A stretch of 64,000 nt of DNA from Centipeda artemidis DSM 19719 (GTDB lineage: Bacteria > Bacillota > Negativicutes > Selenomonadales > Selenomonadaceae): the NCBI RefSeq assembly GCF_000426665.1, contig NZ_AUFU01000006.1, positions 1 through 64,000 of the forward strand. The letters are read 5' to 3'. The notes beneath the pieces are model-generated. The model saw only the letters and a list, made by a program, of their open reading frames with translations, searched no databases and was not told the origin of the DNA. A program made the translations under genes and the position numbers. Of this stretch, positions 1 through 64,000 are shown in pieces. Positions within the stretch are counted from its first letter, which is position 1. Every line of letters begins with the position of its first letter.

Positions 1-567
1 ATCTTTATCTGTCCCTTTGATCCCTTTGGTAAAGATCGGTTCATCTACACGTTTGAAAATCTATGCAGAGAAGATACGTCTCTTTTGCTGCGGGACGGCG
101 CGCAGAAGATTTTCCTCAACACAAAGGGCACAGCGGGTGACGTCAGTAACGCACTCAAGGCATTTCTCTCGTATGTGGACGGCGTACTGAGCGGCGACGC
201 GCTCGTACAGGAAATTGAAGATGAGATTCGAAAAGTGAAAACGGAAGAAGGAGAGAGGGTGGAGTATATGACATTTGCTATGAAGATGAGAGACGAGTGG
301 AAGGCCGGTATGTCCGAAGGGCGTATGGAGGGGCGGAAAGAAGGACGCAAGGAAGGCATAAAGGAAGGGCGAAAGGAAGGACGCAAAGAGGGCATAAAGG
401 AAGGGCGCAAGGAAGGCATAAAGGAAGGTGTACAACAAGATCGGGCGGCAAGTCTTCGCTCTCTTATTACAAAACTAAAACTTTCTGCTGAGCAGGCAAT
501 GGATCTTCTTGAAGTCCCAACTGATGAGCGTCCGATCTATCGGGAACTCCTCGAAGGAGTACGCTGA
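1..567 (+). CDS. Rpn/PD-(D/E)XK nuclease-family transposase protein, C-terminal part
   Basis: The reading frame is already open at the first base, so the 5' end lies outside the window and the leftmost in-frame TTG (85) is not a real start. The visible part (PFDPFGKDRFIYTF, then LRDGAQKIFLNTKG and a long charged helix) matches the C-terminal half of the Rpn recombination-promoting nuclease/putative transposase family; the catalytic half is not visible. The C-terminus holds about eight copies of a four-residue (K/R)EG(R/I) unit encoded by an imperfect 12-bp tandem repeat, then a leucine-rich tail. A terminator follows. Family assignment is good; activity cannot be judged. Confidence 0.75.
   Translation: MFICPFDPFGKDRFIYTFENLCREDTSLLLRDGAQKIFLNTKGTAGDVSNALKAFLSYVDGVLSGDALVQEIEDEIRKVKTEEGERVEYMTFAMKMRDEWKAGMSEGRMEGRKEGRKEGIKEGRKEGRKEGIKEGRKEGIKEGVQQDRAASLRSLITKLKLSAEQAMDLLEVPTDERPIYRELLEGVR
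325..430 (+). repeat. Imperfect 12-bp tandem repeat encoding KEGRKEGI units
   Basis: Purine-rich repeats such as aaggaaggcata and aaggaagggcgc run head to tail inside the Rpn-like gene and encode a basic (K/R)EG(R/I) repeat. The units keep the reading frame, so copy-number slippage would change protein length without a frameshift. Confidence 0.75.
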
Positions 568-598
568 CTGATCTGCGTTCCAAAAATCAACGACAACG

Positions 599-654
599 AA
601 AACAGCCCCGCTGTATTGATGCGATTTTTCGCAGAGACAGCGGGGCTGTTTTCC
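599..654. terminator. Bidirectional intrinsic terminator
   Basis: A perfect 14-bp stem (aacagccccgctgt, 601-614; acagcggggctgtt, 637-650) lies between the convergent Rpn-like gene and lysA. T-rich flanks on both strands suggest it ends transcription from both sides. Confidence 0.85.
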
Positions 655-659
655 TGTAT

Positions 660-1937
660 TTATTTTATTGCGTTCGTTGATTTCATCAGCGATCCTTCAT
701 AATGCAGCGTCGCAAAATAATCGTCCAGCGTCTGTGCGCGGCGGATGAGCTCGACAGTGCCGTCCTCGCGCAGGAGGAGTTCGGCGCAGTGGAGCTTGCC
801 GTTGTAGTTGAACCCCATCGCGCTGCCGTGCGCCCCCGTGTCGTGAATGACGATGATGTCGCCGATGCCGATCTGTGGCAACGCACGGTCTATGGCGAAT
901 TTATCATTGTTCTCGCAGAGCGAGCCGGTGACATCATAGACATGATCCGCGGGCGCGTGCTCCTTGCCGAGAACGGTGATGTGATGATACGCACCGTAGA
1001 GCGCGGGGCGCATGAGATTCGCCATGCAGGAGTCGAGCCCGACGTAGTGCTTGTAGGTGTCCTTCTTATGCAGAACCATCGAGACGAGCCAGCCCGCATC
1101 CCCCGTGATCGCGCGCCCGCTCTCCGTGCGGATGGCGACATCCCCAAGTCCCGCGGGACACATGATTTCGTTATAAAGCCGCTCAATGCCCGCACCGACC
1201 GCCGCGAAGTCCACGGGATCTTCCTCCGGACGGTACGGGATGCCGAAGCCGCCGCCGAGGTTGACGAACTCGACGTGAATACCGAGTTTTTCCTTCAGCT
1301 CCACGGCGAGCTCGAACATGATGCGCGCCGTGAGGAGGAACGCCTCCGTGCGCAGCTCGGCGGAGATGACCATCGTGTGCAGTCCGAACCGCCGCACGCC
1401 CATCTCGCGCGCCCGCGCATAGCCCTCAAGCATCTGCGTGTGGGTCAGTCCGTATTTTGCCTCAACGGGTTTCCCGATAATATCGTTGCCCTCGATCGTG
1501 TCCCCCGGATTGTAGCGGAACGAAAGCACCTCGGGCAGTCCCGCGTGCTTCGCCATATAATCAAGGTGCGTGATGTCGTCGAGATTGATCACGGCGCCGA
1601 GTGCGATCGCCTTTTGGAACTCGTCGAACGGCGTATCGTTCGACGTGAGCATGATCTCCTCGCCAACAACGCCCGCCACTTCCGAGATAAGGAGCTCGGC
1701 GATGCTGCTGCAGTCCGTCCCCGCGCCCTCCTCGTGCAGAATCTCGACAATGCGCGGATTCGGCAGTGCCTTCACCGCGAAATGCTCACGAAAGCCGGGT
1801 GCCCACGCGAACGCATCGCACAGGCGGCGGCAGTTCGCGCGGATCTTCTCCTCGTCGTAGATGTGAAACGGCGTCGGGAATTTTTTAATGAGTTCTATGG
1901 TCTGTTCGCGCTCGAGCGGAAAGTTCTTTTCGTTCAT
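660..1937 (-). CDS. lysA: Diaminopimelate decarboxylase
   Basis: A 425-residue fold-type III PLP decarboxylase that would convert meso-diaminopimelate to L-lysine in the cytoplasm. Visible motifs are the PLP lysine in HFAVKALPNP (about residue 56), the phosphate-binding GGGFGIPY (about 228), and the C-terminal CENNDKFA around Cys341, which matches the family's active-site cysteine region. The start is the ATG at 1937 because GGGGGAGGAT lies just upstream; a further in-frame extension to 1994 overlaps the promoter. Length is normal for LysA. Related ornithine/lysine or carboxynorspermidine decarboxylases are less likely alternatives. It is divergent from the liv operon. Confidence 0.85.
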   Translation of the reverse strand: MNEKNFPLEREQTIELIKKFPTPFHIYDEEKIRANCRRLCDAFAWAPGFREHFAVKALPNPRIVEILHEEGAGTDCSSIAELLISEVAGVVGEEIMLTSNDTPFDEFQKAIALGAVINLDDITHLDYMAKHAGLPEVLSFRYNPGDTIEGNDIIGKPVEAKYGLTHTQMLEGYARAREMGVRRFGLHTMVISAELRTEAFLLTARIMFELAVELKEKLGIHVEFVNLGGGFGIPYRPEEDPVDFAAVGAGIERLYNEIMCPAGLGDVAIRTESGRAITGDAGWLVSMVLHKKDTYKHYVGLDSCMANLMRPALYGAYHHITVLGKEHAPADHVYDVTGSLCENNDKFAIDRALPQIGIGDIIVIHDTGAHGSAMGFNYNGKLHCAELLLREDGTVELIRRAQTLDDYFATLHYEGSLMKSTNAIK

Positions 1938-1965
1938 ATTATCCTCCCCCATGTGAATGTGCCCC

Positions 1966-1994
1966 ATTATAGCAACGCGGGCGAAGGGTGTCAA
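1966..1994 (-). promoter_or_regulatory. Sigma70 promoter for lysA
   Basis: On the minus strand TTGACA (1994-1989), a 17-nt spacer and TATAAT (1971-1966) give a perfect consensus. The lysA start lies about 30 nt downstream. Confidence 0.85.
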
Positions 1995-2004
1995 ATTGTA
2001 TACC

Positions 2005-2033
2005 TTGACGAACGGCGCGCCCTCCCCTATAAT
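2005..2033 (+). promoter_or_regulatory. Sigma70 promoter for the liv operon
   Basis: TTGACG (2005-2010), a 17-nt spacer and TATAAT (2028-2033). Its -35 lies only 10 nt from the lysA -35 on the other strand, so the two promoters are back to back and may share regulation. Confidence 0.85.
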
Positions 2034-2083
2034 GAGGGCTATCTTTTTATATGATAATGAGAACTGTCAAAGGAGGGTTCCGC

Positions 2084-3256
2084 ATGAAGTTCGGAGGAAA
2101 GGTGCAGCGCCTTGCGGCGGTATTCGCCTGCACGGCACTGCTCGGCACAGCTCTTGCAGGCTGCGGAGATAACGGGGCGTCGTCGGATGAGATCAAGATC
2201 GGCGCGAATTTTGAAATGACGGGCAACACGGCGAACTACGGCATCTCGACGCTCGAGGGGCTAAAGCTCGCGATTAAGGAAGCGAACGATGCGGGCGGCG
2301 TCAATGGGAAGAAGATCGTCCTCATCGAGGCGGACAACAAGTCCGAGGCGGCGGAGTCCGTGAATGCGGCGACGAAGCTCATCTCCGACGATCATGTCCG
2401 CGCGATTGTGGGTCCCGCAACGACGGCAAACGTCATCGCAGAGTCGCAGGTCGCCTCGGACAACAAGGTTCCCGTCATCGCGCCAGACGCGACGGCGGTT
2501 GACGTAACGGTCGAGAACGGCACGGTGAAGCCGTGGATTTTCCGCAGCTGCTTCATCGACCCCCAGCAGGGCGACGTCATGGCGAAGTTCGCACTCGACA
2601 CGCTGAAGGCAAAGACGGCGGTTATCTACCTCGACAATTCGACGGACTACTCCAAGAGTCTCGCACAGGTCTTTGAAAAGGTCTTTACAGCGGGCGGCGG
2701 GCAGGTCGTCATGACTGAGGCGTTCCTCGCAAAGGATCAGGATTTCAAGGCGACGCTGACGCGTCTGCGCGGCGCGAATGCCGACGTCATCTTCGTCCCC
2801 GCGTACTACGAGGAGGTCGGCAAGATCGTCAAGCAGGCGCGCGAAATCGGCATCTCCGCCCCCATCATCGGCACGGACGGCTGGGACGATGCAAAGGTCG
2901 CGGAGCTCGCGGGCGCGGCGGCACTGAACGTCACGTATTTCAGCACGCATTACTCGGATAAGGACGAGTCGGTACGCCCCTTCATCGACGCCTATCAGAA
3001 AGAGTATGGACATGCACCGAACGTCTTTGCCGCGCTCGGCTACGATGCGGGCAAACTCCTCGTCGACGCGCTGAAGCGCGCGGGTTCGGACGATCCCGAG
3101 GCGCTCCGCAAGGCAATCGAGGAGACGAAGAATCTCACGGTCGGCACCGGCACGATCACGATGGATGCCGAGCACAACCCGATCAAGCAGGCGGTCATCC
3201 TCGAGAACAAGGACGGCGACCGCACGGTCGTGGCGAAGATTATGCCGAGCATGTGA
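2084..3256 (+). CDS. livK: Branched-chain amino acid ABC transporter substrate-binding lipoprotein
   Basis: A 390-residue periplasmic-binding-protein type I family protein that should capture leucine/isoleucine/valine for the LivHMGF transporter. The N-terminus is a lipoprotein signal: basic start, hydrophobic core, lipobox LAGC with Cys at about 27, then a short linker and KIGANFEMTGNTANYG, typical of the LivK family. The ATG at 2084 follows AAAGGAGGG at good spacing; upstream ATGs at 2051 and 2057 lack this. First gene of the operon, with a terminator between it and livH, which would raise its expression above that of the membrane subunits. Exact substrate is inferred from the family. Confidence 0.88.
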   Translation: MKFGGKVQRLAAVFACTALLGTALAGCGDNGASSDEIKIGANFEMTGNTANYGISTLEGLKLAIKEANDAGGVNGKKIVLIEADNKSEAAESVNAATKLISDDHVRAIVGPATTANVIAESQVASDNKVPVIAPDATAVDVTVENGTVKPWIFRSCFIDPQQGDVMAKFALDTLKAKTAVIYLDNSTDYSKSLAQVFEKVFTAGGGQVVMTEAFLAKDQDFKATLTRLRGANADVIFVPAYYEEVGKIVKQAREIGISAPIIGTDGWDDAKVAELAGAAALNVTYFSTHYSDKDESVRPFIDAYQKEYGHAPNVFAALGYDAGKLLVDALKRAGSDDPEALRKAIEETKNLTVGTGTITMDAEHNPIKQAVILENKDGDRTVVAKIMPSM

Positions 3257-3278
3257 TTCGTCGGTACGAATAGGGTCA

Positions 3279-3306
3279 AAGAGCCGCAAATGCGCGGCTC
3301 TTTTTC
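3279..3306 (+). terminator. Intercistronic terminator between livK and livH
   Basis: aagagccgc/gcggctctt stem with a 6-nt loop followed by five T residues. As it lies inside the operon it probably acts as a partial terminator or mRNA-stabilising hairpin. Confidence 0.8.
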
Positions 3307-3337
3307 ATCAATAACACAGCCCACAGGAGGCGGTTCT

Positions 3338-4222
3338 ATGGAGTTCATGCAGCAGATTCTCCAGCAATTGATTAACGGAGTATCCCTCGGCAGCATCTAC
3401 GCGCTCATCGCGCTCGGCTATACGATGATCTACGGCATCATCAAGCTCATCAACTTCGCGCACGGCGACATCTACATGGTCGGCGCGTACCTCGGATTCT
3501 ATGCCATCACGCTCGGCATCCCCGTCGTGCCCGCGATCCTCATCTCCATGGCGGTGACCTCCCTGCTCGGTATCGCGGTCGAGCGGTTCGCGTACCGCCC
3601 GCTCCGCCACGCGCCGCGCATCTCGGTGCTCATCACGGCGATCGGCGTGTCGTTCCTCCTTGAGTACGTCATGATGGCGCTCGTCTCGCCGACGCCGCGC
3701 ACGTTCCCCGCAACGATCAGCGACATCTCGTGGACATTCGAAGGGCTCGTCATCAGCGGGCAGCAGCTCCTCATCATGGGCGTGACCTTTGTCCTTATGA
3801 TCATCCTGACCTACATCGTGCGCGCGACGAAGATCGGCAAGGCGATGCGCGCCGCGTCCTACGACACCGAAGCGGCACAGCTCATGGGCATCAACGCCGA
3901 CCGCATCATCTCCATCACGTTCGCCATCGGCTCGGCGCTCGCGGCGGTCGCGGGCGTCCTCATCGGCATCTACTACAACTCCATCGACCCGCTGATGGGG
4001 CTCATGCCGGGCATTAAGGCGTTCGTCGCGGCGGTCTTCGGCGGCATCGGCATCCTGCCGGGCGCGGTCGTCGGCGGCATCGTCCTCGGCATCGTGGAGG
4101 CGTTCATCTCGGGATTCGGCTTCTCGATGTTCCGCGACGCGGCGGCATTTGCGATCCTCATCCTCGTGCTGCTCCTGAGGCCCGCGGGCATTTTCGGCAA
4201 AAATATCAAGGAAAAGGTCTAA
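3338..4222 (+). CDS. livH: Branched-chain amino acid ABC transporter permease LivH
   Basis: A 294-residue inner-membrane permease of the LivH family. The N-terminal GVSLGSIYALIALGYTMIYG and INFAHGDIYMVGAY are family signatures, followed by about eight hydrophobic segments and the cytoplasmic coupling region near SYDTEAAQLMGIN. The ATG at 3338 follows cacaggaggcgg. It forms the membrane channel with LivM and contacts LivG/LivF. Twelve bases separate it from livM. Confidence 0.93.
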   Translation: MEFMQQILQQLINGVSLGSIYALIALGYTMIYGIIKLINFAHGDIYMVGAYLGFYAITLGIPVVPAILISMAVTSLLGIAVERFAYRPLRHAPRISVLITAIGVSFLLEYVMMALVSPTPRTFPATISDISWTFEGLVISGQQLLIMGVTFVLMIILTYIVRATKIGKAMRAASYDTEAAQLMGINADRIISITFAIGSALAAVAGVLIGIYYNSIDPLMGLMPGIKAFVAAVFGGIGILPGAVVGGIVLGIVEAFISGFGFSMFRDAAAFAILILVLLLRPAGIFGKNIKEKV

Positions 4223-4234
4223 GGAGGTGCGCAT

Positions 4235-5185
4235 ATGAAAATCCTGCAAAACGGCGACCTCAAAATGCTCCTCTTCGCCCTCGCTATTTACGGCGTCATC
4301 ATGGGGCTGACGGGCGCGGGCGTGCTCAGCGCGTTCTGGCAGCTCAACCTCATCTTTGCTGGGCTGAATATCATGCTCGCGGCGAGCCTGAACCTCATCA
4401 ACGGCTATACGGGGCAGTTCTCGCTCGGACACGCGGGGTTCATGGCGATCGGCGCGTACGTCGGCGTCATCCTGACGACGAATTTTCACCTCCCCTTCAT
4501 CGCCGCGCTCCTCGCGGGCGGCGCGGCGGCAGGACTGCTCGGCGCGCTCATCGGACTGCCGACCCTGCGCCTGCGCGGCGACTACCTCGCCATCGCGACC
4601 CTCGGGCTCGGCGAGATCGTCCGCATCTTCATCATCAACGTGCCGTATGTCGGCGGCGCGGCGGGCTTTAAGGGCATCCCCCACCTGACGAACTTCACAT
4701 GGGTGTTCTTCATCATGCTCGCCACGCTCTTCATCATCAAAAATTTTGTCAATTCCCGCCACGGGCGTGCCTGTCTCGCCATCCGCGAGAACGAGATCGC
4801 CGCCGAAGCGATGGGCATCAATACGACGCGGTACAAGGTGCTCGCCTTTACCATTGGCGCGGCACTGGCGGGCGTCGCGGGCGTACTCTTCGGACACAAT
4901 ATGTATATCCTCAGCCCCGCATCTTTTACGTTCATGCAGTCGTTCAACATCCTCATCATGGTCGTCATGGGCGGGCTCGGCTCGATGACCGGCTCGATCG
5001 CGGGCGCGCTCGTCGTGACGTTCCTCTCGGCGGCGCTCGCGAGCTTCCCGAACGCACGGATGATCGTCTACGCGCTCGCGCTCATCCTCATGATGTTCTA
5101 CCGCCCGCAGGGGCTCTTCGGCTACGTTGAGGTCACGACGATGCGTCCGCTCAACCGTTTCTTCCGGAAAGGGGGTAAGGCATGA
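4235..5185 (+). CDS. livM: Branched-chain amino acid ABC transporter permease LivM
   Basis: A 316-residue inner-membrane permease, partner of LivH. Family features include the SLNLINGYTGQFSLGHAGFM segment and the coupling loop around RENEIAAEAMGINTTRYK. About nine hydrophobic helices are visible. The start follows taaggaggtgcgcat. Its stop overlaps the livG start (ATGA), implying translational coupling. Confidence 0.93.
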   Translation: MKILQNGDLKMLLFALAIYGVIMGLTGAGVLSAFWQLNLIFAGLNIMLAASLNLINGYTGQFSLGHAGFMAIGAYVGVILTTNFHLPFIAALLAGGAAAGLLGALIGLPTLRLRGDYLAIATLGLGEIVRIFIINVPYVGGAAGFKGIPHLTNFTWVFFIMLATLFIIKNFVNSRHGRACLAIRENEIAAEAMGINTTRYKVLAFTIGAALAGVAGVLFGHNMYILSPASFTFMQSFNILIMVVMGGLGSMTGSIAGALVVTFLSAALASFPNARMIVYALALILMMFYRPQGLFGYVEVTTMRPLNRFFRKGGKA

Positions 5186-5955
5186 TGGCACAGAATCTGC
5201 TCAAGGCGACGGACGTCTCCATGGTATTCGGCGGACTGTCCGCCGTCTCCGACCTGAACCTCCACATCCGTGAGGGCGAGCTGCTCGGGCTCATCGGACC
5301 GAACGGCGCGGGCAAGACCACGGCGTTCAACCTCTTCACGGGCGTCTACCGCCCCACGACGGGCGAGATCACCCTGCGCGGCAAGAGCATCGTGGGGCTT
5401 GCGCCGTACGAAATCACGGCACGCGGCATCGCGCGCACGTTCCAGAACATCCGGCTCTTCGGCGAGCTCTCCGTCCTCGACAATGTAAAAATCGCGTACC
5501 ACAGTCACATGAACTACGGTCTCCTCGAAGCGATGCTGCGCGTCGGACGCTATCGCGCCGAGGAGGAAAAGCTCGAAGAGGAAGCGATGCGTCTCCTTGA
5601 GATCTTCCGGCTCGCGGACAGCGCGGCGGAAAAGGCAAAGAACCTCCCCTACGGCGCGCAGCGGCGGCTTGAGATCGCGCGCGCGCTTGCCGCACAGCCC
5701 GCGCTCCTGCTCCTCGACGAGCCGGCGGCGGGCATGAACCCGCAGGAAACGCAGGAGCTCATGGAGATGATCCGCTGGGTGCGGCGCGCATTCGGCATCA
5801 CGATCCTCCTCATCGAGCACGACATGTCGCTCGTCATGGGCATCTGCGAACGCATCTATGTGCTTGAGTACGGCACGGTCATCGCGGCCGGCACGCCCGC
5901 GGAGATTCGATCGAATCCCGAGGTCATCCGCGCATATCTCGGGGCGGAGGAATAA
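5182..5955 (+). CDS. livG: Branched-chain amino acid ABC transporter ATP-binding protein LivG
   Basis: A 257-residue ABC ATPase. Walker A GPNGAGKTT is at residues 39-47, the signature region reads LPYGAQRRLEIARAL (the usual LivG form in place of LSGG), Walker B is LLLLDEPAAGM, and the switch histidine is in LIEHDM. It powers LivHM together with LivF. The ATG overlaps the livM stop by 4 nt; a second ATG directly follows and could also be used. Confidence 0.93.
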   Translation: MMAQNLLKATDVSMVFGGLSAVSDLNLHIREGELLGLIGPNGAGKTTAFNLFTGVYRPTTGEITLRGKSIVGLAPYEITARGIARTFQNIRLFGELSVLDNVKIAYHSHMNYGLLEAMLRVGRYRAEEEKLEEEAMRLLEIFRLADSAAEKAKNLPYGAQRRLEIARALAAQPALLLLDEPAAGMNPQETQELMEMIRWVRRAFGITILLIEHDMSLVMGICERIYVLEYGTVIAAGTPAEIRSNPEVIRAYLGAEE

Positions 5956-5957
5956 TC

Positions 5958-6692
5958 ATGACAAACGAACAAAAAGCAACTGCGCCCATGCTCAGCGTCA
6001 CCGATCTCCACGTCTACTACGGCGCGATCCACGCGCTCAAGGGACTGTCCCTGACGGTGAATCAGGGGGAGATCGTCACCCTCATCGGCGCGAACGGTGC
6101 GGGCAAATCCACGACACTGCGCACCATCTCGGGGCTGATCGTGCCGCGCGGCGGCGACATCACATTCGAGGGCAGCTCCATCGCGGGGCACAAGGCGCAT
6201 GAGATCGTCCGCCGCGGCATCTCGCAGGTGCCCGAGGGACGGCGCGTCTTCGCCGACATGACCGTCATGGAGAACCTCGAGCTCGGCGCGTTCACGCGCA
6301 GCGACGCGGACGGCATCGCCGCCGACATGGAGACGGTTTTCGGCAGGTTCCCGCGCCTGAAGGAACGCCGCACGCAGCTCGCGGGCACGCTCTCGGGTGG
6401 CGAACAGCAGATGCTCGCGATGGGGCGCGCCCTCATGAGCCGCCCGCGCCTGCTCCTGCTCGACGAGCCGTCGATGGGGCTTGCGCCTCTCCTGATCAAG
6501 GAGATTTTCTCCATCATCGTCGACATCAACGCCGCGGGGACAACCATCCTCCTCGTAGAGCAGAACGCGAACATGGCGCTCTCCATCGCGCACCGCGCCT
6601 ACGTCCTCGAAACGGGGCGCATCACCCTCGCGGGCGACGCAAAAGAACTCGCCGCGAGCGAGGACGTCCGCAAAGCGTATTTGGGCGGATAA
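5958..6692 (+). CDS. livF: Branched-chain amino acid ABC transporter ATP-binding protein LivF
   Basis: A 244-residue ABC ATPase, the second nucleotide-binding subunit of the liv transporter. Walker A is GANGAGKST (about residue 43), the signature is LSGGEQQMLAMGRAL, and Walker B is LLLLDEPSMGLAP, all typical of LivF. The start lies 2 nt after the livG stop behind GGGGCGGAGGAA. No clear terminator was found after it. Confidence 0.93.
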   Translation: MTNEQKATAPMLSVTDLHVYYGAIHALKGLSLTVNQGEIVTLIGANGAGKSTTLRTISGLIVPRGGDITFEGSSIAGHKAHEIVRRGISQVPEGRRVFADMTVMENLELGAFTRSDADGIAADMETVFGRFPRLKERRTQLAGTLSGGEQQMLAMGRALMSRPRLLLLDEPSMGLAPLLIKEIFSIIVDINAAGTTILLVEQNANMALSIAHRAYVLETGRITLAGDAKELAASEDVRKAYLGG

Positions 6693-6790
6693 TGCGCCGC
6701 ATTTTCAATTAATAAAGAAGGAAAAGCCGCCGTAAACCTCGAATATTAGAAAAAAAGACGTTACCATACGCATGGGTAAGGAGGGCGTTT

Positions 6791-7435
6791 ATGTTTGTTG
6801 AAAACTGTATGACGAAGAATCCCGTGACCATCGCACCGGACGCGGGGCTCGGCGAAGCTGCAAAAGTCATGGAGAAGGGCGGATTCCGCCGTCTGCCCGT
6901 CGTGGAGCACGGCCGGCTCGTCGGGTTCTTCACGAACCGCGATCTCCTGCGCGCCTCCCCGTCGGCGGCAACGACGCTCGACCGGTTCGAGGAGCGCACC
7001 CTGCTCTCAAAGATCAAGGTCGCGGACGTCATGCAGAAGAGCGTCATCACGGTCACGGACAGCATGACCATCGAGGAGGCGGCACTCGTCATGTCGCGCG
7101 AAAAGATCGGCGGTATGCCCGTACTCTCGTCCGCGGGCAAGCTCGTCGGCATCATCTCCTCCACGGACATCTTCAAGGCGTTCATCGCCGTCATGGGACT
7201 CGATACCGGCAAGGCGCGCCTGACGATCCACGTTGCCGACCGCAAGGGCGTCCTGCGCGACATTTCGACCATCCTCGCCGAGATGGACATCAGCATCGAC
7301 AGCATGGTCACGATGCCGCAGCCGGACGGCACCTACGAGATCATCATCCGCGCCGACATCCCGAACGTCGACACCGTGAAAGAGCGGCTTTTCGCCAAGG
7401 GATTCCGCGTGACGAACGTGACACAGTTGGGATGA
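6791..7435 (+). CDS. CBS-pair and ACT domain protein (AcuB-like)
   Basis: A 214-residue soluble protein with two CBS motifs (MFVENCMTKNPVTIAPD near residue 1 and VADVMQKSVITVTDSMTIEEA near 77) and a C-terminal ACT domain (LTIHVADRKGVLRDISTILAEM from about 144). CBS pairs bind adenosine nucleotides and ACT domains bind amino acids, so a sensor role is likely. The layout matches AcuB-like proteins. Start preceded by gtaaggagggc. It sits alone about 100 nt after livF; a link to amino acid uptake is only suggested by position. Confidence 0.85.
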   Translation: MFVENCMTKNPVTIAPDAGLGEAAKVMEKGGFRRLPVVEHGRLVGFFTNRDLLRASPSAATTLDRFEERTLLSKIKVADVMQKSVITVTDSMTIEEAALVMSREKIGGMPVLSSAGKLVGIISSTDIFKAFIAVMGLDTGKARLTIHVADRKGVLRDISTILAEMDISIDSMVTMPQPDGTYEIIIRADIPNVDTVKERLFAKGFRVTNVTQLG

Positions 7436-7456
7436 GCTTTATTCTTGAAACGATAC

Positions 7457-7488
7457 CCGGGATTGCCGACGGCACTCCCGGATTTTTA
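7457..7488 (+). terminator. Intrinsic terminator after the CBS-ACT gene
   Basis: Nested perfect stems ccggga/tcccgg (7457-7462, 7476-7481) and tgccg/cggca around a 1-nt centre, followed by attttta. Confidence 0.8.
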
Positions 7489-7593
7489 TTTGATGGAGCA
7501 ACCTTGCCCTTGGATAGAGATGCATCGGTTTTTACAAGAATGAAAATTACTTTTCCTGCGCCGCATCCTAATAAAACGAATAACGGTTTATAT

Positions 7594-8670
7594 TCACCAC
7601 CCTCCGATAACCTTTCCATCCGGTCCGATGAGAATCACGAGTGCCGTTGGGAAATCTGAAAGCAGCGGACGGCTCTTCTCAGGGCCGAGCACAAAGATCG
7701 CCGTAGACAGCATATCTGAGAGTATGCCGGCATGTCCTTCCCATGCCGGACTGTCAATCGAGAGCGGCAGAATCACCGTCACAGAGGCAAGCCCCGTATC
7801 CGCCGGATAGCCCGTGCGAGGATCAATCAGATGGTGGAAGCGCTTCCCCTCGTACATGAAATAGCGCTCATCGTCCCCCGATGCCGAGAGAACCTCGTCC
7901 GAAAGCGGCATCACGAGCAGCATATCCACAGACGACGTGCCGCGTGGATTGCGAATTCCTACCTGCCACGGCTCCCCCTCGGAATTCGTCCCAATTCCGA
8001 GCATCGAGCTTGCCCCAAGATCTGCGAGTGCTCCCTTCAGGTGCGCCCCATCCCAGTGCTCCAAGATCTCATCAAGCGCATATCCCTTGATCAGCCCTCC
8101 GCGGTCGATTTGCATCCCCGGTTTCATCAGGCGCCCCTCATAGATCGGCACGCCATCCATATTTCCCTCACGCAATTCGAGATACTGATAGCCCACATGT
8201 GCACGCGCCTCCCTGATCTCTGCCTCCGTCGGCGGCTCTCCGCGCGTACGTGCCTCCGACCACAACGTAGTGAGTGTCCCCATGGTCACATCAAACGCGC
8301 CGTCCGACCGCCGTGAAATCGCCTGCGCAAGGGAAAGCATCTCATAAAGCTCCGCGGGAATCTTCGTCCACTCCCCTGATCCTGCGGCGGCTTCCATCTC
8401 AAGTATCGCAGTGCGATCCGGATTCGTATCCATATCCGAAAGCAGGTCATATGCCTCTTCCACCGCCATGCGCGCCGCTTTCTCCGTACCGCGCGCCTGA
8501 ATACGTGCCACCGTCCCAAGCACGAGATGCGTATCCTCCGCCGTTGTCTCTTTCGAATCCTTTTCCGTCAGGCACCCCGTGAACAAAATACTTGCCGCAG
8601 CCATGAGCACTGCGGCGCAAAATACCCGCTTGGCAGGAATCCCGCAATGTGCGGCGAATCTAAAAAGCAT
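7594..8670 (-). CDS. apbE: FAD:protein FMN transferase, ApbE family lipoprotein
   Basis: A 358-residue exported flavin transferase. The signal sequence ends in a lipobox (LFTGC, Cys about 33). The ApbE body shows IDRGGLIKGYALDEIL, GDDERYFMYEGKRFHHLIDP and, near the end, SDMLSTAIFVLG, which carries the metal/flavin-binding aspartate and threonine typical of the family. ApbE proteins attach FMN through phosphoester bonds to Thr/Ser of RnfG/NqrC-type or other exported flavoproteins; no such target gene is in the window. ATG preceded by GAAAGGAAC. Divergent from the GtrA-like gene. Confidence 0.9.
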   Translation of the reverse strand: MLFRFAAHCGIPAKRVFCAAVLMAAASILFTGCLTEKDSKETTAEDTHLVLGTVARIQARGTEKAARMAVEEAYDLLSDMDTNPDRTAILEMEAAAGSGEWTKIPAELYEMLSLAQAISRRSDGAFDVTMGTLTTLWSEARTRGEPPTEAEIREARAHVGYQYLELREGNMDGVPIYEGRLMKPGMQIDRGGLIKGYALDEILEHWDGAHLKGALADLGASSMLGIGTNSEGEPWQVGIRNPRGTSSVDMLLVMPLSDEVLSASGDDERYFMYEGKRFHHLIDPRTGYPADTGLASVTVILPLSIDSPAWEGHAGILSDMLSTAIFVLGPEKSRPLLSDFPTALVILIGPDGKVIGGW

Positions 8671-8738
8671 GTGACGTTCCTTTCATAATCATCGTGCGGC
8701 CATTTACAAATTTTTAGTGCAAAAGGAGGAGGCGATCC

Positions 8739-9131
8739 ATGCCGCAGCGTACCAGACTTTATGAAGTACTCCGCTTCGTCCTCGTCGGCGGTGCGTGTTT
8801 TCTCCTCGACTACGGACTCCTCTACGTTCTCACGGCGCATCTGGGTGTCTACTACCTCGTCTCCGCCGGGATCTCCTTCACCGTCTCCGTCTTTCTCAAC
8901 TATTGGCTGTGCCTCGTCTGCGTCTTTCGCGGCGCAGCTGCGCAGACACACCGCGCAAAGATGCTCTTTTTCGGCTCGAGTATCGCGGGGCTCGGACTGA
9001 ATCAGCTGCTCATGTGGTCTCTTGTCGATCTCCTGCACATCCATTATATGATTGCAAAACTCATAGCGGCGGGTATTGTCATGCTGTGGAATTACGTCCT
9101 CAAACGCCGCGCCGTCCTCGGTAAAACCTAA
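8739..9131 (+). CDS. GtrA-like family membrane protein
   Basis: A 130-residue protein with four hydrophobic segments and the GtrA-family opening FVLVGGACFLLDYGLLYVL. GtrA-like proteins are thought to flip lipid-linked sugars or assist cell-surface glycan synthesis. Strong ribosome site aaaaggaggaggcg. It stands alone between apbE and a long AT-rich gap, so its pathway is not shown by context. Confidence 0.85.
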   Translation: MPQRTRLYEVLRFVLVGGACFLLDYGLLYVLTAHLGVYYLVSAGISFTVSVFLNYWLCLVCVFRGAAAQTHRAKMLFFGSSIAGLGLNQLLMWSLVDLLHIHYMIAKLIAAGIVMLWNYVLKRRAVLGKT

Positions 9132-9513
9132 AATACCCATGCAGTCGTTCCGGCAATACGGGAACCCGCATATCGGAATACATTTTTTTCAGAGCGTTTT
9201 CCCTTACCGCATTGTAACAGTTCCCCCGACCTCTATGCAAGTTTTTCACGAAATACGACTATTCCCGCTCTAAATACGCGTAATTTCTCATGTTTTCAAT
9301 AGATTTTTTCATGTATATAAAAGTTTTTTTCAAATATTTAAGCGTCTCTGCAATAACGAATATCTTTATTACTGCGTATTTTACACACAAAAGTATCGCA
9401 TCCACCTACACGTTGTCACTCACCTTTCCTCTAAATAGGCGGTATTATCTATCATAACAGAATATATCAATAAAACGACATAAACGGAATATTGTATAAT
9501 AGATAAAATTGTC
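9132..9513. other. AT-rich non-coding region
   Basis: About 380 nt with no credible reading frame; AT content is far above that of the neighbouring genes. A TATAAT-like hexamer is at 9504-9509 with no good -35. No clear hairpin terminator or repeat was seen. It probably holds the upstream control region of the DeoR-family gene. Confidence 0.5.
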
Positions 9514-9542
9514 TTGCTATTTCTCATGATTTGCGTTACACT
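9514..9542 (+). promoter_or_regulatory. Sigma70-like promoter for the DeoR-family gene
   Basis: TTGCTA (9514-9519), a 17-nt spacer and TACACT (9537-9542), about 80 nt before the start codon. Confidence 0.6.
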
Positions 9543-9620
9543 AATGGCAAAGAAAGGGACGTCTCATTGATGCAGGTGCGTGAGCGTTTTAACGTATACC
9601 TGCTAAAGGAAGTGAATATC

Positions 9621-10388
9621 ATGTTTTTAGAGGAACGCCAAGAGCTCATCGTCCGTATGGTGGAACGTGACGGAAAGGTCAAGGTCAAAGAGCTCAGTGC
9701 AAAGTTTAAAGTCACCGAGGACTGTATCCGCAAAGATCTGGGTTCGCTGGAGCGGCAAGGGCGTCTGAAACGTACATACGGCGGCGCCGTTAAGCTGACG
9801 CAGAGCGTCCACATGATCGAAGTGAGCCGTCACCGCCACATGGATGTGGACGCAAAACGCCGCATCGCACAGGCGGCAGTCTCACTCATCCAGGACAAGG
9901 ACATGGTCTTCCTCGACATATCGACGAGTAACCTCGCGCTTGCAGAACTTCTTATGAAGAGCGACCGCGATCTCACCGTCGTGACGAATATGGTCGACGT
10001 GCTCGGCGTGCTCGCACGCAACCCGCGCATCGATCTCATCTTCGCCGGAGGACAGATCAACCGCGGACGTGACGGATTCTGGGGCGGTATGACCCAGGAG
10101 TTCATCAAGCGTCTGAAACCCGACATCGCCTTTGTCGGCGCCGTCGGCGTCGATGTCAAGGCCAACAGCGTCTCCACCTACGACATTGACGACGGACTGA
10201 ACAAGGCCGCGATTATCGCGCACAGCAAACGTGCCTATGTCGTCGCCGAGGCGCGCAAGCTTTCGACGGACGGCAACTACGACTTCACAAGCCTCGACGC
10301 GCTCGCCGGTCTCATCACCGATACCGAGCCGTCGCCCGATATTCGCGCTGCCGCCGCTGAGCTCGGCGTGGACATCGTTCTTCCCTAG
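9621..10388 (+). CDS. DeoR/GlpR-family transcriptional regulator
   Basis: A 255-residue regulator: an N-terminal winged helix-turn-helix (EERQELIVRMVERDGKVKVKELS, residues 3-55, with the LKRTYGGA wing) followed by a DeoR C-terminal sugar-phosphate sensor domain (from about 75, including DIAFVGAVGVD). Such proteins usually repress sugar catabolic genes and respond to a phosphorylated sugar. No sugar operon is adjacent, so the target is unknown. The start at 9621 follows AAAGGAAGTGAATATC; an in-frame extension upstream to 9531 overlaps the promoter. Confidence 0.85.
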   Translation: MFLEERQELIVRMVERDGKVKVKELSAKFKVTEDCIRKDLGSLERQGRLKRTYGGAVKLTQSVHMIEVSRHRHMDVDAKRRIAQAAVSLIQDKDMVFLDISTSNLALAELLMKSDRDLTVVTNMVDVLGVLARNPRIDLIFAGGQINRGRDGFWGGMTQEFIKRLKPDIAFVGAVGVDVKANSVSTYDIDDGLNKAAIIAHSKRAYVVAEARKLSTDGNYDFTSLDALAGLITDTEPSPDIRAAAAELGVDIVLP

Positions 10389-10407
10389 ATTTTCCTTTGC
10401 TCTATAA

Positions 10408-10442
10408 ACAAAGCCGCTTCCCGGTCGGGAGGCGGCTTTGTT
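10408..10442 (+). terminator. Intrinsic terminator after the DeoR-family gene
   Basis: Long perfect stem (acaaagccgcttcccg with cgggaggcggctttgt, minimal loop) followed by T-rich sequence. Confidence 0.85.
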
Positions 10443-10503
10443 GTGTGTTATTCATAAAATATCCCGGTTGGGGTGGGATAATAACGCAAAAGGAGGAACA
10501 GGG

Positions 10504-11397
10504 ATGATCGATTGGAAAGCGCCGCTCAGGGAATGCCGCATCTGCCCGCGCGCCTGCGGCATCGACCGCACGGCGGGAAAGCGCGGGTTCTGCGGGGCGG
10601 GCGCCCTCGTACGCGTTGCCCGTACGATGCTCCACCGCTGGGAGGAGCCGTGTCTTATCGGCGCGCACGGTGCAGGCGCCGTATTCTTCTCCCACTGCAC
10701 ACTGCGCTGTGTATACTGTCAAAATCACGAAATCAGCCGCGGTGAGCGCGGCGACCTCCTCAGTGTGGAGGAACTTGCCGCACGTTTCCTCACACTTGAA
10801 TCGCAGGGTGCGGCGACGCTCGATCTCGTTACCCCGACCCACTACACGCCGCAGATCCTCGCGGCGCTTGAACTCGCCCGTACCGCAGGATTCTCCCGTC
10901 CGGTGGTCTGGAATACGAGCGGCTATGAGACTGTAGAGACGATTTCACTCCTCAAGGGGCATGTCGACATTTACCTCCCCGATCTCAAATACGATACCGA
11001 GGAGAGCGCCCGCCGCTTCTCCACCGCACCGGGCTATGCCGCCGCCGCATACGCCGCCCTCTCTGCCATGGTCGCCCAGGTCGGTGCCGTTCGATTTGCG
11101 CCAGACGGGCGTCTGCTCTCCGGCGTGCTCGTCCGCCATCTCGTTCTCCCGGGACACCGCCGTGAGAGCATCGCCATCGTGTGCCGCCTATGGGAGACTT
11201 TCGGCGACACGATCCAGCTCAGCCTCATGCGTCAGTATACGCCGACCTACCGAGCCACAGAGTTCCCGCCGCTTCACCGAAAACTCACGACATTCGAATA
11301 CGAGTCCGTCGTCGACGCGGCGCGCGATCTCGGCATGACGCGCGTCTATGTGCAGGATGCCGCCGCCTCCTCTGCGCATTATATACCGGACTTCTAA
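10504..11397 (+). CDS. PflX-like radical SAM protein
   Basis: A 297-residue radical SAM enzyme of the PflX/COG1313 type, related to pyruvate formate-lyase activating enzymes. The radical SAM cluster motif CxxxCxxC is CTLRCVYC (Cys65, 69, 72), followed by QNHEIS. An N-terminal cysteine set (CRICPRACG and CGAG, residues 11-31) could bind another metal. The start at 10504 follows aaaaggaggaacaggg. No glycyl radical enzyme is nearby, so the substrate is unknown. Confidence 0.8.
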   Translation: MIDWKAPLRECRICPRACGIDRTAGKRGFCGAGALVRVARTMLHRWEEPCLIGAHGAGAVFFSHCTLRCVYCQNHEISRGERGDLLSVEELAARFLTLESQGAATLDLVTPTHYTPQILAALELARTAGFSRPVVWNTSGYETVETISLLKGHVDIYLPDLKYDTEESARRFSTAPGYAAAAYAALSAMVAQVGAVRFAPDGRLLSGVLVRHLVLPGHRRESIAIVCRLWETFGDTIQLSLMRQYTPTYRATEFPPLHRKLTTFEYESVVDAARDLGMTRVYVQDAAASSAHYIPDF

Positions 11398-11428
11398 CGA
11401 ACATTCGCTCATAAACCTGCCCAACGGA

Positions 11429-11480
11429 AAAGCCGCCCGCCGGTGTTTGATATATCAGCGCACGGCAAGCGGCTCTTTTG
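11429..11480. terminator. Possible shared terminator between convergent genes
   Basis: agccgc (11431-11436) can pair with gcggct (11469-11474), flanked by an A run and a T run. The loop is long and the core stem short. Confidence 0.4.
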
Positions 11481-11502
11481 ATGCAGTTTTACGGTCTCGT
11501 TA

Positions 11503-12048
11503 TCAGCCCTCTTCAACCTCGATCAGGGCGTATTTCCCATCGTTGCGGCTGTAGACCACGTTAACCTCGTTCGTCTCCGCATTGCGGAATACAAAGAAAT
11601 GATGATTGAGCAGATTCATCTGCATGATGGCTTCCTGCACGTCCATCGGCTGGAGTGCAAAGCTCTTGCGCTTGACGACCGGATAGATGTCGTCCTCCTC
11701 GGGGACGGGTGCCGCAAACGTCTCCACCGCCTCCGCCTTGAACCCGCCGTGACGGAACCTGCGCTCGAGCTTCGTCTTTTGCTTTCGAATCTGGCGCTCG
11801 AGCTTCTCAATGACAAGATCGATCGAGCTGTACATATCCTCCGAATGCTCCTCACCGCGCAGCAGGACGCCGCGGACGATGGGAGCAGTCACTTCTACCT
11901 TGTGATGTTTCCCCTCAACGGAGAGCAGGACCGAAATCTCGCCCACGTTTTCGAAATACTTCGTGATCTTGCCGACGCGCTTTTCCACATAGTCGCGCAG
12001 TGCGGGCGTAACCTCGACATTTTTTCCCCGAATCGTGAATGCAGCCAT
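11503..12048 (-). CDS. hpf: Ribosome hibernation promoting factor, long form
   Basis: A 181-residue protein with an S30AE/HPF domain (residues 1-95: FTIRGKNVEVTPALRDYVEKRVGKI) and a C-terminal dimerisation domain (about 122-181: VVKRKSFALQPMDVQEAIMQM). Long-form HPF joins two 70S ribosomes into inactive 100S dimers in stationary phase or stress. The ATG at 12048 follows AAAGGGGCTGTG; an in-frame start at 12072 has no ribosome site. Single gene convergent with the radical SAM gene. Confidence 0.92.
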   Translation of the reverse strand: MAAFTIRGKNVEVTPALRDYVEKRVGKITKYFENVGEISVLLSVEGKHHKVEVTAPIVRGVLLRGEEHSEDMYSSIDLVIEKLERQIRKQKTKLERRFRHGGFKAEAVETFAAPVPEEDDIYPVVKRKSFALQPMDVQEAIMQMNLLNHHFFVFRNAETNEVNVVYSRNDGKYALIEVEEG

Positions 12049-12200
12049 GAAACACAGCCCCTTTCTATCCACAGGGAGCGTTCTTCTTTACACCGCCCCC
12101 CTTATACTTTATTAGTTCGACACGGATGCGAAATCCCCTGCCAAGTTCTCTAAATTCTGATTGTTTCGTAATTCATTGAGATGCTATATTTATGCAAATG

Positions 12201-12230
12201 AAAAAGCCCGCTGTGTAAGCCGGGCTTTTC
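12201..12230. terminator. Intrinsic terminator downstream of the cold-shock gene
   Basis: AAAAAGCCCG and CGGGCTTTT form a stem around a 9-nt loop, with T runs on both strands; on the minus strand it follows the csp stop by 13 nt. Confidence 0.85.
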
Positions 12231-12242
12231 GAAAAGATGCTG

Positions 12243-12443
12243 TTATTCTTTTTTGACGACGTTGTCCGCCTGCGGACCGCGCGCCCCCTCGACGATGTCG
12301 AACTCAACTTCCTGTCCCTCGCTGAGTGTTTTGTACCCTTCTCCTTGAATGGAGGAAAAATGGACAAATACATCGTCGCCGTCATCGCGAGAGATGAATC
12401 CATACCCTTTGTCCGCGCTGAACCATTTCACTTTTCCTGTCAT
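12243..12443 (-). CDS. csp: Cold-shock protein, CspA family
   Basis: A 66-residue single OB-fold nucleic-acid chaperone. It has [17 protein letters not shown] (RNP1) and [10 protein letters not shown] (RNP2), the two RNA-binding motifs, and the usual length. The ATG at 12443 follows GGAAAGGAGC; an upstream in-frame start at 12470 would add nine residues not found in the family. The 5' UTR from the promoter is about 70 nt, as often seen for csp genes that are controlled by mRNA structure. Confidence 0.95.
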
Positions 12444-12520
12444 AGCATCGGCGCTCCTTTCCTTGATCAAACTTGCCTATGCGATAGGTTTACCCTGATG
12501 CGGCACATAAGCTAACCTTT

Positions 12521-12549
12521 ATTATAAGATTCACTTAAGCCGCTGTCAA
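12521..12549 (-). promoter_or_regulatory. Sigma70 promoter for the cold-shock gene
   Basis: Minus-strand TTGACA (12549-12544), 17-nt spacer and TATAAT (12526-12521), a full consensus. Confidence 0.85.
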
Positions 12550-12569
12550 TGGCATATCTGAAAGGAAAA

Positions 12570-12602
12570 GAAAAACGATTATTCGTACAGTTTAAGTACG
12601 GT
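12570..12602 (-). terminator. Weak terminator candidate after the glycosyltransferase operon
   Basis: Five-bp stem cgtac/gtacg (12584-12588, 12596-12600), followed on the minus strand after about eight bases by TTTTTC. Stem is short. Confidence 0.35.
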
Positions 12603-12616
12603 CAAAGTAGCCGAAA

Positions 12617-13708
12617 TCATGGCAAAAGATCAGTGAAATATCGTTCCATGCGCGCCCACCGGTCACGCTCGAGTTCTTCGCGTCGTGCAAAGAGGTCACG
12701 GTATGCAGCGATATAAGACTCCACATGTTGTGTGATGAGACGATGCGCCGCAACATAGCGATATGCATTCTCCGCCAAGCGGATGCGTAGGTCATCGTTC
12801 GTGACGAGCAGAGTCAGCTTCTCCACGAAGTCCCGCACATCCCCATAGATCAGCCCCGTCTCTCCGTCACACAGTGTCCGCGCGTACACCGTGGGCGAGG
12901 CGAGCGCCGCTGCACCGTGTCCCGCAGCCTCAATGAACTTCAAATCCGATTTTGTACGATTGAACGCCGTATCGCCGAGCGGGAGGAGGGCGATGTCGGC
13001 GCGATGCAGTGCCGCCGTATAGTCCGCGTAAGAGGCAACGGGGTCGCCGTCTTTTTCTCCCCATATGAACTCTTTCCGTGGTGTTCGCAGTTCATCATAG
13101 AAGGCTCGATCCCCCGTCACAAGGAAGGAAAGTCGTTCCCCATGGGCGCGAATCACCTCATTCAGCGCACCCATGAGCAGCGCCCAATCCGCCCCGCGGT
13201 TTAGTGCACCAAAGAATACCGTCACATGATCAGCAGCGCGCACATAGCTCCGCTGCGCCGGCAGCGCCGCAAGCTGATTCTCCAGTAAGAGGACATGTGG
13301 ATTAAACTCACGCAGGATGTCTGCAAGCGGCGGCGTCGACGTCTGTATGGCGGAGACGGCGCGGAACGAAAAATAATTCGTCTCCTCGAGTTCCCGCACC
13401 ACCGACGGATGATCGTCCATCTCATGCAGGAGGACATTCCCGCGTGCCGTCGACAGCGCGAAGAGTTCCGCCTGCCCCGACGTATTGAGATACACCTGCC
13501 GCTGAATTAGGATGAGGCTGTTTTCTTCCTTCCCCAGCGTGATAATGGGCAGGCGGTCACCGGTCCCCCCGGTACAGCCATGCAGAGTGACCGCCCCTAC
13601 GGCCTGCATTGCCTGAAGCGGTGTATCGAGGCGCACATGTGCACAGACATCAATCCGATTGAGCAGGACAACGGGAATGGGAGGATCGCATAGATTATCC
13701 CGTCCCAC
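12617..13708 (-). CDS. GT4-like glycosyltransferase, last gene of the glycosylation operon
   Basis: A 363-residue protein. The second half resembles the C-terminal GT-B domain of group 1 glycosyltransferases: HVTVFFGALNRGADW, HRADIALLPLGDTAFNRTKSDLKFIEAAGHG and TGLIYGDVRDFVEKL. The first half, without a clear donor motif, is probably the acceptor-side domain. The likely start is GTG at 13708, with a weak GGCGGAGC upstream, 29 nt after the TPR gene. Context suggests a role in flagellin or surface glycosylation. Confidence 0.65.
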   Translation of the reverse strand: MGRDNLCDPPIPVVLLNRIDVCAHVRLDTPLQAMQAVGAVTLHGCTGGTGDRLPIITLGKEENSLILIQRQVYLNTSGQAELFALSTARGNVLLHEMDDHPSVVRELEETNYFSFRAVSAIQTSTPPLADILREFNPHVLLLENQLAALPAQRSYVRAADHVTVFFGALNRGADWALLMGALNEVIRAHGERLSFLVTGDRAFYDELRTPRKEFIWGEKDGDPVASYADYTAALHRADIALLPLGDTAFNRTKSDLKFIEAAGHGAAALASPTVYARTLCDGETGLIYGDVRDFVEKLTLLVTNDDLRIRLAENAYRYVAAHRLITQHVESYIAAYRDLFARREELERDRWARMERYFTDLLP

Positions 13709-13737
13709 AGTGCCGGAATGTGCTCCGCCGCCGGGGG

Positions 13738-14688
13738 TTATGCTTTGAGCAGGCGGAGTAATAAAAAATCCGTGTGCTTCATCTCCGACGCCATGCGAAT
13801 CGCTCGGTCGTTATCCCCCATATCGTGCAGGAGCACCGCCATGTTCTTAATGGTCTCGTCACAGCCGGGATCCAGACGCAGCGATTCCGTCAATAAAATC
13901 CGTGCGCTCTCATAGTCGCCCTCAACATATGCGGCGCCCGCGAACGCATTCAGCGTGCATACCTTGTCCCGCGGGCGGATGTTCTCGCCGAGGATTTTGG
14001 CGGCTGTCTGTGCGGCGCTCCCTGCAAGAGCTTTCTCGGACGGCACGGCGACTGATTTCGATGCGGGAACGGCGACGTCCTTTGTGGGCGGTACGGCTAC
14101 GCCCTTCGGCGCGGGAACTGCCGGTTTCTTGACCGCCGACGGGGCGGGGACGCCGACGGGAGCGGACACGAGTCCAAAGAATGCGGCGAGGTGGGGATAA
14201 TTCTCTCGCACCTCGGCGGGGCTCAGCCGCGCCTCGAGTCCCGCATAACGGTCGATCTCCGCGCGCTGCGCGTCGCTCAGTGCGTTCCCATGGGACGCGA
14301 GCAGATTTTCATAGATTTTGAAAGCGTCCTGCGTACGCTTTTCCTTGAGACAAATGCGTCCAAGGAGAATGCGGACGTCCATGTTCGCGGGATCGCGTGT
14401 CAGCGTCGTCGTCACCCAGTCCGCCGCGCGCGCCGTATCGCCCGTCTCAAAATAGGCGCGTGCAATATCGCCGAAGCATTCCTCGGGCGCCGTCCCCGCC
14501 CCCGCCATATCCGCGAATGCATTGACCGCGTCGGCATACGCCTTCTTCTCCATATAGCCGCGGATGCGTGCCGCATTGCTGTCCTGTGTCATAGTCGTTG
14601 TTCCTTTCCCTTTCCGCTTTCTCGCTTCTTTGTGGCGCTGCTGTTTTTGCCGCGCTCGCTCGGCATGATTTTTCTTACGCTTCTTCAT
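13738..14688 (-). CDS. TPR-repeat protein with basic leader and Ala/Pro/Val linker
   Basis: A 316-residue protein: an Arg/Lys-rich leader (MKKRKKNHAERARQKQQ), TPR-type helices (about 40-150 and 235-316), and a low-complexity linker near 175-225 built from repeated K-x-VAVP-type units. No catalytic domain is visible; it may be a scaffold for the neighbouring GT41 enzymes. The ATG at 14688 overlaps the upstream gene by 14 nt. A second possible start (14592) has the better ribosome site (GGGAAAGGAA) and would remove the basic leader. Confidence 0.6.
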   Translation of the reverse strand: MKKRKKNHAERARQKQQRHKEARKRKGKGTTTMTQDSNAARIRGYMEKKAYADAVNAFADMAGAGTAPEECFGDIARAYFETGDTARAADWVTTTLTRDPANMDVRILLGRICLKEKRTQDAFKIYENLLASHGNALSDAQRAEIDRYAGLEARLSPAEVRENYPHLAAFFGLVSAPVGVPAPSAVKKPAVPAPKGVAVPPTKDVAVPASKSVAVPSEKALAGSAAQTAAKILGENIRPRDKVCTLNAFAGAAYVEGDYESARILLTESLRLDPGCDETIKNMAVLLHDMGDNDRAIRMASEMKHTDFLLLRLLKA

Positions 14689-16138
14689 TGAGATACCGCT
14701 CCCATATCATCCTGTATGCCTCCTCCATATCCCGTACATACTGTGCGCCGTCCATCAGGGGAGAGGCGCGCATCATCCGCCGCACCGCACCGTGGAGTGC
14801 CGCGAGGAGTTCGCCGTCCCGCGCGAGCAGCGCCGCCCGTTCGACATAGGCGTCCGCCGTATCCGCAACGAGTTCACCGAGTCCCGCATTGTACAGGATG
14901 CTCGTGCCGAACCGCGCACCGTGGCGCGTCCCTGCGCGCGTAACAACGGGCAGTCCCATCAGGAGGGCTTCGCATGTCGTTCCGCCGCCCTGATAGGGAT
15001 ATGTGTCGAGAATGATGTCGACATCGAGATAGTCCCTCAAATAATCACGCGTGCCGGAGCGCACGTCGATCCGCCGTAGGTCGATGTCGGCACGTGCAGC
15101 GCGAGCACGCATCAGCTCCGGCGCCGCCGCGTCGGCATTCACATTCTTGAGCACGAGCCGCGCCTCCGGCACCGCGTGCAGAATCTCCGCCCACAGGCGG
15201 AGCGTGTCGTCCGTAATTTTGGAGAAATTGTTAAAACTCCCAAAGACGACGGGCATATGCGGTCTGCGCACGATATTTTCGTACGGGGCAAACCGCTCCG
15301 GCGGCGTGAAGCAGAGGTGCGTATGCGGCAGCCGAAGGATCTTTTCGAAAAAAAGTTCCTCCATCCCCGGCGGGTCGCAGACGGGATCGCCGAGCACATA
15401 GTCGATCGCGGGCACGCCCGTCGTATCGAAATAGCCGATGCCCGTGATCTGCACGGGCGCGGGCTTATACGCCGCGATGCGCAGGGTTCGCCCGCCCGCC
15501 GTATGACCCGCGAGGTCAAAGAGGATGTCGATCTCATCCGCATGAATCGCCGCCGCAGCCGCAGTCTCCGGCATCCCCGCAAGATTGCGGTATCCGTCCA
15601 CCATGCCCGCAATCCAGTCCGTCACATCGTCGTCCGCACCTCCGGCGCTGTAGATGCGTACGTCAAAGCCCGTCCGGTCATATCCCGAAAAGAGCGGGAC
15701 GGCGAAGTTCAGCACCACATGCTCGGAAAGCGAGGGCGAGAGATAGCCGATGCGGATTTTCGCCCGCCGCCGCTTTTCATGAGAGAACTGCGGCACATCA
15801 CCAAAGATGCGTCCCCACGCGCCGTGTTCCTCCCGCAGGAATGCATCGGAGACATCCGCCGCATAGTGGAGTGTCATCAGATAATTGCTGAGGAGCTCGA
15901 CGCGCACAGCGTGCGGCGCGCCCTCAATGTTCCAAGAGGCGCGCAGATGCGGCAGCGCAGCATCGAGTTCCCCCAGCATATGAAGCAAATGCCCTTCCAT
16001 CGCATGATACTGCCACCGACGCGATTCCGGGAACAGATGCGCCTCGTTCATCCGCCGTAGGCGCGCGTGCGCCGCCGCAAAACGCTGCGCCGCGAGATCT
16101 TTTTGCACGCGGGAAAAAGCGGCGTCAAACTTCTCCAT
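14675..16138 (-). CDS. GT41 O-GlcNAc transferase-like protein (SPINDLY family)
   Basis: A 487-residue protein with a short TPR-like helical N-terminus (1-110) and a complete GT41 catalytic region: KIRIGYLSPSLSEHV, DILFDLAGHTAGG (conserved His), PAPVQITGIGYFDTTG, YVLGDPVCDPP, FGSFNNFSKI and LDTYPYQGGGTTCEAL (nucleotide-sugar site). GT41 enzymes transfer a sugar from UDP- or GDP-sugars to Ser/Thr of proteins. The ATG at 16138 overlaps the upstream stop by 14 nt, the same arrangement as at its own 3' end. Likely a flagellin glycosyltransferase by context. Confidence 0.82.
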   Translation of the reverse strand: MEKFDAAFSRVQKDLAAQRFAAAHARLRRMNEAHLFPESRRWQYHAMEGHLLHMLGELDAALPHLRASWNIEGAPHAVRVELLSNYLMTLHYAADVSDAFLREEHGAWGRIFGDVPQFSHEKRRRAKIRIGYLSPSLSEHVVLNFAVPLFSGYDRTGFDVRIYSAGGADDDVTDWIAGMVDGYRNLAGMPETAAAAAIHADEIDILFDLAGHTAGGRTLRIAAYKPAPVQITGIGYFDTTGVPAIDYVLGDPVCDPPGMEELFFEKILRLPHTHLCFTPPERFAPYENIVRRPHMPVVFGSFNNFSKITDDTLRLWAEILHAVPEARLVLKNVNADAAAPELMRARAARADIDLRRIDVRSGTRDYLRDYLDVDIILDTYPYQGGGTTCEALLMGLPVVTRAGTRHGARFGTSILYNAGLGELVADTADAYVERAALLARDGELLAALHGAVRRMMRASPLMDGAQYVRDMEEAYRMIWERYLNEEA

Positions 16139-18872
16139 GCGCTGCTCGGTACCGCGCCCAGATGTCACGATAGCATCCCTCCATTTCGCGGATATAGCCG
16201 ACCTGATCCATCACGGGAGAGTTCTTCATCCGATCCCGCAGCTCCCTATGCAGGGCATCGAGGAGATCAACATTCTCTGCGAGCATCACAGCTGTCTCCA
16301 CATAATCCGAAAGGGTCTCCGAGGCAAGATCGCTAAGTCCAATATTGGCGAGTAGACTATAGGTGAAGCGTGTACTGTGCCGCTCTGTATAATAGGAGAC
16401 GACCGGGACGCCCATATAGAGCGCATCGCACGTCGTCCCGCCGCCCGGCCACGGGAACGTATCGAGCGCGATGTCCACATCGAGATACCGCAGCATATAG
16501 TCCCGCGTCGCCCGCTCGAACTGCACGCGGCTCATATCGAGCCCGACCCGCTTCATCCGCTCGTGCGCCGCTCTTACCACGCCTTTCTTCTCATAGGCGG
16601 AATTTTTAAGCAGCAGCCGCGCCGTCGGCAGCCGGCGCAGAATCTCTGCCCACACACGGAGCATCTCATCGGTCATCTTTAGATATTGATTGAACGAAGC
16701 GAATTGAACGTATCCGCGCCGCCGAGCAGGTGCTCCCTCGGACACCGGGAGCTGTGTATATCCATTATAGCAGAATTGACTCGTCAGGCGCAGTAATTTT
16801 TCAACAAAATATGCGTCGCCGACACTCCCCGGTGGATCGCAGTACCGATCCGTGACAAAGTAGTCGACGGCGGAAAGCCCCGTCGTCGCCATATAACCGA
16901 GTCCCGAGAGCTGCACGGGTGCAGGCTTCCACGCAAGTGCAGGCAGGCCGCTGCGCGCCGTATGTCCCGCGAGATCAAAGAGGATATCCACCTCATCCGC
17001 ATAGATCCGAGCGGCGATCTTCTCCGGCGCATTCGCCTGCTTTGAAACATCTCGCCATGCGGTGACAAGTGTCTTGAAGAACTCCGTATACTGATCCGTC
17101 CTGCCAAGACTATAGCAATAGACCTCAAAATCGTCGCGGTCAAATCCCGCGAGAAACGGCCAGATGAAATACTGCATGACGTGCTCGCGGAAATCACCCG
17201 AGATATATCCGATGCGAATTTTATCCTTTTTTCGCCGTCCCTCGTGCGTATAAGGGCGAACATCCGCGAACAGCCGCTCGTACGCCAAACTGCGCCGATA
17301 GACCTCCGCCGGAGATACGTCGACGGCATTCGCCATCAAAAGAGCCCCGGAGTGATAGGAGCGGCGCATCAGCGGATCAGAGACACACGAAGCATATTTC
17401 ATGGCATACTGCATAGCGACAGCAGCGCCGAGGACAGTCTGCGCATGAGCCGCACAGACTTTGATCAGAGTTTCATACACCTCGGGCGTCGCCGGCAGCC
17501 GCCCTTCCTCAATCGCGGCAATCCCCTCCCGGGCGCGCCGCACCGTGTCCGCCGCAGATCCCTCGGCAGATACCCCCGATACGGACAAATAGAGACGCGC
17601 GCCTTCTCTTTCCCGTTCAATGCCTTCTGCGGAAAGCGCCCATCTTCCCGCGCGCTCCCGCTGATTCAAAAAATAATACGCCCATGCAATCGACATGCGC
17701 TGCGCCGGCAGAAGCGCCCCGCAGCCGTCGAGAATATGCCCCTCTCGCAGTACCCGCGTCCAGTCCTTTGCCGCCTCCGCACGCGCAAGCGCCGCCGTAT
17801 GTTCCTCCGCGCACATCGATTCCTCCACGCCGAAGAGCACACGGTCATAGGCGCGCTCCATCGTAAACATATAAGCGGAGGCCTCGGAAACCGGACTGTC
17901 GAGCAAATTCCACCGCAGCGTTTCGTGCAAATACGAGAGCCGCTCCACATCGTGCAGCAGCGACGCGGCACACGCCGCTAGTTCTGCGGTGTCCGGCGCA
18001 ATCTCCAGCCCAAGCCCCGCCGCACGGAGAATACCGGCGGCATACCTTCCAACAAAGGCATCCGCCGTAAGGATCGGCACGGAATATTCCACGGTGCGGC
18101 AAATTTTCATAGGATCGGCATTGACACCAATCGCAATGTCAAGCTCCTCATCGGCGACCTCATCTACGAGAATCAGCTCCGCGGTATCCGTGCCTATCTC
18201 TGAAATGTGCGCAACATCCGCATCTGTCAGCACGCTACCGATCGACACCGGCAAAATCAGCCGTACGCGGGGAATGCGCGCGAGCAGTGCGCAGAGGAGC
18301 GTGACGATCTCTTCCCGCCGCCCCTCATCCGCCCTGCCGATCAAGCCGATCAACGGTGTAGTGCCGTCGAGCAGCGGCGTGCGATATGCATACGAATCCC
18401 GCCGCTCAATCGGCGTATAGCATAGCGGTACAAAATCTGTCTCTCCATCCACAGGGGGCAGTGTCTCCGCCCCCTCCGCAGGGCATTGCTCTGCGAGTGA
18501 GAGGAGCCGGCGTGCGGGATACCGGACAAAAACATCTCGAATGAAGGCAGACGATGCATCAAAAGAAAGGTCAACCAGCAGGTCGATCTCATCCCGCCGT
18601 ATAACCTCTGCCGCCTCCTGCGCCGTACATGCACCGAGTGTACGAAATGCCGCCGCCGACTCTGCAAACAGCGCCGTATCGCCCCCCGTCCCCGTATGAT
18701 AGGCATAGACCTCAAAACGCAGCGGATTCGCCGCCGCAAAAAACGCAGGCAGAAAATCCCGTTCTGCGCCGCCGCCAAAAGAATCGGAAAGATACCCGAC
18801 GCGTATTTTCTTCTCCGTGTCACGCCGATGCCCGACAGATGCTCCACGATGCTTCTTCGCCCTTTTCTTCAT
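16125..18872 (-). CDS. Double GT41 protein: degenerate N-terminal and intact C-terminal module
   Basis: About 915 residues. After a basic leader (MKKRAKKHRG) comes a GT41-like module (20-360) that starts KIRVGYLSDSFGGG but has LSFDASSAF where DLAGHT is expected and lacks the GGGTT segment, so it is probably inactive. A helical TPR-like region (370-550) follows, then an intact GT41 module (555-910) with KIRIGYISGDFREHV, DLAGHTARSG, PAPVQLSGLGYMATTG and LDTFPWPGGGTTCDAL. The start overlaps the preceding stop; tandem ATGs are at 18875 and 18872, the second with better spacing to GGAAAGGA. Confidence 0.78.
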   Translation of the reverse strand: MKKRAKKHRGASVGHRRDTEKKIRVGYLSDSFGGGAERDFLPAFFAAANPLRFEVYAYHTGTGGDTALFAESAAAFRTLGACTAQEAAEVIRRDEIDLLVDLSFDASSAFIRDVFVRYPARRLLSLAEQCPAEGAETLPPVDGETDFVPLCYTPIERRDSYAYRTPLLDGTTPLIGLIGRADEGRREEIVTLLCALLARIPRVRLILPVSIGSVLTDADVAHISEIGTDTAELILVDEVADEELDIAIGVNADPMKICRTVEYSVPILTADAFVGRYAAGILRAAGLGLEIAPDTAELAACAASLLHDVERLSYLHETLRWNLLDSPVSEASAYMFTMERAYDRVLFGVEESMCAEEHTAALARAEAAKDWTRVLREGHILDGCGALLPAQRMSIAWAYYFLNQRERAGRWALSAEGIEREREGARLYLSVSGVSAEGSAADTVRRAREGIAAIEEGRLPATPEVYETLIKVCAAHAQTVLGAAVAMQYAMKYASCVSDPLMRRSYHSGALLMANAVDVSPAEVYRRSLAYERLFADVRPYTHEGRRKKDKIRIGYISGDFREHVMQYFIWPFLAGFDRDDFEVYCYSLGRTDQYTEFFKTLVTAWRDVSKQANAPEKIAARIYADEVDILFDLAGHTARSGLPALAWKPAPVQLSGLGYMATTGLSAVDYFVTDRYCDPPGSVGDAYFVEKLLRLTSQFCYNGYTQLPVSEGAPARRRGYVQFASFNQYLKMTDEMLRVWAEILRRLPTARLLLKNSAYEKKGVVRAAHERMKRVGLDMSRVQFERATRDYMLRYLDVDIALDTFPWPGGGTTCDALYMGVPVVSYYTERHSTRFTYSLLANIGLSDLASETLSDYVETAVMLAENVDLLDALHRELRDRMKNSPVMDQVGYIREMEGCYRDIWARYRAAHGEV

Positions 18873-20414
18873 CATATGGTCCTTTCCGATCCCACTGCTG
18901 CAAAACGCCGATAGGCGTCCTCCAAAGCGCGCATATATCCCTTTTGATCCATCAGGGGCGAGCGCTCCATCATCCCGCGCAGACCTCTATGCAGGTCGTC
19001 AAGCGTATCGAGATCGCCCGCAAGTGCGGCGGCGAGAGCGATATAGTCCTCCGTGCCCATTGCCGCAAGCTCTGCGAGCCCGATGTGCGAGAGGAACGCA
19101 CAGCCAAAGCGCGTACTGCGCCGCGCCGCATAGCGCGTCACCATAGGGACACCCATATAGAGTGCATCGCAGGTCGTCCCCCCGCCCGGCCACGGGAACG
19201 TATCGAGTGCGATGTCAACATCGAGATAACGGCGCATATAGCCCGTATCCGCAGGCTCGAGGAGGACGCGCTCGAGGTCAAACCCGAGCCGCCGCAGCCG
19301 CTCTTCTGCCGCCGCCCGCATCTCTCCGGCAAAGAACACCTGCGATTTGAGCAGAAGCCGCGACGCCGGCACGCGATCCATGATCTCCCGCCAGACGGAA
19401 AGCATCTCGTCCGTAAACTTCCGATACTGATTGAACACGCCGAACACGATGTATCCGCGCCGCCGCGCGGGCGTTCCCTCCGACGCTGGCAAATGCGCGG
19501 GCGGCACATAGCAGAACTGACTCGGCAGGCGCACAAGCTCCTCGGTAAAATAGCGCTCATGCCCCGCGCCCGGCGGATCGCAGACGGCATCCGTCAGGAA
19601 CGCATCCACTGCGCGCACCCCCGACGTCGCCGTATACCCTAATCTGCACCGGTGCAGGGCGTCGGGCAAGCACGGGCAGAGCGCCGCCTGCCGCATGTCC
19701 CGCGAGATCGACCAGCACATCGATCTCATCCGCACGAATGTGCGCCGCTATCTCCGCCGCAGGCGCATCTCCGACATCCCGCCATACGTCCGCATAGGAG
19801 CGCAGCGCCTCCGTCACATCATCCGGCTCCGTCGCCGTACTATATACATAGACCTTGAACTCCGTGCGGTCATATGTCGTGAGGAGCGGCTGAATAAAGT
19901 TCTGCATGACATTCCGGCGAAAATCCGGCGAAATGTAGCCGATGCGGATCTTCTCGTGCCGATACGGCACAGGAAATGTGTACCGCGGCACATCCGCAAA
20001 GAGCCTACCGTATTCGCAATGCGCCGCATACAGTTCCGCCTCATCGATCTCCCGGGCATTCTGTGCGAGCAGGAACGAGCTGTATAGTCCCGCATTCCCC
20101 GGTTCTTCTCTGTAGGCATCATAACAAAATTCCGCCGCCTGCGGATCCCCGATCCGATACGCAACCGCCGCACGCAGACGCATGTATTCACGGCGCATCT
20201 CCGTACGTCCCGCCGCGAGATAGTCCACCGTTTCCCGCATCGCACGCGGCAGGTCGCCCATACGCTCCGCCGCATAGGTATGAAGATAGCGGATCATATC
20301 GTCTGCCGTACCTGCCCGAATCGCGTGCTCAGCAATCCTGCGCGCCTCGGCATAACGCTCCGATGAAAGCGCATCAAATACGCGATCTCTCAACGCCGCA
20401 TCCGTCCTACTCAT
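18872..20414 (-). pseudogene. GT41 gene disrupted by an internal frameshift
   Basis: The first frame starts at 20414 (GGGGGA upstream) and encodes TPR-like helices then KIRIGYISPDFRRNV, DLAGHAAGG and PAPVQI before drifting out of homology and stopping at 19557. The second frame resumes exactly where homology is lost with LGYTATSGVRAVD, DPPGAG, LDTFPWPGGGTTCDAL and a normal end at 18872. Compared with the neighbouring paralogue (PAPVQLSGLGYMATTG), about 8 nt are missing near 19640, giving a shift inside the catalytic core. Without correction neither half would be active. A sequence error is possible but an 8-nt loss is an unlikely one. Confidence 0.78.
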
Positions 20415-20445
20415 TCTATCGTTGTCCCCCGCGCGAACCTTTACC

Positions 20446-22113
20446 TCATCCGCATATCCGTGCGGTATATTCCGCCCATACAGCTTCATACGCCGCACCA
20501 ACGGCTGCTCCATAGGCGGCTGCATCCATCACGGGAGACGCCGCCGTCATATTGCGCAGCCCTGCGTGGAGCGCATCGAGCGTCTGCGTATCCTGCGCGA
20601 GGAAAACGGCGCGCTCGATGTATTCTTCCTCCGTATGTGCAATGAGCGCCTCCGCGCCGATATTTTGGAGCAAAGACGCCCCGAACCTGCTCCCAAGTGT
20701 CTCCCCCTCGAGCGTCACGACAGGCACACCCATATAGAGCGCGTCACAGGTTGTTCCGCCGCCCGGATAAGGGAACGTATCAAGCGCAATGTCGATGCGC
20801 CCGTATGCCGCGAGATAATCTGCCGACGCCCCCTCCGTCTCCACACGCTCCGGAGGGATGCCTGCCGCCGCAATCCGCCGCCGCGCTTCGGCGGCGCCGT
20901 CCGACACGGAGAAGATCTCCGTCTTGAGCAACAACCGCGCCGTCGGCACGCGCCGCAGAATCTCCGCCCATACCTGCAGCACCCGATCGTTGATCTTCGT
21001 AAAATTATTTAGACTGCCAAATACAATAGGACGCCCCTCCGCCGGCAGGTGTGTCGCCGGAGGCGCGGGACGCAGCGGCTGCCAACAAAAATGCGTCCGC
21101 GGCAGCACGAGCAGACGCTCGACAAAGCCCTCCTGCGCATGTCCCGCCGCAAGTATGGGATCCGCGAGAAAATAATCCACGGTCTTTAGCCCCGTTGAGG
21201 CAAAGTAGCCGATCCCCGACATCTGCACCGGTGCGGGACGATAGGCGAGGACGGGCAGTGTCCCGCCCGCCGTATGCCCCGCGAGATCGACGAGGATATC
21301 AATCCGATCCTCATAGACGAGACGCGCCGCTTCCTCCGCCGTACACCCCATGAGATTCCGAAAGCAAGCCACGCGGCGGCGAATCCCGTCCGTGAACGCA
21401 TCCTCCCTGTTCATCGCATAGACATAGACCTCAAATCGTGCGGTATCAAGCGCGGTAAAGAGTGCATACGAAAAGGAGAGCACCACGTGCTCCCGGACAT
21501 CGGGCGAGAGATAGCCGATGCGCAGCCGCCTGCGCTGCGCTCCCGGCGCATGGGTGAACGGCACAACACCCTCGAGCAGAGCCCCGTATTCCTCCGCCGC
21601 TGCACGCTCCTCAAGAGGTGTCTGTGCAAGATAATGCCGGTTAAAGAGCACATTGCTCGCATTGAGCAGGCGCAGTTCCCGCTCCTGCGCCGCATCCCGT
21701 GCATGCGTATAGAACGTCACGGCGTCCTCCGCACGCCCCATGAATCGCGCGCACCCGCCCGCGAGATTGAACACCTTTTCCGTGATCGCGCCGGGCATGG
21801 CACACCCCATCAGCGGCGACAGGAGCGACAGCGCTGCGCATCGCTCCCCCTGCATCAAATGAATCCGCGCCCGCAGAAAGATCGTATAGGGATCGTCCGG
21901 TCGACAGCGCGCGCACTCCTTCCATGCCGCAAGCGCGTCCTCCGGCGATCCGGACTCAATAGCAAGCGCGGTCAAAAGCCCCGCCGCCTCTCCCGGCTCA
22001 TCCCGGCGGAGCAGCTCAATATCCGCCTTGGCGCGCAGCGCATCGCCGCGATCGAGCGCGTCATAAATGCGCGTGCGCAGACGCTCGATGTCTGCCGGTA
22101 TCCGCGCCGTCAT
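20446..22113 (-). CDS. TPR-GT41 O-GlcNAc transferase-like protein
   Basis: A 555-residue protein with helical TPR-type repeats (1-185) and an intact GT41 domain: RRLRIGYLSPDVREHV, DILVDLAGHTAGG, PAPVQMSGIGYFASTG, FGSLNNFTKI and LDTFPYPGGGTTCDALYMG. The ATG at 22113 overlaps the GT2 gene stop (ATGA), so the longer in-frame extension is not used. One of four GT41 genes in the operon; all catalytic landmarks are present. Confidence 0.83.
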   Translation of the reverse strand: MTARIPADIERLRTRIYDALDRGDALRAKADIELLRRDEPGEAAGLLTALAIESGSPEDALAAWKECARCRPDDPYTIFLRARIHLMQGERCAALSLLSPLMGCAMPGAITEKVFNLAGGCARFMGRAEDAVTFYTHARDAAQERELRLLNASNVLFNRHYLAQTPLEERAAAEEYGALLEGVVPFTHAPGAQRRRLRIGYLSPDVREHVVLSFSYALFTALDTARFEVYVYAMNREDAFTDGIRRRVACFRNLMGCTAEEAARLVYEDRIDILVDLAGHTAGGTLPVLAYRPAPVQMSGIGYFASTGLKTVDYFLADPILAAGHAQEGFVERLLVLPRTHFCWQPLRPAPPATHLPAEGRPIVFGSLNNFTKINDRVLQVWAEILRRVPTARLLLKTEIFSVSDGAAEARRRIAAAGIPPERVETEGASADYLAAYGRIDIALDTFPYPGGGTTCDALYMGVPVVTLEGETLGSRFGASLLQNIGAEALIAHTEEEYIERAVFLAQDTQTLDALHAGLRNMTAASPVMDAAAYGAAVGAAYEAVWAEYTARICG

Positions 22114-23588
22114 ATCCGCTCTCCGGAAAGCCGCGCGATGCGCCGCCGCATCCGCATGTCCTCGGGCGCGGCGGAAAGCTCCCTGCACGATCGCGGCAGA
22201 AGAATCGCAATGTTCCCCTGCGCCTGTGCGGGAAACTCCCCCATATGCGCCGCCGCGACCGCCGCCGTCCGCTCTCGATCCTCGATAAGGGATGCCGCCG
22301 CCGCACACACTTCCCCCGTCAGGAGCAGTCGTCTGCGCGCGGAGAATTTTCCCCCAGCGCGCTTCTCATAATAAAGGGCGGCGAGCGGGAAAGGCGTATC
22401 CACGAGCGCCTGCGCCAATAGCCCCGCATCCGCCTGTTCGTCATAGAGTTCGTTCAGCGCCGCCACGACATCCGCCGTCTCCGCGCCGGTCTCGGCGAGC
22501 AGACGCAGGAGCGCCTTGAGGGACAGCAGATGCCGCTTTTGCGCGCGCAGAGACCGGATATAGAACGCCGCCGCGGCTTCCTTTTCCCCGCACAGCTCCG
22601 CCGCCGCACCGAGCCGCTCATAGGCGAGCGGAGCGAACACGCCGGAGAGATCGCCGGGACGGTAATGCTCCTCATAGAGACGCACGCCCTCCGCATAGGC
22701 ACGGCGCGCCGCCGCAAGATAACCGCGTTCCCACGCATATGTGCCGTAAATAAAGGGAAAATCCGCCGTCTCAGGAAACCTGCCGAGGGCGGCGTGATAG
22801 GCGGCATCGATCTCCGCATCGGCGGCATTCATCAGAATGAGCGACTGCAGGAGGACGGTATGCGGACGCTTCTCCCCGCCAACGGGCTGCTCCGGCAGAT
22901 CCATTGCCTCCCGTGCATATGCCGCCGCCTTTTCATAATCCTCGAGCGTATAGTAGCAGTCCATCAGATGATAGGCGTCCATTTTATCATGATGCCCCGC
23001 CGCACGCCGCGCTGACAGGAGTTCCAAATCGCGCTCCGATTTTTGCCGCATGATCTGCGGAGAGTATCCCGTATGATAGAGAACGAGCTCCTCGGCATAC
23101 AGCATTGTGCGCGCTGGGTCGCCGCTCAGGTTCTCCACATGCTCGTGGATGCTTCCCACAAAGCGCAGATGCGGCAGGCGGCGGAAAATGCGCTGTACCT
23201 GCGCCGTCGTGCCGAGCAGGGCGCCCGTCTCCATATCGATATTGACGAGACGCACGATGAACCCGTCGATTCGTTCCTCCGCGTCATGCGCCTCAACGAG
23301 CGGGCGCACGCGCGGCGCGCTCTCGTCCGTGAAATATTCGTCCGCATCAGTAAAGACCACCCAGTCCCCCGATGCGCGGTCGAGCGCAAAATTTTTCGCG
23401 GCGGCAAAGTCGTTGATCCAGTCAAAGTAGTAAACCACCGCCCCGCCCGCGCGCGCGATCTCGACCGTCGCATCGGTCGATCCCGTATCGACGACGATCA
23501 TCTCGTCGGCAAAGATGCGCATGGAGGTGATCCAGTACGGCAGATTCTGCTCCTCGTTCTTGGTGATGACGCAGGCAGAAATTTTCAT
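22110..23588 (-). CDS. GT2 glycosyltransferase with C-terminal TPR region
   Basis: A 492-residue protein. The GT2 domain (1-225) shows MKISACVITKNEEQNLPYW, VVDTGSTDATVEIA, NDFAAAKNFALD and the DxD-type metal motif FTDADEYF, followed by HEHVEN and LYHTGYSP. The remaining half is TPR-like helices. GT2 enzymes of this kind transfer sugars from nucleotide donors, often building glycans on proteins. Start overlaps the preceding stop (ATGA). Confidence 0.83.
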   Translation of the reverse strand: MKISACVITKNEEQNLPYWITSMRIFADEMIVVDTGSTDATVEIARAGGAVVYYFDWINDFAAAKNFALDRASGDWVVFTDADEYFTDESAPRVRPLVEAHDAEERIDGFIVRLVNIDMETGALLGTTAQVQRIFRRLPHLRFVGSIHEHVENLSGDPARTMLYAEELVLYHTGYSPQIMRQKSERDLELLSARRAAGHHDKMDAYHLMDCYYTLEDYEKAAAYAREAMDLPEQPVGGEKRPHTVLLQSLILMNAADAEIDAAYHAALGRFPETADFPFIYGTYAWERGYLAAARRAYAEGVRLYEEHYRPGDLSGVFAPLAYERLGAAAELCGEKEAAAAFYIRSLRAQKRHLLSLKALLRLLAETGAETADVVAALNELYDEQADAGLLAQALVDTPFPLAALYYEKRAGGKFSARRRLLLTGEVCAAAASLIEDRERTAAVAAAHMGEFPAQAQGNIAILLPRSCRELSAAPEDMRMRRRIARLSGERI

Positions 23589-26500
23589 TGTATCAGCTCC
23601 ATCAGTTCCCGCACCTTCCGAGTGTCCGGCTCCGCCGCAAGCGCACGGCTGAGATACGCGCCTCCCTCGTCCCGTTTGCCGAGCGCAAGACAGGCGCGCC
23701 CCGTCTCATAGAGATATGCCGCGTCCGCCGTGCCGCCCGCTTCGCCGTAGAAGAGCAAGGCTGCAAGCGCCGCCGCGGGGCGCCCCGCAGCCGCAAAATC
23801 ATCCGCAAGTCGGCGTACATGCACGATGCCAAATGCCCCCGCACAGTGGATCACGCGCTCCGCCTGCATCTCATCCGCCGTGCGGACAAAGGCCTCCCGC
23901 ACGAGCTCATAGCCCTCGGCGGTATCGGGGCACGCCGCGGCATCGGGTTCGTCATAATACCGCCAAAAGGCTCGCAGCACATCCGGCAGGAGCGCCCGCA
24001 GGCGGCGATAGAGATGCCGCCCGTCCGGCATATGCACGCGTTCCACGCGCAGAAGAATCTCCGCCGTCTCCCGCACATCGCCCGAGAGCAGTCCCGTCAG
24101 ATATGCCGCACACTCCTCGGGCGATTGACTGCGCAACGCAGCATAGATCGGCGGGATCTCCGGCGCACGTCCCGTCTCCGCGTGCAGTGCATAGAGCGCC
24201 GCGCGCGCAAGCGGCATCCGCCCGCTCCCCTCCGCCGTGCGGTAGAGATAGAAAAGGCTCTCCGCATCCGTACCGATCTGCGCACGCAGTCCGTCAAGAA
24301 CGCGCTGCGACGATTCATCCTCATGCAGCGCCGCATAGACGTCAACCGCCGCTTCGCGCGCCGTTCCCGCGTCAAAGGCATCCGCAAGTGCCGCTTCCGC
24401 CCCCGCACGGTCTCCTGCCGCTAGCAAGAGACGCGCCCGCGCCGCCGAGATCTCCCCCGCCCACGCCGTGAACTCGGAGCTTTCCCCGCTCTCATCCTCC
24501 GGCATTTCATAGAGCTTCGACGCCCGCGTGAGTTCGGCGATCGCGCGTCCATCCCCTGCCGCTTCATAGAGCAGACCGAGCCGCCCATGGAAATCCGGCA
24601 GGAGCGGAAATGCGCGGCACGCCCGCTCCGCCGCCACGATCTGCTCCGTGAGCGCCAGTTCCTCACGCTCCATACAATCGAGCAGGACATGATACAGATG
24701 CGACTGCGCGCCGAAAGACACTGCATTTTCCGCAATCGCCTCCTGCACATAGAGAAGCGCGGCGGCGCACTGTCCGAGTCCATAATAGGTATCGGCGAGA
24801 TAGCGATAATCTCCCGGGCGGATGCCGTTTTGCTCTATTTCCGCCGCGAGCAGGGCGAGATTGCGCACATGCTTCTCGTACATGCGCCTTGCAGAATAAC
24901 CGACATGCCGAATGGAGAGTGCTGTCGTCTCTTGATAGAGCAGGGGCTCTCCCTCCGCCTTTTGGAGCCGTTCATGCACGCGTCCCTCATAGAACAGCCC
25001 GCGGCCAAGACGCAGGAGCCGCACATGCGGCGCACGCCCGATTTCACGCGCGCCGGCATCCTCATCCACATGCACGATCGGCAGGAGAACGGCATCCGCT
25101 TCCGGCATCAATACGTCCATCATCGCGAGATAGGGCCGCACCTCGCGGGGATCAAAGAACGCCTCGTCCACATCGAGAATCGCCGCCCATGTGCCGGACG
25201 CACGGGAGAGCACCGTATTGCGCGCAGCAGCAAAGTCATCCGTCCATGCAAATTCATAAACATCCGCACCCGCGCGCACGGCAAGCTCCCGCGTCCCATC
25301 CGTCGATCCCGTGTCGAGCACGATGCGCTCATCCGCATACGCCGCTGCATTCCCCAGCCACGTCTCCATATCGCGCGCATCGTTGCGCACAAATACGCAG
25401 GCGGAAATACGAACGTCTCGTTCATGCATATGTATTTTTTCCCAAATGCCCATCCGCAGCCGCAGCTGCGCCGCCCCTTCCTCCGTGAAATCCGACGGCT
25501 CAAGCCCTCCCTGCGTCGGCGGGATATCGAGCGCAGTCTCTGCCGCGCGGATCGCCGCCGCATAGTCATAGCATGCGGCACACGCCTCAGCATATTCCGC
25601 GTGCATCTCCGGCAGCTCCGGGAAATCTGCAGCGGCACGTCCCGCGATCTTTCGCCGCCGATCCCGCATCTGCGGATGCGTCCCATAGAGATGGAGCAGG
25701 ATGCGGTACGAAGAGCTCGCATAGACCGCAGCCTGTCGCCCGCGCTCAATATCGCGCAGCGCATAATGCTCCGCCATGCGTGCATCACCGAGCCGATCAT
25801 AGGTCTCCGCAAGATAGCGCAGGCAACGCTCCGGATATTCCCCCGTCTCCATCTCCGCCAGCAGCATCCGCAGGTTGCGCTCTCCCTTAGCGCGCGTCAG
25901 CGTCGCCGAATACCCCGTATGAATCAGCCGCAGGCGTTGCGGCGATACCGTTTCGACAGGCTTTATAACGACTCCTCGATCCCGCAGTTCCTCGTGGATG
26001 CGCCCCACATAGCGGCGCTCCTCCGCATATTTGAAAATGCGCGGCGCAAACGAGTCAAGCAGCAGCTCTCCCGTGTCCTCGTCGATGTTCCTCCACGGAA
26101 CAAGCAGAACCTGCGCGCCGGATTCCTCCGCCGCGGCAGCGACGTCCCGCAGATGCCCCGCCGTCTCCGGCGTGAAATACTCGTCCGCATCGAGGAACAC
26201 GACCCAGTCGCCCCGAACATGCGAAAGGGCGGCATTTCGTGCCGCCGCGAAGTCGTCGTTCCACGCAAAATGATAGACCCGCGCGCCAAGCACGGCGGCA
26301 GTATCCGCCGACCCGTCCGCCGATCCTGTGTCCACAACGATCAGCTCGTCTACATACGCGCGCAGACTCTCAATGGATTTTTTCAAATGCACAGCGTCGT
26401 CGCGTACGATATAACATGCCGTCAGGCGCATATGCGGCTGCGTATCCGCTGCGAGCCTCACTTCCTCCATGCGGTATCTCCGCTCTTTTTCCGCCCAAAT

Positions 26501-27529
26501 CTCGGCACTCTGAGCATCTCCCAAATGTGTATAAATCAGAACCATGCGCTCCGCGACCCGCGCCGCCACATCACGGTTAAAAAAAGAATCGTCCCGCCGA
26601 ATGCCGGCGTCGCCCTCGTACCGGTCTATTGCCGCCGTAAAACTCGCGAGTGCCGGCTCGTATTGCTCCAGACCGCAGAGAACCATCCCTCGCTCCGCGT
26701 AGAAATCCGGCAGATCGGGATAGCCGACAATGGCGGCGTTGACGTATTTCAGCATTTCCGCATCCGAATCATGCAGAGCGCGCATGGACTCGATCACCTG
26801 ATGATAGATTTTGCTCCGACCACCAATAATCTCCAAATCGCTCGATAAGACTTCTGCCGAGAGTTCGATCACGCGCCGGTAGTCCTTCAGCCAAAAATAG
26901 CAGTCGGCGAGGTATGCCGCGTGCCATGGTTTCCGCCCGTGCTCTGCGGCATCCGCTTCTAGCATCGCGATATTACGGCGTACCTTCTCCGCACTCCGCA
27001 CAGGCATATATCCCGTATGCCCGCAGACAAGGCGTTCATCCGCATAGCACAGGATGCGCTCGCCGCCGTCACGCCGCACCGCCTGCTCATGAATTGTTCC
27101 CTCATAACACAGCGCATCGCCGCCGCGCAGAACACGCGGCAGAATATCCGTCATCATATGATTCCGGTCACCCGGCAAGACATAATGCTCCATACGCACC
27201 ATCAGAAGATCCCATGCCGGCATTCGGGCGGTATAGGATTCTATCGCAGGGCGTACCTGCGCCGGATGCAGGAAGTATTCGTCTGCATCAAGGAAAATGA
27301 TATAATCTCCCGTCACATGAGCCAGTGCAAAATTCCGCGCCGCCGCGAAATCATCCCGCCATGGAAATTCATAGAGCGCCGCATGATATTCCGCCGCCGC
27401 AGCGGCAATGTACACATCTCCCGCCGTAGAGACGACGACGATCTCATCCGCCGCCGCTGAGACACTCGCCAGAGACCGGCGCAGCTCATCCGCTTCGTCC
27501 TTCACAATATAGCAGGCGGAGATCTTCAT
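23585..27529 (-). CDS. Trimodular GT2 glycosyltransferase with TPR spacers
   Basis: A 1314-residue protein, first in the operon. Three GT2 domains start near residues 1, 367 and 706, each followed by TPR-like helices. Modules 2 and 3 keep VVDTGSADGS or VLDTGSTDGT and the DxD motifs LDADEYF and LDVDEAFF. Module 1 keeps LDADEYF but has VVSTAGDVY in place of the DTGSTDG nucleotide site, so it may be impaired. The C-terminal third is further TPR-like sequence. The ATG at 27529 follows AAAGGATGTG. Probably adds several sugars to one acceptor; inferred from module count only. Confidence 0.8.
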   Translation of the reverse strand: MKISACYIVKDEADELRRSLASVSAAADEIVVVSTAGDVYIAAAAAEYHAALYEFPWRDDFAAARNFALAHVTGDYIIFLDADEYFLHPAQVRPAIESYTARMPAWDLLMVRMEHYVLPGDRNHMMTDILPRVLRGGDALCYEGTIHEQAVRRDGGERILCYADERLVCGHTGYMPVRSAEKVRRNIAMLEADAAEHGRKPWHAAYLADCYFWLKDYRRVIELSAEVLSSDLEIIGGRSKIYHQVIESMRALHDSDAEMLKYVNAAIVGYPDLPDFYAERGMVLCGLEQYEPALASFTAAIDRYEGDAGIRRDDSFFNRDVAARVAERMVLIYTHLGDAQSAEIWAEKERRYRMEEVRLAADTQPHMRLTACYIVRDDAVHLKKSIESLRAYVDELIVVDTGSADGSADTAAVLGARVYHFAWNDDFAAARNAALSHVRGDWVVFLDADEYFTPETAGHLRDVAAAAEESGAQVLLVPWRNIDEDTGELLLDSFAPRIFKYAEERRYVGRIHEELRDRGVVIKPVETVSPQRLRLIHTGYSATLTRAKGERNLRMLLAEMETGEYPERCLRYLAETYDRLGDARMAEHYALRDIERGRQAAVYASSSYRILLHLYGTHPQMRDRRRKIAGRAAADFPELPEMHAEYAEACAACYDYAAAIRAAETALDIPPTQGGLEPSDFTEEGAAQLRLRMGIWEKIHMHERDVRISACVFVRNDARDMETWLGNAAAYADERIVLDTGSTDGTRELAVRAGADVYEFAWTDDFAAARNTVLSRASGTWAAILDVDEAFFDPREVRPYLAMMDVLMPEADAVLLPIVHVDEDAGAREIGRAPHVRLLRLGRGLFYEGRVHERLQKAEGEPLLYQETTALSIRHVGYSARRMYEKHVRNLALLAAEIEQNGIRPGDYRYLADTYYGLGQCAAALLYVQEAIAENAVSFGAQSHLYHVLLDCMEREELALTEQIVAAERACRAFPLLPDFHGRLGLLYEAAGDGRAIAELTRASKLYEMPEDESGESSEFTAWAGEISAARARLLLAAGDRAGAEAALADAFDAGTAREAAVDVYAALHEDESSQRVLDGLRAQIGTDAESLFYLYRTAEGSGRMPLARAALYALHAETGRAPEIPPIYAALRSQSPEECAAYLTGLLSGDVRETAEILLRVERVHMPDGRHLYRRLRALLPDVLRAFWRYYDEPDAAACPDTAEGYELVREAFVRTADEMQAERVIHCAGAFGIVHVRRLADDFAAAGRPAAALAALLFYGEAGGTADAAYLYETGRACLALGKRDEGGAYLSRALAAEPDTRKVRELMELIQ

Positions 27530-27557
27530 GGCGCACATCCTTTCAATCATTGTAATC

Positions 27558-27586
27558 ATTATACGGCATCGCAGAAGAAATGAAAA
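27558..27586 (-). promoter_or_regulatory. Sigma70-like promoter for the glycosyltransferase operon
   Basis: Minus-strand TTTTCA (27586-27581), 17-nt spacer and TATAAT (27563-27558); start codon about 30 nt downstream. Confidence 0.55.
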
Positions 27587-27608
27587 GCATTAGTGATGCG
27601 GTTATGTG

Positions 27609-27636
27609 TCACGATGATATTGTATTGTATATCCCG
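27609..27636. repeat. 28-bp direct repeat, copy 1
   Basis: The 28-nt sequence tcacgatgatattgtattgt... (ending atcccg) is repeated without mismatch at 27787-27814. Both copies are followed by a CATxxCGTAACC-AGTGA segment that leads into a copy of the hairpin repeat. Confidence 0.85.
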
Positions 27637-27659
27637 CATCATGTCATGCCGTAACCGGA

Positions 27660-27760
27660 GTGAACCAGAAGTTTGGAGTCAGCGCAAGGAATGAGGAGGA
27701 CACAAGGGAAGGCGCCGCCTTTACGAAAAGCTATCAACCAACGCCGCTATGTGTCGTTAC
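27660..27760. repeat. Diverged copy of the 124-bp hairpin repeat
   Basis: Aligns with the 5' half of the full copies (GTGA, AAG-TTTGGA, GCAAGGAA, CAAGGGAAGGCG) but diverges after the middle. The right boundary is uncertain. Confidence 0.5.
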
Positions 27761-27786
27761 AAGGCGGCATAATATGCTGCGTTTCC

Positions 27787-27814
27787 TCACGATGATATTG
27801 TATTGTATATCCCG
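27787..27814. repeat. 28-bp direct repeat, copy 2
   Basis: Exact second copy of the repeat at 27609-27636, 178 bp away. The duplicated unit also takes in the start of the hairpin repeat that follows. Confidence 0.85.
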
Positions 27815-27832
27815 TTTCATACCGTAACCTAA

Positions 27833-27865
27833 GTGACACAGCTATGCGCCAAGATCGCACGTCAT
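27833..27865. repeat. 3'-end fragment of the 124-bp hairpin repeat
   Basis: gtgacacagctatgcgccaa followed by gatc matches the last 33 bases of the copy at the end of pheA almost exactly. Confidence 0.7.
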
Positions 27866-27877
27866 ACCCTAACCTAA

Positions 27878-28001
27878 GTGACGCGTAAGCTTGGATGCAC
27901 GGCTAGGAACAAGGAAAATACAAGGGCAGGCGTAGTTAAGACCTACGTCAACCGCAGTATTTTCCGCAGTGACACCGCCGTGCGCCAAGATCGGCTGTCA
28001 C
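27878..28001. repeat. 124-bp hairpin repeat, full copy A
   Basis: Same length and layout as the copy at 43868-43991: outer GTGAC/GTCAC, CTTGG/CCAAG, then GGAAAATAC/GTATTTTCC and a central cgtag/ctacg hairpin. Paired bases differ from copy B in a compensating way (GAAAAAT/ATTTTTC there), which supports a conserved folded form. It ends 5 bp before the fliC terminator. Confidence 0.8.
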
Positions 28002-28005
28002 GCCA

Positions 28006-28038
28006 CAAAAAAAGCCCCTTCCCCGAAGGGAAGAGACT
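28006..28038 (-). terminator. Flagellin gene terminator
   Basis: An 11-bp stem including G-U pairs, capped by a UUCG tetraloop, with a T7 tail on the minus strand. It follows the fliC stop by about 40 nt. Confidence 0.9.
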
Positions 28039-28076
28039 CTTCTTTAGTTGTCCGTAAGTAAACGCCGAGGCGAAAA

Positions 28077-29408
28077 TTACTTGAGGAGCGAGAGGACAGC
28101 GGAGCTGTTCTGGTTCGCCTGTGCGAGCATGGACTGCGCAGCCTGGAGCAGAACGTTGTTCTTCGTGTACTCCGTCATCTCCTTCGCCATGTCCGCGTCG
28201 CGGATGGTGGATTCGGAGTTCTGGACATTCTCGGCTGCCGTGGTGAGGTTGGAGCTCGTGTAGGCGAGACGCGTCTGAACGGCGCCGATGTTCGCCTGCT
28301 CGTCGAGCGCCTTCTGGAGCGCCGACTCGATGGCGTTGATTGCAGCGTTTGCCTTGTCCTGCGTCTGAACGCTGATAACCGTACCGTCCGTGCCCTTCAT
28401 GCCAAGTGCGAGCGAACGCATATCGGTCATGCTGACCTTGATCGCCTGGTTTGCCTTCGTGCCCGTCTGGAGAACGAGAGCGTTGTCCTCCGACTTGTTC
28501 TCTGCGCGGATACGCTCGTTGAAGCCGTCAAGCGCTGTGTTCGCAGTCTTGCGAATCGCGCCCGTGTTGTCCGAGATCGAGAGCGTGAACGAGGAGACCT
28601 GGTAGGTCGTGCCCGCACCCTTCGCGCCGATCGACAGAGCGCTCTTGTTGTCCGCCGTGTAAACGCTGTTGCCGGCCTTATCAAGACCAATCCAAGCGCC
28701 GGCCGTAACTTTCCCCGAATCGACGAATGCGGTCCCCTCAACGCCCTCCGAGCCATTGAATGCCTTCGCGGTGAGGAGGTCTGACATCGTGTACGTGCTG
28801 ACCTGGAATGTCGTGGTGTAGGTCTTTCCCTCGCGGACGTAGGAAACGGTGACCTTATCCGTCGACTGGATGTTGAGACCTTCGTCCGTGCGGCTCTGGA
28901 GCTCCGTCAGCTTGGATCCCCACTTCGATGCGGTGCTGAGCGAGCTGTTCGTGAGCGTCGTGCACGTCGCCGTGCCGATGCTGTTGCGCGAACCGTCAAC
29001 GAGGTACTTGCCGTTGTAGGTAGCAAGCGCGTTGTCGTCGATCTGGTCAACCATCTGGTTGATCTCTTTCTGGATCGTACGGCGGTCTTCGTCGGTGTTC
29101 GTGTCGTTCGCCGCGTTGATTGCCTTCTCCTTCAGGGTCTTGAGGATCTCGACCGTGCTGGAGACAGCGCCCTCGGCGGTCTTCATCATGCTGTTGCCGT
29201 TCTGGGTGTTCTGGTTGTCCTGATTCAGCGAACGGATCTGGACGCGCATACGCTCGGAGATGGCATAGCCGGAAGCATCGTCGCCGGCATCGTTGATCTT
29301 CATGCCCGAGGAGACCTTCTGGAGGCTCTTCGAAAGCGCCGACTGGTTCTTGTTCAGGATGTTCAGCGTGTTGACTGCCGACATGTTGTTTTTGACTATC
29401 ATAGCCAT
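28077..29408 (-). CDS. fliC: Flagellin
   Basis: A 443-residue filament protein. The N-terminal D0/D1 region (MAMIVKNNMSAVNTLNILNK; LQKVSSGMKINDAGDDASGY) and C-terminal region (ENVQNSESTIRDADMAKEM; NNVLLQAAQSMLAQANQ) are highly conserved; the centre (about 150-330) is variable, Ser/Thr-rich and surface-exposed, hence a likely glycan target. It is exported by the flagellar type III apparatus with FliS as chaperone. The ATG follows AGGGAGGAAT. A sigma28-like promoter and a CsrA-type leader lie upstream, and a glycosyltransferase operon lies downstream. Confidence 0.96.
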   Translation of the reverse strand: MAMIVKNNMSAVNTLNILNKNQSALSKSLQKVSSGMKINDAGDDASGYAISERMRVQIRSLNQDNQNTQNGNSMMKTAEGAVSSTVEILKTLKEKAINAANDTNTDEDRRTIQKEINQMVDQIDDNALATYNGKYLVDGSRNSIGTATCTTLTNSSLSTASKWGSKLTELQSRTDEGLNIQSTDKVTVSYVREGKTYTTTFQVSTYTMSDLLTAKAFNGSEGVEGTAFVDSGKVTAGAWIGLDKAGNSVYTADNKSALSIGAKGAGTTYQVSSFTLSISDNTGAIRKTANTALDGFNERIRAENKSEDNALVLQTGTKANQAIKVSMTDMRSLALGMKGTDGTVISVQTQDKANAAINAIESALQKALDEQANIGAVQTRLAYTSSNLTTAAENVQNSESTIRDADMAKEMTEYTKNNVLLQAAQSMLAQANQNSSAVLSLLK

Positions 29409-29432
29409 GGTGTAAATTCCTCCCTGGTATAG

Positions 29433-29449
29433 TTCCGGCTGTGCCGGAA
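29433..29449 (-). promoter_or_regulatory. Leader hairpin upstream of the fliC ribosome site
   Basis: Perfect 7-bp inverted repeat TTCCGGC/GCCGGAA with a 3-nt loop, just before the AGGGAGGA ribosome site, which itself contains an ANGGA motif. Confidence 0.6.
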
Positions 29450-29462
29450 GTTAAATGTATGT

Positions 29463-29480
29463 GCGGACATCCGTGCCCGC
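29463..29480 (-). promoter_or_regulatory. Putative CsrA-binding hairpin in the fliC leader
   Basis: The minus-strand RNA folds as GCGGGCA-CGGA-TGTCCGC: seven paired bases (one G-U) that present ACGGA at the loop. ANGGA in a hairpin loop is the known CsrA target, and a second ANGGA overlaps the ribosome site, as in the Bacillus hag leader. Confidence 0.55.
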
Positions 29481-29568
29481 TGTAATAGGCAAGTGCGCGT
29501 CTATTCCGTCCGGCTGCTAGCTGACCGTCAAGAACAGCCGCACCGCTTGCTTATTAGCTTTACATAAT

Positions 29569-29593
29569 GTATATCGTCACAAGGACGATATAC
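29569..29593. promoter_or_regulatory. Perfect 10-bp inverted repeat at the fliC promoter
   Basis: gtatatcgtc - acaag - gacgatatac, flanked by a further ataatg/cattat pair. It overlaps the sigma28-like -10 element and could be an operator or an RNA hairpin. Confidence 0.55.
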
Positions 29594-29596
29594 TTA
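29571..29596 (-). promoter_or_regulatory. Sigma28-like promoter for fliC
   Basis: Minus-strand TAAG (29596-29593), 14-nt spacer and GACGATAT (29578-29571), close to the SigD/sigma28 pattern TAAA-N15-GCCGATAT. Start codon about 160 nt downstream. Confidence 0.6.
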
Positions 29597-29613
29597 AGCA
29601 TTATGCTGAAAAT

Positions 29614-29641
29614 ATTTTACTTTTTTCCTGTGTTTTGTCAA
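29614..29641 (-). promoter_or_regulatory. Second, sigma70-like promoter upstream of fliC
   Basis: Minus-strand TTGACA (29641-29636), 16-nt spacer and TAAAAT (29619-29614), upstream of the sigma28-like site. Confidence 0.5.
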
Positions 29642-29668
29642 GATGCAGACCGGGTGTCGTCCGCACGC

Positions 29669-30013
29669 TCAGTAACGCTTGTTGAGTACGCTCCCGAGCG
29701 GGCTCGCCTCGGAGAGATCATAGCTGTGAACGGCGGCATTCTGCCGGCGCGATTTGTTCAGCCATGCGCGCGCCTTGTACCCGATCTGCATCTCGAGCGG
29801 ACGAACCTCCGCATCGAAGGCTTCCCATGCCGCGCTCTCCTTATAGGGATCGGCGGGCAGCGCACGGATCAAATCAACGATTTGCTCCCGCTGATCAACA
29901 AGGTTGATGAAGGTGTCGATTTCCTCTCCGTCGATGAATTTGATCAACTCGTGCGTAAGGACGCGATATTTCTCCCAGAGTTCCGCGGCTGCCACATATT
30001 GTTCATCCGGCAT
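29669..30013 (-). CDS. FliT-like small flagellar protein (putative)
   Basis: A 115-residue, largely helical acidic protein (PDEQYVAAAELWEKYRVLTHEL, LVDQREQIVDLIRALP) placed directly after fliS, where many genomes carry fliT or another export chaperone. The ATG at 30013 overlaps the fliS stop by 11 nt and follows GGGGAGCGG. No diagnostic motif is seen; the family call rests on size, helical pattern and position. Confidence 0.55.
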   Translation of the reverse strand: MPDEQYVAAAELWEKYRVLTHELIKFIDGEEIDTFINLVDQREQIVDLIRALPADPYKESAAWEAFDAEVRPLEMQIGYKARAWLNKSRRQNAAVHSYDLSEASPLGSVLNKRY

Positions 30014-30419
30014 AGACGCCGCTCCCCTCTGTGCCCTGCGAGCCTTTCTCCTCACGCGCTTTCTTCATGGCCTGTGCCCATGCGTCGCGGAGTTCCGTCA
30101 TGATATCCGATGCCTCGGCAATGATCGTGGGATCGCTCTTCATATTCCCCTCGACGAGACGGTCGTAGGCGTAGTTATAAAGCGGCAGGAGCTGATGGGA
30201 GATCTCATAATCCATGTTGAGGGTTACGCGGAACTCGCTGATGATATTCTGTGCTTTTTGAAGAGACTCGTTCGCGGTTTCATAATGCTTCTCCGCGAGC
30301 GCCTCGACGCCCTCCTTGATGAACTTGAGGCACCCGTTGTAGAGCATGAGCGTGAGTGCCTCGGGTGTCGCCGTCATGACCTGCTGTCTCTTATAGGCGT
30401 CCGCAGCGGTATTTACCAT
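30003..30419 (-). CDS. fliS: Flagellar export chaperone FliS
   Basis: A 138-residue four-helix protein with family signatures AYKRQQVMTATPEALTLMLY and NGCLKFIKEG, and NESLQKAQNIISEF. FliS binds the disordered C-terminus of flagellin in the cytoplasm until export. It lies 15 nt after fliD and overlaps the FliT-like gene, forming the usual fliD-fliS-fliT group. The last 15 residues are low complexity. Confidence 0.93.
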   Translation of the reverse strand: MVNTAADAYKRQQVMTATPEALTLMLYNGCLKFIKEGVEALAEKHYETANESLQKAQNIISEFRVTLNMDYEISHQLLPLYNYAYDRLVEGNMKSDPTIIAEASDIMTELRDAWAQAMKKAREEKGSQGTEGSGVYAG

Positions 30420-30434
30420 GTGGGAATCCCCCTG

Positions 30435-32093
30435 TTACTTTGCGGCAAAGAAGTTGAACTGTGCAGAGAGACGCGAGATTGCAACCTCCATCGCGTTGTA
30501 CTTCTTGTAAAGATTGTTCTCAAAGGAGGTCATGAGCTGTTTGAAGTCGCTCATCTGTTTCTGATAGTTCTGGATGAGCTTGCCGAGCTCACTCGTAACG
30601 TCCGTCTTGTCCGCCGTCCTGCCTGCATGGCTCTCAAGCGATTTGAGCCGGCTCGTCACCTTGTTGTAAAGGCGGTTCGCAACGCCGCTGTTGTTGTAGT
30701 CGTTGTCCGGATCGTCATACGACATCAAACGGTTCACGGCATCCGGTTCTGCGGCGATAGCGTTTTTGAGCTTCGTCTCGTCGATCTGCAGATGCCCCTT
30801 CTGATCCTTCGACGTGATGCCGATGGATGCGAGCGAATTATAGCGCCCGGGAACGGAGCCGACACGGTTGGTCACGGCATCGCGCATGTCGCTGATGATG
30901 GAGCGGAGGTATTCGTCGCGGTACAGAAGCCCAGATTTTGCCTTCTCGTTCCACTTTTCGACCTGCTCCTTCGTCATGCCGTCCTCTTGGGTCTTCGTGA
31001 GCACGCCGTAGTCTCTGTACTTACCTTCGCTGTACTGCTTGTTGAGATCGTCAAGGAGCTTGTTGTACTCCTCCACGAACTTCTTCACATTCTCGAGCAG
31101 CTTATCCTGATCCTGAGCGATCCCGACCTGCGCCGGTGCTGTCGTTTTCTGCTTAAAGGTATAGGTGACGCCGCCGACGGTAAGCTTGTTCTCCTGCAAA
31201 TTATCGTATTCGCGTCCGTCAATCTTGACCTTGCCGTTGACGCCGGTCACGGCATTTGTGGTTCCGGCAGAGTATGTCTGCGCGGTGCCGGGGTTATTAT
31301 TCACATCGCCCAGCTTAAGGTTTGTGAGCAGCTGCGCAGACGCATTCTGCATATCTCCCGTACCGCTTTCAACGGAGAGTTCGATTTTGTTCTCCGCCCC
31401 TGTCTTGGTATTGACGATGGAAAAGGCATCCGATACGGTGTCATAGGATGCGCTGAGGCTGCGTGCTGCGTTCTTCCCGGCGGTATCCTTATAGCGCGCA
31501 TTGTTGATGCGGGTTGCAAGGTCGTTCAGCGTGAGGTTCTTATCGAAAACCTCTTCGGCTGTAAACTCAACCGTCGTCGTATTTGTTCCGTCGGAGACCT
31601 TGAACCGAAGCGCGACATCCGTGTTTGCCATGCTCGCCGGTTTCGTTCCGCCTGCATAGGCAATGTCCTTGAGCATCATGCTCTTTGCGGCAGATGCCGC
31701 CGTATTGGCACGCTCCACATGGGCGCCCGTCGCCGTCATCAGATAGGCGTTCTTCGCCGTCTCCGAAACCTCGACATTATGTGTCATGAGCCCCGCGCTT
31801 GCGTTTGCGACCGCCGTTACGGCGTCCGTATTCGAGCTCGTCGCCGTCATCGGCTTCGTCGTTGCGCTCAGCTTATAGTTTGAAAGCGTACTGTTTTGGA
31901 ACGTGCTGAGTTTTTCATACACATTCGCATAGGCTTCCTTGCGCCATTCCGTCTCGACTTCCTTTTTATAGATACGGTCATATCTCTTTTGCTGAGAGAG
32001 CATTCCGACCTTGACGAGCGATTCGACGTCGATGCCGGATCCTGAGAGTCCGTAGATTCCCTTTGACCCCGTGGCTCCTGTTGCTCCTGCCAT
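30435..32093 (-). CDS. fliD: Flagellar filament cap protein FliD (HAP2)
   Basis: A 552-residue cap protein. The N-terminal domain shows GLSGSGIDVESLVKVGML and the coiled segment after it; the C-terminal FliD domain contains ASIGITSKDQKGHLQIDETKL and a heptad-like helical end. It forms the cap under which flagellin polymerises. The insert around 90-350 is variable. The ribosome site is aaggaggag. Length is normal. Confidence 0.93.
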   Translation of the reverse strand: MAGATGATGSKGIYGLSGSGIDVESLVKVGMLSQQKRYDRIYKKEVETEWRKEAYANVYEKLSTFQNSTLSNYKLSATTKPMTATSSNTDAVTAVANASAGLMTHNVEVSETAKNAYLMTATGAHVERANTAASAAKSMMLKDIAYAGGTKPASMANTDVALRFKVSDGTNTTTVEFTAEEVFDKNLTLNDLATRINNARYKDTAGKNAARSLSASYDTVSDAFSIVNTKTGAENKIELSVESGTGDMQNASAQLLTNLKLGDVNNNPGTAQTYSAGTTNAVTGVNGKVKIDGREYDNLQENKLTVGGVTYTFKQKTTAPAQVGIAQDQDKLLENVKKFVEEYNKLLDDLNKQYSEGKYRDYGVLTKTQEDGMTKEQVEKWNEKAKSGLLYRDEYLRSIISDMRDAVTNRVGSVPGRYNSLASIGITSKDQKGHLQIDETKLKNAIAAEPDAVNRLMSYDDPDNDYNNSGVANRLYNKVTSRLKSLESHAGRTADKTDVTSELGKLIQNYQKQMSDFKQLMTSFENNLYKKYNAMEVAISRLSAQFNFFAAK

Positions 32094-32125
32094 AGTAACT
32101 CCTCCTTGCCTTTCATTCTGCCGGC

Positions 32126-32548
32126 TTAGGCGGTCTTATCCAAGAATGCGCCGATCCAGTCGTGTACCTTGATCATGTGCTCGACCATCGCCTCGGGCGG
32201 CACTTCGCGCAGCACTTCGCCTGTTTTCTTATCCAGCATACGCACCGACATCACGTTGACTTCCTTGTGGTACTGGAACTCAAGATTGACGTTGATGCTG
32301 CGCATGATTTCGTTGAGCTTTTTGGTGATGTATGCCGTCTGATCTTCGGTCAGTTTTTCATGATGCGCCGATTTCTCGTTTGCTTTCTGCGCCGCATCAT
32401 ACTGCACGCTGTTCGCATTGCTCGATGCGGGCACCGCACTTTCCTGTGCCGGATCGCTCCCTGCGGCCTGCGGGCCGCTCTGCCCGTCCTGCATACTGCT
32501 CACGGCAACCGCCGCGAGCATAACATCCTGAACGCTTCCTACTGCCAT
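32126..32548 (-). CDS. flaG: FlaG family protein
   Basis: A 140-residue protein with a low-complexity N-terminus and a FlaG domain (about 65-140: AYITKKLNEIMRSINVNLEFQYHKEVNVMSV, VLREVPPEAMVEHM). FlaG affects filament length in several bacteria. It lies between csrA and fliD, the usual place. The leader carries a hairpin with a CsrA-type motif. Confidence 0.88.
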   Translation of the reverse strand: MAVGSVQDVMLAAVAVSSMQDGQSGPQAAGSDPAQESAVPASSNANSVQYDAAQKANEKSAHHEKLTEDQTAYITKKLNEIMRSINVNLEFQYHKEVNVMSVRMLDKKTGEVLREVPPEAMVEHMIKVHDWIGAFLDKTA

Positions 32549-32570
32549 AGGTATCCCTCCGTGTATACCG

Positions 32571-32591
32571 GGAAACGCTCCCTGCGTTTCC
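32571..32591 (-). promoter_or_regulatory. Putative CsrA-binding hairpin in the flaG leader
   Basis: Perfect 8-bp stem GGAAACGC/GCGTTTCC presenting AGGGA (ANGGA) in its 5-nt loop; the ribosome site ACGGAGGG, about 10 nt on, holds a second ANGGA. Confidence 0.55.
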
Positions 32592-32620
32592 GCTGAATTC
32601 TTCCATGATGACTATATATT

Positions 32621-32842
32621 TTACCCTTTGGGCAAGCTGCTGAGGTCAAAGTTCTGCGGACTTTCTGCAGCTCTTTGGTTCTCCTCCTGGATTGCCCGGT
32701 AGATTTCACCGCGGTAGATCTTGACGCTGCGCGGCGCGTCGATAGCGATGCGCACGTTGTCGCCCTGTACCTCCACGATGTTCACGACGATGTTGTCGCC
32801 GATCATAATCTGCTGTCGGGGTTTGCGCGTGAGTACGAGCAT
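32621..32842 (-). CDS. csrA: Carbon storage/translation regulator CsrA
   Basis: A 73-residue RNA-binding dimer with the full family sequence MLVLTRKPRQQIMIGDNIVV, VRIAIDAPRSVKIYRGEIY. CsrA blocks translation by binding ANGGA motifs at ribosome sites; in flagellated Firmicutes its main target is flagellin mRNA. The start shares one base with the fliW stop (TAATG), so the antagonist pair is translationally coupled. Confidence 0.97.
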   Translation of the reverse strand: MLVLTRKPRQQIMIGDNIVVNIVEVQGDNVRIAIDAPRSVKIYRGEIYRAIQEENQRAAESPQNFDLSSLPKG

Positions 32843-33288
32843 TACTTGTCCTCCTTTGTATCCTGGAACAAGCGGTGCTTCGTCGTGTATGGGCTGCGAT
32901 CCAGCACAATCTGCTTGGCGCGGCGCGTCTTGGCGTTGACGACAATCGGCGCCATGAGATTCGCCGTGAGATCGCGGATCTCCGTGCCCGAAAGAGTGAG
33001 AATCGTGTAGATCAGGACTTCATCGGGCGACGTCAGTCCGAGCGCACGCTCCACGTCGTCGTCGATGACAACTTCATACTCCGGAAAGAATACGAGCGGC
33101 ATCGTCATGAGGAACGCAAGATCCGGTGTCTTGAGCGATTGGAGGAACACATAGGGACTCCCCTCCTCGTAGGGGATGATGAGGAATTCCCGTTCCTCCT
33201 CAAAGGCCGGAATACCCGATTCGAAAGTGATGATTGCGTCTTCTTCCGCTTCGATCTCGCCGAAACGGGTTGTCATGAATTTTTTCAT
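32842..33288 (-). CDS. fliW: Flagellar assembly factor FliW
   Basis: A 148-residue FliW protein (TRFGEIEAEEDAIITFESGIPAFE, FLIIPYEEGSPYVFLQS, LSGTEIRDLTANLMAPIVVN). FliW binds either flagellin or CsrA; when flagellin is exported, free FliW removes CsrA from the flagellin mRNA. The ATG at 33288 follows CAGGAG; a TTG directly before it is not needed. Its fusion-like coupling with csrA matches the known partner switch. Confidence 0.95.
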   Translation of the reverse strand: MKKFMTTRFGEIEAEEDAIITFESGIPAFEEEREFLIIPYEEGSPYVFLQSLKTPDLAFLMTMPLVFFPEYEVVIDDDVERALGLTSPDEVLIYTILTLSGTEIRDLTANLMAPIVVNAKTRRAKQIVLDRSPYTTKHRLFQDTKEDK

Positions 33289-33300
33289 CAAAAACTCCTG

Positions 33301-33885
33301 TTATGCCAGTATATCGTAGTGTCCCTCGCTGACCCAGCCGTGAATGTCACCCTTGCGCTCGAGATAGGTCTCGATGCTGCCGCGGTTGTACTCAATGCTG
33401 GCGCGCGGCTCGATCTGCCACTGCGGCAAAACGGTACCGACCTCGGTCTCGCCGACGACCTCGCCGACGTCGAAGCTGATCTCGGGCTTTGGAATCGCCG
33501 CCGCGACGAGCACGCGGTTCTGATCGGCGATGCTCTGCACCTCGCTCTGCACCTGCTCGATGGGAACCATGCGTCCGGGTTTCGGCCCATCCTCGGCGAG
33601 CGCCCATGCCATCTGCGTGTGCTTGGACGTTCCCTGCTGCACGCCCGAGAGTCCTTCCTGCTCGTTTTCGCGGGCAAAGTCGGTATGGTTTGTATAGCCG
33701 TAGCTGTGACGGCTCGGATAGCTGTCGATATCGATTTTGGGCTGTGTCTTTCCTTTGTTCGAGCGTGCCTGCTGCGACGTCTGATCGTAGCTCGGCTGAT
33801 TGATGCCCGCGTCGAGGGTGTTCTTCTGCGACCGCATCCCGATCATCGGGAGTGTGTGGCGCACGTTGAGATAAAGCATAGACAT
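33301..33885 (-). CDS. YviE-like DUF6470 flagellar-locus protein
   Basis: A 194-residue soluble protein between flgL and fliW, the position of Bacillus yviE. The N-terminus MSMLYLNVRHTLPMIGMRSQ and the C-terminal IEYNRGSIETYLERKGD fit the DUF6470 family. Function is unknown. The ATG at 33885 is chosen because AAAGG lies 9 nt upstream; the ATG at 33894 abuts the ribosome site. Confidence 0.75.
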   Translation of the reverse strand: MSMLYLNVRHTLPMIGMRSQKNTLDAGINQPSYDQTSQQARSNKGKTQPKIDIDSYPSRHSYGYTNHTDFARENEQEGLSGVQQGTSKHTQMAWALAEDGPKPGRMVPIEQVQSEVQSIADQNRVLVAAAIPKPEISFDVGEVVGETEVGTVLPQWQIEPRASIEYNRGSIETYLERKGDIHGWVSEGHYDILA

Positions 33886-33924
33886 CGTGGGCATCCTTTC
33901 CCGTTATGAAAATGCTAGTGAAAA

Positions 33925-35271
33925 TCAGCGCAGATAATCGACGAGCGAGAGCGGTAGGATGCGTGCCCCCATAGAGAGCGACATGCTCATGAGAGTCTGC
34001 TGCTGCATCATCTTGGTCGCGAGTGCCGCGACATCGGTCGAGGAGACATCGGTGATATCCTTTGTGATGTTTTCCTTGTGATTCGTCAAAATATCCGTCA
34101 TATCGGTGTAGAGGCGCGAGCGCGCGCCCGTCTCCGTGTGTGCCTGCAGCGTCACCTGGTTCGCAGCATCCGCGAGCGTTACGCCGTCGGAGCTGATCCA
34201 GTGCGGGTTGGAGTGGTTCGTCTGCTCGTACACGGTGAGCATGTTGTTGAGCATCGCAGTGCCGGAAGCACTGTTGCCCGAGTTCCCATCGTCGAAAAGA
34301 TCGCGTCCGAAGAGGTCGCGCCCCGTCTTATTCACCGTATCCGCCGTTGGCTCGGTTGAACCGTTCTGCTTGACCATGGAGATGTAGCGCATATCGCCGT
34401 TATAGGTAGCGATCTGCTGTTTGATCGTGGCAAACTTCATATTGACGGTTGAACCGCCGACCATTGCGGATGTCGTCCAGTTCGTCCCGGCGCCTGCATC
34501 CGTTTTGATTTCGCCCGTATTCTTGAAATGTTGGCTGATATTGAGCGCACCGCCGATGTTTCCAACACGATCCGTCGCGGGATCCACCGTCGAGCGCCCT
34601 TTGGCGATGACGTCCTTATACCCTTCCTGCACAAATTCCTTCGTATAGATGTCGCCCGTGAGGGTATTCATATAGTAGTCTTTGCCGTCGTCCCCCTGAA
34701 GCGCAAGCATCTGATGCAGGAAATCACCGCTTTTCTCATTGCTGACACCGTTGAAGAACGCTGTCTGCCGATCATCGAGCGTCTTGGTAAGACCGCGGTC
34801 AACCTTATGCGACGAATCCGTCATGGAGAAGGGCTGCGTAAGATCCGCCTGCCCGGAGAAAATATAGCGGTCACCGAGCTGCGTGTTGCCGAGGGAGACG
34901 ATCTGCTGGATGCCTGCCATCATCTCGCGTGCGATGGCAGGCCAGTCGCCGCCCTTTTCATCCTTGTCGTCGTTTGCCGCTTGAATGGTCTTTGCCTTGA
35001 AGGTCTTTTGAATATCCTCCATACCGGAGAGTGCGTTCTGCGTGGCGTTCATCCACGAAAGCCCTGCCTTCACGCTGCTCTGATACCGCTCGTTCTCACC
35101 CTCAGAGATGTCGTAGCGCAGGTAACGCGAATAGTCCACGGAGTTGTCGGAGGGGCGGTGCAGTTTGCTGCCGTCGCCCTGCTCCATGAGTTTGGCTTTA
35201 TTGTATTCCAGTTCGTTGAGATCTTTTTGATAGCGCTGTACCGAGTAATCGCTGCTGACGCGGATTGCCAT
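33925..35271 (-). CDS. flgL: Flagellar hook-associated protein 3 (FlgL)
   Basis: A 448-residue hook-filament junction protein. It has a flagellin-like N-terminal helical domain (MAIRVSSDYSVQRYQKDLNEL; LHRPSDNSVDYSRYLRY; LGDRYIFSG) and a short C-terminal helical domain. The middle is variable. It lies 10 nt after flgK with ribosome site aaggtaagg overlapping the flgK stop. It works with FlgK to join hook and filament. Confidence 0.93.
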   Translation of the reverse strand: MAIRVSSDYSVQRYQKDLNELEYNKAKLMEQGDGSKLHRPSDNSVDYSRYLRYDISEGENERYQSSVKAGLSWMNATQNALSGMEDIQKTFKAKTIQAANDDKDEKGGDWPAIAREMMAGIQQIVSLGNTQLGDRYIFSGQADLTQPFSMTDSSHKVDRGLTKTLDDRQTAFFNGVSNEKSGDFLHQMLALQGDDGKDYYMNTLTGDIYTKEFVQEGYKDVIAKGRSTVDPATDRVGNIGGALNISQHFKNTGEIKTDAGAGTNWTTSAMVGGSTVNMKFATIKQQIATYNGDMRYISMVKQNGSTEPTADTVNKTGRDLFGRDLFDDGNSGNSASGTAMLNNMLTVYEQTNHSNPHWISSDGVTLADAANQVTLQAHTETGARSRLYTDMTDILTNHKENITKDITDVSSTDVAALATKMMQQQTLMSMSLSMGARILPLSLVDYLR

Positions 35272-35281
35272 GGGTCACACC

Positions 35282-37030
35282 TTACCTTCCAACCGTGCCG
35301 GTACTATTGATGAGCTTGTCAAGCATCTCGTCCATCGAGGTAAGGACGCGCGAGCATGCGCCGTATCCCGTTTGGAACTTCAGCATATTCGTCAGCTCCT
35401 CGTTCCAGTTGACGCCCGCGGTGGACTGCCGCCACTGGGTGATCTGTGTGATGAGATCGTCCTGCTGCTTGAGCTTTTTGTCCACGGTCTCGGCGTTCGC
35501 GCCGAGCTTGCTCATGATGCCGTTGTAATACTGATTGATGGAAATCGTGCTCACCGGACGCTCCGTTCCCGCGGGATTCATCGAGCTTCCCTGATCGGTA
35601 TTGAAGAGCTTGCTCAGTTCGACTGCCATCGTACCGTCGCCTGTTCCGTTAATCCAGCTGTTGTCGTAGGTGTAGGTCGAGGATCCCGCCGAGATGGTCG
35701 GCTTGACCATCCCCTTAGGCTTGCTGGTCAGCGGATCGACGGTCGGATCGTAGATCTGTCGTGCCGCGACAAGGTTCTGACCGCCCGGCGCAGTCAGTTC
35801 GCTTGCGACCTTCAGGGCATTGATGATCTGCATGGATTTAAGTTTTTTCTTATCTGAAGCGACTACAGAATCTGTCATCGTAATCGTTGTCGTCGTGCCG
35901 GAAACCGTTTTATTGACACTCGCGGCAGTCTGCTCCATCCAGCGCTCGCCCGTCGCCGCATCGACGTGCCATGTGTAGTGTGTACCTGTGTAGCTGCCGC
36001 CGGTCGCGGTGCTTTTATTGCCGTTGTCCCCAAAGAAATTAAGCCATGTTGTCGCATCTGCATCAATGCCCGCGCCCTGCTTGTGTACGTCGTTAAACGT
36101 TGTGAGCAATGTTGCGGCAATATCCGCGAGGTTGTCAATATATCCCTTATCCTGCACGATGGTATCCTGTAGTGCCTTGAGGACGCCGCTCTGCGGGACA
36201 TAGCCGATGCCGCCCGCCTCCTTGATGCGGATGGTGTAGTCGGTGATGCCGTACTCCTCGTTGTTCATCGGCTCACTCATCTCGAGCGTCAGCCGGCCTT
36301 CGCGATTGACGAGCGTCATGCCGTTCGAGACGACGGTATACATACCGTTCGCTTCCTCATAGACGTTGACGTTCGTGATCTCCGAGAGCTGGTCGACGAG
36401 GAGGTCGCGCTGATCGCGCAGGTCGTTTGCTTTTGCCCCGTTCGTCTCCGCGTACATGATGTTCTTGTTCAGTCGTGAGATCTGCTCCGTGATGCTGTTG
36501 ACCTTCTGCACCTGAATGCGCATCTCGTCGTACTGCGACGCGATCTGATCCTGCAGCTGGTTCGCATTTGTCCGGAGGCGATCGACGAGGTTGTTGCCCT
36601 TTGTCAGAACTGCCGTGCGCGACGCCGCATCGCTCGCGTAGTTCGAGAGATTCACCCACGCGTCATAGAACTGCTTCATCGCGTTAAGGATGCCCGTGTT
36701 CTTGGAATCGTTGAAGATCGTCTCGACCTTGTCGTAGTTTGTCTTATTCGTCTTGTAAAAGTTCTGTGCCGACGTCTCCGACCAGAACTGCTTATCCGCG
36801 TAGATATTGCGTGCACGCGTGAGTGACATCGCGTCGACGCCGCCGCCGACGAGGACGTCCCCGTAGAGCGAGGAACGCTCCTGGTAGTTCGTCGCCGCCG
36901 AGTTGACGCTCTGACGCGAATAGCCGGGCGTCGAGGCGTTCGTAATGTTGTGCCCCGTAGTATCCAGCGAGAGCTGGTTGTTCTGAATGCCCTTGACCAT
37001 CGTATTGAGGCCGGCAAATGTTGACCGCAT
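35282..37030 (-). CDS. flgK: Flagellar hook-associated protein 1 (FlgK)
   Basis: A 582-residue protein with the rod/hook N-terminal motif GLNTMVKGIQNNQLSLDTTG and HNITNASTPGYSRQ, and the C-terminal flagellar hook segment (SISINQYYNGIMSKLG; TGVNWNEELTNMLKFQ-like helix near the end). It joins the hook to the filament with FlgL. Follows the second flgN-like gene by about 20 nt, and its chaperone would be FlgN. Confidence 0.95.
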   Translation of the reverse strand: MRSTFAGLNTMVKGIQNNQLSLDTTGHNITNASTPGYSRQSVNSAATNYQERSSLYGDVLVGGGVDAMSLTRARNIYADKQFWSETSAQNFYKTNKTNYDKVETIFNDSKNTGILNAMKQFYDAWVNLSNYASDAASRTAVLTKGNNLVDRLRTNANQLQDQIASQYDEMRIQVQKVNSITEQISRLNKNIMYAETNGAKANDLRDQRDLLVDQLSEITNVNVYEEANGMYTVVSNGMTLVNREGRLTLEMSEPMNNEEYGITDYTIRIKEAGGIGYVPQSGVLKALQDTIVQDKGYIDNLADIAATLLTTFNDVHKQGAGIDADATTWLNFFGDNGNKSTATGGSYTGTHYTWHVDAATGERWMEQTAASVNKTVSGTTTTITMTDSVVASDKKKLKSMQIINALKVASELTAPGGQNLVAARQIYDPTVDPLTSKPKGMVKPTISAGSSTYTYDNSWINGTGDGTMAVELSKLFNTDQGSSMNPAGTERPVSTISINQYYNGIMSKLGANAETVDKKLKQQDDLITQITQWRQSTAGVNWNEELTNMLKFQTGYGACSRVLTSMDEMLDKLINSTGTVGR

Positions 37031-37051
37031 ATTCCCTCATTCCTTCTATTA

Positions 37052-37543
37052 CTATACGTCCGCGTCAAACATGGCGATCTCGCGCCGCAGCCCCGCGCCG
37101 GGACCCGCGACGGGCTGCGAACACCCGTAGGTATCGTCGGCGGAGGTGCCGGAAACGACGTTGAGCTGATAATTGATAAAGTCCATGTTCCGATCGAGTA
37201 ACGCTTTGCAGGTCTGCACCTCTTCGCGCAGTGCGCTTTGCCGAGCCGCCGCGCTGCGGGCGGCACGATGCGCAGTCAGCCGCTCGCTGAGGTTCGGCTC
37301 TGCGTCGATGACTGCAGCGAGCGTGCCGCGCCCCGTACGCTCCAGGAACGCCGCAAGCGCTTTCTCCGCCGCCCGCAACTCAGTAAGGCTGCGTTCCGCC
37401 GCAGCGGTCGCAGTGCTCACGCCCCCCGCAGCGCCCCCGTGTCGGAGAGCCTCTTTCAGCGCGGCGAAGCAGCGTGCAGCCGCCTCGCATGTGCCGAGCT
37501 GCTCTTTGAGCAGGAGCAGTACCTCACGGGTCTCATTTGTCAT
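37052..37543 (-). CDS. Second FlgN-like flagellar chaperone
   Basis: A 163-residue helical protein. The C-terminal LLDRNMDFINYQLNVVSG then DDTYG resembles the FlgN end, which binds FlgK/FlgL. It shares length and layout with the adjacent flgN but little identity, so it is either a diverged duplicate or a chaperone with another client. Six nucleotides separate it from the upstream flgN stop. Confidence 0.6.
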   Translation of the reverse strand: MTNETREVLLLLKEQLGTCEAAARCFAALKEALRHGGAAGGVSTATAAAERSLTELRAAEKALAAFLERTGRGTLAAVIDAEPNLSERLTAHRAARSAAARQSALREEVQTCKALLDRNMDFINYQLNVVSGTSADDTYGCSQPVAGPGAGLRREIAMFDADV

Positions 37544-37549
37544 GACCGT

Positions 37550-38038
37550 TCACGCCTTAAAATCCAAATTTTTCTTCAAATGCCGCACCTGCTCTGTGCC
37601 GCCCTGCCCGTAGACGGGATCGACGACCGCGCCGCCGATACGACCGAGCGTGCGGTTGACCGCCATGAGCGCGCCCTCGATGAGAAGTGCGTTCGCTTCG
37701 CTCGCTTCCTTCGTCTCCTTGACGAGGATGCTCAGCTTGCGGCTCGCACCCAGCACGGCACGGTGTATGGCATCGTTCGGCGCGAGAAGCGCGAGCTCCT
37801 CCATCGTCGTATCGACAGTCACTCCCGGTGTCTCCTTCGCAATCTGCGCAAGCTGTGTCAGGCGCTCCTTCTCCAAGCGCTCGACTGTGCGCGCGCAGGC
37901 GCTCTCTTCCGCCGTTAGTTTTTCGAGCGCAGCCATATCGAGCGCAACAAGAATACCGCGCTTCTTCTTCTGAAGCGCGCCGATTTTCTCATACTGCGCC
38001 GAAAGGCCATGCAGCGTCTCCGTCAGGGCATTCCACAT
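37550..38038 (-). CDS. flgN: Flagellar chaperone FlgN
   Basis: A 162-residue protein of the FlgN family, placed between flgM and flgK as in Bacillus. Family-like features: an N-terminal LTETLHGLSAQYEKIGALQKKK helix, AALEKLTAEES, and NALLIEGALMAVNRTLGRIGG plus VDPVYGQGG at the end. FlgN keeps FlgK and FlgL soluble before export. The ATG at 38038 is 16 nt after the flgM stop; its ribosome site is weak (GAGA), suggesting coupling. Confidence 0.8.
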   Translation of the reverse strand: MWNALTETLHGLSAQYEKIGALQKKKRGILVALDMAALEKLTAEESACARTVERLEKERLTQLAQIAKETPGVTVDTTMEELALLAPNDAIHRAVLGASRKLSILVKETKEASEANALLIEGALMAVNRTLGRIGGAVVDPVYGQGGTEQVRHLKKNLDFKA

Positions 38039-38054
38039 GCTGCCGGTCTCTATA

Positions 38055-38336
38055 TCAATAACGCATCGCGAGCATCTTCGCCGCGATTTCGTCGGGAGCG
38101 GGTGCATACGTCCCCGCATCCGTGCGCGCCGAAAGAGACGACACACGATCCGCACGCACGCCGTCGCCTGCACGCAGTTTTTGCAGGATGTCGCCAAAGC
38201 TCTGCGCCTCGCCCGAGAGTTCGAGCGCGTCCGGCTGCTGCACGGCGCGCACCGCATCCACGCGGCGCGTGCTTGTTGTCTGGCTGCCGGCGTAGAGCCT
38301 GCTCACTGCCGACACCGTATGATTGCTGATCAACAT
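38055..38336 (-). CDS. flgM: Anti-sigma28 factor FlgM
   Basis: A 93-residue protein starting MLISNHTVSAVSRLY, with a Ser-rich central region and a C-terminal part (SLSARTDAGTYAPAPDEIAAKMLAMRY) that matches the sigma28-binding half of FlgM. FlgM holds sigma28 inactive until it is exported through the finished hook. The ATG at 38336 lies 9 nt after AGGTGG; an ATG at 38342 is too close. A sigma28-like promoter lies upstream. Confidence 0.85.
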   Translation of the reverse strand: MLISNHTVSAVSRLYAGSQTTSTRRVDAVRAVQQPDALELSGEAQSFGDILQKLRAGDGVRADRVSSLSARTDAGTYAPAPDEIAAKMLAMRY

Positions 38337-38395
38337 CTTCATTCACCACCTAATGTTCTGCTCCGACTTGAATGCACGGAGCTCCTTCATTTTCT

Positions 38396-38422
38396 TTATC
38401 GAAAAAAAAAGACGCACACTTA
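38396..38422 (-). promoter_or_regulatory. Sigma28-like promoter for the flgM operon
   Basis: Minus-strand TAAG (38422-38419), a 15-nt spacer and TTCGATAA, which matches the sigma28 -10 GCCGATAA at six of eight positions. The spacer overlaps the terminator of the preceding gene. Confidence 0.6.
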
Positions 38423-38444
38423 AGGGCATTCCCCAGCGTGCGTC
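38402..38444 (-). terminator. Terminator between yvyF and flgM
   Basis: GACGCAC/GTGCGTC stem (38411-38417, 38438-38444) followed by nine T residues on the minus strand. It separates yvyF from the flgM transcription unit. Confidence 0.8.
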
Positions 38445-38459
38445 CCGTATTTTTTAATT

Positions 38460-38873
38460 TTAGCCGAGTGTCACATATCCCTTACGCCCGCCGGACTTGT
38501 CCCCCGTCGTGCGCATCCCGGACGCGCTCTTTTGCGCGATGTGCGCGGTCAATTCGTCTCGGATCTCCCTTTGGCACTTGTCACAATACTGTCCCTTTTG
38601 GATGGGCGAGCCGCATTTCTCACACGGATAGTAGAGATCTGCGCCTGAGGAGACAAAGCGCCCCTCCCGGATCATGCGGCGGATGACCGGTTCCTGTACG
38701 CCCGTCGCCTCGACGATCTCGCCGATCTGCGACTTCGGATGATCACGGACGAACTCAACAATCGCCTTTTCCCACTCTTCTTCCTTTGCGCGGCAATCCA
38801 TACAAATGCGGGCATTATTAATTGAGACAAATACCTTCCCGCAGCTTGAGCAGTTCTTCATCTTCCCTGCCAT
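38460..38873 (-). CDS. YvyF-like flagellar operon protein (TIGR03826 type)
   Basis: A 137-residue protein with two zinc-binding cysteine pairs: CSSCGKVF...CMDC at residues 6-26 and CEKCGSPIQKGQYCDKC near 84-100, with a winged-helix-like segment between (IGEIVEATGVQEPVIRRMI). This layout is that of Bacillus YvyF, found ahead of flgM. DNA binding is likely but its role is not settled. The ATG at 38873 follows GGGAGGAGC; a TTG six bases earlier is less likely. Confidence 0.85.
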   Translation of the reverse strand: MAGKMKNCSSCGKVFVSINNARICMDCRAKEEEWEKAIVEFVRDHPKSQIGEIVEATGVQEPVIRRMIREGRFVSSGADLYYPCEKCGSPIQKGQYCDKCQREIRDELTAHIAQKSASGMRTTGDKSGGRKGYVTLG

Positions 38874-38984
38874 CGACAAACGCTCCTCCCAAAATAGCGG
38901 ATCGGCATACTCTCATGATCCGAATCTATCTTCATGTCATAATACTATCGTATTTTACAACAACATGGGAGAAAAATCAATACT

Positions 38985-41093
38985 TCAACGCTGTCGTGCG
39001 AAGAGTCCGCCCTCGCGCGTTAAAATGCGGCAGCTGTTGAGCACAACGATGAGCGTGGCCGAGTTGTGGATCGCCGCCGCCGCAAGCGGGCTGATGCGCC
39101 CGAGCGCGCCGAGGATCATCGCCGCCGAGTTGACGAGGATGGTCGCTTTGAAGTTCTGCCCCACGAGGTGCATCGTGCGCTGTCCGAGCCGCAGCGCCTC
39201 GACAAGCCGCGTCGGATCCTCGGAGTGGATCGTCACCGCCGAGGACTCCGCCGCGATGTCCGTCTGGCGCCCGCCGAGCGAGACGCCGACGTCCGCAAAG
39301 GCGAGCGCTGGCGCGTCGTTGATGCCGTCGCCGACCATCATGACCGTGCCGCGCTGCTTGAGCGTGTTGACATAGTACGACTTATCCTCGGGCAGAATCT
39401 CCGCATGGTACGAGTCGACGTCCATCTCGCGCGCCGCGTCCGCCGCGACCGCCTTCGCATCGCCCGTCAGCATAACGATCTCGTCCACGCCGCAGCGGCG
39501 GAGCTGGTTGAGCGTCTTCTTCATCTTGGGGCGGATCGGATCCTCGATGCCAATGATTCCTATGAGCCTCCGATCGCGCGCGATATAGAGCAGATTCTTC
39601 CGCGTGACGCCCGCGCCGAGATGCTCCGTATCCTCGATGCCGTTCTCGGCGAGGAACCGCTTGCTGCCGACACGCACTGTGCCGCCCGTATAGCCGTCGA
39701 AATCCGGCACCTCGGCGCACATGCCGCGCGCGACGATGGTCTCGGAGGAGCGGTGCTGCGGTGCTTTCCACCCCTTTGCATCGACATATTTTTGAATCGC
39801 GACGGCGAGCGGATGCACAGAGTGCTCCTCGGCAGACGCCGCGAGGAGGATCATCTCCTTCTCCGAGACCCCGTCCGCCGTGCGGATGAACGAGATCTCC
39901 GGCACGCCGATCGTGAGCGTCCCCGTCTTGTCAAAGACGACGGTATCGGTGCGCGCAAGCGCCTCGATGTAGTTGCCGCCCTTGACGAGGATGCCGCGTT
40001 TTGCAGCCGCCGCGATGGAGGCGGACATGGCGGTTGCCGTAGAGAGCTTCAGCCCGCAGGAGAAATCGATGAAGAGCAGGTTCAGCACGCGCTGCCAGTC
40101 GCGCGTCGCCCCGTAGACGATCGCCGCGCCGAGGAAGGACACGGGAACGAGGTAGTTCGCCATCTGATCGGCGAAGTTCTGCACGGGCGCGCGGCGCGTC
40201 TGTGCCTCCTCGACGAGGTGAACGATGTGTGCAAGGGAGGTGTCGCTGCCGACCTTCTCCACAGCGATCACGATCTCGCCCGCCTCGACGACACTGCCCG
40301 CGTAGACGGGTGAGCCCGCCTGCTTCATCGCGGGGCTGGATTCGCCCGTGATGGACGCCTGCGTCACCGCCGCATCGCCGCGCAGGACGTGACCGTCGAT
40401 GACGATCTTCTCCCCCGCGTGCGCCGCGATGATGTTGCCGGGGCGAATCTCCTCCACGGGAACTTTGCGCTCGACCTCGTTTTCGCCCGCGCCCTCGACA
40501 AGCCAGACATAGCGCTGATCGAGTGAGAGGAGTCCCGAGATCTGCGCGCGCGCCTTCTCCGCCGCGTAGTTCGTCAGCATCTCCGCACCGTTGCTGAGGA
40601 CGAGGAGCATGAGGCTCGACTCGGGCTTGCCCGCGAGCACGGAAGCGATGACCGCCGTCGTCGTGAGCGTATCCGCATTCGGTTCGCGGTCGCGGACGAG
40701 ACCTTCGACGCCCGTCTTGATGAATTTGCGCGAGATGGCGACGACAAGCAGGGCGCGCAGAACCTTCATCGACGCGAACATCTCGGGCGCGGTGCGTTTC
40801 AATATCTCCATCGCCGCAAAGCTCGCGAGAGAAATCAGCGCGTCCCGGCGGAACTCTGCGAGCCGCTGTGCGGGAGTCACCGACGCCTCCTCCGCCGTGC
40901 GTACCGCGCGTGAGGCCGCCGCAAGAACACGATCCGCCGGGAGACGCCCTTCATGCCAGAGATTCACATGATCCTCGCGCACCTCGGCGGCCGCCACCGC
41001 CGGAAAGCGGCGCAGACGCGCCGCAAGGCGCGCCGCCTCTTCGCGCGGGAGCGCGCATTTCATACGGATGCGTGTATTTTTCAACGTACTCAT
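38985..41093 (-). CDS. P1B-like heavy-metal-translocating ATPase with Ser-Cys-Gly membrane motif
   Basis: A 702-residue P-type ATPase: actuator loop ITGESSPAMKQ, phosphorylation site FDKTGTLTIG, nucleotide-binding HSVHPLAVAIQ and hinge VGDGINDAPALAFADVG. The transmembrane metal site reads DFSCGLKLSTATAMS where copper, zinc or cobalt pumps have CPC, CPH or SPC, so its metal is uncertain. The N-terminus has a partial HMA-like fold without CxxC. The ATG at 41093 overlaps the upstream stop (ATGA). It is the last gene of a metal-handling operon with two HMA-like partners. Confidence 0.85.
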   Translation of the reverse strand: MSTLKNTRIRMKCALPREEAARLAARLRRFPAVAAAEVREDHVNLWHEGRLPADRVLAAASRAVRTAEEASVTPAQRLAEFRRDALISLASFAAMEILKRTAPEMFASMKVLRALLVVAISRKFIKTGVEGLVRDREPNADTLTTTAVIASVLAGKPESSLMLLVLSNGAEMLTNYAAEKARAQISGLLSLDQRYVWLVEGAGENEVERKVPVEEIRPGNIIAAHAGEKIVIDGHVLRGDAAVTQASITGESSPAMKQAGSPVYAGSVVEAGEIVIAVEKVGSDTSLAHIVHLVEEAQTRRAPVQNFADQMANYLVPVSFLGAAIVYGATRDWQRVLNLLFIDFSCGLKLSTATAMSASIAAAAKRGILVKGGNYIEALARTDTVVFDKTGTLTIGVPEISFIRTADGVSEKEMILLAASAEEHSVHPLAVAIQKYVDAKGWKAPQHRSSETIVARGMCAEVPDFDGYTGGTVRVGSKRFLAENGIEDTEHLGAGVTRKNLLYIARDRRLIGIIGIEDPIRPKMKKTLNQLRRCGVDEIVMLTGDAKAVAADAAREMDVDSYHAEILPEDKSYYVNTLKQRGTVMMVGDGINDAPALAFADVGVSLGGRQTDIAAESSAVTIHSEDPTRLVEALRLGQRTMHLVGQNFKATILVNSAAMILGALGRISPLAAAAIHNSATLIVVLNSCRILTREGGLFARQR

Positions 41094-41740
41094 ACCGTCC
41101 GCCATCCTCTCATGAGCGTCAGCCCCCACCACAGCATCTGGAATCCCGAGGGCGACGTGCGTGTCCCCGCCCCTGCGGCGCCCGCCGCATTGGCGAGCAC
41201 GAGTTGGCGGATGCCGATGAGGAAGAACACGCCCGCCGCGAGCGAGTTCAGATCGAGCGCGCCGCCCGAATGCGACTGAATCCACCCGCTGAACGCGTGC
41301 ACCGAGCTGCGGATGCTCTGCGCGAGCGTCCCGACATGCGGCGCAGCGTGCCCTTTCGAAAAGATCTTTTCCAGTTCCTCCGCGAGCACGAGGATGTGCG
41401 CCTCATCCTCCGGATGATAGATGAGCAGAATGCTCCCGGAGTCCGCGTTCACCTCGATCTCACGCACAAACGAAAGCGTGCGGATGCCCGCCGTGAGGAG
41501 CTGTGCCGTCTCCTCCGTCAAATACGGCGTCCGATACCGCCGCCGCCCCGCTGACGCATGTACGCAGGAAAACGGCAGGAGCAGATCACCCGTGCGCGGC
41601 AGACGCCCGCGCGGACGCTTGCCCCGCTCGCCCCGGCTCGCCGCGAAAAAGGAGGTCGGCGCCGTACCCCCCCCGCTCATATACTGCCGCAGATACTTCG
41701 CGAGCGACGCTCCCAGCATAAATCCCGAAACATATGACAT
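41090..41740 (-). CDS. HMA-like domain membrane protein
   Basis: A 216-residue protein: Arg/Gly-rich N-terminal section, an HMA-like domain without CxxC (about 60-115: RRYRTPYLTEETAQLLTAGIRTLSFVREIEVNADSG), then a hydrophobic C-terminus that probably enters the membrane. It is coupled to the ATPase (ATGA) and to the preceding HMA-like gene (1-nt overlap). It may deliver metal to, or regulate, the ATPase. Confidence 0.65.
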   Translation of the reverse strand: MSYVSGFMLGASLAKYLRQYMSGGGTAPTSFFAASRGERGKRPRGRLPRTGDLLLPFSCVHASAGRRRYRTPYLTEETAQLLTAGIRTLSFVREIEVNADSGSILLIYHPEDEAHILVLAEELEKIFSKGHAAPHVGTLAQSIRSSVHAFSGWIQSHSGGALDLNSLAAGVFFLIGIRQLVLANAAGAAGAGTRTSPSGFQMLWWGLTLMRGWRTV

Positions 41741-42048
41741 TATGCCCGCCTCCTCGCGTGCTTTACAATATATTCCTCCGCGCGGCGCAGCTCCGCATTC
41801 GCGCGCAGCCGCTCCGGCAGATAGGTGATTAGGATCGATCCCGTCTCCGTATTCGTCGTCACGGACTCCAGCTCTGCGAGCGCACCGAGACGCCGCCGCA
41901 CCTCTTCCTCCAGCGCCGGATTGCCGATCATCTGCCTGCTGTAGAGGCGCACGCGCCCCGGCATATAGGACGCAACCTCAGTTGAGCGCAGGAAGAGCTC
42001 GAGTGCGGATGCGGGAATCGCCGCCCGGACGGCTTCAAAAATATCCAA
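41740..42048 (-). CDS. Small HMA-like protein
   Basis: A 102-residue protein with an HMA-like fold lacking CxxC (MPGRVRLYSRQMIGNPALEEEV, LESVTTNTETGSILITYLP), similar to the domain in its downstream neighbour. The start is TTG at 42048 behind AAGGGGG; a further TTG at 42075 overlaps a hairpin. It shares one base with the next gene. The role is inferred from the ATPase context. Confidence 0.6.
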   Translation of the reverse strand: MDIFEAVRAAIPASALELFLRSTEVASYMPGRVRLYSRQMIGNPALEEEVRRRLGALAELESVTTNTETGSILITYLPERLRANAELRRAEEYIVKHARRRA

Positions 42049-42073
42049 AGTCCGGCAGCCCCCTTTCCTTTTC

Positions 42074-42109
42074 AAAAAAGGGCTGCGCGCGACACCCGCG
42101 CGACAGCCC
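42074..42109 (-). terminator. Terminator or attenuator between the small membrane gene and the HMA/ATPase genes
   Basis: GGGCTGCGCGCG pairs with CGCGCG-A-CAGCCC around ACACC (42080-42109), followed on the minus strand by six T residues, then directly by the ribosome site of the next gene. It could limit read-through to the pump genes. Confidence 0.75.
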
Positions 42110-42128
42110 CTCCGGAAAACACCGAGCC

Positions 42129-42329
42129 TTACTTATCGAGCGCAGACTGTGCCGCGATCAGATCCTCAAGCTCCTCCTTCTGCCGCTGCAGTTCCGCAAC
42201 TGACAGCTCCGCCTGACCGGACTCAAGCGCCGCAAGCTGCTGCGAACGCTCCTGCATGAAGCGATAGCCGAAAATGCCCGCCACCGCGCCGACCGCAAGC
42301 CCGATCCAAAAATCCGTCTTCGAGAACAT
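42129..42329 (-). CDS. Small membrane protein with coiled-coil tail
   Basis: A 66-residue protein with one transmembrane segment (FWIGLAVGAVAGIFGYRFM, residues 7-25) followed by a charged, heptad-like helix (LAALESGQAELSVAELQRQKE...). No known family recognised. Start preceded by GCAAAGGAGGAAC. It is the first gene of the metal-ATPase cluster and has a 213-nt structured 5' leader with its own promoter. Confidence 0.7.
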   Translation of the reverse strand: MFSKTDFWIGLAVGAVAGIFGYRFMQERSQQLAALESGQAELSVAELQRQKEELEDLIAAQSALDK

Positions 42330-42543
42330 AGTAGTTCCTCCTTTGCCACTTCGCCCCTTGCATGAGGGCATGTTCGCTCCTTGGCGCCTTGACTCACCAC
42401 TGAGTGAATCCCCCCCACCGCAATCCCTACGACAAATAAAGGCTGCCTCTGTTGGCAGCCTTGAAGGATTCCCGTGAGCGGCAACGGTTCCTGCGCCGTG
42501 AGGCAGCGGCAGCGCCGCATCCCTCTCCGGAACCGTTCCATTG
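42330..42543 (-). ncRNA. Structured 5' leader, riboswitch candidate
   Basis: Between the sigma70 start and the small membrane gene: an outer 9-bp stem AACGGTTCC/GGAACCGTT (42537-42529 with 42491-42483), inside it a GAGG/CCTC stem with a GCGGC/GCCGC hairpin, then an intrinsic terminator, then a GC-rich tail before the ribosome site. This is the classic aptamer-terminator layout. I do not recognise the class. Confidence 0.5.
42435..42462 (-). terminator. Terminator inside the structured leader
   Basis: AAGGCTGCC/GGCAGCCTT stem (42454-42462 with 42439-42447; 6-nt loop) followed by TTTATTTG on the minus strand. Confidence 0.75.
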
Positions 42544-42548
42544 CCCTG

Positions 42549-42577
42549 AGTATAAGGCACAAAGTCCCGCTTGTCAA
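42549..42577 (-). promoter_or_regulatory. Sigma70 promoter for the structured leader
   Basis: Minus-strand TTGACA (42577-42572), 17-nt spacer and TATACT (42554-42549); transcription would begin right before the outer leader stem. Confidence 0.85.
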
Positions 42578-42579
42578 TA

Positions 42580-42611
42580 GAAACCGCGTAATTAGGAATC
42601 ATACGCGTTTC
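42580..42611. other. Bulged inverted repeat next to the leader promoter
   Basis: gaaaccgcgta and tacgcgtttc pair with one bulged base around an 11-nt loop, between the aroF stop and the -35 box. No T run follows, so it may be an operator rather than the aroF terminator. Confidence 0.45.
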
Positions 42612-42631
42612 CATTCTCAACCTGCACACGA

Positions 42632-43666
42632 TCATCCTAAATCCATGGGGATGATATGCGACTCCTTCATGAACGCGCTGAGTTTCCGGACGTCGCGCAT
42701 GAGGTCACTGTAATGCACGGGCGTCAGGGACTGCGGTCCATCGGAGAGTGCCTTTGCAGGGTTCGGGTGCACCTCGATGATGAGACCATCCGCGCCCGCC
42801 GCGATGGAGGCAAGGGACATCGGTTTGATCATGCGCCACTTACCCGTGCCGTGACTTGGATCGGCAATGATCGGCAGATGCGAGAGGTGCTTGATCGCCG
42901 CAATCGCACTGATGTCAAACGTATTGCGCGTGTACGTCTCATAGGTGCGGATACCGCGCTCGCAGAGAATGACGTTCGGATTACCCTCGTTCATGATGTA
43001 CTCTGCCGCATTCAGCCACTCGTCAATCGTCGCCGCGAGTCCGCGTTTCAGCATGACGGGTTTGCCCGTACGCCCGACTGCCTTGAGGAGTCCAAAGTTC
43101 TGCATGTTGCGCGCGCCGATTTGGAGCAGATCGGCATAGGCGGCGACCGTGTCCACCGCCTCGACGACCGTCACCTCTGTGACGACGCGCAGCCGGGTGC
43201 GCTCGCGCGCCTCCGCGAGATATTTCAGCCCCTCCTCCTCAAGCCCTTGGAACGCATAGGGCGAGGTGCGCGGCTTGTACGCGCCGCCGCGGATGAACTG
43301 CGCCCCGCCCGACTTGATGATCTCCGCCGTCTCGAGCAGCTGTGAACGCGACTCGACCGAGCAGGGACCCGCCATCACCACAGGATTCCCGCCGCCGATC
43401 TGCACTCCGGCGACATCGATCACGCTCGGCGCGGGATGGAACTCACGACTCGCAAGTTTATAGCTCTTTGAGATCGCGACCGTCGTCTCCACGCCGCGCA
43501 TCGCATCAAGCGGCGTCGCGGCGAGCAGCGTCTTGTCCCCGATGACGCCGACAATCTTCTGCCGCGCGCCCTCCATCACCTTCGCTTCGAGCCCCTTTTC
43601 CTCAATGGCGTGAATGACGCCCTCGATATCCTCCTGCGAAGCATCCACATTCATAATGACAACCAT
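42632..43666 (-). CDS. aroF: 3-Deoxy-7-phosphoheptulonate synthase (DAHP synthase, AroF/KDOPS-like type)
   Basis: A 344-residue enzyme that condenses phosphoenolpyruvate with erythrose 4-phosphate, the first step of the shikimate pathway. The N-terminal ~75 residues form a ferredoxin-like regulatory domain (MVVIMNVDASQEDIEGVI). The catalytic part shows VMAGPCSVES, RGGAYKPRTSPYAFQG, GRTGKPVMLKRG, CERGIRT and ADPSHGTG, the family's PEP- and metal-binding sites. Start preceded by AAAGGAGAAA. It lies downstream of pheA, so the pair feeds phenylalanine synthesis. Confidence 0.93.
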   Translation of the reverse strand: MVVIMNVDASQEDIEGVIHAIEEKGLEAKVMEGARQKIVGVIGDKTLLAATPLDAMRGVETTVAISKSYKLASREFHPAPSVIDVAGVQIGGGNPVVMAGPCSVESRSQLLETAEIIKSGGAQFIRGGAYKPRTSPYAFQGLEEEGLKYLAEARERTRLRVVTEVTVVEAVDTVAAYADLLQIGARNMQNFGLLKAVGRTGKPVMLKRGLAATIDEWLNAAEYIMNEGNPNVILCERGIRTYETYTRNTFDISAIAAIKHLSHLPIIADPSHGTGKWRMIKPMSLASIAAGADGLIIEVHPNPAKALSDGPQSLTPVHYSDLMRDVRKLSAFMKESHIIPMDLG

Positions 43667-43867
43667 AGTATTTTCTCCTTTGTAAATTTATAAAATATGA
43701 TGCCCCTAAGCGTGAAAATCCCGCCTCATACCGTATGTGTGATACTCCCCCCGGAGCTAACGCGCCACTTCGTACCGCGTCGGCGTCCGCCGCAGCCATT
43801 TTTAAGCCCCGCTTTTTGGCAAGGCGGATGCCAAAGCGGTGCAGATAAATAAAATACCGTATAGTGA
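43667..43867. other. aroF upstream region
   Basis: About 200 nt without a credible gene. It contains a long imperfect hairpin (ccgctttttggca with tgccaaagcgg, 43809-43839) that could attenuate or process the pheA-aroF transcript, and an AT-rich stretch next to the aroF ribosome site. Confidence 0.45.
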
Positions 43868-43991
43868 GTGACGCACAAGCTTGGATGCAGAGCAAGGAAC
43901 TAGAAAAATTCAAGGGAAGGCGTAGTTAAAAGCTACGTCGACCGCAGGATTTTTCGCAGTGACACAGCTATGCGCCAAGATCGTGCGTCAC
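43868..43991. repeat. 124-bp hairpin repeat, full copy B, overlapping the end of pheA
   Basis: Perfect 9-bp terminal inverted repeats GTGACGCAC/GTGCGTCAC, inner CTTGG/CCAAG, GAAAAAT/ATTTTTC and a central cgtag/ctacg hairpin. The whole unit matches 27878-28001 in length and order. Its right end supplies the last codons and the stop of pheA. Confidence 0.85.
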
Positions 43992-44837
43992 GTCTCTATG
44001 AACAGGAAACGCCCCCGCTATTTTCAACCACACACTTTTTTCCGCAACCGCATCGATCGCATCGCGCAGCATATCGGGATCGCAGTGTGCGTCGAGATCA
44101 AAATAGAAAATATACGCCCCGAGCTCCGTCCGTGCCGGCCGCGACTCGATCCGCGTCAGATTCACCCCGCGCCGAGCGAACTCCCCGAGCACCTCATAGA
44201 GCGCTCCAGGGCGCGTGCCGTCGATCCGACAGATGACGAGCACGGTATCGGGCGGCTCGGCAGGAGGCGGGATCGTCCCTTCGCGGGCGATCTCAAAGAA
44301 CCGCGTACAGTTCGACCCGCGATCCTCTATTTTCCCTGCACGTTCAACAAGCCCGTTCAGCTCCCCCGCACGCCGCGTACAGATCGCCGCAAGTCCGGCA
44401 TCCGGCGGCGCCGTGCCGACGATCTCGGCCGCGCGCGCCGTGCTCGACGTCTTGATGATCTCCGCGCGCGGACAATACCTCAGGAGGAAATCACGGCATT
44501 GGGCGATGGGCTGCGCGTGAGAGTAGACCACACGAATCTCGCCCTCTGCTGTACGCGCCATCAGGTAGTTGTGCACCGGCCAGATCACCTCGCGCCGTAC
44601 GCGCAGCATATCCGCATGGGCGAGCACGTCAAGCGTCACAGTGATCGCGCCCTCGAGCGAGTTCTCCACCGGCACGAACGCCGTATCCACCTCCCCCGTC
44701 TCGACCGCATGAATGCACTCGCCGATGTCCGCGAACCGGACGAGCTCCGCCGCGCGATGCCGCCACACCTTCAGATAGAGCGCCGCCGCCTCGCTGTGCG
44801 TCCCCACGGGGCCAAGGATGCCCATTTTCCTGATCAC
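43968..44837 (-). CDS. pheA: Prephenate dehydratase
   Basis: A 289-residue enzyme that converts prephenate to phenylpyruvate. The catalytic domain (1-180) has GILGPVGTHSEAAALY, VPVENSLEGAITVTLD and the NCTRFFEIAR segment with the essential Thr-Arg pair; an ACT domain (about 200-280: GALYEVLGEFARRGVNLTRIESRP) provides phenylalanine feedback. The GTG at 44837 is 7 nt after AGGAGG; an ATG two codons earlier abuts the ribosome site. The last eight residues (DVTHDLGA) are encoded by the hairpin repeat. Confidence 0.9.
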   Translation of the reverse strand: MIRKMGILGPVGTHSEAAALYLKVWRHRAAELVRFADIGECIHAVETGEVDTAFVPVENSLEGAITVTLDVLAHADMLRVRREVIWPVHNYLMARTAEGEIRVVYSHAQPIAQCRDFLLRYCPRAEIIKTSSTARAAEIVGTAPPDAGLAAICTRRAGELNGLVERAGKIEDRGSNCTRFFEIAREGTIPPPAEPPDTVLVICRIDGTRPGALYEVLGEFARRGVNLTRIESRPARTELGAYIFYFDLDAHCDPDMLRDAIDAVAEKSVWLKIAGAFPVHRDVTHDLGA

Positions 44838-44991
44838 ACGCATTCCTCCTAGTAAGATTCTATCATACTATATGGACATACCGTTGACAAGGATGACGGA
44901 AAGACTTTCATTTCATCCTCATTTATCTTGCCCCGCCGCTGTGTTATAATGAGGACGTTTTCTGAATAAATCAAATTGAAAAGGACGCCCT

Positions 44992-45567
44992 ATGACAACA
45001 GATGAATATCTCGGCATCATCCGCTGCATCGCGGGACTCAAGGAACGCACGCGCCACGCATGGACGCGGGACGGACGGCAGGAGAGCGTCGCCGAGCACA
45101 GCTGGCGGCTCGCGCTCATGGCATATTTCCTCCGCGACCGCTTCCCGGGCACCGACCTCACGCGCGTCCTCCTCATGTGCCTCCTGCACGACATCGGCGA
45201 AGTCTTTACCGGAGACATCCCGACGTTTGAAAAAACCGACGCTGACCGCGCACGCGAGCACGCACTGCGCGACGATTGGATCAACGCGCTGCCGCCGCCC
45301 TATGCCGAGGAACTGCAGGAACTTTTTAGAGAGATGGACGCAAGAGAAACCGAAGAAGCCCGGCTCGTCCGCGCCCTCGACCGCATGGAGGCGGTGCTCA
45401 CGCACAACGAGGGTGACCCGTGTACATGGCTGCCTCTCGAATATGACCTCCAGCGCACCTACGGCGTACCCGAAGCCGCGTTCTCGGACATCCTCGCAGA
45501 CATCCGCGCCGCCGTCACCCGCGAGGTCGACGCCCTCATCGCGGCGCAAAATGCATCGACCGAATAA
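44992..45567 (+). CDS. HD-domain phosphohydrolase (YfbR-like)
   Basis: A 191-residue HD-superfamily protein. The metal-binding residues are in SVAEHSWRLAL (His), LLHDIGEVF (His-Asp) and VRALDRMEAVL (Asp), an order found in YfbR-type 5'-deoxynucleotidases and related proteins. The substrate is not certain. The start follows aaaaggacg. A TATAAT is at 44945-44950 with a weak -35. First of a three-gene co-directional run. Confidence 0.8.
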   Translation: MTTDEYLGIIRCIAGLKERTRHAWTRDGRQESVAEHSWRLALMAYFLRDRFPGTDLTRVLLMCLLHDIGEVFTGDIPTFEKTDADRAREHALRDDWINALPPPYAEELQELFREMDARETEEARLVRALDRMEAVLTHNEGDPCTWLPLEYDLQRTYGVPEAAFSDILADIRAAVTREVDALIAAQNASTE

Positions 45568-45581
45568 AAGGAGCAAGATAA

Positions 45582-46358
45582 ATGAAACCAAGCTATGGCA
45601 ACTGGATCTCGAACTCCATGCTGAAAACCTTCTTCGGCGTCGCTTTCGGACTTTTCGCCGTCTCGCAGGCGCTCGCCTTCACCCTTGGCAAGGAAACCTA
45701 TTACTATGTCGCCTGCATCCTCTGTACCTTTGCCACAGCTGCCGCGCTCTACATGAGTTACTGCCACTATGTCTTTTCCTTCGGCGGCGGCGGACTCATG
45801 CGCCGCATCCACAATTATCTCCTCGAACACCTCGCGTGGAACGGCAAAGGCACGCTGCTCGACGTCGGCTGCGGATCGGGCGCACTCTCCATCGCCGCCG
45901 CAAAACAATTTCCTGCGGCAAAGGTGCAGGGCATCGACGCGTGGGGCGCCATGTGGGACTACAGCAAAGATCAGTGCGACCGCAACGCAGAGATCGAGGG
46001 CGTCGGCGCGCGCTGCACATTCATGCCCGGAGACGCCGCAAAGATCGACTTTCCGAGCAGATCCTTTGACGCCGTCATCAGCAATTTTGTCTATCACGAA
46101 GTCCGCACGCAAAAGGATAAATTCATGCTCGTCGAGGAGACCCTGCGCACGCTGAAAAAGGGCGGCTCCTTCGCCCTGCAGGACACCTTCGGCGACAAGG
46201 ATCGCTACGGCAAAATGGAGGAGTTCCTCGACTACCTCAAAGAGCACGACGACATCGACGACATCACCTACGTCCCGAACATCGCGCGGCACATCCCCAT
46301 GCCATTCCTCGTGCGGTTCATGCTGCGCGACTGCGGACTCATCTACGGCAGGAAATAA
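45582..46358 (+). CDS. Membrane-anchored class I SAM-dependent methyltransferase
   Basis: A 258-residue protein with two N-terminal hydrophobic helices (about 13-33 and 40-60) and a Rossmann methyltransferase domain: LLDVGCGSGALSIAAA (SAM site, about 92-107), VQGIDAWG, and FDAVISNFVYHEV. The substrate is unknown and presumably membrane-associated. Ribosome site aaaggagc. It lies 14 nt after the HD gene. Confidence 0.8.
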   Translation: MKPSYGNWISNSMLKTFFGVAFGLFAVSQALAFTLGKETYYYVACILCTFATAAALYMSYCHYVFSFGGGGLMRRIHNYLLEHLAWNGKGTLLDVGCGSGALSIAAAKQFPAAKVQGIDAWGAMWDYSKDQCDRNAEIEGVGARCTFMPGDAAKIDFPSRSFDAVISNFVYHEVRTQKDKFMLVEETLRTLKKGGSFALQDTFGDKDRYGKMEEFLDYLKEHDDIDDITYVPNIARHIPMPFLVRFMLRDCGLIYGRK

Positions 46359-46377
46359 AAGCCCCGACGAAAGGAAG

Positions 46378-47673
46378 ATGAAGACACCTATGCGCCTCGC
46401 CGCCCTCCTCGCACTCAGTCTCTCCCTCGCCGCCCCCGCCGCGACGGCAGTACCCGCGCCGCCCATTACGACCGAGCAGCTGCCCCTCGTTCGCCGTCCC
46501 GCATTCCCGGCGCAGCTCCCCGAGGGACGCACCGTCGATGAGAAATTGATCGCGGGACTGCGCTTTGCCGTGCCGCCGCCCGCCGACGCACTCAAGACGC
46601 CCGTACAAAATCCGACAGAGATCACCATCATGGGCGACGCGGCGGCAACCGAGGAGCAGATGCTTTCCTACCTCCTGCGGCGCAACCCGCAGCCAAAACT
46701 CACCGGCACGCCCGCAGAGCTCGTGCATGCCTACTATGAAGAAGCCGAGCGCGAAGGCATCCGCCCCGACGTCGCGCTCGCACAGGCGTTCAAGGAAACG
46801 GGCTTTTTCGCATACGGCGGCGACGTAGACTGGCGGCAGAACAATTTCTGCGGACTGGGCGCAACGGGCGGCGGGGTTAGGGGTCTCTCCTTCCCCGACA
46901 TCCGCACGGGTGTCCGCGCGCACATCCAGCACCTCCTCGCCTACGCGAGCAAAGACCTCCCGACCGTCCCCATCGTCGACCCGCGCTACAGCCACATCCG
47001 AACGAACCGCCCCGACGTCTACGGACGGCTCACGCGCTGGACGGATCTGAACGGCGTATGGGCTGTCCCTGGCAAGACCTACGGACAGGAAATCCTCCTC
47101 ATCCGCGACGCCGCACGCGCCCCCGACGGCTCCGACGCCGCCCTGCACGCCGCGAACCTCCGGCTCATGCAGGCGGCAGATGCCGACGCCTACATCTATC
47201 GCGGACTTGTGTACCTGCATCGGAGCGCCTACGATGACGCCCTCGCCGACTTTACAGCCGCGCAAAAGCGCGATATGAAGCGCCCTGCCCCCTACCTCGG
47301 AATCGCCCTCGTACATGCGGCGGCAGGACACAGCAAAGAGGCACACGCTGCCTACGAACGCTATCTAAAACTCGCTCCCGACGATGCCACGGCACGCTAT
47401 AACTATGGACTCGTCCTCCTCGAGACAGGCGCAGACGATAAAGCCGCCGCAGCCCTGCGTGGAGCGCTCGCGGCAAATCCACAGAACGCCGATGCCATGA
47501 ACGCCCTCGGACTCGCGCAGCTCCGCAGCAAAGACTATCGGGGCGCATGGCACACATGGGCGGATGCCGCGCGCATCGCCCCCGAGAACGCGGACATCCT
47601 CATCAACCAAATCCTCCTCGCCGCCTCCTGCAAAGACGCGGCGGAAAAGAAGGAGAAAAAGAAGCGTAAATAA
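46378..47673 (+). CDS. Exported glucosaminidase-domain protein with TPR C-terminus
   Basis: A 431-residue protein: signal peptide (MRLAALLALSLSLAAPAATA, residues 5-24), a glucosaminidase-like domain (about 112-240: GIRPDVALAQAFKETGFFAYG, with the expected catalytic Glu; NNFCGLGATGG; GVRAHIQHLLAYAS) and TPR repeats (265-415). It probably cuts peptidoglycan glycan strands, the repeats binding partners. Starts at 46378 and 46390 are both possible. The end is Lys-rich. Confidence 0.78.
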   Translation: MKTPMRLAALLALSLSLAAPAATAVPAPPITTEQLPLVRRPAFPAQLPEGRTVDEKLIAGLRFAVPPPADALKTPVQNPTEITIMGDAAATEEQMLSYLLRRNPQPKLTGTPAELVHAYYEEAEREGIRPDVALAQAFKETGFFAYGGDVDWRQNNFCGLGATGGGVRGLSFPDIRTGVRAHIQHLLAYASKDLPTVPIVDPRYSHIRTNRPDVYGRLTRWTDLNGVWAVPGKTYGQEILLIRDAARAPDGSDAALHAANLRLMQAADADAYIYRGLVYLHRSAYDDALADFTAAQKRDMKRPAPYLGIALVHAAAGHSKEAHAAYERYLKLAPDDATARYNYGLVLLETGADDKAAAALRGALAANPQNADAMNALGLAQLRSKDYRGAWHTWADAARIAPENADILINQILLAASCKDAAEKKEKKKRK

Positions 47674-47722
47674 AAAAGCTGTCGCACATAGGTCAATACC
47701 TTCGTGCGGCAGCCTTTTTTGT
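47672..47722. terminator. Bidirectional intrinsic terminator
   Basis: gctgtcgcac (47678-47687) pairs with gtgcggcagc (47704-47713, one G-U), with A and T runs on the two sides; lies between convergent genes. Confidence 0.85.
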
Positions 47723-47723
47723 T

Positions 47724-48143
47724 TTATAGATACTGTGGTCTGTGATCCGTAATCCCTAGATACTGCTTGAGTGATTCCTGCAGGAGATGTGACAAATTCA
47801 CCTTTTCCTTGCGTGCCGCAATGTCGAGCCAACGCGGAATCGTTACCGTTTTATTCGTAGATTTATTGAGCATCTTCTCACGAAACGGCGGCATCCATGC
47901 ATCGATCATCGCAAGGGATGTCCCCTCTTTGGTACGAAGAGATGCGACCTTCGAGGGGATCGGGATGTCTTCGCCATCCTCCTCCATACCGTATAGATGC
48001 AGTTGGAGTGCTTCCTTCGCGTTCTTAAACGCTTCCTCCGGCGTATCTGCGCACGGGCAGCACCCCGGCAGATCCGGAAACACGATGGAAATTCCGCCTT
48101 CTTCCTCCGTAAAAACGGCAGGATATATATATCGGTCTTTCAT
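47724..48143 (-). CDS. hicB: HicB-family antitoxin
   Basis: A 139-residue antitoxin. The N-terminal HicB domain (YPAVFTEEEGGISIVFPDLPGCCPCADTPEEAF) neutralises the toxin; the C-terminal part (KTVTIPRWLDIAARKEKVNLSHLLQESLKQYL) is a ribbon-helix-helix DNA-binding motif. It follows hicA by 20 nt and likely autorepresses through the operator at 48400. Confidence 0.9.
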   Translation of the reverse strand: MKDRYIYPAVFTEEEGGISIVFPDLPGCCPCADTPEEAFKNAKEALQLHLYGMEEDGEDIPIPSKVASLRTKEGTSLAMIDAWMPPFREKMLNKSTNKTVTIPRWLDIAARKEKVNLSHLLQESLKQYLGITDHRPQYL

Positions 48144-48163
48144 ATTCTACACCGCCTTGCAAA

Positions 48164-48364
48164 TCAATCACGGACGTCAATTCCTGCCTGCCTCAAAATA
48201 TTTCTTGCAGTCCCTTCCGGAACATCCTTCCTTGGATGCGTCAGTGTAACACGTCCCTTCTTAACAGGATGCTTGTACTGATGGTGATCGCCCGTGCAAT
48301 GTACTTCATACCAACCGTCTTTTTTGAGTATTTCGAGCAGCTCTCTAGATGAATAGGATTTCAT
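48164..48364 (-). CDS. hicA: HicA-family mRNA interferase toxin
   Basis: A 66-residue dsRBD-like toxin. MKSYSSRELLEILKKDGW and GDHHQYKHPVKKGRVTLTHP carry the conserved Gly-x-His catalytic region. HicA cleaves mRNA when HicB is lost. The ATG at 48364 follows GAGGGGAC; an upstream in-frame ATG at 48391 lies within the promoter. Toxin precedes antitoxin, the usual hicAB order. Confidence 0.9.
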   Translation of the reverse strand: MKSYSSRELLEILKKDGWYEVHCTGDHHQYKHPVKKGRVTLTHPRKDVPEGTARNILRQAGIDVRD

Positions 48365-48389
48365 AAATATAGTCCCCTCAAGCATACTC

Positions 48390-48418
48390 ACTCTAACACA
48401 TGTTATAACATTTGTAAA
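48390..48418 (-). promoter_or_regulatory. hicAB promoter with an internal palindromic operator
   Basis: Minus-strand TTTACA (48418-48413), 17-nt spacer and TAGAGT (48395-48390). The spacer holds the perfect 12-bp palindrome ATGTTATAACAT (48400-48411), a likely HicB binding site. Confidence 0.7.
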
Positions 48419-48470
48419 TAGTATGCACTGCCAACGCTTTCACACGTCGACACCGCCCCCCTTTTTCATG

Positions 48471-49544
48471 TTAAATATGTGCCAGCACAGCGCCCGTCAT
48501 TTCCTCCGTTCCGACCTTTTTGAGGTCGTTGCCCTCGGTGTATAGGTCGCCCGTGCGCAGTCCGTCCGCGAGGGCGGCGTCGACGGCGGTCTCGATCGCT
48601 GCTGCGGCGGCTTGCTCATGCAGTGCGTAGCGCAGGAGCATCGCCGCGGAGAGGATCGTGCCGAGCGGGTTGGCGATGCCGCGCCCGGCGATGTCGGGTG
48701 CGCTGCCGTGGATCGGTTCAAAGAGGCTCGTCCCCGTGCCGATGGACGCCGACGGCATGAGCCCGATCGAGCCGCCGATCACCGCCGCCTCATCCGATAA
48801 AATATCGCCGAAGAGGTTCCCTGTCACGATGACGTCAAACTGCGTCGGGCGCACGGCAAGCTGCATCGCGCAGTTGTCCACATAGAGATGCGAGAGCGCG
48901 ACGTCGCCGTATTCCGATGCGAGCGCCGTCACCGTGCGCCGCCAAAGGCGCGAGGTCGCGAGCACATTTGCCTTGTCCACGGACGTGACCGCGCCGCGCC
49001 GCAGACGCGCCGTCTCGAATGCGAGCCGCGCGATGCGCTCCACCTCGGGGACGGAGTAGTTCTCCATGTCCCACGCGCGCTCCGCGCCGTCCACCTGCTC
49101 CGACTCGCATTTCTCACCGAAATAGATTCCGCCGATCAGCTCGCGCACGATCACGAGATCGACGCCGCGCACGAGTTCGGGTTTTAGCGGCGAATGTTCG
49201 ACGAGGGCGTCAGCCACCTTGACCGGGCGCAGATTCGCGTACAGTCCAAGCCCTTTTCTGAGCCCTAGGATCGCGCGCTCGGGGCGCAGTTCCGGAGAAA
49301 TATCGTCCCATTTCGGGCCTCCGACCGCGCCGAAAAGCACGCCGTCCGACGCTTTGCATACGGCGAGCGTCTCCTCCGGGAGCGGCGTGCCGTACTTATC
49401 GTATGCCGTTCCGCCCGCGTCGCGCACTTCGTAGGAGAGACCGAGCGCGAACTTCGCGTCGACGGCCTTCAATACCTCGACCGCCGCCGCCGTGATCTCG
49501 GCGCCGATGCCGTCGCCCGGCACAACCGCAATTTTATACGCCAT
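48471..49544 (-). CDS. leuB: 3-Isopropylmalate dehydrogenase
   Basis: A 357-residue NAD-dependent beta-decarboxylating dehydrogenase of leucine synthesis. Family motifs: VVPGDGIGAEI, GLYANLRPVK, LVIVRELIGGIYFG, VDKANVLATSRLWR, and LFEPIHGSAPDIAGRGIANP. It is the last gene of the ilv-leu operon, its start overlapping leuD by 11 nt. Length is typical. Confidence 0.96.
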   Translation of the reverse strand: MAYKIAVVPGDGIGAEITAAAVEVLKAVDAKFALGLSYEVRDAGGTAYDKYGTPLPEETLAVCKASDGVLFGAVGGPKWDDISPELRPERAILGLRKGLGLYANLRPVKVADALVEHSPLKPELVRGVDLVIVRELIGGIYFGEKCESEQVDGAERAWDMENYSVPEVERIARLAFETARLRRGAVTSVDKANVLATSRLWRRTVTALASEYGDVALSHLYVDNCAMQLAVRPTQFDVIVTGNLFGDILSDEAAVIGGSIGLMPSASIGTGTSLFEPIHGSAPDIAGRGIANPLGTILSAAMLLRYALHEQAAAAAIETAVDAALADGLRTGDLYTEGNDLKKVGTEEMTGAVLAHI

Positions 49545-50037
49545 GGCGGAATCCCCCGTTCTCCTTGATATAGTTCAGCAGTCCGCCCGCCGCCGCAATC
49601 TCCTGCACGAAGCCCGGAAGGGGATGCGCGCGGAACGTGTCGCCCGTCGTGAGATCGCGGATCTCGCCCGTCGCCGTATCGACGCTCAGGCGGTCGCCCG
49701 CATGGATCTTCTCCACGTCGTCACCGATCTCGAGCAGGGGCAGTCCGATGTTGATGCCGTTGCGGTAGAAGATGCGCGCAAAGCTCGCCGCAATGACGAC
49801 GGGAACGCCCGATGCCGCAATCGCAATCGGCGCGTGCTCGCGCGAGGAACCGCAGCCAAAATTCCGCCCGCCGACGATGATGTCCCCCGCCGCGACATTT
49901 TTCGCAAACGTCGTGTCGATGTCCTCCATGCAGTGCGCCGCGAGCGCCTTCGGTTCGAACGTGTTGAGATAGCGCGCCGGGATGATGACGTCCGTGTCGA
50001 TGTTGTCGCCGTAGCGCCAGACCTTTCCCTCCTGCAT
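49534..50037 (-). CDS. leuD: 3-Isopropylmalate dehydratase small subunit
   Basis: A 167-residue swivel-domain subunit (WRYGDNIDTDVIIPARYL, GRNFGCGSSREHAPIA, FARIFYRNGINIGLPLLE). With LeuC it isomerises 2- to 3-isopropylmalate. The start shares a base with the leuC stop (TGATG). Length fits the archaeal/Firmicutes-type small subunit. Confidence 0.95.
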   Translation of the reverse strand: MQEGKVWRYGDNIDTDVIIPARYLNTFEPKALAAHCMEDIDTTFAKNVAAGDIIVGGRNFGCGSSREHAPIAIAASGVPVVIAASFARIFYRNGINIGLPLLEIGDDVEKIHAGDRLSVDTATGEIRDLTTGDTFRAHPLPGFVQEIAAAGGLLNYIKENGGFRHGV

Positions 50038-51299
50038 CAGAGCACCTCCTCGGGCGCGGCAATCCGCCCCAATATTGCGCTTGCCGCTGCGACATGCGGG
50101 CCCGCGAGATAGACCTCGCTGTCCACATGCCCCATGCGCCCGCGAAAATTCCGATTCGTCGTCGAGACGCAGCGTTCCCCCGCCGCGAGGATACCCATAT
50201 AGCCGCCGAGGCAGGGGCCGCAGGTCGGCGTCGAAACCGCCGCGCCCGCATCCATGAAAATCTCAAGATAGCCGCGTTTCATCGACTCTTGATAGACCCA
50301 CGGCGACCCGGGGATGACGATGCACCGCACATTCGGATGCACCGTATGTCCCCTCAAAATCTCAGCCGCGATCTCCATGTCCTCAAGCCGTCCGTTCGTG
50401 CATGAGCCGATGACGACCTGATCGATCGCGACGGGTTCGGCGAGATCCATCACGCGCCGCGTATTCTCCGGCAGATGCGGGAACGCAACGACGGGGCGCA
50501 GCACACCGAGATCAATCTCCACCGTCTGCGCATACACGGCGTCGGGATCGGCTGCGGCAGGCGTGAAGTCCGCCGTCATGCGCCCCGCCACATAGTCCCT
50601 GCACACATCGTCATACGGGAAAATGCCGTTCTTCGCGCCCGCCTCGATCGCCATATTCGCAATCGTCAGACGGTCGGTCATCGTGAGCGCCGCGACGCCC
50701 CCGCCCGTGAACTCAAGACTCCGATAGAGCGCGCCGTCCACGCCGATCATCCCGATGAGCGTCAAAATCACGTCCTTGCCGCTGATGTCCGCAGGTTTTT
50801 TCCCCGTCAGATGCACATTGATCGCCTCGGGCACCTTGAACCACGCCTCGCCCGTCGCCATACCAACCGCGAGATCGGTCGTGCCGACGCCCGTCGAGAA
50901 CCCGTTCACCGCGCCGTAGGTACAGGTATGCGAGTCCGCGCCGATCGTGAGCATCCCGGGACCCACGATCCCCTTTTCCGGCAGGAGCACATGCTCGATG
51001 CCGACACGCCCCTGCTCATAGTAGTGCAGAATGTTGTGCCTGCGCGCAAAATCGCGCATGATCTTCGCCAGCTCCGAGGACTTGATGTCCTTTGCGGGCT
51101 GGAAATGATCGGGAATCAGCGCGATTTTCTCCCGGTCAAAGATGGGACGTCCCGTCTTTTCAAACTCCTTGATGGACGGCGGCCCCGTCACATCGTTTGC
51201 GAGCACCATGTCGAGCCGGCAGGTGACGAGCTGTCCCCCCTCCACCGCATCGAGCCCAGCATGGCGTGCGAGAATCTTCTCGCTCATATTCATCCCCAT
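50037..51299 (-). CDS. leuC: 3-Isopropylmalate dehydratase large subunit
   Basis: A 420-residue aconitase-family subunit that carries the 4Fe-4S cluster; cluster cysteines appear in [12 protein letters not shown] and [10 protein letters not shown]. The motif [17 protein letters not shown] is also visible. Short form typical of the LeuC type that pairs with a small LeuD. Start behind TTGGAGGTAATCC. A strong hairpin separates it from ilvC. Confidence 0.95.
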
Positions 51300-51323
51300 G
51301 GATTACCTCCAAAAATAATACAG

Positions 51324-51356
51324 AAAGAGGGGTGCGGCAAAAGCCGTCCCCTCTGA
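51324..51356 (-). terminator. Intercistronic hairpin between ilvC and leuC
   Basis: AGAGGGG and CCCCTCT (51326-51332, 51348-51354) with an inner GCGGC/GCCG stem, followed on the minus strand by TTCTGTATTATTTTT. It may be a partial terminator that lowers leuCDB expression relative to ilvC. Confidence 0.65.
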
Positions 51357-51399
51357 TATGACCGCCGTGTTGCCTCGCAGAAGAGGTTCGGTGATTTCC

Positions 51400-52416
51400 T
51401 TAGTCCTTGCGCAGATCGGCGCCATCCTTCAGCCACGACATCATGCCGCGCAGCTCCTTGCCAACCGTCTCGATCGGATGCTCCGCGTGAATACGGCGCT
51501 CCGCGAGGAAGTTCGCACGCCCCGCAGCGTTGTTCTCCGTGAGCCACTGACGCGCGAACGTGCCGTCCTGGATCTCGCCGAGGACGCGCTTCATCTCCGC
51601 CTTCGTCTCGTCCGTGATGATGCGCGGCCCGCGCGTGTAGTCTCCGTACTCCGCCGTGTCGGAGATGGATTTGCGCATCTTCGCCATGCCGCCCTCATAC
51701 ATGAGGTCGACGATGAGCTTCATCTCGTGGAAACACTCGAAATACGCAATCTCCGGCTGATAGCCTGCCTCGCAGAGCGTCTCAAAGCCCTTCTGGATGA
51801 GGTGCGTCACACCGCCGCAAAGGACGACCTGCTCGCCGAAGAGATCGGTCTCCGTCTCCTCCTTGAACGTCGTTTGAATGACGCCCGCACGCGTGCCGCC
51901 GATGCCGCGCGCATACGCGAGCGCGAGGTCAAAGCAGCGCCCCGTCGCATCCTGCCCCACAGCGAACACATCCGGCACGCCGCCGCCCTCGCGGAACGTG
52001 CGGCGCACGAGATGCCCGGGGCCCTTCGGCGCGACCATGAACACGTCGATGTCATCCGCCGGAACAATCTGGTTGAAATGGATATTGAAGCCGTGCGCAA
52101 ACGCGAGCGCGCTGCCGGACTTCAGATTCGGCGCGATCTCGCTGCGGTAGAGTGCCGCCTGCTTTTCATCCGGAATGAGGATCATCGTGACGTCCGCCGA
52201 CTTCACGGCATCCGCCACGGGGAGTACCTTCAGCCCGTCTTCCTCGGCGATCTTCGCCGATTTTGACCCAGCGTAGAGACCGACGACGACATTCACGCCG
52301 CTGTCCTTCAGGTTCAGCGCGTGCGCGTGCCCCTGGCTGCCGTAGCCGATGATCGCAACCGTCTTTCCCTCAAGTACGCTCCAGTTGACATCCTGATCAT
52401 AGTAAGTTTTTGCCAT
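51400..52416 (-). CDS. ilvC: Ketol-acid reductoisomerase
   Basis: A 338-residue class I enzyme of valine/isoleucine synthesis. The NADPH motif [21 protein letters not shown] starts near residue 19, and the knotted C-terminal domain includes [13 protein letters not shown] and [13 protein letters not shown] with metal-binding Asp and Glu. The ATG at 52416 follows GAGGAGC; upstream in-frame sequence belongs to the end of ilvN, which overlaps it by 20 nt. Confidence 0.96.
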
Positions 52417-52927
52417 AGTACTCACGCTCCTCACAGTGTTCGTAAATTGTGTGTTCCCCGCGCTCGAGCGCAATCAGGCCCGTGCGGATGATCTCGACGA
52501 TGCCGTAGGGACGGAGCACCTTCAAGAATGCCGTCACCTTGTCGTCGCCGCCCGTGATCTCAAAGATGATCGAGCCCGCGTCCACATCCACGACGTGCGC
52601 GCGGAAGAGTTCCCCCATCTTCAGCACGTCGAGACGGTTCGTATCGTCCGCGTGCACCTTGATCATCGTCATGCCGCGGCACGCCGCGCTCTTTTCATCG
52701 AGCCGCTGAACGGCGCGCACGACAGGCATCTTCTCGAGCTGCTTGATCATCTGCTCCACGAGATTCTCATCCCCGTGCACCACCACCGTGATGCGCGAGA
52801 ATTCCGGCGACTCCGTGACCCCCACCGACAGACTGTCGATGTTGAACTCGCGCCGCGAGAACATGCTCGCTACGCGCACGAGAACACCCGTCTGATTCTC
52901 TACAAAAACAGACAGAATATGCTTCAT
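52397..52927 (-). CDS. ilvN: Acetolactate synthase small (regulatory) subunit
   Basis: A 176-residue subunit: N-terminal ACT domain ([23 protein letters not shown]..., valine-binding site) and a C-terminal ACT-like domain ([16 protein letters not shown]). It sets feedback control of the catalytic IlvB subunit, which is not in this operon. Start at 52927 (GGGAGGAA upstream); a GTG one codon earlier is possible. First gene after the promoter at 52985. Confidence 0.9.
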
Positions 52928-52984
52928 CACGCCGGATTCCTCCCTGCCTGCCGCATCGACCTTCACCCCTGGGAAAACTCCTTC

Positions 52985-53013
52985 ATTATCGCCCCGCCGC
53001 CGGCATTTGTCAA
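52985..53013 (-). promoter_or_regulatory. Sigma70 promoter for the ilv-leu operon
   Basis: Minus-strand TTGACA (53013-53008), 17-nt spacer and GATAAT (52990-52985). The leader to ilvN is only about 50 nt, too short for a T-box or a leader-peptide attenuator. Confidence 0.8.
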
Positions 53014-53067
53014 TGATTTTTTAGGCGCGATATAGATTCGGATATCACCAAATTTTCTTTCATATTC

Positions 53068-54096
53068 TCAATCACAGCACGAATCAAATAAAAGCGTGCA
53101 GTGATCCAGCCCATAGCGAATGATAACGCCCGTATCCGCCGCATAGTCCACACACTGCGAGGAAATATCCTCTTTGGTCGTAACGAATACGTCTGCCTCC
53201 CGCAACACAGGAATCGAAAACGCCTCCTCGGCATCGTGGGCAAGGAGGAGCGGTGTCTCCTCCCCCTGCTCCTCAAGCCGCGCTGCAATCGCCGCCCACG
53301 CCGTCCCCTGTGACATTGATGCCGCGCGATGGAGCAGCAGCGCCGTTTTATCCGCAGCGCAGTACGTCTCAATATACGAATCAATCACATGCTGCCAAAC
53401 GGCTTCCTCCGCGTCAAAATCCGGAACAAAATAATAGATCTTGTATCTGTCTGCCCGGAGCGCCCGCATCATAGCGACCGTCTCATCCGCCGGCTCGTCT
53501 TCGCGCGGTGCAGCAAATTCCGCAATAAAACGCACCGGATCTTTCAGCAGCGGCAGATTCGCTTTGATCTTCTTCTCCGGCCAGTTCCACCACTTGATCT
53601 CCTGCAGCGCACGGATCGTCTCCTCATCAAAGCGATATTTAATGACGCGCGCCGGATTACCTACCACAACGGCATAAGGCGGCACGTCCTTCGCAACGAC
53701 GGAGCGCGCGCCGATCACCGCACCGTTGCCGATACGCACACCGCCGAGGATCGTTACGTCACATCCGATCCAAACGTCATTTCCGATGATGATCTGCTTG
53801 CGATTCACATGATTGTAATGATTTATCTGCGGCTCTTTGCCGTCCGCCAAATCCTCAAACGGATAGGTAGTCACCTGCCGATAGTCATGGTTGAGCCCCA
53901 GCTCAAAGGTCAGCCGATGTCCCAGAGCACAGTAACGTCCCACGAGTACATGCCCTTCCCATACGCCACACTCGAAGCGTCCGTTCACCATATAGGAACC
54001 GGAGCCGAACGTCATCGCCGTGTGCCGCTGCTCATCATCCATGTGGAGTTTTTTCACACGCGGTGAAAATTCCGTAAAATTATATTCCTTAATCAA
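53068..54096 (-). CDS. Hexapeptide acyltransferase (XAT/CatB-like) with an extra C-terminal domain
   Basis: A 342-residue protein. Residues 1-180 form a left-handed beta-helix acyltransferase: [71 protein letters not shown]. Enzymes of this type O- or N-acetylate sugars with acetyl-CoA. The last ~140 residues (from about 200) are a separate domain of unknown identity ([17 protein letters not shown]...[17 protein letters not shown]). Last gene of the polysaccharide operon. Confidence 0.78.
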
Positions 54097-54135
54097 GAGA
54101 GTTCATCCCCTCTGTCTTTCTCTGCAAGATGCAGC

Positions 54136-55194
54136 TTATTCCATACTGCTCAGTAGGTGATTGATCGCAAAAGCAATCTCTTCCTCCTCAACATCCCTAA
54201 AAACACTCAGCTCGTATTTTTCGTTGATGAGCACCGCCGTGATATTCCGATCCGTCTGCTTTTTATCCTTCCGAATGGCGGACACGACTGCTTTCAAATC
54301 AAAATACTCTTTCTTGATCTCGACATGCGTCAATATCTTCCTGCAAACGGCGGCAATCCGATCCGCATAGTCCTGCGGGATCATCCCGCGGCGCACGGAG
54401 ATCGCATTCGCAGTCATCATACCGAGCGCCACCGCCGACCCGTGCGGGACGGCGTACCGGCTCACCGTTTCATAGGCGTGACCAAACGTATGGGCAAAAT
54501 TCAGCAGGATACGCTCGCCGCGGTCAAATTCGTCCGCTTCGATAAATTTCTTCTTAAATTCGAGTGATGATTGAATATATTGTTCTAGTTTTTCGTAATC
54601 GTGCGCGAGCAGCGCGTCGACATCCGCCTCGATATGCGCGAGCCCCTCCTTGCCTGCGATGACGTTGAACTTCACAACTTCTCCCAAGCCGCTGCAGTAG
54701 TCGCGCGGAGAAAGACTGCGAAAGAACGGCTGATAAATATAAATCTGATCCGGCGGATAGAACGAGCCGAGCAGATTCTTAAAGCCCTTGTAGTTGAGCG
54801 ACGATTTCCCGCCGATGCAGCTGTCACACGCCGCGAGAAGCGTCGTCGGCAGGAACGTCCAGCGAATGCCGCGGTAAAGGCTCGTCGCGACAAAGCCCGT
54901 CACATCCTGCACGATGCCGCCGCCGATCGACACGAGATGCGTATTGCGCTTCGCCGGCATCGCCGTCATCTGCTCGCAGATGGCAAGCGCGGTCGCAATC
55001 GTCTTATGCTCCTCCGCCGCCTCCATAAGGAAGAGCCGCCCCGCCGAACCCGCCGGCAGCTGTTCCCGATAACGCTCATACACCGCTCGATCTATGACAA
55101 AAAACGTATCGTCCTCCGCCGCAAGCTCCCCAAGCAGCGAGAGAGATTCAACAAACTCCACACGATATGTTTTGAACCGCGATTTGATTTCCAT
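54136..55194 (-). CDS. 3-Dehydroquinate synthase-like sugar phosphate cyclase
   Basis: A 352-residue NAD- and metal-dependent cyclase-family protein: VSIGGGIVQDVTGFVA (NAD site), LPTTLLAACDSCIGGKSSLNYKG, DYCSGLGEVVKF and LNFAHTFGHAYE (metal-binding His). It resembles AroB, but its place in a surface-sugar operon and variations such as CDSCIGGKSS suggest another heptulose- or hexose-phosphate substrate giving a cyclitol. It could also be the only AroB; the window cannot decide. Confidence 0.78.
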   Translation of the reverse strand: MEIKSRFKTYRVEFVESLSLLGELAAEDDTFFVIDRAVYERYREQLPAGSAGRLFLMEAAEEHKTIATALAICEQMTAMPAKRNTHLVSIGGGIVQDVTGFVATSLYRGIRWTFLPTTLLAACDSCIGGKSSLNYKGFKNLLGSFYPPDQIYIYQPFFRSLSPRDYCSGLGEVVKFNVIAGKEGLAHIEADVDALLAHDYEKLEQYIQSSLEFKKKFIEADEFDRGERILLNFAHTFGHAYETVSRYAVPHGSAVALGMMTANAISVRRGMIPQDYADRIAAVCRKILTHVEIKKEYFDLKAVVSAIRKDKKQTDRNITAVLINEKYELSVFRDVEEEEIAFAINHLLSSME

Positions 55195-55241
55195 ATATCA
55201 GCACCTCTTCTCCTCATGCATCGAATCCCGCATCGGAACAA

Positions 55242-56333
55242 TTATCCCGTCTGCACCGGCAGCTCCTGCAAATAGTGCCAAACACGACTAAACCCCTCTT
55301 CCACACCATAATGACACTGCCAGCCAAGTGTTCGTAGTTTATCTGCTGAGGGAAGATTTGCCCGATTAAGGCGGTTTTCTAGATATGCAGTATCTTTCGA
55401 CCGTTTCTCTGCAATAACCTTGCAGTCAAGCTCCGGCCGCAATTTCAGCAGCGTTTGAGCTAGTTCATAGATGCTGAGGAATGCTTGGTCATTCGACACG
55501 TTGTAAGCCTGCCCCGCTGTCCCTGCAAAGAGGACAAGGAAAAAACCCGCAACGGCATCCGTGATATAGCAAAAAGGCCTGCATGCACTGCCGTCACTAT
55601 ACATCAAAATATCTGTCCCATCCCGTACACACCGCATAAAGGAGGCGAATACACGCGGGTCTCTCTCAATATCCATCGTCGGCGCATAGGTATGTGCGAT
55701 ACGCACAACCTTTGCAGGAACACTGTATTCAGCGCAGAAAAGCTTGCACCATGTCTCTCCCATGCGCTTGCTCTCTCCATAGCAGCTATGCAGTTCCATC
55801 GGGTCAGAGGCACCAAAATCGCTCTCACGAATCTCCCCCATTCCCTCTTGCAGCTTGCCATACACATCTCCGCTGCTGAAGAAGAGGAACGATTCTATAT
55901 TTTTTTCCTGTGCCAACTGCAGGAGATAGTAGGTGCCGAGTACATTCGGCGCGGCCACTTCCACAGGAATTGTTCCATAATACTGTGGACTGGCAAGGCT
56001 CGCAGTATGAATGATGAAGTCAATGTTCTCCTCTATTCTCCATGATTCGCATAGGTCATGATACATCAGCGAGGTATATGATTTCTCCAAATAGGAGTCA
56101 AAGCGTGCACGCGCCTTTTCCCCGCTGCGCACATGAAGCAGCATCCGTATATCTGCACCATAATATTCATTTAAGTATATCAGGAAGAATACAACATATG
56201 AGGCAAGCATCCCCGCTGCCCCGGTGATAAGAACCGTCTTTCCATAGAGCCGTTGCCAGTCCATACCGCGCCCGTAAATATCCTGCATGTCTTCTTCAAT
56301 GATGCGGCTATTTAGAAACGGACTTTTTTTCAT
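55242..56333 (-). CDS. NAD-dependent epimerase/dehydratase (extended SDR)
   Basis: A 363-residue nucleotide-sugar enzyme with the Rossmann motif VLITGAAGMLASYVVF (about 35-50), SSGDVYG, the catalytic YGESKRMGE (Tyr-x3-Lys) and the C-terminal substrate-binding part FCYITDAVAGFFLVL. Substrate probably a dTDP-, UDP- or CDP-sugar. The ATG at 56333 follows GGGGGGAGGACG and overlaps the decayed SPASM gene by 26 nt. Confidence 0.85.
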   Translation of the reverse strand: MKKSPFLNSRIIEEDMQDIYGRGMDWQRLYGKTVLITGAAGMLASYVVFFLIYLNEYYGADIRMLLHVRSGEKARARFDSYLEKSYTSLMYHDLCESWRIEENIDFIIHTASLASPQYYGTIPVEVAAPNVLGTYYLLQLAQEKNIESFLFFSSGDVYGKLQEGMGEIRESDFGASDPMELHSCYGESKRMGETWCKLFCAEYSVPAKVVRIAHTYAPTMDIERDPRVFASFMRCVRDGTDILMYSDGSACRPFCYITDAVAGFFLVLFAGTAGQAYNVSNDQAFLSIYELAQTLLKLRPELDCKVIAEKRSKDTAYLENRLNRANLPSADKLRTLGWQCHYGVEEGFSRVWHYLQELPVQTG

Positions 56334-57397
56334 CGTCCTCCCCCCAATAATGGAGCTTTTCCACGGGGAAATCATCGAGATTGTCCTCGCTTGTATCCTT
56401 CAGCGGGATTTCACATGTCGCGCAAAGGGAATGCCGTGCCCCCTTTGTCTTGAGCTGCATGCAGCGAAACGCATAGAGCCGCTTGGAATTCCATATCTCT
56501 TCAAGAGAGTTTTCGCAGATACTGCCGACCAATGTATCGCGCGACCAGTCGGTACAGCATACGACAACGTCGCCATTGCTGCGCACCGTCATGTGTGTGA
56601 ACGGGTAGCGGCAGACCTTGCGTTCCTTATAGAGTGCCTACGCCAAATACGCTGCCTGCGCCTCTTCCCCTTTTTTCTCACTGCCGTAAAGGCGGTCGAG
56701 CGCATTCTCCTCGAGCTTCGGTAATATCCACGGCGTATCAATCAACTGCTCGTCGGAAACATCCTTATATATACGATAAAATTCTTCATTATTCCTCACC
56801 GTGTGTATCCATGATTTTCGCGCAGATAAACGGTTTTTTCGCCCCTTTTCTGTCGCGATACTCTTTCAGATATGCAATATTTTCCCGAATCTCCTGGGGC
56901 GCAACGCGCGACTGCGTGATACGTGCCTGCCCATCTGCGCGTACGGAATATATCGATGCTCGTAGGTAGTCCAGCTCGAGGTCGACCAGTTCTTTCGCAA
57001 CCTCCTTCGTGAGGAGTGAGGCATTTGTCGTAATCTCCATCTCATGACAAATATCCGCGCCCTTGATTTTTTGAACCATGCGGCAAATGCCCTTATGCAG
57101 GAGCGGCTCTCCCGTCGAATAGAGTTTGATGAGCTTAATCTTCTTGCCTTGGTGTCGGCAAAACTCCTTCATATCCTCCAAAAGCTTATCAAAGAGTTCG
57201 TCCGTCATATTGCCGAAAGGCCCACCGTGTTTTGTATATTCCGTTGTACTCTGCCAGCACATAAGACACTTGAAGTTACAGATGTTCGTCGGCTCGATAC
57301 AGATACAAAGCGGCACATCAAGCGGAACAACATCCCGCAGTGTCAGCCTATTTTTCTGATATGCCTCGGAAAAAGGCACAATTTCATTGCTCATCAT
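56308..57397 (-). pseudogene. Radical SAM/SPASM protein gene, decayed
   Basis: Intact start at 57397 with the radical SAM motif ICNFKCLMC, the GEP loop (YSTGEPLLHKG) and ITTNASLL, but the frame ends with TAA at 56789 because one extra T lies in GGAATAATG. In the other frame homology continues (EEFYRIYKDVSDEQL, LEENALDRLYGSEKK), then meets an in-frame TAG at 56638, and goes on with YKERKVCRYPFTHMTVR and the SPASM cysteines (VVCCTDW, CATCEIP) to 56308. Two independent lesions argue for a real pseudogene rather than one sequencing error. Confidence 0.8.
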
Positions 57398-57460
57398 GAT
57401 TCCCCCAAAATATTACGGTGTGAAAAGATTCGTTCAACAGCCGCCTCGACACACCGATTT

Positions 57461-58420
57461 TTATACGCGATATTTCACTAAAAGTGCTCGATGTTTCTCC
57501 TCATGCAAAAAGAAAAAATTCGTCTCCGTTGTTGTTTCGTCCATCGTCTCAAACGGGATGAGGCGCTCTCCCGCAGAGGTACAGCAGCAATAGCCCCATT
57601 CCTTGAACATCGCGATAATATCGTTCGGATGATAGTCAAAGCGTGCCCCGTGTTTCCGGAGCATCTCCGTATAGACGACAGGGCACATCTGAGAGAACAC
57701 ACGCGCCCCTCCAGCGAAGACCATCTTCTCCGCCCCCTCCGTATCACACTTAATAAAGTCGATATTCTTTATTCCATGCTCCTCTACAAAGTTATCGAGC
57801 GTATCGATAGGACAGATAACCTCCTCAGAGCGCTCTTGGGGCTCTCCCAGCCCCTGATTTCCTTCCTTGAAGTAATAGGTATCGGTGATAGGCCGGAGCG
57901 AAGCCGCCTCGTTCGCAGCAGGTACAAAGAATTTCAAATCACCGCGCTCACTGTAAAACCCCATATGGTACGCCTTAATCTGCCCTTCCCGTCCGTTCAG
58001 CCGAATGTTGCGCTCTAGGCCGGCAAAAGTATCTGCCACGGGTTCAAAGGCGTAAATGATACTGTCCTCATTGGCCTTGGCAAGGCTAAGACTCACACGC
58101 CCAACATTTGCCCCAATATCAAATATAGTCCCGCCTCTAGGGATAAATCGGCTCATAAAGGGAATCTCCTCGCCCTCCGTACCGATGAAAATCGCTTCTG
58201 CACGGCAAAGATGCTGCGTCATATCAAAAAAGAGGGCAATATCCTCCGTCCGCAGTACAATTCCATCCGCGCGTATCTCGACGCTCTTGCAGTAGGGATT
58301 CTTTCTCAGAAGCTGCTGCACCTCGAGCAGCGGAACAAAGCGCTCACGTGCCAATTCCCAATATGTGCGTTTTGGTAATTTCCCCTCTTCATATAAATCG
58401 TACAGCTTCTCCAGTTTCAT
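57461..58420 (-). CDS. FkbM-family methyltransferase
   Basis: A 319-residue protein with a C-terminal FkbM methyltransferase domain: TIFDIGANVGRVSLSLAKAN (SAM motif), YAFEPVADTFAGLERNI and IDFIKCDTEGAEKMVFAGG. The N-terminal ~80 residues are helical. FkbM-type enzymes O-methylate sugars or lipids; here a surface sugar is likely. The ATG at 58420 follows GGGGAGTGGG; an in-frame start at 58438 lacks a ribosome site. Confidence 0.82.
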   Translation of the reverse strand: MKLEKLYDLYEEGKLPKRTYWELARERFVPLLEVQQLLRKNPYCKSVEIRADGIVLRTEDIALFFDMTQHLCRAEAIFIGTEGEEIPFMSRFIPRGGTIFDIGANVGRVSLSLAKANEDSIIYAFEPVADTFAGLERNIRLNGREGQIKAYHMGFYSERGDLKFFVPAANEAASLRPITDTYYFKEGNQGLGEPQERSEEVICPIDTLDNFVEEHGIKNIDFIKCDTEGAEKMVFAGGARVFSQMCPVVYTEMLRKHGARFDYHPNDIIAMFKEWGYCCCTSAGERLIPFETMDETTTETNFFFLHEEKHRALLVKYRV

Positions 58421-58477
58421 ATAGTTCCCACTCCCCAATGAAATACATCATTTATTTTAGGCGTCTATTACAATGTT

Positions 58478-60292
58478 TTACTCTTCATCCTCCGGCACAA
58501 GCGGAATATACATATTCCGCTGCAATTCCTCCCGCGGCAGGAATGGCGCCATGTCCTCAAGCGGCGGTGAGAAGAGACGCCCGTCCGCCAGCCGCTTGGT
58601 TGCGGACTTTGGCTCAAATATCTGCTCCGTCGATACGAACACCTCGCAGAGGATGTATGTCTCTGAATGCACTGCGCGGTCAATCGTCTCTGGTAGTTCA
58701 TCGTTACTGCGAATCGCCGCGTAGGATATCCCGAATGCTGCGGCAATTTTTTCAAACGACGGGAATCCCAGGTCGCCGCTCTCAGGCCCCACGCCGATGA
58801 GCCCGTCGTGAAAGACGTTGTTCTGCGTCTGCCGAATCTGATGATATCCGCCGTTGTTGATGACAAAGATGCAGATGGGCAGACGGTTCGTCACGATTGT
58901 CTGCAGCTCCTGCAGATTCATCATGATGCTGCCGTCGCCTTCGATGCAGACCACCTTCCTGTGCCCGCCTGCCAGACACGCCCCAATGGCAGCGGGCAAG
59001 GCGTAGCCCATCGAAGAGATGGCACAGTTCATGAGGAATCGGCTCCCTGTATTGATATAGTATGACTGACTGCCGACAACGCTCGCCGAGCCGTTGGCGG
59101 CAACGGTCAGCGCATGCTCCGGCAGGCGGCGGCTGAGACAGTCGATGAACGCATAGACATTGGCGGGGTGCTGCGATGCTTTATGCCGCGCCTGCACAAC
59201 GGGGTAGGCAGCCTTCCATGCAGCACATTGACTGAGCCATGCCGTGTGTGTAAACCGCTCTCCCTCCGCTGCAGCAAGCAAAGCCTCCATAAAGGCTGCG
59301 GCATCGGTGCAAATGGGCAAATCAAGACGCAGAATTGGTTTAGAGAGTTCCAGCGGGTCGATATCGACCATAGCGACATACGCCGCGCGTGCCCACGTCG
59401 CTGTGTTCCAGCCGACCTGATAGATGCTCATGCGCGCACCGATGCAGAGGAGGAAATCGCTGTTCTGCACGGCAAAATTCCCCGCGCGGTCGCCCATATT
59501 GCCGCCGCGTCCGCAGTAATGCGTGTCATCGGTTGCGATGAGGTCAATGCTGTCCCAGCAGGTAACAACGGGAATATCCAAGGCTCCATACAGGCGCCGG
59601 AAGAGTTCCATGCCGCCCGCCCACCGAATGCCGTTGCCGGCATAGAGAACGGGACGCTCCGCCTGTCTCAGACGTGCGAGCACCTGCCGTGCAGCCTCCG
59701 TGACATCCGTCTTCGCAGGTGCCGCTGGCGGCACATAGCCTGCGAGCGTATCCGTTTCAATGAACGCTCCCTGCACATCGAGGGGAATATCGAGCCACGC
59801 GGGTCCCGGGCGCCCTTCTCGTGCAAGGTAAAGCGCCTTCTCGAGCTCATAGCGGATGCGCTCCGGCTCCATCACCATCACAGCATACTTCGTCATATTC
59901 TGCTGCACGGCGGGCACGATGTCAACCTCCTGCCCGCCGATGGAGCGAATCTGCCCGCCGCAGCCATGAATTGAGAGGTCACGCTTTGCCTGCCCCGAGA
60001 TGACAAGCATCGGAATGGAGTCTTGATAGGCGCCGACCACACCGTTCAGCGCGTTAATAGCCCCGGGACCACTCGTGACGCAGACGACAGCGAGCTGTCC
60101 ATGCACGCGCGCATAGCACTCAGCCGCCATCGCCGACGCCTGTTCATGATGATTGTAGAGACAGTGCAGCCGCGCGTGATGTCCGAACGAATGGTTGAGA
60201 TGCATCGCTCCGCCGCCGACAACAGTAAAGATTTGGGTAATCTCCCGCGCGGCTAAGAAATCCGCGATATAATCCGATACTTTTTTCTGCAT
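58478..60292 (-). CDS. Thiamine diphosphate-dependent enzyme, acetolactate synthase-like
   Basis: A 604-residue ThDP enzyme: N-terminal pyrimidine-binding domain with the activating Glu in LYNHHEQASAMAAE, central domain (about 190-330), and C-terminal ThDP domain with the GDG...N motif (EGDGSIMMNLQELQ ... VINNGGYHQIR). It is related to IlvB/YerE-type enzymes that add a two-carbon unit from pyruvate to a keto sugar. With RfbH nearby, a branched-sugar role is more likely than acetolactate synthesis. Start preceded by taaaggagggg. Confidence 0.85.
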   Translation of the reverse strand: MQKKVSDYIADFLAAREITQIFTVVGGGAMHLNHSFGHHARLHCLYNHHEQASAMAAECYARVHGQLAVVCVTSGPGAINALNGVVGAYQDSIPMLVISGQAKRDLSIHGCGGQIRSIGGQEVDIVPAVQQNMTKYAVMVMEPERIRYELEKALYLAREGRPGPAWLDIPLDVQGAFIETDTLAGYVPPAAPAKTDVTEAARQVLARLRQAERPVLYAGNGIRWAGGMELFRRLYGALDIPVVTCWDSIDLIATDDTHYCGRGGNMGDRAGNFAVQNSDFLLCIGARMSIYQVGWNTATWARAAYVAMVDIDPLELSKPILRLDLPICTDAAAFMEALLAAAEGERFTHTAWLSQCAAWKAAYPVVQARHKASQHPANVYAFIDCLSRRLPEHALTVAANGSASVVGSQSYYINTGSRFLMNCAISSMGYALPAAIGACLAGGHRKVVCIEGDGSIMMNLQELQTIVTNRLPICIFVINNGGYHQIRQTQNNVFHDGLIGVGPESGDLGFPSFEKIAAAFGISYAAIRSNDELPETIDRAVHSETYILCEVFVSTEQIFEPKSATKRLADGRLFSPPLEDMAPFLPREELQRNMYIPLVPEDEE

Positions 60293-60319
60293 CGCAAATC
60301 CCCTCCTTTAGGCTGACCT

Positions 60320-61051
60320 CTATAGCAAAGATGCACCACCGTCTACAGTCAGTACCGAACCAGTCATATAAGTCGAATCATCTGACATCATAAATAATGC
60401 CGCCTTTGCCATCTCTTCAGACGTTCCTACACGTCCCATCGGTATATAAGAGAATCGAGAAAAATCTCGATTCGTATGGAGTGCGGTATCTGTAAGTCCA
60501 GGGCACAGACAATTCACACGCACCTTACCCGCATAGTTCAGGGCACAAAGCTGCGTGAATTTAATCATAGCCGCCTTTGAAGTTGCATAGAGATAGGACC
60601 TTTTCCCCACTGTACGCAGACCATCAATCGACGCATTATTGACGATAACCCCCTGTGCAGATTCCAGCATTGGCATGAAGTATTTCGTCATATTCATCAC
60701 GCCGCGCACATTCGTATGGTAGACCTCCTCCCATGCCTCATCGTCCAGCTCCTCCAAATTGCGCGTAATCAGAACGCCCGCATTGTTAAAGAGGCCGTCG
60801 AGCCGCCCATAACGCTCCATTACGGTATCGGCGAGCGCACGAATCTCCGCCGTCCGCGCAATGTCGCAGGCGAAGAACTCAGCGCTCCCCCCCGCCTCAG
60901 TGATACGGCGCACGACATCGTCGCCGTGCTCTTTGCTGCGCCCAACGACAATGACCTGCGCTCCCTCGGCGGCAAAGAGAAGTGCGGCGGCGCGGCCGAT
61001 GCCGGACGTTGCTCCCGTGATGAGGATTATTTTATCCTGTAATTTCCCCAT
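60320..61051 (-). CDS. Short-chain dehydrogenase/reductase
   Basis: A 243-residue classical SDR: ILITGATSGIGRAAA (cofactor site), NNAGVLITRN, catalytic Ser in VNNASIDG and YLYATSKAA (Tyr-x3-Lys). It probably reduces a keto sugar made by the ThDP enzyme, as YerF-like reductases do. The start follows GGGGGAGAAC; it lies 12 nt after the aldolase gene. Confidence 0.85.
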   Translation of the reverse strand: MGKLQDKIILITGATSGIGRAAALLFAAEGAQVIVVGRSKEHGDDVVRRITEAGGSAEFFACDIARTAEIRALADTVMERYGRLDGLFNNAGVLITRNLEELDDEAWEEVYHTNVRGVMNMTKYFMPMLESAQGVIVNNASIDGLRTVGKRSYLYATSKAAMIKFTQLCALNYAGKVRVNCLCPGLTDTALHTNRDFSRFSYIPMGRVGTSEEMAKAALFMMSDDSTYMTGSVLTVDGGASLL

Positions 61052-61063
61052 GTTCTCCCCCGC

Positions 61064-62662
61064 TTATTTCTCATAGCGCGACGCGGTCACAAACGTCACT
61101 TCGAGTTTGCCGCGAAGGTCACGCAGTACATTTTTTACATAGTCGTTAAGATAGCTTGCCTTTTCCTTGGCGAAGCTGTATTCGCGGCTGATGTCAAAGT
61201 AGTTGTCGCTCCGACGCGAATAGCCGTCGAATCCCGCAAGTGTGACTGCCGGCACGCCGATGCGGATCATCGCCTTCAGCAGCATGACGAGCGAATTGTC
61301 GATGATCTCCGTCGTCGGATCAATGAGCGCGTCATAGCGCAGGATATAGGAGAAATCGCTCTGCGCCTTCGTCACGTTCGACGTCGCGATGATCTCCGCC
61401 GTGCCGCTCATGCCGCTGCTCATATCGCTGCGCAGCTGTGTGTATCGCTTTGCCTTCGTAAGAAATACATAGTCTACGGGAATATGCTTCGGCGCATAGT
61501 TGACGGAGACGACGATAGGATTTTCTTCTGCGATGTACTTCGTCACGCGGCTCTTTTGCCGGTGTATGGTATTGCCGGGACCGAGCAGGAGCACGCTGCG
61601 CCCCTTGAACAGTTTCCTCAGTCGACGCACATCCGCCGCATCATCGCAGGCGATGCTCTGATACGCGAGGTAACGCTCCTCAATAAACTTGGCGTCGTAC
61701 ATGAGCTGCTTGTCCTGCGGGAGTGTGCCGAGGATCTCGATAATCTGTTTGACCGAGAGGGTCTTTTTATTCATGAGATACGAGACATAGTTCGGGTGAC
61801 AATGCGTCGATGAGGCAATGTAAAAGAACATATTGTAGCCCCAGCTCTGCTTTTGATAGATGTCATAGATGACGGTGTCGATGGTCTCGAGTACCTGTGC
61901 CGTATCGTAATGCCCGCCGCAGTGCGTGTTCATATACATCATGAGGAGCTCGAGCGGTGCGTTGCCCGCGCTCTTGCCCATGCCGTAGATCGTGCCGTCC
62001 GCGAGGAGGTTGCGCGAACTGTCCGAGGCGAGAAGCGTCTTTGTGTTGGCAAAGCCGAGCTGGAAATTGTTGTGTGCGTGAAAACCGATTTTGATGCCGG
62101 GATCGACGTGTGCATCCAAAATCGAGAAGATGTGCATGAGCTGCTCCTCATCGAGCAGTCCGTAGGTGTCCACCATCGACGTTGCATAGGGTTTTATCTT
62201 ATTAACCGCCGCTGCGTATTCTCTGAGTTTTTCATCCGTATAGGTCGTCACGGACACCATCTGCGCGAACACCTTGTACCCAAGCGCCTGCACTTCGGCG
62301 CAGAAATCCAGCGCTTCATACATGAGATGCTCTTTGAAGATGACGCGGATACCGTCGATGAAGGTCTCGCCCGCAGGCTGAAGATGCTCGATCCCGCATG
62401 TGCCGTAGTCGATCATGCCGAGCACAACCGCATCTCCCTTATCGACGCCGGCGAAGATCCGGTTTGCCGCCGCCGTATCCGGCATGATGCTGCGGTTCAT
62501 ATCGAAGGGACGCCGCGCGTCAAGAAATCCGATTTCGATATACTCGACCCCGGAACTAACGAGACGTTCAAAAATCTCGATGATCCGGTCATGACCGAAT
62601 GCCCAGTCGTTGACATAGCCGCCGTCGCGCAGCGTGCAGTCCAGCAGTTCACGTCGTCCCAT
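61064..62662 (-). CDS. DRE-TIM aldolase (HMG-CoA lyase-like) fused to a C-terminal Rossmann-like domain
   Basis: A 532-residue protein. Residues 1-290 are a DRE-TIM metallolyase related to 4-hydroxy-2-oxovalerate aldolase/HMG-CoA lyase: ELLDCTLRDGGYVNDW (catalytic Arg-Asp), KIGFHAHNNFQLGFANT (metal-binding His pair) and GMGKSAGNAPLELL. Residues 330-530 hold GRSVLLLGPGNTIHRQK and LAGFDGYSRRSDNYFD, a separate nucleotide-binding-like domain of unknown role. The ATG at 62662 is 9 nt after AAGGAG. Probably splits or makes a C-C bond in a surface-sugar precursor. Confidence 0.75.
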   Translation of the reverse strand: MGRRELLDCTLRDGGYVNDWAFGHDRIIEIFERLVSSGVEYIEIGFLDARRPFDMNRSIMPDTAAANRIFAGVDKGDAVVLGMIDYGTCGIEHLQPAGETFIDGIRVIFKEHLMYEALDFCAEVQALGYKVFAQMVSVTTYTDEKLREYAAAVNKIKPYATSMVDTYGLLDEEQLMHIFSILDAHVDPGIKIGFHAHNNFQLGFANTKTLLASDSSRNLLADGTIYGMGKSAGNAPLELLMMYMNTHCGGHYDTAQVLETIDTVIYDIYQKQSWGYNMFFYIASSTHCHPNYVSYLMNKKTLSVKQIIEILGTLPQDKQLMYDAKFIEERYLAYQSIACDDAADVRRLRKLFKGRSVLLLGPGNTIHRQKSRVTKYIAEENPIVVSVNYAPKHIPVDYVFLTKAKRYTQLRSDMSSGMSGTAEIIATSNVTKAQSDFSYILRYDALIDPTTEIIDNSLVMLLKAMIRIGVPAVTLAGFDGYSRRSDNYFDISREYSFAKEKASYLNDYVKNVLRDLRGKLEVTFVTASRYEK

Positions 62663-62724
62663 CGTCATACGCTCCTTTTCTGTGCCGCCACATATGATAA
62701 AGGCAAGTCCCTCGCTATATTATT

Positions 62725-64000
62725 CTATTGACGAACCGCCTCTTTGATGATGCGCGCCATGTAGTCGATCTTTTCGTCCGTCATCCCGGGGTAGAGGCCG
62801 ACCCAAAAGGTGTCGTTCATGATGCGGTCGGTGTTCGCGAGCGTCCCGACGATGCGATAGCCTTCGCCCGACGCGCGCATCTCGTCAAAGCACGGGTGCT
62901 TCGTGAGATTCCCGGCAAAGAGCATCCGTGTCTGCACGCCGTGTTCCTCGACGTATTGCACCACGGCTTTACGGTCAACGCCTTTCCTACATGTGAGCAG
63001 GAAGCCGAACCAGCTCGGTTTTGCCCCGGGGCACGGCTCCGGCAGAATGAGCCTGTCCGCAATATCCCGAAGCCCCGCCGTCATGCGGTCAAAATTCCGA
63101 CGGCGGCGTTCCGTGAACAAGGGGAGCTTCCTCAGCTGCGCACAGCCGACTGCCGCCTGCATATCCGTCGCCTGCAAATTGTAGCCGAAGTGCGAGTAGA
63201 CGTATTTATGATCGTACCCGTACGGCAGATCGCCGTGCCGCCCCTCGAACCGCCGCCCGCAGAAATCGTCGTGCCCCGGCGGACATACGCAGTCGCGCCC
63301 CCAGTCGCGGAAAGAGCGCACGATCTTGTGCAGCTTCGGATTGTTCGTATAGACCGCGCCGCCCTCGCCCATCGTCATGTGATGCGGCGGATAAAAACTC
63401 GACGTGCCGATGTCGCCGATCGTCCCCGTAAACCGCTTCGCGCCGTCGATCGTATAGGTCGATCCCAGCGCGTCGCAGTTGTCCTCCACGAGCCACAGAT
63501 CATGCCGCCTGCAAAAATCGCGCACCGCTGTGAGGTCAAACGGATTCCCAAGGGTATGCGCGACCATCACCGCCTTCGTCCGCTCCGAACGTGCCTTCTC
63601 CAACATCGTCACGTCGATATTGTACTGCGGGATCGTCACATCGACAAATACGGGGACGACGCCGTACTGCACCATCGGTGCGACCGTCGTCGGGAAGCCC
63701 GCCGCGACGGTAATGACCTCGTCGCCGCGCCGCACGCGCCGATCTCCGAGCAGAGGCGAGGTGAGTGCCATGAACGCCGCGAGATTTGCCGACGAGCCGG
63801 AGCTCACGAGCGAGACGTATTTCACGCCGAGATACGCGGCGAAGTCCTTTTCAAACGCGGCGGCATACCGCCCCGCCGTCAGCCAAAACTCGAGCGCGCT
63901 GTCCACGAGATTGCACATCTCCTCGTGATCGTAGACGCGCGAAGCGTAGGGAATCCGATCCCCCTCATGAAATTCCGTACGCTTCCTGTGATAAGTATCG
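62725..64000 (-). CDS. rfbH: RfbH-type CDP-4-keto-6-deoxy-D-glucose 3-dehydrase (5' end outside the window)
   Basis: The frame is open to the right edge (FHEGDRIPYASRVYDHEEM precedes the first in-frame ATG), so the start is not visible. It is a DegT/AHBA-fold enzyme in which the PLP lysine is replaced by His (SSFYPPHHMTMGEGGAV), the hallmark of RfbH/E1. It has the C-x-C-x7-C part (DCVCPPGHDDFC) of the 2Fe-2S binding motif, with a further Cys 62 residues upstream (EDNCDALG). E1 removes the C3 hydroxyl to make 3,6-dideoxyhexoses. Confidence 0.88.
   Translation of the reverse strand, partial: DTYHRKRTEFHEGDRIPYASRVYDHEEMCNLVDSALEFWLTAGRYAAAFEKDFAAYLGVKYVSLVSSGSSANLAAFMALTSPLLGDRRVRRGDEVITVAAGFPTTVAPMVQYGVVPVFVDVTIPQYNIDVTMLEKARSERTKAVMVAHTLGNPFDLTAVRDFCRRHDLWLVEDNCDALGSTYTIDGAKRFTGTIGDIGTSSFYPPHHMTMGEGGAVYTNNPKLHKIVRSFRDWGRDCVCPPGHDDFCGRRFEGRHGDLPYGYDHKYVYSHFGYNLQATDMQAAVGCAQLRKLPLFTERRRRNFDRMTAGLRDIADRLILPEPCPGAKPSWFGFLLTCRKGVDRKAVVQYVEEHGVQTRMLFAGNLTKHPCFDEMRASGEGYRIVGTLANTDRIMNDTFWVGLYPGMTDEKIDYMARIIKEAVRQ

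What the first reader, a model, noticed from the sequence alone, without database searches (positions are those of the whole stretch)
12617..27529. 15-kb GT2/TPR/GT41 operon next to flagellin, a probable flagellin O-glycosylation island
Eight co-directional genes, mostly overlapping or a few bases apart, follow one promoter behind fliC. They hold four GT2 modules, five GT41 (OGT/SPINDLY-like) modules in four genes, a TPR protein and a GT4-like enzyme. Position, module types and the Ser/Thr-rich flagellin centre all suggest flagellin glycosylation. The number of tandem GT41 modules in one operon is unusual.
Basis: partly seen in the sequence, partly recalled or inferred. Interest (0 to 1): 0.7.

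Follow-up and report, generated by a model that had tools for sequence, protein, structure and literature searches.

The report
Flagellin sugar-coating operon of oral Selenomonas
Next to the flagellin gene lies a conserved row of sugar-transferring enzymes that very probably decorates the flagellum with short sugar chains; the kind is known, but its many fused and partly dead enzyme modules are unusual.

Summary
The observation largely holds. Eight co-directional genes (12617-27559, - strand) follow fliC and hold four GT2 modules, five GT41-type modules, a TPR protein and a GT4-like enzyme. Corrections: gene 4 is split by a small out-of-frame deletion; the first half of the 916-aa gene has a GT41 fold without the catalytic residues; the last gene lacks ~550 aa that 13 of 13 genus mates carry. 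At most three GT41 modules look intact. Flagellin glycosylation is strongly supported: GT2 modules directly follow flagellin in 14 of 14 genus genomes and lie downstream of it in 25 of 32 regions of other genera of the family; flagellin and GT41 are both present in 99 and both absent in 6 of 107 family genomes; a homologous operon adjoins a flagellin that fits the glycosylated one of Selenomonas sputigena (sites recalled from Rath 2018, which I could not open). Many GT41 modules per array are common in this family, so that point is not unusual here. Less expected is an old, mostly ordered series of GT41 paralogues with conserved degenerate modules, a possible cytosolic assembly line. New variant of a known kind.

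The parts
28077..29408 (-). fliC, flagellin (443 aa), presumed acceptor
   Evidence: Pfam Flagellin_N/C; 83-90% identical in the genus
28015..28031 (-). terminator-like hairpin with T tract behind fliC
   Evidence: consensus scan only
27831..28004 (.). copy of a dispersed repeat between fliC and the operon
   Evidence: 52 other matches of the intergenic stretch in the genome, most to this part
27619..27647 (-). promoter-like site (10 of 12) ahead of the operon
   Evidence: consensus scan only; 5 sites found in the stretch, 1.6 expected
23585..27559 (-). G1: three GmaR/SunS-like GT2 modules (first start codon at 27559; the ATG at 27529 is also possible); first module lacks the DTGS motif
22110..23588 (-). 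G2: GT2 module and a C-terminal part without Pfam match
20446..22113 (-). G3: GT41 module A; Lys and His equivalent to SPINDLY K665 and H495 kept
18872..20525 (-). G4: GT41 module B, split into ORFs 19557-20525 and 18872-19735 by a small out-of-frame deletion (likely start near 20414); intact and fused to A in 8 genus mates
17826..18875 (-). G5 N-terminal part: pseudo-GT41 module C1 (GT41 fold, equivalents of K665 and H495 lost)
16125..17825 (-). G5 C-terminal part: GT41 module C2; Lys and His kept, Trp at the position of SPINDLY Tyr744
14675..16168 (-). G6: GT41 module D; Lys and His kept
13738..14688 (-). G7: TPR protein
12617..13708 (-). G8: GT4-like glycosyltransferase; lacks the N-terminal ~550 aa of its 13 genus orthologues

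Best explanation
It is a flagellin O-glycosylation island. SHOWN by sequence: GT2 modules related to GmaR and SunS, SPINDLY/OGT-type GT41 modules, a TPR protein and a GT4-like enzyme stand in an operon-like row behind flagellin, and the row stays with flagellin across the genus and in most sampled genera of the family. INFERRED: the enzymes act in the cytoplasm on flagellin before export. One or more of them attach the first sugar (probably rhamnose or GlcNAc, from dTDP-rhamnose or UDP-GlcNAc) to Ser/Thr in the central part of flagellin, and other modules extend it one sugar at a time to short, heterogeneous chains. The TPR protein and the conserved degenerate modules serve flagellin docking or module pairing rather than catalysis. 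The lesions in this genome (module B, the missing part of G8) should shorten or change the glycan, not abolish it. My confidence of 0.9 is for the island reading; for the detailed order of steps it is about 0.5-0.6.
For: Flagellin followed by GT2 modules and GT41 modules in 14 of 14 genus genomes; first GT2 module 117-309 bp behind the flagellin C-domain in 13 relatives, 550 bp in the window. GT2 modules downstream of flagellin in 25 of 32 regions of other genera, 22 with GT41. In a survey chosen by flagellin alone, 37 of the 44 loci ranked closest to window FliC have GT2/GT41 modules downstream on the same strand (28 with GT41), against 3 of the 34 ranked lower; six of the seven misses in the first group have under 2 kb of downstream DNA (recount). 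Flagellin and GT41 in 107 family genomes: 99 both, 6 neither (three genera), 1 flagellin only, 1 GT41 only (Fisher p 2.7e-8, relatedness not corrected). Arrays beside flagellar genes also in L196, L198, L203 and, in another family of the class, L204. All five S. sputigena glycosites recalled from Rath 2018 are the right residue in the 437-aa flagellin of genome G071, which is followed within the fetched 20 kb by 3 GT2 and 4 GT41 modules. G6 is closest to SPINDLY (5.1e-72) and a Thermobaculum OGT (3.9e-62); G1 to GmaR (1.5e-23) and SunS (2.1e-15). The Lys that is essential in SPINDLY (PMC9715652, passages) is kept in 104 of 104 full-length modules compared (8 partial ones dropped). A strong RmlD homologue is in the genome.
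Against: No chemistry for the window species. Rath 2018 is not held; sites and sugars are recalled, and the name of G071 is inferred. In 6 of 32 family regions the best-matching flagellin has no such genes beside it. Of 16 regions fetched because they hold GT41, 11 show no flagellar gene in the DNA fetched (L192, L193, L195, L197, L199-L202, L205-L207; several are contig ends). The second flagellin of this genome has no such neighbours in the 20 kb fetched, nor have those of G001 and G012. Two GT41 genes of the same genome lie beside housekeeping genes. 19 of 104 modules, all 8 B modules among them, lack the His whose change kills SPINDLY, and residues that matter in SPINDLY (S496, T748) are replaced in nearly all modules, so activity cannot be taken for granted. 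Hydropathy: the highest 19-residue mean is 1.84, in G5 at residue 190, inside the modelled GT41 fold; all other operon proteins are at 1.58 or less; no dedicated membrane or signal predictor was run. Other soluble acceptors cannot be excluded.
Confidence: 0.9

Rival explanations
1. The operon glycosylates another secreted or surface protein (adhesin, hook or cap protein) and sits behind fliC for shared regulation only.
For: GT41 enzymes also modify adhesins (HMW1C type, PMC3012730, listing only); 11 of 16 GT41-chosen regions show no flagellar gene in the DNA fetched; second flagellins have none beside them.
Against: No adhesin or secretion gene among the genes of the row; synteny with flagellin across genera; joint absence with flagellin; homologous operon beside a flagellin that fits the glycosylated one.
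Confidence: 0.06
2. The enzymes build a lipid-linked polysaccharide or LPS part.
For: GT2 and GT4 families are common in such clusters (general knowledge).
Against: No flippase, polymerase, ligase or oligosaccharyltransferase among the genes of the row; closest solved relatives of the GT2 and GT41 modules act on peptides or proteins.
Confidence: 0.02
3. The GT41/TPR proteins mainly regulate (intracellular O-glycosylation or a GmaR-like anti-repressor), with flagellin modification secondary.
For: [quoted passage not shown] conserved catalytically deviant modules.
Against: So many glycosyltransferase modules are hard to explain by regulation; no DNA-binding domain found among the genes of the row.
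Confidence: 0.02

Closest known systems
Selenomonas sputigena glycosylated flagellin C9LY14 (Rath et al. 2018, PMID 29339411; not held, content recalled; cited in passages of PMC7142665 and PMC13339959)
   Same: Same bacterial family; the flagellin gene that fits it (G071) is followed by a homologous GT2/GT41 operon.
   Different: Another genus in the tool's grouping; a triple GT41 protein instead of A plus broken B; no pseudo-GT41 half was detected there at the thresholds; the glycan is known only in that species.
Enterobacterial flagellin glycosylation islands (PMC4875605, passages)
   Same: Glycosyltransferases in flagellar loci; GT2 or GT41 (SPINDLY-domain) enzymes.
   Different: There one to three transferases per island, each strain with one GT family only; here 4 GT2 and 5 GT41 modules stand together.
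Listeria GmaR (GT2 plus TPR; PMC3150276, passages)
   Same: G1 matches the solved GmaR chain at 1.5e-23.
   Different: Three modules in one protein; the anti-repressor part was not looked for.
Caulobacter FlmG (TPR plus GT-B; PMC7591256, passages)
   Same: Soluble enzyme that modifies flagellin; its TPR part binds flagellin.
   Different: One enzyme and pseudaminic acid there; here many enzymes, a separate TPR protein, donor unknown. No direct sequence comparison with FlmG was made.

Membership tests
Flagellin glycosylation island | Glycosyltransferase genes beside flagellin/flagellar genes | tested here: met
Flagellin glycosylation island | Position conserved in relatives | tested here: met
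   14 of 14 in the genus; 25 of 32 regions of other genera of the family, 6 without, 1 contig end
Flagellin glycosylation island | Flagellin carries the glycan and depends on these genes | not testable with these tools
   needs mass spectrometry and mutants
GT41 (SPINDLY/OGT type) | GT41 profile match above cut-off | tested here: met
   G3, both G4 halves, G5 C-terminal part, G6
GT41 (SPINDLY/OGT type) | Equivalents of SPINDLY K665 and H495 in modules A, C2, D | tested here: met
   S496 and T748 equivalents differ
GT41 (SPINDLY/OGT type) | Equivalents of K665 and H495 in module C1 | tested here: not met
   0 of 16 aligned C1 rows have either; two rows have a gap at K665; fold kept
HMW1C-type N-glycosyltransferase (NF049992) | Score above the curated cut-off of 1000 | tested here: not met
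   28.2, 21.5 and 35.4 bits for G3, G5, G6
GmaR/SunS-type GT2 | Sequence relation to solved GmaR/SunS chains | tested here: met
   G1: 1.5e-23 and 2.1e-15
SunS peptide S-glycosyltransferase (TIGR04195 equivalog) | Score above the curated cut-off of 350 | tested here: not met
   134 bits (G1) and 71 bits (G2)
Maf/nonulosonic-acid flagellin modification | Maf transferase and NulO synthase | tested here: inconclusive
   No PF01973 match, but that model is described as MptE-like and rang only in archaeal controls; a strong NeuB homologue exists at C15 (252 bits)

The most novel reading that the evidence does not exclude
A cytosolic glycan assembly line: fused GT2 and GT41 modules kept in order since early in the family, each place in the row largely its own orthologous group with its own sugar or site, in which conserved dead modules (pseudo-GT41 C1, GT2 module without the DTGS motif) and a TPR protein hold flagellin and hand it along. 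Loss or breakage of single modules would then tune the flagellar glycan from species to species.
Probability: 0.3. Interest if true: 0.75.

Novelty: new variant of a known kind. Interest (0 to 1): 0.5.

Why it matters
Selenomonads are motile members of dental plaque and of the rumen, and at least one has a heavily glycosylated flagellin whose glycosylation genes I did not find named in the papers I could search (Rath 2018 itself not held). The operon gives a concrete candidate set. Its natural variation (modules lost or broken in single species) is a ready-made experiment on which module adds which sugar. It also offers a bacterial case of SPINDLY/OGT-type enzymes that may work in series, including conserved catalytically dead copies.

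Tried and rejected
GT41 expansion as a recent local duplication: rejected. In the tree of 104 modules A, B, C2 and D of the genus are each one clade with full support, and modules of other genera mostly group with them by order in the row. A frameshift in G5 of genome G011: rejected, it is a run of N. Folding the whole 916-aa G5 from six sequences gave a poor model (pLDDT 53), not used; the N-terminal 350 residues with 16 sequences gave pLDDT 86. A sigma-28-like pattern (recalled consensus) gave no match in the window. Maf could not be tested well. Paper searches listed no description of this gene row in selenomonads; I saw listings, abstract starts and, for eight papers, passages, one section or an abstract. 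Rath 2018 is not held, so it may mention the genes. Long opposite-strand ORFs inside the genes (e.g. 24587-26848) were taken as spurious without a test of their own.
Full report
OBSERVATION. On the - strand behind fliC (28077-29408) lie eight genes, G1 to G8, down to 12617. With the likeliest start codons, neighbours overlap by 4 bases (G1/G2, G2/G3, G4/G5), overlap by about 14 (G5/G6, G6/G7) or are about 30 bases apart (G3/G4, G7/G8), so one transcript is likely; no expression data were seen. Pfam gives three GT2 stretches in G1, one in G2, GT41 in G3, G4, G5 and G6, TPR in G7 and a GT4-like domain in G8. Pfam did not match that half in the window protein. It aligns with the second half of G5 at 23% identity (1e-14), its model (pLDDT 86) matches the SPINDLY catalytic domain at Z 29.0, rmsd 2.8 A over 320 residues, and none of 16 aligned relatives has the equivalent of the catalytic Lys or His (two rows have a gap at the Lys). 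It is a pseudo-GT41 module, C1.

LESIONS. G4 is two overlapping ORFs. The break falls in a conserved motif of the GT41 domain and comes from a small out-of-frame deletion. Module B is intact in 8 of 14 genus genomes, broken in 2 and absent in 4; A is present in 13, C2 in 14 (interrupted by an N run in G011) and D in 12. G001 has only the C1-C2 protein. Whether the two breaks are real or assembly errors cannot be told from here. G8 of the window matches only the last part of its genus orthologues: 13 of 13 have a protein of 903-918 aa. In the two scanned (G012, G013), the extra ~550 aa hold GT2 domains.

SYNTENY IN THE GENUS. In all 14 genomes held for the genus, flagellin is directly followed by the GT2 modules and then by GT41 modules. 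The first GT2 module starts 117-309 bp behind the flagellin C-terminal domain in the 13 relatives and 550 bp behind it in the window, where part of a dispersed repeat sits. GT2 modules number 4 in 13 genomes and 3 in G006. No tool named the window's own species.

FAMILY. I took 32 regions around a flagellin match (for each genome, one of its best, chosen for contig length) in 32 genomes of 18 other genera. In 25 of 32, one or more GT2 modules of this type follow flagellin on the same strand within the DNA fetched, mostly within 2 kb; in 22 of these GT41 modules follow too. Six have none (G047, G049, G059, G062, G067, G103) and one contig ends (G066). Three regions round second flagellins of the genus (G000, G001, G012) had no such genes. 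In an independent scan by flagellin alone, 78 named loci came back, the best of 257. Of the 44 ranked first, 37 have GT2/GT41 modules downstream on the same strand (28 with GT41; in L113, L124 and L133 only about 7-8 kb away), and six of the seven others have under 2 kb of downstream DNA; of the 34 ranked lower, 3 have them (recount). So the association is with the FliC type closest to the window's. Sixteen regions taken because they hold GT41 (four of them from other families of the class) show arrays beside flagellar genes in L196 (behind fliD-fliS-fliT, eight modules in four genes), L198, L203 and L204 (another family), one (L194) about 9 kb before a flagellin, and eleven without any flagellar gene in reach, several of them at contig ends. 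The cassette can therefore also lie apart from flagellin.

CO-OCCURRENCE. Among 107 family genomes, flagellin at E<=1e-30 and GT41 occur together in 99, neither in 6 (three genera), flagellin alone in 1 (G035), GT41 alone in 1 (G065, a draft with 7% contamination) (Fisher p 2.7e-8, with relatedness not corrected). In a class-wide sample 42 of 130 genomes have GT41, 24 of these in this family; most of the 18 others show only two matching segments.

LINK TO MEASURED GLYCANS. I recall from the abstract of Rath et al. 2018 (not held) that the 437-aa flagellin of S. sputigena carries rhamnose- and GlcNAc-linked O-glycans of one to six sugars, with sites T149, S182, T199, T259 and S334. A passage of PMC13339959 states heavy glycosylation with rhamnose-linked O-glycans, and one of PMC7142665 multiple sites. 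Genome G071 has a 437-aa flagellin with exactly these five residues, two flagellin positions in line with the order of locus tags quoted in PMC13339959, and 92.9% identity to its sister G070 where the paper gives 92.5% for the ATCC 33150 orthologue. I therefore take G071 for S. sputigena; no tool named it. Its flagellin is followed, in the 20 kb fetched, by GT2-GT2, GT2, GT41-GT41-GT41 and GT41. In the window flagellin three of the five sites are Ser or Thr, the other two Cys and Ala.

ENZYMES. G6 is closest to SPINDLY (5.1e-72) and to the Thermobaculum OGT (3.9e-62), far less to HMW1C-type enzymes (1e-7 or weaker). I compared 104 full-length modules (46 of the genus, 56 from other genera, 2 other genes of this genome; 8 partial ones of 112 dropped). 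The Lys essential in SPINDLY is kept in 104 of 104. The His whose change kills SPINDLY is replaced in 19 of 104, namely all 8 B modules (Asn) and 11 others; S496 and T748 of SPINDLY, also important there, are replaced in nearly all. So the modules are GT41 enzymes of their own type, and activity of B even when intact is doubtful. At the donor-pocket position Tyr744, modules A and D have Tyr, and B and C2 of the genus have Trp. This hints at two donor types; it is inference. G1 matches GmaR and SunS. Its first GT2 module lacks the DTGS motif in the 13 genus copies but keeps DADE. Hydropathy gives no clear membrane segment: the maximum, 1.84, lies in G5 inside the modelled fold, the other operon proteins stay at or below 1.58; no dedicated predictor was run.

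MODULE ORDER. In the maximum-likelihood tree each of A, B, C2 and D of the genus is one clade (100/100). Modules of other genera mostly follow the order A, a middle group that the genus lacks, B/C2, D along the row: for example the three modules of the large protein of G014, G070, G071, G080, G084 and G100 fall in A, middle and B/C2 in that order, and the last single modules of G070, G071, G076, G093, G100 and G105 fall with D. Exceptions are G036 (last single module in the middle group), G024 (two A-like) and G073/G077 (one module near a non-flagellar gene). Support for the deeper joins is mixed. The row is thus old and mostly ordered, not a recent tandem expansion.

MECHANISM. Shown: enzymes of protein-modifying families in a conserved row with flagellin. 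Inferred: cytosolic, stepwise O-glycosylation of flagellin before export, with the TPR protein and the dead modules as binding parts. Relatives of the TPR protein were found in 29 of 60 genomes searched: 14 of 14 of the genus, 15 of 23 others of the family and 0 of 23 of other families; several of the 15 lie close to the arrays. Which enzyme starts, and which sugar each adds, is open. A strong RmlD homologue makes dTDP-rhamnose plausible; a NeuB homologue leaves nonulosonic acids possible.

VERDICT. The kind of system is known. The scale, the mixing of GT2 with GT41 (exclusive of each other in enterobacterial islands, PMC4875605 passages), the mostly fixed order and the conserved dead modules make it a new variant.

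Noticed in passing
27831-28004 and 43854-43992: Dispersed repeat of 130-170 bp; the intergenic stretch that holds it has 52 other matches in the genome at 70-94% identity; nature unknown.
   Followed up: partly
L053 (G009), module B: The nearest relative has its own, different small deletion in the same GT41 module; repeated independent inactivation or assembly error.
   Followed up: partly
L196 6253-17424: Eight GT41 modules in four two-module genes right behind fliD-fliS-fliT in another genus.
   Followed up: partly
L067: Several tandem flagellin genes, one inside a 1148-aa open frame, ahead of GT2 genes.
   Followed up: no
L204 6601-19998: Flagellin, two GT2 and three GT41 modules in one row in a genome of another family of the class.
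   Followed up: no
L063 5012-6167; L064 8865-9990: Two further GT41 genes of the same genome among housekeeping genes (DNA polymerase III, uvrA nearby), one close to a GT2-like gene, one next to a methyltransferase and near a radical SAM gene.
   Followed up: partly
G000:C1:221772-223139 (L092): Second flagellin, 62% identical to FliC, without such glycosyltransferase genes in the fetched 20 kb.
   Followed up: partly
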